NCBI GenBank assembly: GCA_016783665.1
Contig: JADHWC010000010.1
Location: 1 to 43,305, forward strand
Source: Fidelibacterota bacterium
GTDB taxonomy: Bacteria; Fidelibacterota; UBA2242
Direction: 5' to 3'
Length of the DNA: 43,305 nt
Each line of letters opens with the position of its first letter. Position 1 is the first letter of the stretch. The notes beneath the pieces are model-generated. The model searched no databases. It worked only from the letters and a program-made list of their open reading frames with translations, and had not been told where the DNA came from. Shown one piece after another: positions 1-43,305 of the stretch. The position numbers were made by a program, and so were the translations under genes.

Positions 1-16
1 ATTCGTTTGGAAAGCC

Positions 17-43
17 GGGACTGGTAGTCCCGATACATCGGGA
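17..43. repeat. two overlapping palindromes (GGGACT/AGTCCC and TCCCGAT/ATCGGGA)
   Basis: Bases 17-22 and 26-31 form GGGACT-ggt-AGTCCC, and bases 28-43 form TCCCGAT-ac-ATCGGGA. The two hairpins share four bases, so they could be alternative structures. The same CCCGA-type palindrome recurs at 3194-3209 and, in a wider form, at 32646-32682, which suggests a spacer repeat family of this genome. No coding frame crosses it intact. Confidence 0.6.
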
Positions 44-87
44 TTAGGCGAAGCGTCCATCAGATGCTGAACCTTCAAACGTCATGA

Positions 88-1233
88 TCGTCACAGTCCC
101 GGCATTTCTCTCTGAAGAGATACCCTGTTAATAAACAAACATCTGGACCTGATCAAGTACAAAATAAATCATTATCAATTGGTGTCGCTGCGCATATTTA
201 CAGTGCGTCTTGTAGTGGCCCTCGTGGTCAAGGGACTCTTTCATATGAAGAGATTATTGCTCCAGAAAATGGCATTTGGGTTTGTGCAAATCACAGTCGA
301 ATAATTGATGCGAACAGAGGAACATCCTATCCCTCGCCAACCCTCCACGCTTATAAAAAACTCCACGAAGCTCGCTTAACTCAAGAACAACAAGGTGTTA
401 AAATTGAGTATGGATGGTTTTATGGTATGAAAATTAATGCAAGCCCCTACTTTTTCACACCAGCATCTTTAAAGTTTGGTAAAGTTACTTGTATAATTGG
501 AGGAAATTCCTCAGGAAAATCACTACTTACTGAAATGGTTGCAGGCTTTTCCAATCAGAATCATCTTACAAGACTTAATCATTTTAAAACAAATTCTACT
601 GCGGAAATACAATATTTTACACCAAATCCACATTCTGTGAAACACACTAACTCCAATGGGAATGTGTTTAAATATTTCAGAGATGATATTTCAATTCCTA
701 CTCCACCTATAGATTTTAAAATAATATCACCATTAGATATTAAACATCCCAATGTATATCATAAACCAGATTTAGAGAAATTTTCTATCCTTTTGGGTAT
801 ACCAAAGACCGATATCCTTCGCATCACCGATCTGATTGAACAGTGTGGTACAGGCGATATTTCGAATATACAATTCGTAGATAATGGAGAGTTTTTATAT
901 CTTGATTTGTATGGAACTATAAAAAAATTACCATTTCGAGGTCTTTCTGGTAGTGAACAAGTTAGAGTTCTTGTTGAATATGCCATTTTAGCTGCTTATT
1001 ACTATTCTTTGCAAATCCCTACACTACTTTGTCTAGATTGTGGTATTGCTCAACTTGATATCAAATGGTTTGATCATATTTTATCAATTCTTTTATCAGA
1101 AAAATATAATTTCCAAACGATAGTAACATCCCATCCAAAAAATAACATAAATAACGACCAATTATTTGAAGATTGTAACATTATCCATCTATCTGGTGAA
1201 CGATTTAATGTCTTTATCGAGCAAGATAAATGA
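88..1233 (+). CDS. HNH-like domain fused to ABC/SMC-type ATPase, 5'-truncated; defence-like protein
   Basis: The frame is open from the stop at 85-87 to 1233, but the only ATG is at 427. Codons 130-360 translate to a recognisable HNH-like module: TSGP, then GVAAHI, SGPRGQGTLSYEE, ENGIWVCANHSRIID. This 'GVAAHI..GPR..ENGIWLC' block is familiar from nuclease-like domains joined to defence proteins. The ATPase follows: Walker A GGNSSGKS (residues 25-32 counted from ATG 427), ABC signature LSGSEQ (173-178) and Walker B-like PTLLCLDCG (198-206), with Cys where the catalytic Glu or Asp usually follows the Asp. The N-terminal Cys pair expected before TSGP is missing: RYPVNKQ stands where a CxxPxCNKQ-type sequence would be. 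No ATG, GTG or TTG precedes the domain, so the gene looks broken at its 5' end; translation from 427 would make only the ATPase. Domain calls are from motif recognition; the defence role is inferred. Confidence 0.6.
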   Translation, partial: SSQSRHFSLKRYPVNKQTSGPDQVQNKSLSIGVAAHIYSASCSGPRGQGTLSYEEIIAPENGIWVCANHSRIIDANRGTSYPSPTLHAYKKLHEARLTQEQQGVKIEYGWFYGMKINASPYFFTPASLKFGKVTCIIGGNSSGKSLLTEMVAGFSNQNHLTRLNHFKTNSTAEIQYFTPNPHSVKHTNSNGNVFKYFRDDISIPTPPIDFKIISPLDIKHPNVYHKPDLEKFSILLGIPKTDILRITDLIEQCGTGDISNIQFVDNGEFLYLDLYGTIKKLPFRGLSGSEQVRVLVEYAILAAYYYSLQIPTLLCLDCGIAQLDIKWFDHILSILLSEKYNFQTIVTSHPKNNINNDQLFEDCNIIHLSGERFNVFIEQDK

Positions 1234-1258
1234 TTTACAATCTAACGAATCTTCGCAC

Positions 1259-1312
1259 CTGACGCCATATAAATAAAATAACGATAGCCAAAAATCTTTA
1301 ATTCGGCGTCAG
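1259..1312. repeat. 8-bp inverted repeat flanking 38 nt
   Basis: CTGACGCC at 1259-1266 pairs perfectly with GGCGTCAG at 1305-1312, just downstream of the HNH-ATPase stop at 1233. The loop is long and AT-rich and no T-run follows, so this is a poor intrinsic terminator. It may be a remnant boundary of an inserted segment or a spacer repeat. Confidence 0.4.
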
Positions 1313-1350
1313 AGTGTGCCACAGGCATCTCTTCGAGACAAGCGGGGGTT

Positions 1351-1370
1351 GCCTGCCCGACGCAGGCGGG
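1351..1370. repeat. GCCTGCCCGAC-type hairpin repeat, copy 1
   Basis: GCCTGC (1351-1356) and GCAGGC (1362-1367) form a hairpin around CCGAC and are followed by GGG. A second copy of the motif, GCCTGCCCGAC followed by CAGGCGGGG, lies at 3295-3318. Both copies are in gene-free spacers. Confidence 0.5.
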
Positions 1371-1588
1371 AGATAAGCCATCTATCTGGAAATTGCACGG
1401 CTTTGAGTTATGCTGATAATCAGTGATGAACAGGTGGAATATTCAGCTTATTGCAGCTTAATTTCAATGGACATCTTTCCGAATTAACAGCAGCGCTGCT
1501 ATCGACAGACTCTTTTATGCGGTCACTCATCGTTTGTCTGTTAGGGAAGTAAATATTAAGAATATTACTTGTAGATAACCATATTACT

Positions 1589-1611
1589 ATGTATCTTCTA
1601 TGTAGATACAT
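1589..1611. promoter_or_regulatory. candidate MazE/MazEF operator
   Basis: ATGTATCT (1589-1596) and AGATACAT (1604-1611) form a perfect 8-bp inverted repeat with a 7-nt spacer. The right arm ends 5 nt before the ribosome binding site of mazE. A further GTAGATA half-site is at 1571-1577. TA operons of this family are normally autorepressed by the antitoxin or the complex at palindromes in this position; binding here is inferred. Confidence 0.45.
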
Positions 1612-1626
1612 TATTTGGAGGTCAAT

Positions 1627-1869
1627 ATGCAAACAACAATACAGAAATGGGGCAACAGTCTGGCAATCAGGATTCCAAAATCTTTTGCATCCGAAACGAA
1701 AATAAATAATGGAACCAAAGTTGACTTGTTAATTAAAAATAATCAGTTAATCATAGCGCCGATAATAAAAGAAGAATATACTTTAGATGCATTTCTTTCG
1801 GAAATTAATGATTCAAATATTCACAATGAAATAGACTTTGGAGAACCGTTAGGAAAAGAATTAATCTAA
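1627..1869 (+). CDS. mazE: MazE-like antitoxin (AbrB/SpoVT fold)
   Basis: An 80-residue antitoxin of the MazE/PemI family. The N-terminal half (IQKWGNSLAIRIPKSF, about residues 4-19) is the classic swapped-hairpin DNA-binding domain, and the acidic C-terminal tail is the part that wraps the toxin in known MazEF complexes. ATG 1627 is preferred over an upstream TTG at 1615, because GGAGG at 1617-1621 sits 5 nt before it and would lie inside the longer reading. The stop TAA shares its last base with the ATG of the toxin at 1869, indicating translational coupling. An inverted repeat at 1589-1611 is a likely autoregulatory operator. Confidence 0.9.
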   Translation: MQTTIQKWGNSLAIRIPKSFASETKINNGTKVDLLIKNNQLIIAPIIKEEYTLDAFLSEINDSNIHNEIDFGEPLGKELI

Positions 1870-2207
1870 TGAGTTCTAATTATATACCTGGCAGAGGGGA
1901 TATCGTCTGGTTAGATTTTACTCCGCAAGCAGGACACGAACAAGCAGGTAAAAGACCCGCAATAGTGATTTCTCCTAAAAGTTATAACTCTAAAGTTGGA
2001 TTCGCCTTATTTCTACCGATAACAAGTAAACAAAAAGGCTATCCTTTTGAAATAAAACTACCAAATGATCTACCAATTTCAGGCGTTGTACTTTCAGATC
2101 AAATAAAGAGTTTGAATTGGAAAATAAGGAAAATAAAATATATATGTACTGTTCCTGAAAAATACTATCTGGAAGCTATTAAGAAATTTTCAGTACTGAT
2201 CAAATAA
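1869..2207 (+). CDS. mazF: MazF-family endoribonuclease toxin
   Basis: A 112-residue toxin matching MazF/ChpB along its full length. It has the N-terminal GRGDIVWLDFTPQAGHEQAG..RPAIVIS block (E24, R29 region), the PITSKQKGYPFE strand and the GVVLSDQIKSLNW segment. MazF proteins cleave mRNA at short sequence motifs, with the conserved Arg and the Thr/Ser after the PxT strand in the active site. The start overlaps the mazE stop by one base. All expected blocks are present, so the toxin looks intact. Its target sequence cannot be predicted from this. Confidence 0.92.
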   Translation: MSSNYIPGRGDIVWLDFTPQAGHEQAGKRPAIVISPKSYNSKVGFALFLPITSKQKGYPFEIKLPNDLPISGVVLSDQIKSLNWKIRKIKYICTVPEKYYLEAIKKFSVLIK

Positions 2208-2295
2208 ATTTAACCGCTAATAAATAAAAGCTTGATACGACGTTTCTGTCGTAATCAATCCAGGGTTCAAGAAGCCCGGATTTCAGCGACTAACC

Positions 2296-2336
2296 CTCAC
2301 TCGACCGGAAAACGAAACGCTGCCGGTGAGTTTTTT
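2296..2336 (+). terminator. candidate intrinsic terminator after mazEF
   Basis: CTCAC (2296-2300) can pair with GTGAG (2326-2330), with inner CCG/CGG pairing interrupted by an internal loop, and six T residues (2331-2336) follow at once. It lies 89 nt after the mazF stop and before the next TA operon. The imperfect stem lowers confidence. Confidence 0.4.
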
Positions 2337-2404
2337 CGTTAGATTTTTATTGCCTCTATCTATGTGTTTATGTATACTAGCACTATGCATAATAGGAGAA
2401 TAAA

Positions 2405-2644
2405 GTGAAAGCCTCGGTAGTTGATTTAAGATATAAGATGAATGATGTTTTAAAAGCATTAGACCGAAATGAAAAAATAACAATTCTTTATCATGGAAAA
2501 GTAAAAGGAATAATATCACCTGTCTTAAATAAGAAAAACAGGAAAGTCAGTGAACATCGCTTCTTTGGAATGTACGAAAAAAGTAAAAAATCAGTCGAAC
2601 AAGAGCTGGAAGATTTAAGAGGAAACCGCTACAATGATATTTGA
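2405..2644 (+). CDS. Phd/YefM-like antitoxin
   Basis: A 79-residue protein starting at GTG 2405 with AGGAG at 2394-2398, 6 nt upstream. The N-terminal half, with VVDLRYKMNDVLKALDRNEKI followed by ILYHGKVKGII, has the Phd/YefM pattern (helix, then beta-hairpin). The C-terminal half (HRFFGMY...SVEQELEDLRGNRY) is the charged toxin-binding tail seen in antitoxins paired with PIN toxins. It overlaps the downstream PIN gene by 11 nt. Small palindromic stretches at 2365-2392 may be its operator, but no clean repeat stands out. Confidence 0.82.
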   Translation: MKASVVDLRYKMNDVLKALDRNEKITILYHGKVKGIISPVLNKKNRKVSEHRFFGMYEKSKKSVEQELEDLRGNRYNDI

Positions 2645-3011
2645 TACTGATATCTTTATTTGGGTACAACGGAAAAATGAAAGAGCCGCCGATCTAATTG
2701 ATAAATCAGTTCAAAGATACTTATCAATACAGTCATATATGGAATTGCTCCAAAGTGCAAATAATAAGAGTCAGCATAAATACATTAAAGATTTTCTAAA
2801 TGAATACGATTTTATCGTTTTACCCTTTACTGAAAACATCGGACACCGGGCTTCTATCTATATCGAAGAGTACACTTTATCATCTGATTTAAGAGCAGGT
2901 GATGCTATTATTGCGGCAACCGCAGTCGAACATAATATGATTCTTGTATCGAGTAACGCTGAACATTTTAAACCAATCAAAGAATTACAATTAAATATAT
3001 TCAAGCCATAA
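2634..3011 (+). CDS. vapC: PIN-domain (VapC-like) ribonuclease toxin
   Basis: A 125-residue PIN-domain protein. Acidic metal ligands are visible at D4 and D6 (FDTDIF), E37 (SYMELLQ) and D90 (LRAGDAIIAATA), followed by the terminal SSNAEHF block (S/T-N motif). This is the full VapC quartet at standard length, so the nuclease is probably active. VapC toxins cleave tRNA or rRNA. The start ATG lies inside the end of the antitoxin gene (11-nt overlap), the usual coupling for such pairs. The target is unknown. Confidence 0.88.
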   Translation: MIFDTDIFIWVQRKNERAADLIDKSVQRYLSIQSYMELLQSANNKSQHKYIKDFLNEYDFIVLPFTENIGHRASIYIEEYTLSSDLRAGDAIIAATAVEHNMILVSSNAEHFKPIKELQLNIFKP

Positions 3012-3119
3012 AAAATTCGTAACTATTCAGCCGCAAACATGTCAGGTTTTATAATTTCCTTTTGGCAACAGGGCTTTACTCTGTAACCCTTCCACATCAC
3101 AACCCCGAAGCAAAATTAT

Positions 3120-3262
3120 AAACATTAACCACTCAATTTATTGAGTGGATTTGACGCTTCCAGCAATACAAACCGAATTTATTCGGTGAGTACCCCGACT
3201 AAAGTCGGGACGACAGGTAGAAGCCATTTTATCCCATCGAATAAATTCGATGGTTAATGTTT
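3120..3262. repeat. 143-bp element: four hairpins enclosed by a 12-bp inverted repeat
   Basis: The outer arms 3120-3131 (AAACATTAACCA) and 3251-3262 are perfect reverse complements. Inside are four perfect hairpins with 2-4 nt loops: 3129-3148 (CCACTCAA/TTGAGTGG), 3172-3187 (ACCGAAT/ATTCGGT), 3194-3209 (CCCGACT/AGTCGGG) and 3234-3253 (CCATCGAAT/ATTCGATGG). Each has an A/T-only loop. There is no coding content, so the arrangement resembles a miniature repeat element or a structured RNA rather than a terminator. Class unknown. Confidence 0.65.
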
Positions 3263-3294
3263 TTCTGCAGCCGAGCTAAGTGCCGTTGCGTAGC

Positions 3295-3318
3295 GCCTGC
3301 CCGACCTGTCAGGCGGGG
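3295..3318. repeat. GCCTGCCCGAC-type hairpin repeat, copy 2
   Basis: GCCTG (3295-3299) pairs with CAGGC (3310-3314) around a CCCGACCTGT loop, and GGGG follows. It shares GCCTGCCCGAC and AGGCGGG with the copy at 1351-1370. Confidence 0.5.
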
Positions 3319-3382
3319 AGCCCCGGAACGATAATAAAACTTGCTCACTTTATATAGCTGAGTAGTTACAAAAATTCTAACA

Positions 3383-3481
3383 ATGCGTATGAACCCGGCG
3401 CTTAGATATCTTCTTCCGTCAGTAGCCGGACTTTCTGCTTTTGATGATTTTGAAGATTTTAAAGAAGATTTTTTGAAATAA
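3383..3481 (+). CDS. possible 32-residue acidic microprotein
   Basis: ATG 3383 opens a 32-codon frame ending at TAA 3479-3481. The second half is regular and acidic-aromatic (AFDDFEDFKEDFLK), as in an amphipathic helix. No clear Shine-Dalgarno precedes it and no family is recognised. It could be chance or a gene remnant. It lies just before a TA-like pair, where short antitoxin-like genes would not be surprising. Confidence 0.18.
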   Translation: MRMNPALRYLLPSVAGLSAFDDFEDFKEDFLK

Positions 3482-3540
3482 TAATGGAGTTGTGGGATAA
3501 AATCTCGCCGTACCACATCTCCAGATCGTTGGAAATTTGA

Positions 3541-3572
3541 TTTGTATAAAGACCGTTCCTTTGCTATCTTTT
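3541..3572 (+). promoter_or_regulatory. candidate Bacteroidetes-type promoter
   Basis: TTTG at 3541-3544 and TATCTTTT at 3565-3572 are separated by 20 nt, close to the Bacteroidetes -33/-7 pattern (TTTG, 19-21 nt, TAnnTTTG). The -7 box ends 4 nt before ATG 3577, so the transcript would be nearly leaderless, consistent with the lack of a Shine-Dalgarno. One match of this quality can arise by chance. Confidence 0.25.
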
Positions 3573-3576
3573 ACTC

Positions 3577-3774
3577 ATGAAACTGAATAGAATCATTACC
3601 AGGAAATACTCTTCAAGCAAATCCGGAATAGAAAAGCCGGCGCAAATTTCAGCGAGTGAATCGATCTCTTTTGTTTGGGATTTAAGCAAAGAAGTATTCT
3701 CATTAACGAAGAAACACGATGTTGAATCAAGACTACAAAGAGATGTTATCAACATTATTAGAAGAAGAAGTTAA
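3577..3774 (+). CDS. small partner protein of the nucleotidyltransferase TA-like pair
   Basis: A 65-residue basic protein. The C-terminal two-thirds (SFVWDLSKEVFSLT, then VESRLQRDVINIIRR) matches a small-protein pattern I recognise upstream of MNT-like nucleotidyltransferases, with consensus roughly 'W.LT.E.W...ESRLQR'. Its last 56 nt overlap the next gene in a different frame, and both readings of that DNA carry conserved-looking sequence. It is probably one member of a two-gene TA-like or regulatory pair; which member is the toxin is not shown by sequence. No Shine-Dalgarno is visible. A possible -33/-7 promoter lies at 3541-3572. Confidence 0.6.
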   Translation: MKLNRIITRKYSSSKSGIEKPAQISASESISFVWDLSKEVFSLTKKHDVESRLQRDVINIIRRRS

Positions 3775-4162
3775 TTTTCTTCTTGTTGGTGCATATGCCA
3801 TGGCGGCACACGGATATCCTAGTGCAACAGGAGATATCGACATTTTTATTCAGCCGAATGAAACCAATGCCGAAAAAGTCTATAGTGCATTGATCAAATT
3901 TGGAGCGCCTTTAAAGAACGTTTCCATTGAAGATTTTTCAACCCCGGGCACGATTTTTCAAATCGGAGTTGCGCCAAGAAGAATTTACATAATCAACTCA
4001 ATAGACTGCGTGTCATTTGAAGATGCTTACTCAGACAGAATAATCGTTGAAATCGAATCCATTCCTGTTCCCGTTATTTCCAAAGAGAATATCATCAAAA
4101 ATAAAGAGGCGACAGGCAGGCCAAAGGACAAGCTTGACGCCGACAACCTTAAGAATTCCTGA
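3719..4162 (+). CDS. MNT-like nucleotidyltransferase (DUF6036-type) of a TA-like pair
   Basis: A 147-residue minimal nucleotidyltransferase. LLVGAYAMAAHGYPSATGDIDIF (residues 21-43) has the beta-polymerase-fold pattern: a Gly-rich turn, then D39 and D41 as metal ligands. The C-terminal VPVPVISKENIIKNKEATGRPKDKLD block is the usual end of this family, so the protein appears full length. Relatives act as toxins or antitoxins that transfer nucleotides to tRNA or to a partner. The start at ATG 3719 gives the typical 'DYKEML..L' N-terminus and places the first 56 nt inside the upstream gene. The substrate is not predictable. Confidence 0.75.
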   Translation: MLNQDYKEMLSTLLEEEVNFLLVGAYAMAAHGYPSATGDIDIFIQPNETNAEKVYSALIKFGAPLKNVSIEDFSTPGTIFQIGVAPRRIYIINSIDCVSFEDAYSDRIIVEIESIPVPVISKENIIKNKEATGRPKDKLDADNLKNS

Positions 4163-4391
4163 CAGTTGCTTCCAAACGACGGCGGGAACCGCGCCTGAAG
4201 CAGACGTTATTCCTAAAGAAGGGCTGATAGAAAATCTTGTAAACCGGATATTTGAGAAACAATATATACTTCATTGTTAGTTATCTCTCTCCTTTTTAAA
4301 TTGAACCGGCAATAATCGAATCAGGTTTTTAAAATTAAAGTAACGTGGCTTTAAATTTTGTATCAATTTATAAACAAATAAGAGGAACGAT

Positions 4392-5717
4392 ATGAACAAA
4401 TCTATTCAACATTTTGCTCTGATCTTTCTATTCACAGTTGGCACCGGCAATTTTACGTCGGCTGCTCCCGACCGCACCACTGCCGCCCATGATCCGATGC
4501 CAACCAAAATTCCCGACCACATAATCCTGACCTGGAGTGATGACCCGGCAACCACCCAATCGGTTACATGGCGGACCGATACGAGTATCGTGGAATCCTA
4601 TGGAGAAATCGCCCGGGCTGACGCTTCGCCAAATTTTATTCATTACACAAATATAATAGATGCAAAAACCGAAAATTTTTTATTGGATGATTACTGCGCC
4701 AACTATCATTCGATCACCTTTACTAACTTGCACCCTAATACGCTGTATCTTTACCGCGTCGGATCTGAAGATAACTGGAGGAGCGAATGGTTTCAGTTCC
4801 GCACCGCCAGCCGGGAATCTGAGCCCTTTACGTTCATATATTTGGGAGACGGTCAGAATAATTTACTCTCAATGTGGTCCCGCTCTATCCGTGGAGCATA
4901 CAGCGCCGCGCCGGATGCCCGCTTTATCATACATGCCGGAGACCTGGTCAGCTTCTCAGATTCTTATCTTCAATGGAGTAAATGGTTCGAAGCCGCCGGC
5001 TGGATAAACGGCATGGCTCCTTCCATTCCGGTTCCCGGAAATCATGAATACTATCACGGTTCCGGGAAAAAACGCTATTTAACTGACTACTGGCGACCGC
5101 AATTCACACTTCCGGAAAACGGTATTGATTCACTTCCCGAAAGTAATTATTACATCGATTTTCAGGGCTTACGAATACTGGCGATGAATTCTAATGAACA
5201 TCTTGAAGAGCAGGCAGAATGGCTGGAAACAGTCCTGAAAGACAATCCGAATCGCTGGACAATTGCCACGTTTCATCATACGATTTACGCAGCCACTGTT
5301 AATCGGGATCATAAAAAGCTCCGTGAAACCTGGAAACCGCTATTTGATAAATACCATGTCGATCTCGTCCTTGCCGGTCATGATCACGCCTACTCCCGGG
5401 GACATAATATCGATCCGAACATCGGAATTTCCGACCCGCAAACAGGGACGGTTTACGTTGTATCGGTTAGCGGACCTAAAATGTACGACTTGACTGACGA
5501 CCGCTGGATGGACCGGGCAGCGGAAAACACGCAGCTGTATCAGGTTATCTCAGTTGATCAGAAGACACTCAGTTATCGTTCATATACTGTAACCGGTGAA
5601 TTATATGATGCTTTTCAGGTTATTAAAAAGAAGAATAAACCCAATAAAATTATCGATCAAAAACCGCAAAATTTTCCCGAAAGAACATTTCAGAACACAT
5701 TATCAATTCCGAAATAG
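4392..5717 (+). CDS. secreted purple-acid-phosphatase-like metallophosphoesterase
   Basis: A 441-residue exported phosphoesterase. Residues 1-25 are a signal peptide (hydrophobic core, cleavage near TSAA). Residues about 40-140 form the fibronectin-like N-terminal domain of purple acid phosphatases (HIILTWSDDPATTQSVTW), followed by the calcineurin-like fold. The metal motifs are GDGQ 152-155 (Gln instead of the usual Gly), GDL 183-185, GNHE 216-219, the His pair 295-296 and GHDH 329-332, so the dinuclear centre looks complete. It probably releases phosphate from organic esters in the periplasm or outside the cell. A secreted EEP-fold lipoprotein follows 24 nt downstream, suggesting co-transcription for phosphorus or nucleotide scavenging. 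ATG 4392 has a GAGG-type site just upstream. Confidence 0.85.
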   Translation: MNKSIQHFALIFLFTVGTGNFTSAAPDRTTAAHDPMPTKIPDHIILTWSDDPATTQSVTWRTDTSIVESYGEIARADASPNFIHYTNIIDAKTENFLLDDYCANYHSITFTNLHPNTLYLYRVGSEDNWRSEWFQFRTASRESEPFTFIYLGDGQNNLLSMWSRSIRGAYSAAPDARFIIHAGDLVSFSDSYLQWSKWFEAAGWINGMAPSIPVPGNHEYYHGSGKKRYLTDYWRPQFTLPENGIDSLPESNYYIDFQGLRILAMNSNEHLEEQAEWLETVLKDNPNRWTIATFHHTIYAATVNRDHKKLRETWKPLFDKYHVDLVLAGHDHAYSRGHNIDPNIGISDPQTGTVYVVSVSGPKMYDLTDDRWMDRAAENTQLYQVISVDQKTLSYRSYTVTGELYDAFQVIKKKNKPNKIIDQKPQNFPERTFQNTLSIPK

Positions 5718-5741
5718 AGCAAAAATTTGTATAATTGGCGG

Positions 5742-7223
5742 ATGAAAAATATTTTACGCCATACCTGTCTCGTTTCTTGCGTCTTGTATCTTGTGTCTCT
5801 GATCTCCTGCCCGGAAAAATCCACAGGTCCGGACGGAGTAGCGGTTCCGACCAATATCACCATTGAATTAGTTTCCGGAAATACAATCCGGCTCACCTGG
5901 AACTGTAAATCCGACGATATATCGGCTTTTCATATTGAACGTCGCGTTGGCGAAAATCCCTGGCAATTCAAATATGTTGCTGTTGATCCCGATAGTTATT
6001 CATTTTCCGAACCATTCAATCCGAATTCAGACACCTTGATCGCATACCGGGTGCGTACTATTATGGATAGCGATTCATCGCTTGAATCCGCTGCCTGTGT
6101 CTTGTTTCCCTCAGAGACCACCCCCAACAATCTCAGTGTCAAACAAATCGACCTGCAAAACTTCCGGCTGCATTGGCAGGACAACAGCATCGGCGAAGAT
6201 TACTTTGCGATTGATAAGAAAACCGGTTCCGGCGACTGGCGATTCAATTATGTTTTACTTAGTGAGAATTCTACCGAATATATCGAAAAAGCCGGTTCAA
6301 GTTCGGATACCGTATATTATCGTTTATCGGCTGTCGCAGGAATCAGCCAGTCCGAAACCAGCCCTGTAGTCAGCCAAAAATTGTCCGCACTTTCCCTTGA
6401 GAATCTCTATTTCGGTACGGACAACTCCCTTGAAGTCATGACCTGGAATGTTCAGAATTTTCCCCGCAATAATGACATTACTATTTCAAGTTTCGCCCGG
6501 GCTATTCAATCCCTGGATATTGATATCATCGCATTGCAGGAGATAGAGAGCTCGACGGGATTTTCCGCATTAATTGATTCTCTCGATCATTATCAGGGTT
6601 TCCGCGCCAGCTCGGCTTATGCGAGTATGAATCTTGCTATTCTGTACAATACAAACTCGGTTACAATCGATTCTGTCTATGAAATCCTGGAAAATGAATG
6701 GCGCGCTCTGCCGCGTTCACCATTGGTAATAGAAGGATATTGGAAGGACAATCCTGTTATCGTGATCAATAATCATTACAAATGCTGTGGCGATGGAGTA
6801 ATTGAGCACGGAAACACCAATGATGAAGAATACCGCCGCTACCAGGCAAGTGAGTTACTGGAAAATTACATCCAATCTCACTTTGATGATCAAAATGTCA
6901 TCGTAGCTGGCGATCTCAACGACGAGATTACCGACCATCAGAACAATAATGTATTCCAACCCTTTATCAATCAATCCAATGCATATATGTTTGCCGATAT
7001 GAGCATCGCATCCGGCAGCAGCGCCCTGTGGTCCTATCCCACCTGGCCCAGTCACATCGATCATATTTTGATCAGCAACGAACTTTTTGACGAATTCAAT
7101 GATACCCGCAGTGATATTCAGACGATCATCGTGGATAATTATATGCCCGGCGGCTGGAACGAGTACGCCGTCAAAATATCCGACCATCGACCGGTGGCAA
7201 TAAAACTGTATTTCCAACCATGA
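5742..7223 (+). CDS. lipoprotein with FN3-like domains and an endonuclease/exonuclease/phosphatase domain
   Basis: 493 residues from ATG 5742 (a TTG at 5727 would only add five residues before the signal peptide). The N-terminus is a lipoprotein signal ending in the lipobox LISC, with acylated Cys at about residue 23. Two FN3-like domains follow (about 35-115 and 125-210, each with 'I.L.W' and 'YRV/YRL' strands). The C-terminal 265 residues are an EEP-fold enzyme: TWNVQNF (about 234-240), LQEIE (266-270), NNHYKCCGDG, GDLND, SHIDHIL and SDHRPV near the end. All catalytic blocks are present. It could be a DNase or another phosphodiesterase, anchored to the membrane facing outwards. The gene sits 24 nt behind a purple-acid-phosphatase-like gene. 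Confidence 0.85.
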   Translation: MKNILRHTCLVSCVLYLVSLISCPEKSTGPDGVAVPTNITIELVSGNTIRLTWNCKSDDISAFHIERRVGENPWQFKYVAVDPDSYSFSEPFNPNSDTLIAYRVRTIMDSDSSLESAACVLFPSETTPNNLSVKQIDLQNFRLHWQDNSIGEDYFAIDKKTGSGDWRFNYVLLSENSTEYIEKAGSSSDTVYYRLSAVAGISQSETSPVVSQKLSALSLENLYFGTDNSLEVMTWNVQNFPRNNDITISSFARAIQSLDIDIIALQEIESSTGFSALIDSLDHYQGFRASSAYASMNLAILYNTNSVTIDSVYEILENEWRALPRSPLVIEGYWKDNPVIVINNHYKCCGDGVIEHGNTNDEEYRRYQASELLENYIQSHFDDQNVIVAGDLNDEITDHQNNNVFQPFINQSNAYMFADMSIASGSSALWSYPTWPSHIDHILISNELFDEFNDTRSDIQTIIVDNYMPGGWNEYAVKISDHRPVAIKLYFQP

Positions 7224-7399
7224 GTAACAAAACTATGCGAAAAATCAGCCTGTTTTTCATCAATATTGTAATAGCCCCTTGCTTAGTGACATAATAAATT
7301 GCTACTACGTTGTATTAATTTTCATGACTGTCAATGCACAAAAGTCCTTTTTACAGGATTAATGATGAAGCGCGTGCATTAGCGTATCGATTTAATTCC

Positions 7400-8071
7400 C
7401 TACTCAGGTGAACTTACAGGACTTAACCGGTTCACTACTTTATCAGCCGTGGTGACAAATGCGAATCCGAATGCAAGATTAAGAAGACTTGCCTGGTGCA
7501 TCTCTTCGTTGATCGTCCCTGTTCCATCGGCAAGAACGAACACTCTGTAATCCCGGTAATAGGCATCCCGCGCGGTGGATTCACAACACAGATTGGTCAT
7601 AATGCCGGAAACAACAAGGTCTTCTATCCTAAGACAACGAAGCACGGTCTCCAGGTCGGTATTGTAGAATGAAGAGTAACGGTGTTTGAAAATGACTTTC
7701 TCATTGAGCGCCGGAGCAAGGTCGGGATGAATTTCGCTTTCCGGACTTCCTTCGAGACACATTCCTTCCCACCACCATTGCATTATACCGCTGTCAAGAT
7801 TATCGGGATGGTGAACATGCCGTGTAAAAATCACCGGACGTCCAGCCTTACGGAAAGCCCCAATGACGCGCTTCAGCGTCGGTAGAATAGCCTGACCGCC
7901 ACAAGTGAACGTCGGAGAACCGGCGTCCAGAAAAAATTTCTGCATATCGATTACGATCAGGGCGCTCTTATCCGGGGTTAACGCCATCTCATGCTGATTA
8001 TACGGGTGAATCTTCGCCAGCCACTGTTTGCTCTTCCGGGCAATGGTTTTTTCTGTTACATATGGTTCCAC
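7400..8071 (-). CDS. isochorismatase-family cysteine hydrolase
   Basis: A 223-residue cytoplasmic hydrolase of the isochorismatase/nicotinamidase superfamily. The triad is visible as D42 (VIDMQ), K129 (VIFKHRYSSF) and C162 (GIMTNLCCESTARDA), plus the cis-peptide region GIMTN. The superfamily covers isochorismate, nicotinamide, N-carbamoyl and biuret hydrolysis, and nothing here fixes the substrate. Translation starts at GTG 8071, with AAAGGA 7-8 nt upstream. It stands alone on the minus strand between the convergent EEP gene and a divergent ATPase gene. Confidence 0.85.
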   Translation of the reverse strand: MEPYVTEKTIARKSKQWLAKIHPYNQHEMALTPDKSALIVIDMQKFFLDAGSPTFTCGGQAILPTLKRVIGAFRKAGRPVIFTRHVHHPDNLDSGIMQWWWEGMCLEGSPESEIHPDLAPALNEKVIFKHRYSSFYNTDLETVLRCLRIEDLVVSGIMTNLCCESTARDAYYRDYRVFVLADGTGTINEEMHQASLLNLAFGFAFVTTADKVVNRLSPVSSPE

Positions 8072-8475
8072 AGCAATTCCTTTCTTTAGTCTTGATAATG
8101 ATCTGTTTTTCCCACAAATGTACGGATATTTTCTTTATCTTTATTCGTCTTTAATTCGTGAATTAGTGGCTTCTTATAATCCTTATCCGTAAACTCATTC
8201 TTCTCAGGATAATATATAACATTAGCCAAAAACACAATGGAAATTTATCGGATTCGGATAAAAACACATTTTTTCTGAAACTATAGCCCAGCCTTGCGAA
8301 GGCTTCTATCCTCCGCATAGATAAAAACTATATCCTTTTCGGAACTGCCCTGATTATTTCGATATATTTTTCCGATCCAAAAATCACACTATCTAATTTA
8401 TTATTTTACTTATACATAAAACTTTCCTATATTTGCCGTGTTATTTTATGTATAAATAAAACATGCGAGGTTCTC
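8072..8475. other. 404-bp divergent spacer between hydrolase and ATPase genes
   Basis: No coding frame is supported. It contains the hairpin AGCCTT-gcg-AAGGCT near 8291-8305 and the 12-bp inverted repeat at 8410-8455 just before the ATPase start. Both flanking genes are transcribed away from it, so it must hold two promoters; none could be assigned with confidence. Confidence 0.5.
8410..8455. promoter_or_regulatory. 12-bp inverted repeat upstream of the AAA/DUF4143 ATPase
   Basis: TTATACATAAAA (8410-8421) and TTTTATGTATAA (8444-8455) are perfect reverse complements separated by 22 nt, ending 20 nt before ATG 8476. The position suits a repressor operator overlapping the promoter. A hairpin in the leader is possible too, but both arms are very AT-rich. 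Confidence 0.4.
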
Positions 8476-9678
8476 ATGAAATCATATATCCTACGCCCTC
8501 ACTATCTGGCAAAAATCTCCCCCTTTATAAATCAGCCTTTAATTAAAGTCATCGTCGGACAAAGACGTGTCGGAAAAAGTTATTTGCTGTTGCAACTGAT
8601 AGATCACATCCGTCAACAGTACCCTGACGCCAACATCATTTACATTAACAAAGAACTCTACGAATTCGATTCAATAAAAGACTATCACGATCTCATCCGG
8701 TATATATCCGTTAAAACACAAGCGGATAACCCCAATTATGTATTTATCGATGAGATACAAGATATCCGTGAATTTGAAAAAGCCATTCGCAGTTTACAGT
8801 CGGATGGAAATTATGATATCTACATTACCGGTAGCAATGCCAACCTTTTATCCGGAGAATTAGCTACCCTGCTTAGCGGCAGATATATTGAATTTACCGT
8901 ATATAGTCTTTCATATCCTGAATTCTTAAAGTTCCATAAGTATGATAACACGAACGACACATTGATGAAATATATCAAATTCGGCGGATTGCCCTATCTG
9001 ATTCATTTGGAACTGACGGAGGATATTATATATGATTATTTGCAAAGTATCTACAACAGCATTTTGCTGAAAGATATTGTTGCACGATATCAAGTACGCA
9101 ACGTAAATTTTTTGGAAAATCTGGTGCGATTTCTGGCAGATAACATTGGTAATCTTACTACCGCAAAACGGATTAGCGATTTTCTCAAAAATCAGAAAAT
9201 TAACATGTCTCCGAATATAATTCTGAATTATCTGAGCAACCTTATTTCATCGAATATCATCCTGAAAGCTTCACGGTTGAATATTGAGGGAAGAAAAATA
9301 TTCGAGATCAGTGAAAAATATTACTTCGAGGACTTGGGTTTGCGGCATACTCTGGTTGGATACAGACAATCAGCTATAAATCAAGTTTACGAAAATTTGG
9401 TATATAATCACTTGATTGTAAATGGTTATAAAGTATATATAGGGCAATTATCAAACCGGGAAATTGATTTTGTGGCAGAGAAAGGGAATGACCGTCTGTA
9501 TGTTCAAACTACTTATTTAATTCCAAATAAACAGGTATGGGAACGGGAATTTGGAAATCTTCTGACAATAAAGGACAATTTTCCTAAATTCGTTGTCTCC
9601 AATGATGAATCTGCCGGCGGTTCCGAAAAAGGTATTGAACATCTGCATATTCGGGATTTTTTAACTAGAACATGGTAG
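8476..9678 (+). CDS. AAA_14/DUF4143 ATPase
   Basis: A 400-residue member of the common prokaryotic AAA ATPase plus DUF4143 family. Walker A is GQRRVGKS (28-35), Walker B is VFIDEIQD (89-96) and the sensor-1 region is TGSNANLLS (118-126). The middle part is the winged-helix-like region (IGNLTTAKRISDFL). The C-terminus has a restriction-endonuclease-like core, REIDFVAEKGNDRLYVQTTY; in this family the 'EIDFV...VQ' block resembles PD-(D/E)xK folds, with Q in place of the catalytic K here. Function in the family is not established, and genomes often carry many horizontally mobile copies. GAGG sits just upstream of ATG 8476. Confidence 0.85.
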   Translation: MKSYILRPHYLAKISPFINQPLIKVIVGQRRVGKSYLLLQLIDHIRQQYPDANIIYINKELYEFDSIKDYHDLIRYISVKTQADNPNYVFIDEIQDIREFEKAIRSLQSDGNYDIYITGSNANLLSGELATLLSGRYIEFTVYSLSYPEFLKFHKYDNTNDTLMKYIKFGGLPYLIHLELTEDIIYDYLQSIYNSILLKDIVARYQVRNVNFLENLVRFLADNIGNLTTAKRISDFLKNQKINMSPNIILNYLSNLISSNIILKASRLNIEGRKIFEISEKYYFEDLGLRHTLVGYRQSAINQVYENLVYNHLIVNGYKVYIGQLSNREIDFVAEKGNDRLYVQTTYLIPNKQVWEREFGNLLTIKDNFPKFVVSNDESAGGSEKGIEHLHIRDFLTRTW

Positions 9679-9756
9679 AAAAATCAATCTGCCTCACTAA
9701 GGCTTCCAGCCCTGCGTGATAAATTCCACCTTCGTAAGGCTAAAAACATCGAAAAC

Positions 9757-9972
9757 ATGGCATTATACAATAATGAACTTCATGCCGTCAGTGCATTTCG
9801 CAGGGTTGTTGAAGTTTCCGAGCCGGATAGCTTCCACTCACTGGACGATCTGGTGATTCACATTAATGAAACCTTCCGGACTGTCATGAAAGCCTGCGGT
9901 TATGCCGAAGCAGGAAGAATCGGTATTAAGCGGAAAATGTTAAAAGTTGCGAAATATGTCCAGAGTGATTAA
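9757..9972 (+). CDS. small conserved-looking protein of unknown function
   Basis: A 71-residue frame that I do not assign to a family. The sequence is regular and soluble (VSAFRRVVEVSEPDSFHSLDD, then GRIGIKRKMLKVAKYV) and helical in appearance, more like a real protein or a C-terminal fragment than random sequence. No Shine-Dalgarno precedes ATG 9757. The same frame is open back to the ATPase stop at 9676-9678, so the start is uncertain and the frame could be a remnant of a longer gene. Its stop overlaps the convergent NhaC stop by 4 nt. Confidence 0.4.
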   Translation: MALYNNELHAVSAFRRVVEVSEPDSFHSLDDLVIHINETFRTVMKACGYAEAGRIGIKRKMLKVAKYVQSD

Positions 9973-11390
9973 TCCCGCTTTTTACTCTCTATTTCTTTTA
10001 ATTCTTCATCAGAATATTTTTCCATCGTCCAGCCCGTGTAGCCATACAATATTGAAATCAGGGGATTAATCAGATTCAGAAAAGCAAACGGCGCATAGGC
10101 AAAGGGATAAACGCCCAGCGTTGCCCACATGAAAGCGCCACCGCTATTCCATGGAATCAGAGACGACGTCAAGGTACCGCCGTCTTCCAGCACACGGGAC
10201 AGGTTCTTCGGTTTCAATCCCCTTTCATCATAAATCTTTTTATATATTCTGCCTGGCAGAACAATGGATAGGTATTGGTCACCTGCAATTACATTAGTAC
10301 CAATACAGGTTAAAATTGTCGCTGTTACTAACGAACCGGTACTCTTTGCAATTGATAATATTTTCAGGGCAATCTCTCTGAGCATTCCCGTGCCCTCCAA
10401 CACTCCGGCGAAACTCATAGCGCATAAAATCAGAGCAACGGTCCACATCATACTATCCATCCCGCCGCGGGTCAATAAACTGTCCACTGCTTCCACTCCT
10501 GAACCTGAAACAAAACCATAGTGAGCCGCTTTTACAATCTCAGTCGGACCTGACCCCTGAAAGATCCAGGCAAAGAGAGCGCCCAGCACCGTTCCGCCGA
10601 TCAATCCGGGAATAGCCGGTATGCGTAAAATGACCATAGCTATCACTAACAAAGGCGGCAACAATAACAACGGTGTGATATTAAATTGAGTAGTAATTCC
10701 ACTGAGAATCGTCCGGATGCCCTCGAGATCAAGTTCAGTTTGGCGGTATTTCAAGCCCAGAATTCCATAAAGAATCAGGGCAATTGCCAGGCTGGGTCCG
10801 GTTGTATAGACCATATGCCGAATATGCTCAAACAACTTTGATCCCGCCATTGCCGGGGCAAGATTTGTTGTATCGGACAGCGGCGACATTTTATCGCCAA
10901 AGTAAGCGCCTGAGATGATCGCGCCTGCAACCATCGGCAGAGGAATCCCAAACCCTTCACCTACACCGATCAAGGCGATTCCAACCGTGCCCGCTGTCGT
11001 CCATGAACTTCCCGTAGCCAGCGATACGATCGAACAGATCACCGCAGTGGCAACTAAGAAAATACTGGGCGATATCAATTTCAAACCGTAATAAATCATC
11101 GTCGGTACGATACCGGCTAATATCCAGGTCCCGATAATCATACCGATAATCATTAAAATCAAAATTGCCGACATGGATAGTTTTATTGTATTGACAATAC
11201 CGTCCTGGATTTCCTGCCAGTGGTAGCCGGACAGTGTTGCAACGATTGTCGCCACCACCGCAGCTGTCAGTATCGGAATATGCGGATCGCCGTGCAGAAA
11301 ACGAAGAGTATAGATCAACGCAAGCGCCAGATATATGATTGGGATCATGGATTTCGCAAAGCTCATGGATTTTTCAGCGCTTCTTTTCAT
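9969..11390 (-). CDS. nhaC: NhaC-family Na+/H+ antiporter
   Basis: A 473-residue polytopic membrane protein with about a dozen hydrophobic segments. The NhaC-family core is clear: ATGSSWTTAGTVGIALIG followed by SGAYFGDKMSPLSDTTNLAPA (about 130-185), and in the second half a matching helical bundle with GTNVIAGDQY and the SLIPWNSGGAFM block. It exchanges Na+ (or a related ion, or an organic anion in some subfamilies) for protons across the inner membrane. It is transcribed divergently from lptG across a 186-bp gap, with no obvious operon partner. The family call is firm; the ion is inferred. Confidence 0.9.
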   Translation of the reverse strand: MKRSAEKSMSFAKSMIPIIYLALALIYTLRFLHGDPHIPILTAAVVATIVATLSGYHWQEIQDGIVNTIKLSMSAILILMIIGMIIGTWILAGIVPTMIYYGLKLISPSIFLVATAVICSIVSLATGSSWTTAGTVGIALIGVGEGFGIPLPMVAGAIISGAYFGDKMSPLSDTTNLAPAMAGSKLFEHIRHMVYTTGPSLAIALILYGILGLKYRQTELDLEGIRTILSGITTQFNITPLLLLPPLLVIAMVILRIPAIPGLIGGTVLGALFAWIFQGSGPTEIVKAAHYGFVSGSGVEAVDSLLTRGGMDSMMWTVALILCAMSFAGVLEGTGMLREIALKILSIAKSTGSLVTATILTCIGTNVIAGDQYLSIVLPGRIYKKIYDERGLKPKNLSRVLEDGGTLTSSLIPWNSGGAFMWATLGVYPFAYAPFAFLNLINPLISILYGYTGWTMEKYSDEELKEIESKKRD

Positions 11391-11576
11391 TCGATCGATC
11401 TCCGGTCAATGCTCATATTTAAAGAAAAACAGAATAATTTTCTCCGCATTATCGATAAAAACAACTCTATTTTCAGATATTTACATCATTCTATAAGCGG
11501 CAATATAGCAAAAATAACAAAAACATTTAAGAGAAAAGCTTGGAATAAGTGTACCGGTAGTTTTAGATTTCGAAGG

Positions 11577-12671
11577 ATGATTGGATTAAAACTACTCGAC
11601 CGTTACATCATTACTAAATTCCTGATTATTTTTCTGCTTTCACTAATTACGTTCCTGGCAATTTTCCATATCGTCGATGTGATTGAAAAGATCGATAAAT
11701 TTCTGAAATCACAGATGTCTCTCACCGATGTGGGTTGGTATTATTATTATCAGTTTCCATATTTCATTGACATCGCTATTCCTATGTCTTTATTGCTGGC
11801 GACTGTTTTTACTATCGGCATGCTTGGGAAAACTAATGAGTTGGGCGCTATTAAAGCCTCGGGCATCAGTCTGTATCGCTTATCCATCCCGCTGTTGCTT
11901 ATCGGTTTTTTATTCAGCGTGGGCACTTATTTTTTTGAAGATGCCGTCGTAATTCCTGCATCGCGCAAACGGATCGACATTGAACAAAATCAGATGAAAC
12001 GGCACAAGAGGCGCAAAAAGACCGTCTATAATAACATCATGTTTCAGGATTCGCCCACCTGCAATATCGTGATCTCCAAATATGATACAAAAAATTATAC
12101 CGGTAACACTATTACGATTCAGCAAACCAGGAACAACATACTCACTCAGAGAATTGACGCCCGTAAAATGGTATGGAATCCTGATCAAAATGCCTGGTTG
12201 CTGAGCGATTTCAAAATCCGCCAATTCAATGCCGAAGGTTACGAAACAGTATCTTCAATTTTTACCGACTCGCTTTTTCAATTTAACCTGCGACCGCAGG
12301 ATGTTACCCAAACCAGTCTGGACCCGGAAAGTATGCGTTTCAGGGAACTATCAGATTTTATCAAACGCCTTCAGGAAAGCGGAAACGATCCCCGCAAATG
12401 GAAAGTTAACCTCTATTTTAAATTGGCGTTCCCCTTCACTAATTTTATTGTTATTCTGTTCGGTTTACCCCTCGCTGCCATGCGGGAAAAAAAAAGCATA
12501 AGCTTTGGCGCCGGTATGAGCCTGCTGGTAATTTTTATCTACTATGGCTTTATCAAATTCGGTCAGGTAATGGGATATAGAGGGCTGCTTAGTCCCATGC
12601 TATCAGTCTGGATCGGAAATATAGTATTCCTGGCAGGAGGCGCATACCTTCTGTACAAGATCCGCCAATAA
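11577..12671 (+). CDS. lptG: LptF/LptG-family lipopolysaccharide export permease
   Basis: A 364-residue YjgP/YjgQ permease. ATG 11577 gives the expected opening MIGLKLLDRYIITKFL. The frame is open far upstream, but that part runs antisense to nhaC. There are three N-terminal membrane helices with the conserved LGAIKASGISLYRL coupling region (about 85-98), a large periplasmic beta-jellyroll (about 130-260) and three C-terminal helices (FGLPLAAMREKK loop). LptF/G work with the LptB ATPase to move LPS from the inner membrane to the Lpt bridge, so the organism should have an LPS-bearing outer membrane. AAGG directly abuts the ATG, so the ribosome site is weak. The stop is only 12 nt from the convergent gene. 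Confidence 0.9.
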   Translation: MIGLKLLDRYIITKFLIIFLLSLITFLAIFHIVDVIEKIDKFLKSQMSLTDVGWYYYYQFPYFIDIAIPMSLLLATVFTIGMLGKTNELGAIKASGISLYRLSIPLLLIGFLFSVGTYFFEDAVVIPASRKRIDIEQNQMKRHKRRKKTVYNNIMFQDSPTCNIVISKYDTKNYTGNTITIQQTRNNILTQRIDARKMVWNPDQNAWLLSDFKIRQFNAEGYETVSSIFTDSLFQFNLRPQDVTQTSLDPESMRFRELSDFIKRLQESGNDPRKWKVNLYFKLAFPFTNFIVILFGLPLAAMREKKSISFGAGMSLLVIFIYYGFIKFGQVMGYRGLLSPMLSVWIGNIVFLAGGAYLLYKIRQ

Positions 12672-12683
12672 ATTAATGCTGTA

Positions 12684-14036
12684 TTATTGTTTGGGTTCTT
12701 TCCTTCGCCCGGTCGTATAGACAACGAATGAAAAATCAATCCCCTTAGCAGTTGTAAACCATAAACCGTGATTTAATCCCAGCGCCCAATCAATGTGAAT
12801 GAACCCGGCATGATATCCACTGCCAAATGATAACTGCCGATGATCTTTCCCGCCAAATGAAACGCCTACCCGGATGGGAAGCTTTGGAGAGCGGGTAAAT
12901 TCCACACCAGTGCACCACTTCCAGGCTCCGAATGAATACAGGCGATCTTCGAATCCTACGACAAAATCCGTACTAATCTGGATACCGTCCTCCAGCCATT
13001 TGGACATACTGAAACGCGCCAGGCTGGGATAACGCATTACGAATTCTGTTGAATCTTGCACGGTTTCTCCACCCCCTGGGAAAATATCATCATAGTCGCT
13101 CTTCCCGAAAAACTTATCAAAGCGGGCTTCATTCACCTGAAATTGATATACATAATGATCGCCGTCCCAGAAAAATCCTTTGTCGCCCATTATTCTGGAC
13201 ATAAGAGTGCTTTTATTCCAGTTGATTCTCCCAAAGATATTGGTCACGGAAAAACCGAATCGATACCCCTTAATTTCACTCGACGTTATTCCGAAATCCA
13301 GCCCGAAACCGCGCCCGCCGATGGACTGTTGAAAGAGATAATATCCCTCGCCTGTAATGTAATTCTTTCCGGGCTCGAAGTAGGTTACAATTGAACCGTA
13401 AGATGAATCGGGATTCAGTCCCAGATAGCTGATCCCCTGCAGGTATTTAAAGGTAAATCCCACAAAGAAATCACTGACCGGAAAAGCAAACGAATATGCC
13501 AATTGATTCATCAGGAGAAATTCCTCGTTAAAATCCAGACTCAATTCTTCTCCTATAGGATTACCATCAAAAATAAATTGCACCATTCCTTTCGGGAGAC
13601 CAATATCACCGATCATGATCAGATCCGATGTAAAGGCTTTATTTGCCCGGGAAAAGTTTAAATAGGGCAAAGGTATATGTAGATCTGTGAATATTCGCCA
13701 ACCATTGGATGGAATTTCGCTCATAAATTGCTGTTTCAATTTCCCGCCATCGGCTTCCAGATCCTTACCGTTATATTCGTTATAATTTTGCAGGGAAATG
13801 AAATTATTTGAAAAACTGGTGTTGATACCACCTATTAAACGGTAGGAATTGTATTTGCCTTGAATAGCCAGGTTGGCTGGATTGTAATCTACCGTGAACA
13901 ACCCACGCGCCATGACGCCGTAGGCGCCTGCCAATGCCATTCCCCGTGGATCTCTGCGGGTTTGAGCCATTGACGGCAATACAAGCCCCAATATCATCAT
14001 TATAATCCAGAATCCTTTTAACCGTAATAACGACAT
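12684..14036 (-). CDS. DUF5723-like outer-membrane beta-barrel protein, copy B
   Basis: A 450-residue protein with a signal peptide (cleavage near SMAQ) and alternating-residue beta strands throughout, as in an outer-membrane barrel. The N-terminus PRGMALAGAYGVMARGLFTVDYNPANLA is the FadL/PorV-like motif of DUF5723-type proteins. It is a clear paralogue of the protein at 16344-17768: shared blocks include NPANLA, a GKDL..GKL stretch, HIPLP.(V/L)NF, NKAFT(T/S)(N/D), KY.QG..Y.GL(D/N)P and a C-terminal HLDWA-like strand. One nucleotide separates it from its lipoprotein partner upstream (14038-16296). It is the last gene of a long minus-strand run. Function unknown; a transport or assembly partnership with the lipoprotein is inferred. 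Confidence 0.75.
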   Translation of the reverse strand: MSLLRLKGFWIIMMILGLVLPSMAQTRRDPRGMALAGAYGVMARGLFTVDYNPANLAIQGKYNSYRLIGGINTSFSNNFISLQNYNEYNGKDLEADGGKLKQQFMSEIPSNGWRIFTDLHIPLPYLNFSRANKAFTSDLIMIGDIGLPKGMVQFIFDGNPIGEELSLDFNEEFLLMNQLAYSFAFPVSDFFVGFTFKYLQGISYLGLNPDSSYGSIVTYFEPGKNYITGEGYYLFQQSIGGRGFGLDFGITSSEIKGYRFGFSVTNIFGRINWNKSTLMSRIMGDKGFFWDGDHYVYQFQVNEARFDKFFGKSDYDDIFPGGGETVQDSTEFVMRYPSLARFSMSKWLEDGIQISTDFVVGFEDRLYSFGAWKWCTGVEFTRSPKLPIRVGVSFGGKDHRQLSFGSGYHAGFIHIDWALGLNHGLWFTTAKGIDFSFVVYTTGRRKEPKQ

Positions 14037-14037
14037 C

Positions 14038-16296
14038 TTATTTTTTCCTAAACCCAGTCTGCTTTTTTAAACTATCCGTCTCGGTCGTATCCTGATCTGC
14101 ATCGCCGGTCCCGAATAAGGCTCCGGCTTCCATCGTCAGACTAAGCACCGTAATAATATCAATTTTATCATTATATCCAATGGAAACAAAATCATCGGTT
14201 CTGTCTAAATGGATACGAGGACGGATATAGTGGACTTCATCCCCAATGATAGTCTCTACTCTGGCAGAGTCAAGAGTGGATGTATGTTCCACAAATCCCG
14301 GAATTTTCACTCTGTTTGCCTGATCGAGAACCGGCGCCGGCAATTCGATGGTCACTAAAGTATCGATAACGATATTTATCACCCCGGTATCGGTAATAGC
14401 GAAAAGGGAATCATTAATCCATTGATATCCCGAGTCAACGCTATCCGGTGACAATGGAAAATAGTCATAGTTCGAAATAAGCACGTCCACTCTGCCGGAT
14501 AGTGGAAAATCATTAACGACTTGTGATACAATTGAGGCTTCAATAAATCCATCCTGGATACGTTGTCGGGTTTCTTCATCCATTGGAGACATTTCGTTTG
14601 ATTTGACCGGAATAAAGGTCATGTTATTTACTTGCATGTTAAATGGCACAACAACTTCATAGGTTCCCCAGAATGATTTGTTGACCTGCAGTTTGGAAGT
14701 ATCATTTGCCGGGATAGCCGCTTCTCCGAAAACCATCATGGAATCGGGAACCAAATTAAAAATCGTGGCGATATCAATTACCAGATTCGACTCGGCAACA
14801 GGCTCCGCATCGCTTGCCTTTAGGATGGTTTCATTAGCCGTGATTATTTCAGGTTCCTGTCCTTCCTTGTATCCCTCAATATTAAATTCCAATTCAGTTT
14901 GCGCCTGTATTTCATTAAACAGGTGGATAATTAGTAATACTTCTCCGAAATTCACATCACCGAAACCAGTGGGAATATCACTGATCGTTAATGGCGGTAT
15001 GGCAAAAGTTTCATTGAAAAAACCTTCAATTTCCTTGAATTTGATAACGGAAATATTAAGTTTAAAATCCAACATCCCACCGCCAAAGTCGAGCGGAATG
15101 GTCGTTACCGTATCACCCGGATCCGGCAACAGTTCGATTGTCGTCACAACAATGATCGAATCCACAACTGTTGTAGGATCAGGATTTCTTAGCGTGTCCA
15201 GATCGAGGCGCTCGGAACTGTCGGAAACCGTATCTGTATATAGCAAAGCCTTGATTGTCAAAGCTCCCGTTTCAGTATAAAAATTTAAAAATGTCATGTC
15301 CATATCCATATTGATCGGCAATGTGTTTTCAATCCGCCAGCTGATCAGATTCGTATCGAGACTGAGAGTTGGCGTTTCACCGATAATGCCACGGAAGATT
15401 GTATTGTTCGACTCGGGCAACGGTTGGGCAACACGGGTTTCGATTGGTTCCGGTTTCCCCGTAAAACTCTCTATTTCCTCCATCTCAACACCTATAATCA
15501 ATGTCAAATACGGGTCGGTATTTGCGGGGATTGTAAGCGGCTGATCGTTGGTGCCAGCCAGAATAGCGGATATTGAGATAATAACCTGATCCATAATCTG
15601 CTTTCCCCGCAGATCACTGCTATCTGTCACCGTTTCTCCTGGAGGAATGGTTTCATAAAACGACTCTGCGATTAAACTGCCATCTCTGTTTTTCATTTGA
15701 ATAATGACTGAATCCATTGCCATCAGCATTTCATTTTCTATTGATGTTGAAAAGTTCCCCTTGCCAATCGTAAGGTAATCCACTCGTTCAAAATAGGGAA
15801 TACTGTCACTACTGAAAATCTGATATGAATAATCCTGATCTATTAAAGGCATACGAGGGACTGGATTGATGGTCAGGTCCACCGATTGAGGTAACGGTAT
15901 ACCAAATAATGTTGAGAATTTTATTGTTTGTGGAATTGAAATTGATACCGGATTATTTGCCTGATCTATATCGGCAAAATCCTGCTGAAATGTCACTGAT
16001 GTTGCCGATGGAATAACAAAAATATCCTCGGTTAAGGTAACGGTATCCAGCGAACCATCGAATTTGAAGTAGAGCGAGTCCGATAATGAGTCACCGTATA
16101 TATTGTTCGTTGTATCGTGCAATCCAGAGAGATAAAGCGTTACGTCGGCAAGAGGCAGGTTAATTGTCTGATAAAATTTGGGCATTTCCGGTGGCTGAAG
16201 CGGTTCGAAAGTACAGCTGAACGCTACCCATAAAAGGATAATAATTATAAAGATAAACAGAGTTTTAAAATTTACTGGAATTCGAAAGTGTGTCAC
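14038..16296 (-). CDS. large lipoprotein of the duplicated module, copy B
   Basis: A 752-residue protein with a lipoprotein signal: hydrophobic residues 10-27, then the lipobox AFSC. The mature part begins CTFEPLQPPEMPKF and is rich in beta-strand and Asp/Ser/Thr, with recurrent 'DSI', 'DTL' and 'PANDT' patterns and no enzyme motif. It is paralogous to 17773-19473: both mature proteins start C.FE.P..P.(M/L)P with an I.LPL.D strand and share a C-terminal block of YFP/EFP...GY.(W/Y)INDSL/INDTL followed by an IDTL..I(E/D)LP strand. It ends 1 nt before the barrel gene, suggesting a stoichiometric pair. I recognise no characterised family. Confidence 0.7.
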   Translation of the reverse strand: MTHFRIPVNFKTLFIFIIIILLWVAFSCTFEPLQPPEMPKFYQTINLPLADVTLYLSGLHDTTNNIYGDSLSDSLYFKFDGSLDTVTLTEDIFVIPSATSVTFQQDFADIDQANNPVSISIPQTIKFSTLFGIPLPQSVDLTINPVPRMPLIDQDYSYQIFSSDSIPYFERVDYLTIGKGNFSTSIENEMLMAMDSVIIQMKNRDGSLIAESFYETIPPGETVTDSSDLRGKQIMDQVIISISAILAGTNDQPLTIPANTDPYLTLIIGVEMEEIESFTGKPEPIETRVAQPLPESNNTIFRGIIGETPTLSLDTNLISWRIENTLPINMDMDMTFLNFYTETGALTIKALLYTDTVSDSSERLDLDTLRNPDPTTVVDSIIVVTTIELLPDPGDTVTTIPLDFGGGMLDFKLNISVIKFKEIEGFFNETFAIPPLTISDIPTGFGDVNFGEVLLIIHLFNEIQAQTELEFNIEGYKEGQEPEIITANETILKASDAEPVAESNLVIDIATIFNLVPDSMMVFGEAAIPANDTSKLQVNKSFWGTYEVVVPFNMQVNNMTFIPVKSNEMSPMDEETRQRIQDGFIEASIVSQVVNDFPLSGRVDVLISNYDYFPLSPDSVDSGYQWINDSLFAITDTGVINIVIDTLVTIELPAPVLDQANRVKIPGFVEHTSTLDSARVETIIGDEVHYIRPRIHLDRTDDFVSIGYNDKIDIITVLSLTMEAGALFGTGDADQDTTETDSLKKQTGFRKK

Positions 16297-16343
16297 TCAG
16301 CAATGGTCCCGGGATATTAATTAACCCAACAGATTATGATTAA

Positions 16344-17768
16344 TTATTTTGATTTTTTCTTACCGGTAAAATATGAGATCAATGAGAAGTGAATCCCCTT
16401 TGAAGTATGCAGCCAGATACCCCGATGAAATCCGATGGCCCAGTCCAGATGGGCAAAACCAAGATGCAGACCGCTGCCCAGGTTTACCTCCCACCCGCTG
16501 ATATCACCAATAGCAAGCCCGAAACGTAGGGGTGTTTTGGGCAGATACGTATATTCAACTCCCATGGAGCAACGCCAGCCTTTATGATAGTTGAAGCGAT
16601 CGCTAAAACTGGTTGAAAAATCCAGCGCCAGCAGTAAATCTTCCTTCATCTGCTTTGCCAGTCCAAATCGCAACACCAGCGGTAATTTAGTCCTGAAAAT
16701 CGTCGAGTCATCCTCGCTTACTTCTTTTTTACTGTAAAAGAAATCGCTGTAGGCGCTATCCCCTTCGAACAACTCGTTGGCGGCAACATTGCTAAATGCA
16801 AACTGATAATGAAAGGATTCACCTTCAAAGGGCAGATCAAGATTCTTGTTTTTTATCAACCCGTCCTTTACCTGATTACCCATAAATTCCAGTATTGAGG
16901 TTCCCATACCGTTTGAAAAAAGAGTAGGTTTGTTCCATTTTATCACAGCGGCAATATTTTGAACGCTGAACCCTATATTCAAGCCGCTTTTATCACGATA
17001 AGTGACGCCGAGATCAAGACCAACGCCTTTTCCCGCTCCGGATTGCCGGAACAGGTAATCACCTGAACCGGTTAGTACGAATGATGCAGTATCTACTTCG
17101 ATCAACCCTGTACTGCGTTTGGGATCTAATCCGTAATACCCCAGACCCTGAATATATTTCAAAGAAAATCCAAACGCCAGGTTTTCATAAGGAATTCCCA
17201 TGGAATAGGCGTATTCAATCGCCGTCATGGCGTCTATACGAAGATCAGTCTCGTATTTTACGCCCTTTTCCCAGTTTCCGAAAATCACATCCAGCGCCGG
17301 TTTGGAAATGTAATAATCCGATATGTAAAGTACATTCGTTGTAAACGCTTTATTTCCAACGGAAAAGTTTACGATCGGCAGAGGAATGTGAATACTGTAG
17401 TTAGTACGCCAGCCGGTATCGGGTAAATCGGCAAGGAATTCCCGCTGAAGTTTCCCATTTTCGACAGTCAGGTCTTTTCCACCGTATTTCGAGGTCGTGA
17501 GCAGAGAATAGAAATTATTGGTCATCTGCCAATCGATTCCACCCAGGTAAAAATAGGATTTATACTTCGACGGAAATGCCAGGTTAGCCGGATTGCTGCT
17601 GACACTGAACACTCCTTCGGAAATTGCCGTAAAAGCGCCGCCCAGAGCAACCGCACGCGGATGAGTTAGAGTCTGTCCGGATAATGACACGACCATAATC
17701 AGCAAAATCACCGCAACCTGTTTTTGGCTTCGAATTCTTATCTGATTAGGTATAATTGGCATTTTCAT
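16344..17768 (-). CDS. DUF5723-like outer-membrane beta-barrel protein, copy A
   Basis: A 474-residue exported barrel-like protein. The signal peptide (about residues 1-31, ending near LSGQ) follows a basic N-terminus. PRAVALGGAFTAISEGVFSVSSNPANLAF is the FadL/PorV-like opening, and strands continue to the C-terminal aromatic HFSLISYFTGKKKSK. It is homologous to copy B over its whole length but clearly diverged, so the duplication is old. It lies 4 nt after its lipoprotein partner (17773-19473) and 47 nt before copy B's lipoprotein. The location is predicted as outer membrane; cargo or partner is unknown. Confidence 0.75.
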   Translation of the reverse strand: MKMPIIPNQIRIRSQKQVAVILLIMVVSLSGQTLTHPRAVALGGAFTAISEGVFSVSSNPANLAFPSKYKSYFYLGGIDWQMTNNFYSLLTTSKYGGKDLTVENGKLQREFLADLPDTGWRTNYSIHIPLPIVNFSVGNKAFTTNVLYISDYYISKPALDVIFGNWEKGVKYETDLRIDAMTAIEYAYSMGIPYENLAFGFSLKYIQGLGYYGLDPKRSTGLIEVDTASFVLTGSGDYLFRQSGAGKGVGLDLGVTYRDKSGLNIGFSVQNIAAVIKWNKPTLFSNGMGTSILEFMGNQVKDGLIKNKNLDLPFEGESFHYQFAFSNVAANELFEGDSAYSDFFYSKKEVSEDDSTIFRTKLPLVLRFGLAKQMKEDLLLALDFSTSFSDRFNYHKGWRCSMGVEYTYLPKTPLRFGLAIGDISGWEVNLGSGLHLGFAHLDWAIGFHRGIWLHTSKGIHFSLISYFTGKKKSK

Positions 17769-17772
17769 TAAC

Positions 17773-19473
17773 CTATCCGGTCGTATCCATCGTATCGGTT
17801 TCAGTCTGATTCAATACCGACGGATCAAATAATAAATTCATATATATTTTCAGCCCGATTGAATAATTCGATCGTAAAAGTACTTGCGTAGTATCGGGGT
17901 TCGTCAAATAAAATTTCGGCAGGATATAACAGGTGTCCGCTAATAATGCCAGCACACTGGAATCCGCCATATAAAACACATCGCCAACCCCAGCATATAA
18001 TAGCGTATCGTTCCGCATCTGCGCCAGAGGAAGGTCGATAACAGCCAGTGTGTCGATGAGCACCATTTCCGTATCAGCTGCAATATAGTAGAGTGTATCG
18101 TTAATATATTCATAACCGGCATAACAATCAGCTTCCGCAGAATCAGTTGGAAATTCTCTATGATTGCCAATCAGTAAATAAATAGATCCGCTGAATGGCG
18201 TCCGGTTCGTTACACTTATGTCAAATTGAGCGCCATTCTGGGATCGGCTTACATTTGACCGGGTCAGACTGTCTGTAATGAAAAACCGGGTTGGATTTGC
18301 GGCGGCCAGCTGTATCTCTACCGGCAGGGTAATTCGAAGTGGCGCATACAGCCGATAGCCGACGGTCAATTCATTTTCGAAAGTGCTGCCGTTATACCAA
18401 TCCGTCACCAGACTGGCTTCGACATAAAACGTGATACTGTCCGGAAGATTCGCCATGATTCGCCCAATATTCAGCTCATAAGCCGTTCCGCTCACCGTAA
18501 AGACAGAATCAATTATTGTATCTGCGACGTGTTGCTTTTTTCCACTCATGATAAAAATAATCGACTCGAAGCCGTCGGCATTGGCCAGGCTAAAATCGAC
18601 AACGGCTCCTTCAAATTGAATACTGTCGGCTCCAATCGGGCTACTGATAAATTCCTGGGTGCTGAGATTCCCGAAGGCGTTGACGCTCCCGTAAAATTGA
18701 TTCAGACTAATCTCACCGACCTCAATGGTAATATCCAAATCCTGATTCAAGGGTTCCCGCAGTGTATCCTGTATCTGCACGGCAATGGCAAACGCCAAGG
18801 AATCGACAAATGAGATTCTGTCCAGACTCATTACCGAGTCGTCTTCTACCGCTAAGGTCAGCGTGTTCTCCAAAACATTTGCGGCCAGTGATAGGGTATC
18901 AAACCAGACCGTATCCGCGGCAACGTTATAAAAATTCCGGGCAACGACTGCAATGTCCAGATCATTCGCCAGCGAATCCGACAGCGTCGCCGTAATCCGA
19001 ATGGAATTCACAGCAGCGCCGGCATCGGAATTCATTAATCCCTTGATAACCTGGTTGTTTTGTGTGCTCACTTCTCCGAGCAAATCGGTCCGATAGACCG
19101 GAACAGGATTATTCACCTGGGCATTTATCGATGCTAAGTCAATCCGTTTCTGTATGGACAGAGCCGGAATTTTCCAATAGTCGGGAGAGATGGGCACCGA
19201 TTGACCCGGCAAATTTTCAGCCAGATAGTACATCTGCTTAAAACTCGTATCCGCATAAATCGGATTAGACTGATCCGCCGTAGAATCATAAACCATATCC
19301 AGAAAAGAATATGTTTTATCCAGCAGCGGAATGATTAATTTTGAATTCCAGCGCGCCGGTAAACGAGGCATTGTGGGCACTTCGAATTCACATCCGATCA
19401 CCCACCACAATAAAAGCAGTAAAAAATATAAGGTTATTCTGTTTTTCACATCATTCTGCCGCGAATGTATCAT
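17773..19473 (-). CDS. large lipoprotein of the duplicated module, copy A
   Basis: A 566-residue lipoprotein. A basic N-terminus and hydrophobic stretch end in the lipobox WVIGC, followed by EFEVPTMPRLPARW. The mature region is beta-rich, with many DSL/DTL repeats and no catalytic motif. It shares its start and its C-terminal domain with copy B (14038-16296), while the middle is about 185 residues shorter, so the paralogues differ by internal domain gain or loss. It follows ahcY by 12 nt and precedes its barrel gene by 4 nt, so it should be co-transcribed with metK and ahcY. Function unknown. Confidence 0.7.
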   Translation of the reverse strand: MIHSRQNDVKNRITLYFLLLLLWWVIGCEFEVPTMPRLPARWNSKLIIPLLDKTYSFLDMVYDSTADQSNPIYADTSFKQMYYLAENLPGQSVPISPDYWKIPALSIQKRIDLASINAQVNNPVPVYRTDLLGEVSTQNNQVIKGLMNSDAGAAVNSIRITATLSDSLANDLDIAVVARNFYNVAADTVWFDTLSLAANVLENTLTLAVEDDSVMSLDRISFVDSLAFAIAVQIQDTLREPLNQDLDITIEVGEISLNQFYGSVNAFGNLSTQEFISSPIGADSIQFEGAVVDFSLANADGFESIIFIMSGKKQHVADTIIDSVFTVSGTAYELNIGRIMANLPDSITFYVEASLVTDWYNGSTFENELTVGYRLYAPLRITLPVEIQLAAANPTRFFITDSLTRSNVSRSQNGAQFDISVTNRTPFSGSIYLLIGNHREFPTDSAEADCYAGYEYINDTLYYIAADTEMVLIDTLAVIDLPLAQMRNDTLLYAGVGDVFYMADSSVLALLADTCYILPKFYLTNPDTTQVLLRSNYSIGLKIYMNLLFDPSVLNQTETDTMDTTG

Positions 19474-19485
19474 TGATTCTCTGTT

Positions 19486-20742
19486 CTATGTTCCTTCGCT
19501 ATATGCTGTTTTATATCGTATTTGTTCTTCTGTCAAATAATCAATGTCCAAACCCATGGTTTTGAGCTTCAAAGCTGCGATTTCCTGATCCTGTTCCTCG
19601 GATATGTCATAGACTTTATTTTCCAGCTTCCCGGCATTCTTTGCCAGGAACATCATCGCCATGAACTGGTTAGCAAATGACATATCCATCACTTCGGACG
19701 GATGTCCTTCGGCGGCAACCAGATTCACCAGGCGTCCTTCGCCGAGTATGAAAATTCGTTTTCCGTTTTTTAACGTATACTGCACACAATTCGGTCGAAT
19801 TTCTTTTTTCGACTCGGTTAATTCTTCAAGATCATTGAGATTGATTTCACAATCATAGTGACCGGTATTACATACAATCGCGCCGTCTTTCATCTTTTCA
19901 AAATGGCGTTTGACAATTACATCTTTCATGCCGGTTGCCGTAATAAAAATATCACCGATCGATGCGCATTCATCCATTGGCATGACTCGATATCCATCAA
20001 GGGTTGCTTTTAGAGCCGCGGTTGGTTTCACTTCGGTGCAGATCACATTAGCGCCCTGACCATCGGCGCGCATGGCGCATCCTCTTCCGCAATGTCCATA
20101 TCCGGCAACGACAAAGGTCTTGCCTGCTATTAAAACGGATGTTGCACGAATAATACCATCCATCGATGACTGACCGGTGCCATATACATTATCAAAATCC
20201 CATTTCGTTTCGGCATCATTTACCGCCACAACCGGATATAGCATTTTCCCATCCGCCGCCATTGCCCGCAAACGGTGAATACCGGTGGTCGTCTCTTCCG
20301 ACCCACCCAATATTTTCCCGGCTAATTCCGGATATTTATTATGAATCGTAAAGATCAAATCCGCACCGTCATCCAGAGTAAGCGTCGGCTCTTGTTTCAG
20401 GGTCTGATCGATGCACCAGTAAAATTCTTCCGTCGTTAATCCATGCCATGCCCAGATGGGAATACCTTCTTCGTAGAGTGCGGCAGTGACGTCATCCTGA
20501 GTGCTAAGTGGATTACAGCCACTCCAGGCAACCTGAGCTCCGGCGGCTTTAAGCGTATGAATCAACACGGCTGTCTCTTTAGTAACATGTAAACAACCGC
20601 TAATCCGCATTCCTTTTAAAGGTTTTGCTTCTTTATATTTTTCACGCAGTAGCATCATTACCGGCATATGGGACTCAGCCCATTCAATTTTCAATCGACC
20701 GGATTCGGCAAGTTTTATATCTTTTATTTTTCCTTCCATCAT
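19486..20742 (-). CDS. ahcY: S-adenosylhomocysteine hydrolase
   Basis: A 418-residue AhcY that splits S-adenosylhomocysteine into adenosine and homocysteine, relieving product inhibition of methyltransferases. Family blocks are in order: [13 protein letters not shown] (48-60), [13 protein letters not shown] (146-158), [19 protein letters not shown] (174-192, with K180 and D184 at the active site), the NAD-binding GYGHCGRG (214-221) and the C-terminal [15 protein letters not shown]. It lacks the roughly 40-residue insertion of the longer bacterial form. Its start overlaps the metK stop by 4 nt (ATGA), so the two SAM-cycle enzymes are translationally coupled. Confidence 0.97.
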
Positions 20743-21896
20743 TTCACTCCAAAATAGGTTTTTAATTCATCAACTTTATCGGTTTTTTCCCAGGTAAATT
20801 CATCGTCTTCACGTCCGAAATGACCGTAAGCGGCAGTTTTGTAATAAATCGGGCGCTTTAACTGCAAATGCTTGATCAATTCCGATGGTTTCAAGGGAAA
20901 TATCTTACGGATGGCAACTACCAATTTATCTTCGTCCACAACGTTGGTCCCGAATGTATTCGCATACACCGAAACCGGTTCTGCCACACCGATGGAATAA
21001 GCCAGCTGAATTTCACATCTTCTCGCCAACTTAGCAGCGACAATATTTTTTGCGATATAACGCGCCATGTACGAAGCAGAACGGTCAACTTTTGACGGAT
21101 CCTTGCCGGAAAATGCGCCGCCGCCATGGCGTCCCATGCCGCCATAAGTATCAACGATAATTTTTCGTCCGGTTACACCGGCATCGGCTTCCGGACCTCC
21201 CACTGCAAAAATGCCCGTTGCATTAATATAGAATTTTGTTTCGGGAGTCAGATAGGGCTCACATACCGGGAAGATAACGTGCTTCTTTATGTCGCTGACA
21301 ATCTTTTCATGAGGTATATCAGGATTATGATGGACAGCCACGACAACACCGGTAATCGATTTGGGTTCACCGTCAATGTATTCGACCGTGACCTGAGATT
21401 TACCATCCGGTCTGACCCAGTTCAGGATGCCTTTTTTCCGAACCTCCGCCAGGCGCATGGTAATCTTATTTGCCAGGGTAATAGGCAGCGGCATCAATTC
21501 GGGAGTTTCGTCGCAGGCAAAACCAAACATCATACCCTGATCACCGGCGCCCTGTTCATGTTTATCGGTCTCATTCACACCCAGTGCGATATTTTCACTC
21601 TGTTCATGAATCGAAGTGATCACCGAACAACTTGTTGCATCAAGTCCAAAATCCGAATTGGTATATCCGATCCGTTTCAGTGTGTCACGAACTATACGGG
21701 GAATATCTACATATCCCCGGGTTGATATTTCTCCAACGACCATCACCAGTCCGGTAGTCGTAAGCGTTTCACAAGCTACCCGGCTATCCGGGTCCACTGT
21801 CAGTAACGCATCTAATACAGCATCAGAAACGGCATCGCAGACTTTATCAGGATGTCCTTCGGTTACGGATTCAGATGTAAAATGGTATTTTCCCAT
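20739..21896 (-). CDS. metK: S-adenosylmethionine synthetase
   Basis: A 385-residue MetK making SAM from methionine and ATP. It shows [12 protein letters not shown] (7-18), the [10 protein letters not shown] methionine/ATP loop (116-125), the [10 protein letters not shown]-loop (about 257-265) and a C-terminal YGHFGR block; the length is normal. A GGAG site lies about 10 nt before ATG 21896. It is coupled to ahcY (4-nt overlap). The 55-nt gap to the upstream gene is too short for a known SAM riboswitch, so control is probably by the operon promoter. Confidence 0.98.
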
Positions 21897-21951
21897 AAAA
21901 TTTGATCTCCAATTTTAAACTAAACAAACATAAGGCACACTACTTATAAAA

Positions 21952-22926
21952 TCAACCTAAATTCTGACGGGAAGCATCCCCCACATCTATACTGTGATCC
22001 GTGCCATATACTTCGGCTGCCTGACCAATCAAACTGTTTTTCAAAACAGCGTTCCGGACATGAGCTGTTTCATCAATAATTGTATCTTCGAGAATAGACC
22101 GTTCTACGACAGCGCCTTGCGCAATACTGACATAGGGACCAATAACACTATCTGCAACGGATGCATCGGAATGAATATAAACAGGAGGAACAATAATTGT
22201 ATTTTTAAACGAGAGTTGCTCTGGCGTCAAATGGTTTAATAAATGGCGATTTGTATTAAGGAGAGTTTCACGGGTTCCGCAATCATAACAGGCGTGAATC
22301 TTTTCAACGATCATTTCTTCATTCCAGTCTAACAACACCTGCAGCGCATCAGTTAATTGATATTCACCTTTCGTCGTGATATTATTATCAATGATGTTGC
22401 GGATTGCCTTTTTTAATAAATTCTCATGCTGCAATAAGTAAATCCCGGCAATTGCCAGATTACTGACAGAATGCTCCGGTTTTTCAATAAGATGTTTAAC
22501 TCTCCCGCCTTCCAGTTCGGCAATGCCGAATCGGCGCGGGTCTTCGACTTCCATCACGCCTATGATATTCTTATTACTTTTAACAAACTGGTTAAAATCC
22601 AGATCGAGAATAGTATCTCCCAGTATAATCAAAACCGGTTCATCATGGTCAACCAGTCCCATCTCCACGGCATGTCCCAATCCCTTTCGCTCCTTCTGAT
22701 CTACAAAATTCACCTGAATCGGATAGTTATTGCGGACATACTCAATGACCATATCCCCTTTATAACCGACAATCAGTGTAATTTCATCAATACCGGATTG
22801 GATCAGCTTGTCGAGGATATGTCCCAGAATTGGTTTACCTGCTACAGGTATGAGCACCTTTGGTCGTGTCAATGTAAGAGGTTGTAAACGTTTCCCAATT
22901 CCAGCAGCTGGAATGACCGCTTTCAT
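21952..22926 (-). CDS. NDP-sugar pyrophosphorylase (glucose-1-phosphate nucleotidyltransferase-like) with hexapeptide C-terminus
   Basis: A 324-residue nucleotidyltransferase. The N-terminal PAAGIGKRLQPLTLTRPKVLIPVAGKP (residues 6-32) is the G-x-G-x-R nucleotide loop plus conserved Lys. LILGD (about 99-103) carries the metal-binding Asp and EKP (152-154) is the sugar-1-phosphate site. The last 80 or so residues have the V.DS.IGPYVSI..GA left-handed beta-helix pattern. Such enzymes activate glucose-1-P or similar sugars with dTTP or UTP for surface glycan synthesis. The exact nucleotide and sugar cannot be fixed. It lies 15 nt after hprK in the long minus-strand run. Confidence 0.85.
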   Translation of the reverse strand: MKAVIPAAGIGKRLQPLTLTRPKVLIPVAGKPILGHILDKLIQSGIDEITLIVGYKGDMVIEYVRNNYPIQVNFVDQKERKGLGHAVEMGLVDHDEPVLIILGDTILDLDFNQFVKSNKNIIGVMEVEDPRRFGIAELEGGRVKHLIEKPEHSVSNLAIAGIYLLQHENLLKKAIRNIIDNNITTKGEYQLTDALQVLLDWNEEMIVEKIHACYDCGTRETLLNTNRHLLNHLTPEQLSFKNTIIVPPVYIHSDASVADSVIGPYVSIAQGAVVERSILEDTIIDETAHVRNAVLKNSLIGQAAEVYGTDHSIDVGDASRQNLG

Positions 22927-22941
22927 GCATTTTCTCCCTGT

Positions 22942-23922
22942 TTACTCAAAATCCTTTTTCAGATACTGCTCCAGCATCGCCATACGGGATTTTTTCCGAA
23001 TCTTAGCCGCCAGTTTTTTCTCAAAATCTTTAGCAATATTTTTTCCCATGAATTTCAAGAGATGGTTCATCGCGATCACTTCCGCAATAACGGTAATATT
23101 CTTACCGGGATAAATCGGGAGGTTTACAAGCGGTGTATTAACTTCGAGAATTTTTACGTAATTTACTTTAGCGCCTATTCGTTCATAATTAGCGTCATCA
23201 TCCCATTCAACTAGCTCTACCTGAACTTCCACACGTTTCTGCTGGCGAATCGCCTGAATACCGAACATCTGACGGACGTCAACGATGCCCAGACCACGGA
23301 CTTCCATGTGATGTTCGAGAAATTCATTACTGGTCCCGATAATCACATTATCAGCGCGACGAATGATTTTAACAATATCGTCAGCCACCAACCGGTGTCC
23401 CCGTTCAACCAGGTCCAAAGCGACTTCACTTTTCCCGATACCGCTGCGACCTGTTAACAACAGTCCAACCCCATATACATCTACCAGCGAACCATGTACG
23501 ATCGTCGATGGAGCCAAATTCCAATCCAGATAATCCATAAGCTGTCCAATCAGATTACTGGTCAACATAGGAGTAGAGGACAATGCTATATTATTTTCTC
23601 TGGCAACTTCCAGGAAAACATCAGACGGTTTTGCACCGTGCGCAAAAATGATTGCGGGTGTTCCCGAAGAGCACAATTTTGTAATTATTTTTCTCCGCCC
23701 TTCTTCCGGCAAGGTCCGCAAATACATATTCTCTTTCTTCCCGATAATCTGGATCCGGGATTTATCAAAATATTTCCAATAACCAGCCAATTCCAGTCCC
23801 GGACGGTTCAGTTTGGAAGACGTGACAACACGTCCGTATCCGATGCTATTGTTATGGCATTTTATTTTGAACTTCTGTCGGTTATCTTTATAGATCTTTC
23901 CGACGGTTAGTGGTTCGTGCAT
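22942..23922 (-). CDS. hprK: HPr kinase/phosphorylase
   Basis: A 326-residue HprK. The N-terminal domain has the TSSKLNRPGLELAGYW block (34-49). The kinase domain has VHGSLVDVYG (142-151, conserved His143), Walker A GRSGIGKS (158-165), VADDIV (179-184) and the HprK signature EVRGLGIVDVRQMFG (207-221). In Firmicutes it phosphorylates Ser46 of HPr to control carbon use; outside that group its partner is often an incomplete PTS. No HPr or PTS gene is in this window. It overlaps hpf by 16 nt and precedes a sugar-nucleotide gene by 15 nt. Confidence 0.96.
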   Translation of the reverse strand: MHEPLTVGKIYKDNRQKFKIKCHNNSIGYGRVVTSSKLNRPGLELAGYWKYFDKSRIQIIGKKENMYLRTLPEEGRRKIITKLCSSGTPAIIFAHGAKPSDVFLEVARENNIALSSTPMLTSNLIGQLMDYLDWNLAPSTIVHGSLVDVYGVGLLLTGRSGIGKSEVALDLVERGHRLVADDIVKIIRRADNVIIGTSNEFLEHHMEVRGLGIVDVRQMFGIQAIRQQKRVEVQVELVEWDDDANYERIGAKVNYVKILEVNTPLVNLPIYPGKNITVIAEVIAMNHLLKFMGKNIAKDFEKKLAAKIRKKSRMAMLEQYLKKDFE

Positions 23923-24209
23923 TTGTGTGCATACCTCTTTTCTTTAAAACGTTTCAGCTGTCGTTCCATTTTATCTACAGCTACATCAATCGACTTGATA
24001 ATATCATCACTGGATTCAGAGCTTACAAGATCTTTACCGGAAACGTGTAAAGTAATTTCAGCCATTTCGCCTTCTTTCGACTTTTCCAGAATCACTCTAC
24101 ATGTTGTAATGAGGTGATCAAACTTATCCAGTTTCTTTAATTCTTCGATTACATAGGTTTTGACTCTTTCTGATGCATCATAGTGTCTCGACGTAATTTC
24201 AACATTCAT
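23907..24209 (-). CDS. hpf: ribosome hibernation promoting factor (short HPF/RaiA type)
   Basis: A 100-residue HPF/YfiA-family protein: MNVEITSRHYDASERVKTYVIEELKKLDKF at the start (beta-alpha), then SKEGEMAEITLHVSGKDL and the C-terminal helix AVDKMERQLKRFKEK. These proteins bind the 30S decoding region in stationary phase and keep ribosomes inactive. It is the short form, without the dimerisation tail of long HPF. It overlaps hprK by 16 nt; hpf-hprK adjacency recalls the rpoN-hpf-PTS clusters of other bacteria. xerC lies 21 nt upstream. Confidence 0.93.
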   Translation of the reverse strand: MNVEITSRHYDASERVKTYVIEELKKLDKFDHLITTCRVILEKSKEGEMAEITLHVSGKDLVSSESSDDIIKSIDVAVDKMERQLKRFKEKRYAHKCTNH

Positions 24210-24230
24210 AGATCACTCCTTATTAAAAAG

Positions 24231-25136
24231 TTAATCCGCATGCGGATGTGCTTGTTTATATACTTCCTTCATTTTTCCAATTTTGATGTGTGTATATAAT
24301 TGTGTCGTTGATAAACTGTTGTGACCCAGCAAGTCCTTTACGGCATTTAAATCGGCACCGCGATCCAGCAAATGAGAGGCAAACGAATGTCGCAACACAT
24401 GGGGGCTCAAATGTTCCTGTTCCGAAACAGTTTGCAAAATCCTGGCAACCATTTTCTGGACGGACGGACGGGAGATACGCCTGTTGCGACTGCTGATAAA
24501 AAGCGGGCTTTCAAGGGTTAATCCGCCAAATTCACTTCGTCTTTTATCCAGATATGTTTTGATTGATATTTCGGCTCGCTGTCCAAATGGAACAATTCGC
24601 TCCTTGGCTCCTTTGCCGAATACACGAAGCGTCAAACGGTTAAAATTAATATCTCCATAATTTAGCGTGAGTAATTCACCCAGGCGAATACCTGTGCTGT
24701 AAAACAGTTCCAGAATGGCTTTATTGCGTAAAGTGACAAAATCATCGTCACCTGACCCATCCAATACTTGCGCTAATTGTTCTTCGGAAAGTATAACGGG
24801 AAGACGTTTCTTTGTCTTTGGGGATTTCACGATTGCGGCGGGATTCGACGAAACTTCACCCTGCCTGGCAAGATATTTAAAAAACGCTTTCAAAGATGCC
24901 AGTTTGCGGGTGATGGACGTCATTTCAAGACCGGATTCCGACAGCATTCCAAGAAAATGCCGGATTCCAAGTTTGTTGACCTTGCCGATATCAAGAGGAA
25001 CCATGTTGGCATATTCCGAATAGAAATTAACAAATTGCTGCAAATCCCGTTGATAGGCTTCTATTGTATGCTGCGAATATCCACGTTCCTGTTTCAGATA
25101 TCGTACAAATTGTTTAATTAATTCAGAGGCATTCAT
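24231..25136 (-). CDS. xerC: XerC/XerD-family tyrosine recombinase
   Basis: A 301-residue tyrosine recombinase with a complete catalytic set: R151 (STGIRLGE), K175 (FGKGAKER), H246 and R249 (SPHVLRHSFA), H272 (LLGHNS) and nucleophile Y281 (TQLYTHI). The N-terminal SAM-like core-binding domain covers about 1-100. Length and context (coupled to rluD by an ATGA overlap, 21 nt before hpf) fit the housekeeping Xer recombinase that resolves chromosome dimers at dif, not a phage integrase. No second Xer gene or dif site was identified in the window. XerC versus XerD is not decided. Confidence 0.9.
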   Translation of the reverse strand: MNASELIKQFVRYLKQERGYSQHTIEAYQRDLQQFVNFYSEYANMVPLDIGKVNKLGIRHFLGMLSESGLEMTSITRKLASLKAFFKYLARQGEVSSNPAAIVKSPKTKKRLPVILSEEQLAQVLDGSGDDDFVTLRNKAILELFYSTGIRLGELLTLNYGDINFNRLTLRVFGKGAKERIVPFGQRAEISIKTYLDKRRSEFGGLTLESPLFISSRNRRISRPSVQKMVARILQTVSEQEHLSPHVLRHSFASHLLDRGADLNAVKDLLGHNSLSTTQLYTHIKIGKMKEVYKQAHPHAD

Positions 25137-26128
25137 CTGTCTGTTTCCTGGTTTTTCAACAGATTTTCAATCTCAATAAAGTCCTCCGGCAATGGCGCAA
25201 TAATCTCAAGATCCTTATGTACAACAGGGTGTCGAAATCGGATACAACAGGCGTGCAGCATTTGCCGGTCAACTTTTGCCAGTATCTGTTTTCCGAGGTC
25301 CTGATACAATTTTTCCAGCGAATTCAGCGACCGGTTTTTCCCACCATACACATCATCACCGACAACCGGATGTCCTATATATTGCATATGAACCCGTATC
25401 TGATGGGTCCTGCCGGTCTCTATAATTACTTTTACTTCAGACATAATTTCATGTGAATATAGTACTTCATAGCGACTTCGGGCAAATTTTCCAGCATCTG
25501 TGACAACAAATTTCTTCCGGTTTCCAGGGCAGCGCCCGATAGCTTGTTCGATTATCGATTCAGAAGGGTCCGGCGTTCCCCACACAAGAGCCTTATATTC
25601 CTTATAAACCTGTCGATTAGCGAATAAACGCCCCAGCTTCCAGTGTGCCTCGTCATTTTTCGCTACGATTAATACGCCGGTTGTATCCTTATCTAAGCGG
25701 TGAACCAGACCGGGACGCAAAGTTCCTCCTATCGAGCTAAGTTGACTGGTATAGTTCACCAGCCCGCCAGCGAGCGTTCCGTAAATATTACCGGCGCCGG
25801 GATGTACCACCAGACCTTTGGGTTTATTCAAAGCAATATAGTAATCATCCTCGAATAAAATAGTCAGCGGTATATTTTCCGGCGCTATTTCCAGGGGTTC
25901 CGGTAACGGCATATGAACAGTTATCACATCCGAAATTTTTAAACGGTGGCTGGGTTTTGTCAAAATTCCATTCACTGAAATATCACCGTGGCGTATCATG
26001 TGATGAATTTTCGATCGGGACAAAGCATCGATTTCATTAGATAGAAAAATATCCAGCCGCGATCCTTCATCTCCGGTTACGGTAATTATTAAATCACTCC
26101 CGATTGAAGCGTTATCTGTTTTAGAGAT
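25133..26128 (-). CDS. rluD: RluD-like 23S rRNA pseudouridine synthase, apparent AUC start
   Basis: A pseudouridine synthase of the RluA/RluD class. The S4 RNA-binding domain is at the N-terminus, HRLDKDTTG carries the catalytic Asp, and GRTHQIRVHM and the VVGDDVYGG region follow. The first standard start codon in frame is TTG at 26021-26023, which would cut the S4 domain in half. The same frame continues 35 codons upstream with matching S4 sequence (SRLDIFLSNEIDAL) and contains no ATG, GTG or TTG before the stop at 26147-26149. AGGAG at 26135-26139 sits 6 nt before an ATC codon at 26126-26128, so AUC initiation (or an ATG-to-ATC change) is the simplest reading. It overlaps xerC by 4 nt. Function is firm; the start is inferred. 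Confidence 0.85.
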   Translation of the reverse strand: MSKTDNASIGSDLIITVTGDEGSRLDIFLSNEIDALSRSKIHHMIRHGDISVNGILTKPSHRLKISDVITVHMPLPEPLEIAPENIPLTILFEDDYYIALNKPKGLVVHPGAGNIYGTLAGGLVNYTSQLSSIGGTLRPGLVHRLDKDTTGVLIVAKNDEAHWKLGRLFANRQVYKEYKALVWGTPDPSESIIEQAIGRCPGNRKKFVVTDAGKFARSRYEVLYSHEIMSEVKVIIETGRTHQIRVHMQYIGHPVVGDDVYGGKNRSLNSLEKLYQDLGKQILAKVDRQMLHACCIRFRHPVVHKDLEIIAPLPEDFIEIENLLKNQETDR

Positions 26129-26134
26129 ATGGAA

Positions 26135-26139
26135 CTCCT
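26135..26139 (-). promoter_or_regulatory. Shine-Dalgarno AGGAG before the rluD AUC codon
   Basis: On the minus strand AGGAG is followed by 6 nt and then ATC at 26128. The spacing is optimal for initiation and no ATG, GTG or TTG of the rluD frame is within reach, so the site decides the proposed non-standard start. Confidence 0.5.
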
Positions 26140-26378
26140 GATGAGGTTATTAAACATCAACGTTACCCAATGCAAATTGCCTGAGTTGGCTCTGCGTCAT
26201 TGATATACTTAATTAATAAAAGGTAGCAAGAGTGTTAAAAAATGGCTTATTTTCCTCGCATCAACGAACAACTATTATGAATCCTGCACACAATTAAAGG
26301 TACATAAATCCTGAATAATAATCCATAGCGATATTTTAAAACGTAATAAATCCGAATGACTGCCATGCAAAGACAGAA

Positions 26379-26777
26379 TTATTTTTTTCCTCTGTTCTTA
26401 CATTTAACACAATGCTGGGTATGGGGAACTTCTTCGAGCCGTTCCTTTGGAATCAACTTTCCACACTCAATACACATACCATATTCACCGTTTTTTATCC
26501 GGTCAAGCGCTGTATTCATATAGGATAGATATTTATTTTCCCGCGATAGCCACAGAAATGCTTTCTCCCGTTCCTGGGAGTCGGTGCCAACATCAGCCAT
26601 ATGATAGGCATAGGTCGAATCCAGCATTGTATTATTCTGAAGATCGTCATCATTGCGGGCAATTGATTCCAGTCTCTTGATTTCCTTAAGACTTTCATCC
26701 CGCTGTTTCAAGATCAGGTTCTTAAAATATTCCAGGTCCTCGGGGCTCCATCTTTTCTTTGATGTTTTTGCTTCCAT
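26379..26777 (-). CDS. dksA: DksA/TraR-family zinc-finger protein
   Basis: A 132-residue DksA-like regulator. An N-terminal coiled coil (about 12-95) leads to a C4 zinc finger: C102, C105, C123 and C126 (GMCIECGKLI...HCVKC). Members insert the coiled coil in the RNA polymerase secondary channel and modulate rRNA and amino acid promoters with ppGpp. The coiled-coil tip has the sequence VGTDSQERE rather than the Escherichia coli DxxDxA motif, so activity at the polymerase may differ. It lies 19 nt after ileS, a common ileS-dksA arrangement. Confidence 0.88.
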   Translation of the reverse strand: MEAKTSKKRWSPEDLEYFKNLILKQRDESLKEIKRLESIARNDDDLQNNTMLDSTYAYHMADVGTDSQEREKAFLWLSRENKYLSYMNTALDRIKNGEYGMCIECGKLIPKERLEEVPHTQHCVKCKNRGKK

Positions 26778-26796
26778 TTTTCTCTCCTAATGGAAT

Positions 26797-29700
26797 TTAC
26801 TTATTACGGCTAATAGAAACACGAACTTTATGGCCATCAATAATTAATTCTTTCTCAATTTCTCCCGGTTTCAGCTCAAATTCCACTTTAACTGAGAGAG
26901 TCTCCTTTTTAAAATATTCTAAATGTTTTTTTAAAGCATTTGAAATCGATGCTGTACTCCCAGTAGTAACTATTCTATCTTCAACTTTAAAATCAGCTTC
27001 TTTTCGCATTGTCTGTACATGACGTACTAGATCACGAACATACCCCTCATTTTTCAACTCACCGGTAAGCGTTGTGTCTATAGCAACAGTATAATCACCT
27101 TCAAATACAACCGCAAGACCCTCAGCGTCCCGGCGTTCAATCAGCAAATCTTCAGATTCAAGGAAAACCTTATTATCAGTTAACTGCAATTCAACCGTCC
27201 CGCCTTTTTCGATCTTGCGGGCGATATCGCTTGCGGAAACTGACGCCAGAGCCGTCCGAATCTCCCCTACCGATTTACCATACTTCACACCGAGCTTGGC
27301 AAAGTTAGGTTTTACAACATAACCGGCAAGATCATTGTCGTTTTGAATAAACTCGATCTCTTTAATATTCAATTCTTCGAGAATCTGATCCTGAAGATCA
27401 GACATGGCAGCAGATTCAATATCGGCAGGCAGCTTCACAAAAACCTTTTGGAGAGGTTGACGAACTTTCAGATTGGCTTTATTCCGGGCAGCGCGCCCCA
27501 TTCCGACGATTTTAATGACCGAATCGATCTTTTGTAAAAGTGTTTCATCAATGAACTTGTCATCGCAAATCGGATAGGATGTCAGATGTACGCTGATTGG
27601 TGCATCAGGCTCCAGTCCCCGAACCAGGTTCTGGTATATTGCATCCGTTAAAAAGGGAATTACCGGCGCTATAATCCGGATCAGATTTTTCAGGGTTGTG
27701 TAAAGCGACTGATATGCGCTCCACTTATCCGAATCATCTTCCGATTTCCAGAAACGTCGACGGCTGCGGCGTATATACCAATTTGATAACACTTCCAGAA
27801 ATTCGTCCACAAATTTTATCGCTTTACCAGGGGCATAATTATCAAACTCCGCCCGTACCTGTTTAATCAGAAGATTCAGTCGTGCCAGCAACCAGCGATC
27901 CAGCTCCGATAACCGATCTGAAGCGACTTTATGAGTTAACGGCGAATAGCTGTCCAGTGCAGCATAGGTTGCAAAGAACGAATAGGAATTCCACAACGTG
28001 ATCATTCGTTTCCGGAAATCTTTAGCGATCTTATAACCGAAATTCAGGTTGTTCACCGGGTTGTGATCGACATAGAGCCAGCGCATTACATCAACGCCCA
28101 TTTTTTCGGCTGCTTCATCAAACCAGATGGCATTGCCGGCGCTCTTGTGCATCTCCTGACCTTTTTCGTCCTTCACCAACGCATGACCAAGAATAACCTT
28201 AAAAGGTTCACGATTCTCAAGCACGGTGCTCATTGCCAGCAGTGAATAAAACCAGTTCCGAAATTGTCCCGGCAGGCTTTCGCAGATAAATTCCGCCGGA
28301 AACCATTCTTCCCAGTAGTCATGATCGGTAGTATAATGCAATGTGGAATACGGCACAATACCGGCGTCGAGCCAGGGGTTGCCAACATCTTCAACACGAG
28401 ATACTTTTGCGCCGCATTTATCACATTTAATTTTAACGGCGTCAACCCATGGACGATGCGGCGAATTGCCCTCAAACTCTTCCCAGCCTTCTACCGCGCG
28501 CTCTTTTAATTCTTCCTTACTGCCTAAAACCGTGAGATTTCCACAGGACTTGCATTCATAGATCGGCAATGCCAATCCCCAGTACCGTTTCTTGGAAATC
28601 ATCCAATCGTGCATATTTTTCAGCCAATCAAGCTCATGCTGTAAACCGTATTCGGGAATCCAGCGGATTTTCCGCGTAACATCCATCATTGCCTGCCGGA
28701 TGCCATCCATGGATATAAACCATTCGTCAACCAGACGGAAAACAAGTTCAGTTCCATGGCGCCAGCAAATCGGATAGCGGTGTGTATATGCCTCCAGACG
28801 ATATTTAAAACCTTTTTCTTTCAGGTTCCTGAAAATACCTTTGTTTACATCACTGACGTTCCGACCGGTCAACCAATCGAAACCTTCGATATAATTCCCG
28901 AATTCATCCAGGGGGGCGATAACACTCAAATCGTTTTCGATGCCAAGTTCATGGTCTTCCTGTCCGCAACCCGGTGCTATATGAACAATACCGGTGCCTT
29001 CGGTTTCGCTGATCTCTTCCCAGGCTATTACCACATGCTTTACATCTTTCTGGACCATTAATTCATCAAAAGGTCCGCGATAAGTCCAGCCCAACATATC
29101 TTGCCCGCTGACCTTCTCAAGAATCGTATAATCACTACTGATTACCTCATCCTGGCGACCATCAATCAGGTAATAAATATCATTTCCCTGCTTTACCTTT
29201 AAATAGGATTTATCGGGGTGAACTGCTGCGGCGGTGTTGGCGGTCAGCGTCCAGGGCGTCGTCGTCCATACCAGCAGGTATTCATTCTCTCTGCCGTCAA
29301 TTGGAAAGCGGACGGTAATACTGGTATGGGTTATTTCCCGGTAGCCTTCGGTAGCTATCTCATGCTCAGAAAGCGCCGCGCCACAGCGGGCACACCAGGG
29401 CATAACGTCGTGACCTTTATAGATCCAGCCGTTTTCATGGCATTTCTTTAAAAACAACCAGATGGTATAATTGTTCTCATCGGACATTGTATAGTAAGAA
29501 TTATCCCAGTCCATCCAGTAACCAAGGCGGATCGATTGTTCCGACTGTATTTTAGAATATTTTACAACGCGTTCTTTGCATTTATTTACAAAATTTTCTA
29601 TGCCGTATTCCTCGATATCGGTCTTGGATTTGAAGCCCAGCTCTTTTTCCACTTCAACTTCAACCCATAAGCCCTGACAATCAAATCCGTTTTGATAGCG

Positions 29701-29937
29701 GGTTCTATATCCATTCATTGCCCTATAGCGTTGAAAAACATCCTTATAGGTCCGTCCCCAGGCATGATGGACGCCCATAGGGTTGTTCGCCGTAATCGGT
29801 CCGTCAATAAACGACCATTTGGGACCGTTAGCGTTTTTCTCGATTAATTTTCTGAATATCTGATTCTTTTCCCAGAAATCTAGCATTTCATGTTCGAGCG
29901 CTACAAAATCAACATTTGCAGGAACCTTTTTTATCAC
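26797..29937 (-). CDS. ileS: isoleucyl-tRNA synthetase, type 2-like with GVHH signature
   Basis: A 1046-residue IleRS. The Rossmann core opens with FIDGPITANNPMGVHHAWGR: the class I signature is GVHH at residues 55-58, a swap of the usual HxGH. The editing domain has LVWTTTPWTLTANTA (222-236). The KMSKS equivalent is EMHKS (about 595-599), followed by GNAIWFDEAAEKMGVDVMRW. Cys-rich zinc sites occur at CARC (182-185) and CKSC/CDKC (about 462-508). The size and long C-terminal region fit the IleRS2/eukaryote-like class, known for mupirocin resistance. GTG 29937 is preceded by AGGAGG at 29947-29952. The 81-nt leader is too short for a T-box. Confidence 0.96.
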   Translation of the reverse strand: MIKKVPANVDFVALEHEMLDFWEKNQIFRKLIEKNANGPKWSFIDGPITANNPMGVHHAWGRTYKDVFQRYRAMNGYRTRYQNGFDCQGLWVEVEVEKELGFKSKTDIEEYGIENFVNKCKERVVKYSKIQSEQSIRLGYWMDWDNSYYTMSDENNYTIWLFLKKCHENGWIYKGHDVMPWCARCGAALSEHEIATEGYREITHTSITVRFPIDGRENEYLLVWTTTPWTLTANTAAAVHPDKSYLKVKQGNDIYYLIDGRQDEVISSDYTILEKVSGQDMLGWTYRGPFDELMVQKDVKHVVIAWEEISETEGTGIVHIAPGCGQEDHELGIENDLSVIAPLDEFGNYIEGFDWLTGRNVSDVNKGIFRNLKEKGFKYRLEAYTHRYPICWRHGTELVFRLVDEWFISMDGIRQAMMDVTRKIRWIPEYGLQHELDWLKNMHDWMISKKRYWGLALPIYECKSCGNLTVLGSKEELKERAVEGWEEFEGNSPHRPWVDAVKIKCDKCGAKVSRVEDVGNPWLDAGIVPYSTLHYTTDHDYWEEWFPAEFICESLPGQFRNWFYSLLAMSTVLENREPFKVILGHALVKDEKGQEMHKSAGNAIWFDEAAEKMGVDVMRWLYVDHNPVNNLNFGYKIAKDFRKRMITLWNSYSFFATYAALDSYSPLTHKVASDRLSELDRWLLARLNLLIKQVRAEFDNYAPGKAIKFVDEFLEVLSNWYIRRSRRRFWKSEDDSDKWSAYQSLYTTLKNLIRIIAPVIPFLTDAIYQNLVRGLEPDAPISVHLTSYPICDDKFIDETLLQKIDSVIKIVGMGRAARNKANLKVRQPLQKVFVKLPADIESAAMSDLQDQILEELNIKEIEFIQNDNDLAGYVVKPNFAKLGVKYGKSVGEIRTALASVSASDIARKIEKGGTVELQLTDNKVFLESEDLLIERRDAEGLAVVFEGDYTVAIDTTLTGELKNEGYVRDLVRHVQTMRKEADFKVEDRIVTTGSTASISNALKKHLEYFKKETLSVKVEFELKPGEIEKELIIDGHKVRVSISRNK

Positions 29938-29946
29938 CGGTTCAAA

Positions 29947-29952
29947 CCTCCT
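29947..29952 (-). promoter_or_regulatory. strong Shine-Dalgarno for ileS
   Basis: AGGAGG on the minus strand, 9 nt before the GTG at 29937. It supports GTG as the start; no other start of this frame lies nearby. Confidence 0.6.
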
Positions 29953-30018
29953 AAGCAGATCAAATTCATCACCTTATTTTCAAATAAGAAGGATATATTA
30001 ACAAATTCAACAGTAAGT

Positions 30019-30879
30019 TCAATTAAAATATTTATCAAGAAAGATCGCGTAGCGTTGTTTTAATGACGGCTCTAATCTGTTTATATCCGATACAATAGCA
30101 GTTTCCAGAGCATTTTGGCAAACACAACGGCATTCCTGAAAAGGAAATTTCTTGATATAGCCTGTCACCAACTTGCCGGCGCTTTCTGTCGCTTTCCCCA
30201 GATTTGCCATGATTGACGGCACATCCACCGATTCTTGCTTCCAACTGTCATAATCGGTAACCTGCGCGATGGTCGCGAAATGCAATTCCGCTTCACGGCA
30301 TAGTCTGGCTTCATATATATTCGTCATTCCGATTACCGACATTCCCCATGAGCGATATAATTTGGACTCCGCCCTAGTAGAAAAAGCAGGCCCTTCAATA
30401 TTTACATAAGTTCCCGAAGGAGTGTATTTGACATCTAAATCTTGAGCAATTTTCAATAATTGACCATGCATACAAGGGCAAATCGGGTCCCCAAAGGAAA
30501 TGTGAATGGCAGCGCCTTTATCGAAAAATGTATCATGAACCTGCTCTTTAGTGCGATCAAAATACTGATCGATGAATACGATTGATCCCGGTTCAATTTC
30601 TTCTTTGAAACTGCCAACTGTCGAAATCGAGATAATATGGGTTACTCCCAGCTTTTTCATTCCGTAAACATTGGCGCGATAATTTACTTTCATAGGCAGA
30701 ATGGTATGTCCCCTCCCGTGCCGTGGAAGAAACACGATCTCTTTTCCATCTCTTTCACCAATAATATATTCGTCGGAGGGATCACCGTATGGAGTTTTCA
30801 GCGTAAGACGATTTATCTCTTTTACACCCGCAAGATCGTAAAACCCAGTGCCGCCGATAATCCCTAATTTTATTTCCAT
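30019..30879 (-). CDS. mtnP: S-methyl-5'-thioadenosine phosphorylase
   Basis: A 286-residue purine nucleoside phosphorylase of the MTAP subfamily. The phosphate loop GIIGGTGFYDL (6-16), FLPRHGRGH (50-58), a YVNIEGPAFSTRAE purine-site block (about 158-171) and VTDYDSWK (about 207-214) are present. MTAP splits 5'-methylthioadenosine, the by-product of polyamine synthesis, to adenine and methylthioribose-1-phosphate for methionine salvage. The base-pocket motif reads MTNIYEA where many MTAPs have a Pro-Glu-Ala ending. Together with metK and ahcY about 10 kb away, it completes much of SAM turnover. It is separated from degP by 139 nt. Confidence 0.9.
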   Translation of the reverse strand: MEIKLGIIGGTGFYDLAGVKEINRLTLKTPYGDPSDEYIIGERDGKEIVFLPRHGRGHTILPMKVNYRANVYGMKKLGVTHIISISTVGSFKEEIEPGSIVFIDQYFDRTKEQVHDTFFDKGAAIHISFGDPICPCMHGQLLKIAQDLDVKYTPSGTYVNIEGPAFSTRAESKLYRSWGMSVIGMTNIYEARLCREAELHFATIAQVTDYDSWKQESVDVPSIMANLGKATESAGKLVTGYIKKFPFQECRCVCQNALETAIVSDINRLEPSLKQRYAIFLDKYFN

Positions 30880-30970
30880 ATCGCCCTTTCGTTATGACTT
30901 TGAAATTTAGACCGGGACACGAAAAAAAACAACCAAAATACAACGCTTTTCAGACGGATAAAACAGAACA

Positions 30971-30990
30971 GGCTCCCGTTTCCGGAAGCC
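30971..30990 (-). terminator. weak hairpin after degP
   Basis: GGCTCCCG and CGGAAGCC form an 8-position stem with one mismatch and a TTTC loop, about 30 nt after the degP stop at 31019. The following minus-strand sequence is moderately T-rich (TGTTCTGTTTT). It could separate degP from mtnP. Confidence 0.3.
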
Positions 30991-31018
30991 CGCTTCGTCA
31001 TTAGTTATTAAGATAAAT

Positions 31019-32536
31019 TTATTCCTCAAACTTCAACGTAACGAAGAACATTGCATCCCGGCGTTTAATCAGGACTAAGATGTATTCACCGGTTGCTTCT
31101 TCAAGAGCTCTGTTATAGTCATCCATTGATTCAATGTCTATATCACCAATTCGCTGGATCAGATCACCCGGGCGAAGAGCCTGTGCAGCTTCACTGTCTT
31201 TTTCGATTTGGGTAATTACTATTCCATCCTCATTTGTGTCGATTCTATATTGCCTGGCTAGATTTGGGGTTAATTCCTCTACGGTTAGTCCAAGCTTTGT
31301 TGCACTTGACGGAGTTGTTGTCACCGTCTGATCGATCGAATCCGGCAACTCTTCTAATTTGACTTTGATTCGTTTTTTCTTTTTACCCCTGATAATAACA
31401 GCTTCTGCCTCTTTTCCGACTTCGGAATTCGAGACTAATATCTGCAGGTGACTGACGTTTTTAACTTTAACTCCATCGAACTCAATTATAACATCCTGAA
31501 TCTCCAATCCAGCCTTCTCCGCCGGGCCATCTTTAACTACACTACTGACAAGTACACCTGAACGACTCTCTAATTTCATCGCCTTAGCCGTTGGATCGTC
31601 AATATTTTGAATTGTGATGCCGAGCCAGGCTCTGATGACCTTTCCATGTTTGATCAAATCAGCCATTACTTTTTTGGCTAAATTCACAGGAATGGCAAAA
31701 CCAATTCCCAGATTCCCCGCTGCCTGACCGCTCGTGGCAATCGCGGTATTAATTCCGACAAGTTCTCCATGGATATTAACCAGCGCCCCGCCGCTATTGC
31801 CCGGGTTGATCGCCGCATCGGTTTGAATGAAGCTCTCATAATTTCTGGAATTGATGATATTGCTGCGTCCTTTGGCGCTGACGATTCCGGCAGTCACAGT
31901 GTGATCGAGATTATCAGAGAACGGAGAGCCAATGGCAAGGACCCATTCCCCGATCCGCAACGCATCGGAATCACCCAGAATAACCGGTTTCAAATCTTCG
32001 GCTTTAATTTTAATCACCGCCAGATCACTCTTGGGATCTGTGCCGATAATCTCCGCCTTATATTCGCTATTATCAATAAGCCTAACGAGAATTTCCGTGC
32101 CTTGTTCAACAACATGATTATTGGTGAGAATGTAACCCTTATTATCTACAATGACCCCGCATCCCAGCGCTGTTCCCCGCCGCTCAGTCTCGGGCGGAAC
32201 GCCAAAGAACCGGTAAAAGAAATCATCGTCGAAACCGGGAAACATCTGGTTCCCGCGCAGTTTGACAACTTTAGTCGTGATAATGGTTACAACAGACGGA
32301 TTGACGTTTTCAGCGATATTGACAAAGGCTTCATTTAAATCTACTATGGATGGAAGCCTCGAATTGTCTGCGGTAACGTATGACGCCTGTATAAATGCCT
32401 GCGAACTTTCTTTTTCGGTATTTTCATAAAGCACAACTCGTTCGGGCTTCGATTGAAAAAATATCTGCCCGATAACAATCCCCAGAAGCACCAGCAATAA
32501 CGAACCTGATATCAATGTTATTCTTTTTCGATCCAT
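31019..32536 (-). CDS. degP: DegP/HtrA-type periplasmic serine protease
   Basis: A 505-residue Do-family protease. The N-terminal hydrophobic segment (about residues 7-27) is a membrane anchor or uncleaved signal. The trypsin-like domain has the full triad: H141 (TNNHVV), D171 (SDLAVI) and S248 (GNSGGAL). Two PDZ domains follow (about 305-390 and 415-500, with GVLVSSV and GIVITQI strands). It degrades or refolds damaged envelope proteins in the periplasm. An AGGAG site lies about 10 nt before ATG 32536. No sigma-E-like promoter could be assigned. Confidence 0.95.
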   Translation of the reverse strand: MDRKRITLISGSLLLVLLGIVIGQIFFQSKPERVVLYENTEKESSQAFIQASYVTADNSRLPSIVDLNEAFVNIAENVNPSVVTIITTKVVKLRGNQMFPGFDDDFFYRFFGVPPETERRGTALGCGVIVDNKGYILTNNHVVEQGTEILVRLIDNSEYKAEIIGTDPKSDLAVIKIKAEDLKPVILGDSDALRIGEWVLAIGSPFSDNLDHTVTAGIVSAKGRSNIINSRNYESFIQTDAAINPGNSGGALVNIHGELVGINTAIATSGQAAGNLGIGFAIPVNLAKKVMADLIKHGKVIRAWLGITIQNIDDPTAKAMKLESRSGVLVSSVVKDGPAEKAGLEIQDVIIEFDGVKVKNVSHLQILVSNSEVGKEAEAVIIRGKKKKRIKVKLEELPDSIDQTVTTTPSSATKLGLTVEELTPNLARQYRIDTNEDGIVITQIEKDSEAAQALRPGDLIQRIGDIDIESMDDYNRALEEATGEYILVLIKRRDAMFFVTLKFEE

Positions 32537-32603
32537 ATTATTCTTTCTCCTGTCATTTTTACATCCTTTAACTATGAGACGTCATGAAAGTTTCAAGTAA
32601 AAA

Positions 32604-32682
32604 CGCACTGAAGTGCGATGAGGGGAAGGGGTGTACTCATCATCACCCCGATCCGTCAGAAAGCCGGACAGGTAAATCGGGG
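32604..32682. repeat. palindromic spacer: CGCACT/AGTGCG and CCCCGAT/ATCGGGG
   Basis: CGCACT (32604-32609) and AGTGCG (32612-32617) form a tight hairpin with a GA loop. CCCCGAT (32646-32652) pairs with ATCGGGG (32676-32682) around 23 nt. The motifs resemble the CCCGA palindromes at 28-43 and 3194-3209, pointing to one dispersed repeat family. They lie in the spacer between degP and the C25 protease gene. Confidence 0.4.
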
Positions 32683-32712
32683 CGCTAATCCTATGATATT
32701 AATATGATTAAT

Positions 32713-32736
32713 CCCATCCGGCAGCTGCCGGATGGG
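32713..32736 (-). terminator. perfect 24-bp palindrome after the C25 protease gene
   Basis: Bases 32713-32736 are a perfect palindrome (arm CCCATCCGGCAG), starting 2 nt beyond the C25 protease stop codon. As RNA it would be a very stable hairpin. The minus-strand sequence after it is AT-rich but lacks a clean T-run, so it may act as a 3'-end stabiliser as much as a terminator. Confidence 0.4.
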
Positions 32737-32738
32737 GA

Positions 32739-35700
32739 TCACTTCACGAGCAGCATCTTATGCAATCGGTGAAACTGTCCGGCGGTGATTGCATAAAAAT
32801 AGACTCCTGAGGGAAGAATTTTGCTATTATTATCACAGCCATCCCAGCATATTTCGTAAAATCCAGGGGTCTTGTTTTCATCCGTCAAAATGCCGACTTT
32901 CCGCCCCAGTATGTCAAATATTTCAATAGTCACATGTGTCTCAACCGGAATGTCAAAGCGAATTATAGTAGAAGCGTTAAACGGATTGGGATAATTCCGG
33001 TGCAATGCAAAACTTCCGGGCAGAAGTCCCACACTTACATAGACATTATTGCCGAAATGATCCGCAGCGATGATTTTTTGAATTTTCCCGTTAGACGAAA
33101 GTGTCGCAATAATTCCCTCGTCAGCCAATATATCATTTCCGTTGACACTGTAAAGCAGCAATTTATTCTTATCGGCTCGGGCTGTTATTTTTTCATTTTC
33201 GAGAATGTGATTGAAAAAAACCGGGTAGCAGTCTGAATCAAATTGGATTTCCAGACCGGCGATCGGTTTGGTCGTTCTATACCGTATTTGACCATTTTGC
33301 TGGATAATTTCCAGCCTGCCTTCCACAAAGTCCGTTGGTTTCGTAAATCCTTCCCGTCCTAACAATTTATTAATCACCCAGATCAGGTCCAGCACGTTGA
33401 TATCCTGGTCGCTATTTAAATCAGCCGCCCACCGTTCATAGTCATCGGGCTGTTGATTTGGATAAAGGATTAAATTCACAATTTTGACCATATCCAGTAT
33501 ATTAACAAAGCCATCTTTATTGACGTCGCCCTTAGACAGATCCGGTTCAGCCAGTAAATACTCTATTGTATTTTCAAGAAGATCTTTACGTTCAATTTCG
33601 TCGGCGAGTTTATCAAAAGCAAATGTGTAAAATATTACTTTTGCGCCGTAAATATTTTCAGAATCTTCATATAGAATGATTCCACCCTGAGATGGTTCAC
33701 CATTATTGTAATAAATAATATGAGCATTGGAATCCGGCGTGCAGGCATCATCGTCGCCGTAGCTCGAATAATCTATTTCCAGTTTGGAGAGTAGTTTGTT
33801 TGGAATTAATACAATATCATGGTAATAATTCAACTGGTATAACGCTCCTGCATTATCGGCATGCCATTGAGAAATATGTAAAACATTCTGGGCAAACGAC
33901 GGATATCCTGGTAAACTATCAGCATCGTATCCAACTTCTCCGCCTTCAACGAGAAGTCTGCCGCCCTCCGCCATGTAGGACTCCAGCATCGATCGGTAAT
34001 CGCCACTCAACACCGGATTCATATTCGATCCCGACGATGAAATCACCATATTAAATTTATTCAGTTTGTTCGCAGTCTCTTCGTCAAACCCGGTTTTCAT
34101 GACATAGTAGCCCAGTAATTCGAGTACATCCTGTATTTCGGATGCGCTTTGTCCTTTTTCAGCTTCATTAATTACTATATTCTCATTCAAAGATCTATCG
34201 TTTTTATCAATTAACCGTTTTCCATTGTCATCATCGACAAGCAAAATACTCGCCTTTGTTGTATCCAGGATAAAGTCAAGGTTCACCGGTTGCTCATCAA
34301 TGGTTACCAAAGCGCTGTTGGTCATATATCGAAATGAAGACACCCTGAATAAGTAGGAAGCCTGGGGCAATTCTACCTGGTATGTGCCACCTCCTGATGC
34401 CAATGTCGTAACCGTTGTATAATAAATTGGAAACTCGTCATCCGTTCGATATAGAAAAATTTCCGCATCCAGAGGCTGTCCGGATGGATTACCTGTAACT
34501 GATCCGGATACCACTGTCCGGGCTAATTCGTTCATCTCGATATCTATCGTGTTTTCACCGGATTGAATAATATGATCGAAGGTCTGTGAGAGATAACCAA
34601 ACAGACTTGCCTTGATCCGGTATTCGCCAACTTCCACAGATAGCTGATAAGAATATTCACCGGAATCATTTGTCACACAATTAAAAACCGCATCAATCGT
34701 ATCCGGTAACAGAAATCCTTCGATTGATAGACCAGCTAACGGAAGATGATTTGTGTCATTAACCAGTCCGCTTACTGTTCCATAAACCTTTTTTACGGCA
34801 AAGGATTCTTCAAATACATTGTAGCCTTGTTCCAAAATACCAGCGTGAATAACACCGGTAAATTCCGGGACGACTTCAATGAATTTTCCGTTTGCAACAG
34901 TATCGATTCCGCAACCGGACACAGCAATAGAACAGTCCATTTCATCACAACTTGCCTGAATAACGCCCTCTTTGCCCGTTAACAATGCCCCGGTCACTCC
35001 ATATTCCGGAACTTCGGCATTTATTCCCGCATTTTGAAAAGACACCCCTCCGCTGACTTGCAGATACCGGGAAAACAGGAAATTTTCATCCTCCGGGTTT
35101 TTCCCTTTTATTGTGAGAGTTTCACCATATTTGGGTATAATTTTAAAATTCAACATCCCAACCGAATCTGTAACGCCCAACAGACTGTCTGCCGAAACTG
35201 TCCAACCTGCCAGGTATATTTCAAGACTGTCGTATGGTTTAGCATCACAGTCAAGGACAGTTATATCCATCTGTGTTGTTTTACCCACCGGAATCGCCGA
35301 CGTGTCCAGCGTTACATTCAACGGATGAATGACATTGACGGTATCAATATAAGGTATGTACTGATTTCCTGAAACCGTCAACAGCATCTGACCCGTTTGA
35401 AGCATCGATGAATCGAGCATTATCGATACCCGACCGTCAAAATCTGTGATCCCATACCCAATAATATTCCAATCCTGAGTAAGTGTGACTTTCGCATTCT
35501 CAACATTAACACCTTCATTTTGAACAACTACATCAAACTGATTTGAATTAGTAGAATGAATTGGGTTATAGTTTACGGACAGACTTTTCGGAATTCCGAT
35601 CCACGGAATAATTGTCGGATCACCAAGGATATTGTAAATATCATAATAATATTCAGAGATTGATCTTGCCTGCCGGTAAACCTCAATCAGTCCCCGCTGA

Positions 35701-37310
35701 ACCATCGCGCTAATGGAATATTTTTCTTCCTGGAAATAACCGTCATACATGCCCCGCTCCATAATATCATCGGGTTCCCAGTAACTCGAATTCGACGCCC
35801 CGATAAATGCGAATGCTCCTTTATTATCTGCCCGAATCCAGCTTTCGCCAAAGCATTCCGGCCGGGCAAAACTGCCGGTTTCACAGGCATTGCTCATGAC
35901 AAAAAAGGAAACCGAAGACGAATCCAGTGTTGCGATATCGGTCATGGTAAATTCCGGTCCCTGCCACATTGTGGAAATACCATGTCCGGAATAGTGGCAA
36001 ATCGTTCGCCCGCCATTTAAAGCCTGATGAATATCCGCAGTATTTCCGCCGGAATGCCCTTTGATATGATCGCTTTGGATTCCCCGTGGATTCAAATGAT
36101 TGTTGATCACATAATCGTGAGAACCTTCAGCAATCCACCAGTTTTCATCATCGTCGGTTGAAATGAATGTTATACTGTTCAAAAACTCAATGTCTTCGAA
36201 GTTGCACTGTTCATAGTTCATTGACTTATGAATAACGGCGGACAACTCTTCATTGCTGCTAACGGAAAACCGACCGATCATGAGGTCGGGAATATAATCT
36301 CTGACCGATATCTGTGTATAGGGAACATCAGTCTCGGTTTTACTTTCGATTCCGGTCCATGCCGGTACATCTTCAATATCGCCGATCAACAGGATATAGG
36401 CGAGAGGCGTCTCGCCGTTATATTCCGCCACGATGAAATTTTTGATGTCAGAAGCTTCGCCTCCTATATCGGCTACGGAATGAAGCGCGACCCGATACCC
36501 GGTTTGCCTTTTCCAATCGAGGTATTTCGCCAGATCAGGGAGGTCGATGAACCGCTCGGCGGCGATTACCAGAAGAATGAGTGGCTGCGGCGTAATTTCA
36601 GTTTCCGGTTCATTAAAATTGACAAACATGTCCCTTGCGATTTTGGATAATTCGGGATGAGGCACTTTGGGTTTGTCATAAAATTCTGAGTCCATCCTGT
36701 CTTTGATAAATCGGATTTGAACAGTTGCTTCGGAACGAATTTTAAGAGAATTTTGAACCGGATTATAATCTAACGGGTAAAATTCCAGCATCGCTCCACG
36801 AACACTTCCCATTTGAAATATGTTTCCGATCCAAATTGTGCCGGGCTTATAAAAATGGTCGCTTTCATAAAGTTCTTTATCAATATTAAATAACTTTTGC
36901 CGAGGTGAGACAGATTTTCGCTGAAAGGGTTGAACAGGCAATACTGGTTCGGGATAATTGTTTTTCCGTAATGATAAGACCTCTTCCTTATCAATTGTAA
37001 TGTCCCATTCAATTTTGCAACCCTCTGGAATTTCTATCATCTTTCGAATCACCGGAAGCCGGGGCTTGCCAACCACATACTGAAATCCTTCTCCGGGAAT
37101 GTCGATCCGGGTAAATGGTTTATCATTCTCTGTAACTGTACTGATTTTAAGATACTTCAGTGTAATCTTCAGACTAAGTTCAGATGACGTTGCAAATTGT
37201 GTAATTGTATATGAAGATTGACCAAGATTTGCATCACTCAACCTGACCGAACCAAAGATTATGGACTGAAGTAGAATTATTGCGGTGATATAATACAAAG
37301 ATTTATTCAT
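32739..37310 (-). CDS. secreted C25 (gingipain-family) cysteine protease with dockerin and Por-type sorting domain
   Basis: 1523 residues, signal peptide at about 1-20. An N-terminal propeptide-like region (to about 240) precedes the C25 domain, with catalytic H443 (CHYSGHG) and C476 (MSNACETGSF). After it come an Ig-like domain, two carboxypeptidase-regulatory-like repeats (VSGLVNDTNHLPLAG; VSGSVTGNPSGQPLD), a glutamine-amidotransferase-like segment (ILLVDDDNGKR...EGGRLLVEGGE), a dockerin (about 1260-1318; GDVNKDGFVNILD and ADLNSDQDINVLD calcium loops) and a possibly cohesin-like stretch (AGLEIQFDSD). The C-terminus (about 1433-1523) starts NYPNPFNASTIIRF and is a Por/type IX-like sorting domain. 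It is probably a surface or released endopeptidase. No secretion-system gene is in the window. Confidence 0.9.
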   Translation of the reverse strand: MNKSLYYITAIILLQSIIFGSVRLSDANLGQSSYTITQFATSSELSLKITLKYLKISTVTENDKPFTRIDIPGEGFQYVVGKPRLPVIRKMIEIPEGCKIEWDITIDKEEVLSLRKNNYPEPVLPVQPFQRKSVSPRQKLFNIDKELYESDHFYKPGTIWIGNIFQMGSVRGAMLEFYPLDYNPVQNSLKIRSEATVQIRFIKDRMDSEFYDKPKVPHPELSKIARDMFVNFNEPETEITPQPLILLVIAAERFIDLPDLAKYLDWKRQTGYRVALHSVADIGGEASDIKNFIVAEYNGETPLAYILLIGDIEDVPAWTGIESKTETDVPYTQISVRDYIPDLMIGRFSVSSNEELSAVIHKSMNYEQCNFEDIEFLNSITFISTDDDENWWIAEGSHDYVINNHLNPRGIQSDHIKGHSGGNTADIHQALNGGRTICHYSGHGISTMWQGPEFTMTDIATLDSSSVSFFVMSNACETGSFARPECFGESWIRADNKGAFAFIGASNSSYWEPDDIMERGMYDGYFQEEKYSISAMVQRGLIEVYRQARSISEYYYDIYNILGDPTIIPWIGIPKSLSVNYNPIHSTNSNQFDVVVQNEGVNVENAKVTLTQDWNIIGYGITDFDGRVSIMLDSSMLQTGQMLLTVSGNQYIPYIDTVNVIHPLNVTLDTSAIPVGKTTQMDITVLDCDAKPYDSLEIYLAGWTVSADSLLGVTDSVGMLNFKIIPKYGETLTIKGKNPEDENFLFSRYLQVSGGVSFQNAGINAEVPEYGVTGALLTGKEGVIQASCDEMDCSIAVSGCGIDTVANGKFIEVVPEFTGVIHAGILEQGYNVFEESFAVKKVYGTVSGLVNDTNHLPLAGLSIEGFLLPDTIDAVFNCVTNDSGEYSYQLSVEVGEYRIKASLFGYLSQTFDHIIQSGENTIDIEMNELARTVVSGSVTGNPSGQPLDAEIFLYRTDDEFPIYYTTVTTLASGGGTYQVELPQASYLFRVSSFRYMTNSALVTIDEQPVNLDFILDTTKASILLVDDDNGKRLIDKNDRSLNENIVINEAEKGQSASEIQDVLELLGYYVMKTGFDEETANKLNKFNMVISSSGSNMNPVLSGDYRSMLESYMAEGGRLLVEGGEVGYDADSLPGYPSFAQNVLHISQWHADNAGALYQLNYYHDIVLIPNKLLSKLEIDYSSYGDDDACTPDSNAHIIYYNNGEPSQGGIILYEDSENIYGAKVIFYTFAFDKLADEIERKDLLENTIEYLLAEPDLSKGDVNKDGFVNILDMVKIVNLILYPNQQPDDYERWAADLNSDQDINVLDLIWVINKLLGREGFTKPTDFVEGRLEIIQQNGQIRYRTTKPIAGLEIQFDSDCYPVFFNHILENEKITARADKNKLLLYSVNGNDILADEGIIATLSSNGKIQKIIAADHFGNNVYVSVGLLPGSFALHRNYPNPFNASTIIRFDIPVETHVTIEIFDILGRKVGILTDENKTPGFYEICWDGCDNNSKILPSGVYFYAITAGQFHRLHKMLLVK

Positions 37311-37386
37311 AGACAGTTACATTATTCTATGCAATATATACTGATTTTTTATCCAAGAATCTGTGATATATTGCTGTTCAGAGAAT

Positions 37387-38034
37387 TTATTTTTTCTTCT
37401 GAAAAACGGACGTGCTTAAAGAAACCTGCAGGGATAATCCTACAAGGCGGGAATGCTCTGAGGGTAAACCAAAATCGGTTATAGCCGGATAGCGGGAATT
37501 ATCTTCAGGTTCCATGGAAAAAATCTTTTCGATGGGCTGTCCTTTATCCAGGTCATGAAAATAACCCAGATCAACGCCAACCTTATTATTTATCCAAAGT
37601 CCCACCAGAGCGCCGACCCGCATACTCTCTTTACCAGTAATTCCGTTTGGAATGTACATAGCGCGAAAACCGGTATAAAACGCGTTTCCCGGTTTCTTGG
37701 GAAAAGTGCGAACACTGTAATAGGTCATATCAAAATTGGAATTCGGAGTCAGCGAAAATCCAAAATTAATAATGTCATAAAATTTACCGCGCTGAAAGAC
37801 TGTTCTTGAATAATCGATACCGGTACCGTAAATAGGCAGTCCAATCCTGAATCCGATGTCGCTGACATCACTCAATCCCTTACGATAGACGAAAACAGGC
37901 AAAATATTCTCGACGGAAAAAGTGACGGCAGAATAGGTCTCGCCCTCTTTTAGAGGTATCGGGCTGATCGTCGGATGGGAAGCGCATCCTAACAAAACCA
38001 GTGAAACTATCAGAATTAACAGTACTTTTTGCAT
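37387..38034 (-). CDS. hypothetical lipoprotein
   Basis: A 215-residue lipoprotein: signal MQKVLLILIVSLVLLGC with lipobox LLGC at 14-17. The mature part has alternating hydrophobic strands (VGALVGLWINNKVGVDLGYFHDL) reminiscent of a small beta-barrel or jellyroll, and no catalytic motif. I recognise no family. It lies 47 nt after the M14 carboxypeptidase gene and 76 nt before the C25 protease gene on the same strand, so it may be co-expressed with these exported peptidases. Confidence 0.75.
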   Translation of the reverse strand: MQKVLLILIVSLVLLGCASHPTISPIPLKEGETYSAVTFSVENILPVFVYRKGLSDVSDIGFRIGLPIYGTGIDYSRTVFQRGKFYDIINFGFSLTPNSNFDMTYYSVRTFPKKPGNAFYTGFRAMYIPNGITGKESMRVGALVGLWINNKVGVDLGYFHDLDKGQPIEKIFSMEPEDNSRYPAITDFGLPSEHSRLVGLSLQVSLSTSVFQKKK

Positions 38035-38081
38035 TACGTCATTAGATTAAGAAATATCACCGAAATAGTAAAGCAATTATT

Positions 38082-39674
38082 TTACGGGCTTTGATTTAAA
38101 ATATACTGAGTGATCCCGACAATATCGGCGATATTCAACTCATTATCACTGTTCCAATCTGACAAATTGAATTCGTCACTACTCGGCGAAAATCTACCCG
38201 TAATATAATTTACAACCCGCGTAATATCCGCGACATTGACAAAACCGTCGTTGTTAACATCACCACAAGAACCTGACTGTAAAAAGATATTAACTGTTGT
38301 TGCATTTCCGGGTTCGACAGAAATTTGGCGTACGACTTTTGTAAAAAGATCATTGCTAAATTCCAGATCATACACTCCCTGTAAACACAGACGATAATAA
38401 TCACTCAAATCTGAATCGGAAAATACCCAGGAATTATCCTTTTCATGATCAACAATACTGATCTGAACTTCAAGCGGATCACTTCCGTATCTGACTTCTC
38501 CCCTAATACCGGTTAATGCCGCCGCCATATAATTCAACAGAGCCGCCCGATTATACTCCCAATGAGCTGGTAGCTCCGATGTCGGGAGCAGCTTTTCATT
38601 CGACAATTCAATAGTAGTTTCACGGCAATGCTGAAAATAGGTCATATAATCCTGCCGACCGCCATAAATATCGTACCAGTCCCAGCCATTAGTAATACCG
38701 TTATTCTCGTCAGTCATATAAGCTGCCGGACTGTTTGCCTGTACCGTGTCGGCATACTGACGACAGAGCCAGATCAGCCACTCATCATCTGCGTGACGCC
38801 GTTCCCAGCAGTCCCAGGGATAATTCAACAGCTCCGCTCCACCGTGGAAATTCGCAGACAGTACAAAATTCTGTCGTTCAGCCAATTCCATCATGGCAAC
38901 AGTCTCCGGCTGCCAGGAATATCCATCAGGATGATCGCCCTCCTGTGGATCGGGAAAATTCCGGTTAAGATCAACGCCATTGGCATTATATCGCGTCGCT
39001 CCGTACACGGTAGTATCACCATTATAATAAGTGCCATCAGGGTTAGCAAGAGGATTAATCCAGATTTCCAGGTTATCAACGAGGTAAGTCAATTTATCAT
39101 TCACACCATAATTCCGTAATAAATAGTCGATTAATCTCAGCATCAGGACAAAACCTGTTGTTTCATCGCCGTGCATTGTGGATGTATATAAAAATTCCGG
39201 CTCGGCATCATCGGAATTGACGTTATCCGAAATTTTCGCAAACAGAATTCCCCGCCCATTAACGGATGCACCAATACTATCGATCCGGCATATATCGGGA
39301 TAGTCCTTCGCAAATTGATACATCATTGAGACATAGGCATCGTAAGTAGGATAGGAATCCCAGAGAGCAGCACCTTTTACCGATTCACTCATGCGGGGTT
39401 TATGTTTCAGGCTCGGCGCTGTTAGAAATTCAACGGTTTTATCCAGTTTTTGAAATTTCGCCAACTCCTGTTTATTTGCATAAGCATAAACCGTATCACC
39501 CTTGACATTGTCGATAGAGATCATTCTGGTAATTAGAGTTAGTTCATCTCTGGACTGAATAGTGAACCGAAAATATACTTCAGGACGTGATGATCGGCCC
39601 TTTGATACTTCCGCAAAAGAAACGGAAACCATCCAAAGGGTCAATATTGCGACGATTATACAGGTGTTTTTCAT
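38082..39674 (-). CDS. secreted M14 zinc carboxypeptidase with C-terminal dockerin
   Basis: 530 residues, signal peptide about 1-21 (SFAE). The M14 metallocarboxypeptidase domain has H168 and E171 (MHGDE), NPLANPDG, VDLNRNFP, H277 (ANFHGG) and the catalytic Glu in TTIELSNE (E357), so the zinc site and catalytic base are intact. A small beta-sandwich (about 392-470) follows. The end (about 472-530) is a type I dockerin with two calcium loops, GDVNNDGFVNVAD and SDWNSDNELNIAD. Unlike the neighbouring secreted proteins it has no NYPNPFN sorting domain. It probably trims peptides outside the cell, perhaps docked to another protein; no obvious cohesin scaffold is in the window. Confidence 0.92.
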   Translation of the reverse strand: MKNTCIIVAILTLWMVSVSFAEVSKGRSSRPEVYFRFTIQSRDELTLITRMISIDNVKGDTVYAYANKQELAKFQKLDKTVEFLTAPSLKHKPRMSESVKGAALWDSYPTYDAYVSMMYQFAKDYPDICRIDSIGASVNGRGILFAKISDNVNSDDAEPEFLYTSTMHGDETTGFVLMLRLIDYLLRNYGVNDKLTYLVDNLEIWINPLANPDGTYYNGDTTVYGATRYNANGVDLNRNFPDPQEGDHPDGYSWQPETVAMMELAERQNFVLSANFHGGAELLNYPWDCWERRHADDEWLIWLCRQYADTVQANSPAAYMTDENNGITNGWDWYDIYGGRQDYMTYFQHCRETTIELSNEKLLPTSELPAHWEYNRAALLNYMAAALTGIRGEVRYGSDPLEVQISIVDHEKDNSWVFSDSDLSDYYRLCLQGVYDLEFSNDLFTKVVRQISVEPGNATTVNIFLQSGSCGDVNNDGFVNVADITRVVNYITGRFSPSSDEFNLSDWNSDNELNIADIVGITQYILNQSP

Positions 39675-39738
39675 ATTAGTAAATTCGCTTTAATTCTTCT
39701 GACAAAGATAGAAATACCACAACTGGATTTCAATATGA

Positions 39739-39766
39739 AAAAGGGGCGGGATACCCCGCCCCTTTT
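39739..39766 (-). terminator. intrinsic terminator of the large repeat protein gene
   Basis: AAAAGGGGCGGG (39739-39750) and CCCGCCCCTTTT (39755-39766) form a 12-bp GC-rich stem with a 4-nt loop, and on the minus strand a T-run follows. It lies 19 nt beyond the stop at 39785 and separates this gene from the M14 carboxypeptidase gene downstream. Confidence 0.85.
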
Positions 39767-39784
39767 ATAGCGATTTACCTTACT

Positions 39785-42700
39785 TTATCGCATCAGAATC
39801 ATTTTTCTGGTCTGTGAGAAGTTATCCGCTTTGAGGGTGTAGATATAGACGCCGCTTCCAACAGAATTACCGTTAAAATCACGACCATTCCAGATCACTC
39901 TCTGGTAACCGGCAGAGTATTCTGCTTTAACCAGTTCCTGAATCAGCTGCCCGGTCAGGTTGTAGATCGTCAGAGTTACTTTACTGGTTTTCGGAAGCGC
40001 AAATTCAATCGTCGTTTCCGGGTTGAAAGGATTCGGATAGTTCGGTTTCAGAGCGAATTCCGTTGGAAGTTCAACAACTTCTTCAACAGCTGTCGCCGAT
40101 AATGATAAAGGCACAGCTCTGTCAGATTCGTTCAAACCAAAATCGGTAGCCGTAACCGTGTAAGTATAAACTTCCGTCTGGAAAACAGCGTCGTCAGTAA
40201 ATTCCGGCACTGTGGAATATCCGACTATACTGAATTCACTTGTAGCCGTTTTCCGGTAGATCGAATAGTATTTGACCTTTTCACTTGTTACAGCTTCCCA
40301 GTTAAGCGCAATGCTGCCTTCACTTCCGGTAGCTGTGAGTCCGGTAGGTGTTTCCGGAGGCAGGTTATCTTCCGACCAACCGGCTCTGATGTTGGAATTC
40401 CAGTAAGACCAGTTATCCCATCCGATTGCAGTTACCGTAAAACCTGACCAGTAAAAATTGTCGCCAACTTTATCGTACAAAGTATGTACAACAACATTAT
40501 AAATATCCATTTCAGGATGTACCGGAACAGTGGTTATATAATCCCATCCAGTGTCAAATTCCGGCTGCGGTTCAGGACCATACATAGGTTTAATAGCTCT
40601 CCAGATTTGATATTCTTTAACTGCGCCTTGTAATCCTTCCGCTCTCTTCCAGGTCAAACGCACTTTCTTACCATGATCCATTGGAACATCCATTACATCA
40701 ATAATTTTAGGTCCGAATACATGAATTTCCGGATAGAGCATAATCGGGTCTTCCGGCACTTCAGTCGGAAAGTTAAAACTGCGCCCCTCGGGGTTAAATC
40801 CCTTTTTCGCATACATGGCGTCATATTTTCCGGTAGGCAAACCAATCTCGTAGTATCCCATAAAATCGGTATGTGTATAACCGATGTAATTATCTGATTC
40901 GAGGTAAATGAACACCTTCCGTAATGGATTATTCATATCATCGACAACATTTCCACTCAATGTATCGGCAATCGTCGCCAAATCAAGGGCGAAGTTGATC
41001 GTTGTGTCATTAACGACATCAACTCCTTCATGGAATTGTGCCAAATATCCATTGCCTCCAACCTGAAAATCATAAAATCCGGGTCTCACTTTTAATTCGT
41101 AATGACCGGTTGTGTCGGTAAAGAGCATAAATGGTTCATAAAAATCCAAGTGAATCGCCATTAAAATAGCGCCCTGAATCGGCTCGGAAGTTGTCGCGCT
41201 TGTGACAAAACCTTCGACAATTATGTCACCGACAATGCTTCCCATCCAGAATTCCAGATATGTCGGTTCCTGTCCTACCCAGATATCCCAGATATTATAA
41301 GGTTCATAGCCCTCGGCATACGCGGTTGCGGAATACCAACCAAATGGTATCTGATCGATATAAAAATATCCGCCGCCATCGGTATATAACTCATAATATT
41401 CAGGACCGTATATTTCAACCCTGGCATTGGAGATGCCATAACCGTTCTCATCAAAAACATTACCATTAATTATACCATTAGTAACAGGTGGATCAATGTA
41501 ATAATCACGGCTGTAATTATTCCCGGATACAACGTTTAGAGAATCAAATACGGAAGGCATCCATTCCCATGGCCAGTACACTTCGATGTGCCATGTATTC
41601 CCATCCGGCGGAGGACCGCCGATCAGGGGCAATTCATAATAACCGTTTTCATCCGTATAGGCCCAATTTTCATACATTGGCATATATCCATCAGGTCCTT
41701 TACCGCTATCAGGCATTGGCATCCATACACGAATACCGGCATCATAGAGCGGATTTTGACTTACAGCATCATAAACAATACCGCTCAACATCGCATCGGA
41801 AATCAATACGGTAAAATCAAGACCAGGAGCAGGAGCGTACATCTCATGATAACCATCGGGCGTTATTATGGCGCCCTCCATCCAGGCGCCAACCCAATAA
41901 GAGGTGGTCATTGTATCACCCCAATCGTTATAAACCAGCTGTCCTTGAAGCGCTGTGGAAACAGACAGTTCATAATTTCCAAATTCATCGGTGCGGGTGT
42001 AGTTCCAATAGGAACCGCTCTTATCACCCATCCAGATATCGGCATCTACTTCCACATCGGGAATAGGCAATCCGTCGGGTGTCCCAATAAATCCGGTAAA
42101 GGACGCATTTAGACTGTACAGCACAAAGTCTGCGGGATGATCACCGTCTGCAAAGACTTCCAGGTGTTGTTCACCGTTCATCATATAAATGCCATAAATA
42201 TCATCTCTCTCTATTTCGACTCGCCACCAGCCCGGCACAACAGGCAGCTCATAATATCCGATCCCATCAGTCACAGCCTCAATCCCGCTAGGTCCTTCCG
42301 CCCAGATATGAATACCAGGAACAGGATTTTCCAGCTCATCAAGAACGTAACCATAGATTTTTTCAGTTGCTTCTCTCAATACAAAATCGACGCCTGGAAT
42401 ATCGCCCATGATCGGCATTTCCATAAATTCCGGATCAGGGAAATATCCGGGATACTGCTGCCATATATCTACTACGCCAATTATATATTGACCTTGAAAC
42501 ATATCAGGAATTTCAATCTTGTAATATCCCGTGTCATTGGTCATGGTAAGAAATCCGATCTGCGGTTCCCAGTCGTCTTCACCTTTTGGAGGCATAGGGC
42601 CAAAATCGGGAAACTGAAAGGCGAATACAACAAGATTCGAAGCCGGAGATACTCCCGTTTTTATTGGTACATCCTCTACTGTAACCGTACCTTCAATACT

Positions 42701-43305
42701 GGTATTTTCATCCGGCGCTCCAATATATGCGGTGCCTATCGAACTCAGTTCACTCGTTACCTCTTCTGCATAAACAAAGATAACAGCATTTTGCAACCCT
42801 AAAAATGGACCCGGACCTTCATCCATGCTTGAAGTATTAATTGTTGCCTGAAATAATCCATCACCAGGTGGCGATTCATCAAATTCAATACCATCCCATA
42901 CTTTAATCTCCTCCATATCATCCATATCTTCCATGTCAACTTTAAAATCAGACGCCACATCAAAAATACTATCGCCATCATCGACATAGAATTCTATTAA
43001 GACGGTGTCCATGGAAAAAATTTGAAACACGAATGCGTCTCCTCCAATATACCAAATTGTATCAGGTTCAATAAAATCGATGACTAATGTATCCATCATC
43101 GTCGTATCAAATTCTGCTTTAACTGGCACAAACCCTTTGGTAGTCCGGAATAACTGCGCACTTATGGATTTTTTCGGTACGGACTGAGTTCGATGAGTCT
43201 TGCTCATTTGAATCTGCTTAATCTCGTTCCGATCGATTTTCAACTGCATGACCTTTTGAATATCCGCTTTTACATCAGCCTGATCAGACTGAGTAAATTC
43301 AGACG
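39785..43305 (-). CDS. very large secreted protein with seven carboxypeptidase-regulatory-like repeats, FN3 domains and a Por-type sorting domain (5' end outside window)
   Basis: At least 1173 codons. The frame stays open past ATG 43249 to the window edge (reading SEFTQSDQADVKADIQKVM), so the N-terminus and signal peptide lie outside. Seven CarboxypepD_reg/Cna-B-like repeats can be counted, with openings GTVTVEDVPI, IYGYVLDELENPV, FTGFIGTPDGLPI, LSGIVYDAVSQNPL, INGNVFDENGYGI, VEGFVTSATTSEPI and LSGNVVDDMNNPL, most with a central 'D..GYYEL' turn. Two FN3-like domains follow (VRLTWKRAEG; IALNWEAVTSEKV). The last 85 or so residues (NYPNPFNPETTIEFALPKTS ... GVYIYTLKADN) are a Por-type sorting domain. 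No catalytic domain is visible. It is unusually rich in Trp, Tyr, Met and Asp. A structural or adhesive surface role is inferred. Confidence 0.88.
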   Translation of the reverse strand, partial: SEFTQSDQADVKADIQKVMQLKIDRNEIKQIQMSKTHRTQSVPKKSISAQLFRTTKGFVPVKAEFDTTMMDTLVIDFIEPDTIWYIGGDAFVFQIFSMDTVLIEFYVDDGDSIFDVASDFKVDMEDMDDMEEIKVWDGIEFDESPPGDGLFQATINTSSMDEGPGPFLGLQNAVIFVYAEEVTSELSSIGTAYIGAPDENTSIEGTVTVEDVPIKTGVSPASNLVVFAFQFPDFGPMPPKGEDDWEPQIGFLTMTNDTGYYKIEIPDMFQGQYIIGVVDIWQQYPGYFPDPEFMEMPIMGDIPGVDFVLREATEKIYGYVLDELENPVPGIHIWAEGPSGIEAVTDGIGYYELPVVPGWWRVEIERDDIYGIYMMNGEQHLEVFADGDHPADFVLYSLNASFTGFIGTPDGLPIPDVEVDADIWMGDKSGSYWNYTRTDEFGNYELSVSTALQGQLVYNDWGDTMTTSYWVGAWMEGAIITPDGYHEMYAPAPGLDFTVLISDAMLSGIVYDAVSQNPLYDAGIRVWMPMPDSGKGPDGYMPMYENWAYTDENGYYELPLIGGPPPDGNTWHIEVYWPWEWMPSVFDSLNVVSGNNYSRDYYIDPPVTNGIINGNVFDENGYGISNARVEIYGPEYYELYTDGGGYFYIDQIPFGWYSATAYAEGYEPYNIWDIWVGQEPTYLEFWMGSIVGDIIVEGFVTSATTSEPIQGAILMAIHLDFYEPFMLFTDTTGHYELKVRPGFYDFQVGGNGYLAQFHEGVDVVNDTTINFALDLATIADTLSGNVVDDMNNPLRKVFIYLESDNYIGYTHTDFMGYYEIGLPTGKYDAMYAKKGFNPEGRSFNFPTEVPEDPIMLYPEIHVFGPKIIDVMDVPMDHGKKVRLTWKRAEGLQGAVKEYQIWRAIKPMYGPEPQPEFDTGWDYITTVPVHPEMDIYNVVVHTLYDKVGDNFYWSGFTVTAIGWDNWSYWNSNIRAGWSEDNLPPETPTGLTATGSEGSIALNWEAVTSEKVKYYSIYRKTATSEFSIVGYSTVPEFTDDAVFQTEVYTYTVTATDFGLNESDRAVPLSLSATAVEEVVELPTEFALKPNYPNPFNPETTIEFALPKTSKVTLTIYNLTGQLIQELVKAEYSAGYQRVIWNGRDFNGNSVGSGVYIYTLKADNFSQTRKMILMR

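Follow-up and report, generated by a model that had tools for sequence, protein, structure and literature searches.

The locus analysed in this study raises a simple question: does each of two lipoproteins encoded head to tail with outer-membrane barrels work with its own barrel, and has a system of this make-up been described before? The host of this contig (C104) is a 2.38-Mb Candidatus Neomarinimicrobiota MAG (91.7% complete), placed in this phylum through its named relatives. Coordinates refer to the window, i.e. the whole analysed stretch of 43,305 nt, unless another locus is named.

Organization of the tandem array

The minus strand of the window encodes, at positions 12684-19473, Lp2, B2, Lp1 and B1, in this order. 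The ORF coordinates confirmed the two head-to-tail lipoprotein-barrel pairs with an internal spacing of 1-4 nt that had been proposed in the initial annotation. As measured on the sequence, 4 nt separate Lp2 from B2, 1 nt separates Lp1 from B1, and the pairs are 47 nt apart (B2-Lp1). The region contains the following features:

11577..12671, plus strand: LptF/LptG-family permease gene (lptG), convergent with B1; 364 aa from the ATG at 11577; PF03739, E 5.3e-82
12684..14036, minus strand: B1, DUF5723/FadL-superfamily barrel of pair 1; 450 aa; Pfam PF18990, E 5.5e-11
14038..16296, minus strand: Lp1, lipoprotein of pair 1; 752 aa, GTG start, lipidation at Cys28, mature start CTFEPLQPPEMP
16344..17768, minus strand: B2, DUF5723/FadL-superfamily outer-membrane barrel of pair 2; 474 aa; Pfam PF18990, E 8.9e-13
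17773..19473, minus strand: Lp2, lipoprotein of pair 2; 566 aa, lipobox VIGC, mature start CEFEVPTMPRLP; profile A3
19486..20742, minus strand: ahcY, S-adenosylhomocysteine hydrolase, directly upstream of Lp2 (Pfam)
20739..21896, minus strand: metK, S-adenosylmethionine synthetase, upstream neighbour (Pfam and neighbourhoods)

The gaps in the series metK-ahcY-Lp2-B2-Lp1-B1 are short or absent, and the array meets the convergent LptF/LptG gene. A scan of the region for promoter- and terminator-like sites gave no excess over shuffled sequence. In a close relative (L005) approximately 970 bases (3032-3998), with an unrelated small lipoprotein-like ORF inside (3050-3526), part B2 from Lp1, and the C-terminus of B2 is altered. 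Elsewhere in the window, the minus strand encodes a 1523-aa C25-family peptidase (32739-37310). Besides a propeptide, it has dockerin-like and carboxypeptidase-regulatory domains and a weakly matching type IX sorting domain. The neighbouring genes appear to encode secreted proteins as well: the product of 38082-39674 is an M14 carboxypeptidase with a dockerin, and that of 39785-43249 has a sorting domain.

Comparison of the pairs upheld the paralogy suggested earlier for both members. B1 and B2 are approximately 40% identical, and Lp1 and Lp2, at approximately 20% identity, are homologous, as seen from their N-terminal part (E 5e-7) and from clear profile similarity. The lipoproteins have the same mature start (CTFEPLQPPEMP, CEFEVPTMPRLP) and INDSL/INDTL block, as previously described. 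The difference of about 185 residues between them was correct in size (186 residues), but had been placed in the middle of the protein, whereas the segment without a counterpart in Lp2 (residues ~52-240 of Lp1) lies towards the N-terminus. Most relatives in the phylum have a length of 700-1100 aa, and Lp1 represents this usual long form; Lp2 is therefore best read as a copy shortened by the loss of this segment.

No family was matched by Lp1 or Lp2 in Pfam and NCBIfam, and a search of PDB sequences gave nothing at a meaningful E-value. In an alignment of 72 lipoprotein relatives, the lipidation cysteine (Cys28 in Lp1) is the most conserved column; the mature N-terminus and the C-terminal half are conserved, and the region ~100-290 is variable. 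Under the surface lipoprotein (SLP) rule, which comes from Bacteroidota and not from this phylum, at least two acidic residues are expected among the first six after the lipidated cysteine. Lp2 (CEFEVPT) has at least two and Lp1 (CTFEPLQ) only one, so it is not clear whether a surface-export signal of the Bacteroidota type is present.

Both barrels exceed the cut-off of Pfam DUF5723 (PF18990; 26.8 bits), with scores of 43.2 (B1) and 49.1 bits (B2). The earlier description as "DUF5723-like" thus named the right family, though too cautiously, since both proteins are members. Neither a function nor a partner has been described for DUF5723, and our literature search found no paper naming it.

Distribution of the pair and origin of the array

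The distribution of both families was analysed in 199 genomes of the phylum Neomarinimicrobiota. The barrel profile was found in 145 of these (76 of the 94 good ones) and the lipoprotein profile in 154. A lipoprotein gene was the next gene upstream in all 41 cases where sequence upstream of the barrel was available (loci L043-L082), with a 4-nt overlap in 25 of them. Thirty-three of 41 barrel members from the phylum matched PF18990. Genomes that do not belong to the window's order normally have a single pair, which occupies the same place, beside ahcY and/or a convergent lptG. In 28 of 29 loci lptG adjoined the pair in convergent orientation, and ahcY is a frequent neighbour in other families too.

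Many genomes, including some that lack this first locus, carry a further, unlinked paralogous pair (group C), whose lipoprotein is usually ~985 aa long and whose barrels match PF18990 down to E 1e-27. Each of the 20 sampled group C lipoproteins has a family barrel next to it downstream (18 recognized by profile, and two diverged ones by homology to those). The neighbouring genes (DXS, DNA ligase, CstA, H+-PPase and others) differ between genomes and are unrelated, which indicates that the pair as such, rather than a single conserved gene block, maintains the adjacency. In family f8 (L099, L100, L102, L103, L104), group C barrels have an acidic N-terminal extension of approximately 100 residues and are missed by Pfam DUF5723.

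The lipoprotein-DUF5723 pair is thus no local feature but a module found across the phylum. The tight pairing postulated from the single locus was found wherever upstream sequence was sampled, at two unrelated kinds of site, and a check of genome co-occurrence did not find the two families occurring independently. The module is dispensable in family f9 (reduced genomes of ~1 Mb, e.g. G028 and G006), because neither family is present there; SprA, the type IX secretion system (T9SS) channel, is kept in these genomes. No barrel relatives were found in the plasmid collection.

The order Lp2-B2-Lp1-B1 is present in L005, L007-L010, L045 and L047. In separately built trees of barrels and lipoproteins, group 2 (10 tips) and the group 1 of this order (10 tips) were each monophyletic and were mutual sisters, with support of 0.993 for the barrels and 0.743 for the lipoproteins. 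The same grouping in both trees shows a single event, in which the ancestor of the window's order duplicated both genes together; the joint duplication inferred initially is thus one and the same in the two families.

Lipoprotein and barrel tree distances were correlated (rho 0.72; at most 0.20 in shuffles). At single-copy loci, lptG correlated with the two pair members at 0.80 and 0.76, and the pair members with each other at 0.70 (partial correlation 0.24). As the correlation with lptG is equally strong, this congruence reflects joint vertical inheritance and not contact or specific co-evolution, and the use of tree correlation as evidence for lipoprotein-barrel contact was dropped after this control.

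Comparison with the BamG-BamH unit

The initial statement that no system with this make-up has been described was not quite right. In the BAM complex of Bacteroidota, the FadL-type barrel BamG is clasped by the surface lipoprotein BamH, the conserved lipidated tail of which lies in a groove of BamG, while its body forms an arch above the membrane (PMC12578637, PMC12611786). The N-terminus of BamH is conserved, and a paralogous lipoprotein-barrel putative operon, BamH2-BamG2, has also been described (PMC12578637). BamG and BamH are stated for six of seven other FCB phyla in a text that does not mention Marinimicrobia (PMC12611786). The pairs studied here are similar in combining a FadL-superfamily barrel with a large lipoprotein that has a conserved lipidated N-terminus, and in the existence of a second paralogous pair.

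A joint AF2 model was made from the Lp2-B2 homologue of L009, in which the pair is in frame and was read through one TAG. Like the other structure models it rests on a shallow alignment, and its quality was moderate (mean pLDDT 71.8, pTM 0.42), with no confident interface between lipoprotein and barrel. The barrels are predicted to have a FadL-type fold. The best PDB match of the joint model in Foldseek was 9n2d_B, a chain of the F. johnsoniae BAM complex (E 1.8e-7), followed by TodX, TbuX, 9hiv_F (B. thetaiotaomicron BamADG model) and FadL; PorV was weaker (8gl6_F, E 2e-4). From chain length and the surrounding FadL-type matches, 9n2d_B and 9hiv_F are taken to be BamG.

The Lp1 model (mean pLDDT 61.1) is poor in its N-terminal half. 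In the fold search, this model and the joint model each matched 4h3w (probability 1.0), a putative secreted protein of Parabacteroides distasonis (BDI_1231). It is shorter (312 aa) and only 10-14% identical; we know of no function or partner for it.

Clear differences from the Bacteroidota unit were also found. BamH is a DUF4270 protein (PgBamH, 9hjm_G), whereas Lp1 and Lp2 have no similarity to DUF4270: in a Pfam search neither was matched, 37 relatives gave nothing above chance, and profile A5 showed no similarity to a DUF4270 protein. BamG is distinguished by a barrel N-terminal extension of ~10-12 residues beyond FadL, which B1 and B2 lack. Counted from the likely mature Gln (Q25 in B1, Q32 in B2; cleavage site judged by eye), their NPA motif starts at residue 28, compared with residue 33 in FadL (deduced from mutant names), so that the tail before the motif is shorter, not longer. 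Because the lipoproteins are not DUF4270 proteins and the barrels lack the BamG extension, the pairs were not filed as BamGH.

DUF4270 was detected in one of 61 genomes of the phylum (G034), where a DUF4270 lipoprotein gene is followed, with a 4-nt overlap, by a gene for a 409-aa protein (C29; L125:155-2661). Comparison of the barrels with a gene adjoining a DUF4270 gene gave no convincing similarity.

The fixed order, the frequent start-stop overlap, the duplication as a unit and the persistence at unrelated sites argue that lipoprotein and barrel act together. By analogy, we consider it fairly probable that in each pair a dedicated lipoprotein docks on its FadL-type barrel and that the two work like the BamGH units; the physical complex, the surface exposure and the docking mode are all inferred. 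The FadL-superfamily (DUF5723) barrel would form the platform in the membrane on which its own, mostly beta-strand lipoprotein sits, the two being translated together. The lipoprotein is probably surface-exposed, and, as in BamH-BamG, its lipidated, conserved N-terminal tail is probably held against the barrel while the long body extends away from the membrane like a canopy or lid. The ancestral pair, one per genome and located beside lptG, underwent a single duplication of both genes together when the window's order arose from its ancestor. After the presumed loss of ~185 residues from Lp2, the two complexes probably have the same docking mode, but the lipoprotein body probably handles something different in each.

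A BAM-like accessory role in the assembly of outer-membrane and surface proteins is the least certain step of this explanation, and we regard it as doubtful. Our estimate was kept low mainly because the L119 pair is a rival candidate for the BamH/BamG role that is closer to these proteins in size. This pair, encoded in the same genome (L119:1481-3988; C77), consists of a 401-aa lipoprotein, which diverges fast, and a 433-aa PorP/FadL-like barrel, which a single-sequence query detected in 27 of 61 genomes. It is unlikely, if conceivable, that Neomarinimicrobiota, largely devoid of BamH, built their own extracellular OMP-assembly canopy, with a DUF5723 barrel carrying a lipoprotein unrelated to BamH, and that the window's order duplicated this unit for two client classes. 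The adjoining lptG might suggest a role in LPS transport; this was not adopted, as it comes from gene order alone and group C sits elsewhere.

Alternative roles and significance

The barrel could instead be a FadL-like transporter of hydrophobic or small molecules, with the lipoprotein as a substrate-capture or gating partner and the tandem pairs differing in substrate. The joint model matches structures of TodX, TbuX, FadL and CymD (probability 1.0), and the NPA motif and an N-terminal tail are common to FadL/TodX channels and the barrels. A weak similarity to FadL/Toluene_X (PF03349) was seen, of the two barrels, for B2 only (16.9 bits; no match for B1), below the curated cut-off of 29.7 bits. 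The diverged lipoprotein middles of the paralogues would fit substrate diversification. This role nevertheless appears rather unlikely, since the neighbourhood has no dedicated metabolic or transport genes and the locus is usually single-copy and conserved beside housekeeping genes in most of the phylum. The constant lipoprotein partner is a further difference, and to our knowledge no known FadL-type transporter has a lipoprotein this large.

More improbable is a barrel acting as a PorV/PorQ-like shuttle or attachment component of type IX secretion, with the lipoprotein as its dedicated partner or cargo receptor. SprA occurs in 181 of the 199 genomes, T9SS-tailed proteins are encoded inside the window, and the barrels share the N-terminal NPA-type motif and superfamily fold with PorV/PorQ. 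NCBIfam PorV_fam hits 35 of 41 barrel members. The B2 score stays under the curated cut-off of the PorV/PorQ family NF033709 (44.9 against 90 bits), and B1 has no match. Profile A6 retrieved PorV 6h3i from PDB (E 2.2e-7), but its best stretch spans 64 residues, and the similarity is centred on the N-terminal NPA-type motif, which is common to the superfamily. With single proteins and profiles, the PDB sequence search gave only PorV, mainly through this motif, and a marginal TodX. The PorV fold match is weaker than those to BAM/FadL-type barrels, the large lipoprotein partner sets the pairs apart, SprA is kept in genomes without the module, and the genome has separate PorV-family barrels (L117).

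That the two proteins do not touch, their adjacency reflecting co-transcription and co-regulation alone, is likewise very unlikely: a co-evolution signal no stronger than with lptG and the joint model without an interface fit such a view, but group C pairing persists at unrelated sites and the duplication involved the whole unit.

The pairing supplies both a lipoprotein family that has no name yet and the DUF5723 barrels, which lack a described function, with a fixed partner, in a phylum that is mostly uncultured and whose cell surface is little known. Should the module be associated with BAM, surface-exposed assembly canopies would have arisen or been rebuilt more than once in the FCB group; should it work as a transporter, the FadL types would gain one that is gated by a lipoprotein. 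The tandem duplication provides a natural test of partner specificity, in which matched and mismatched pairs can be compared.
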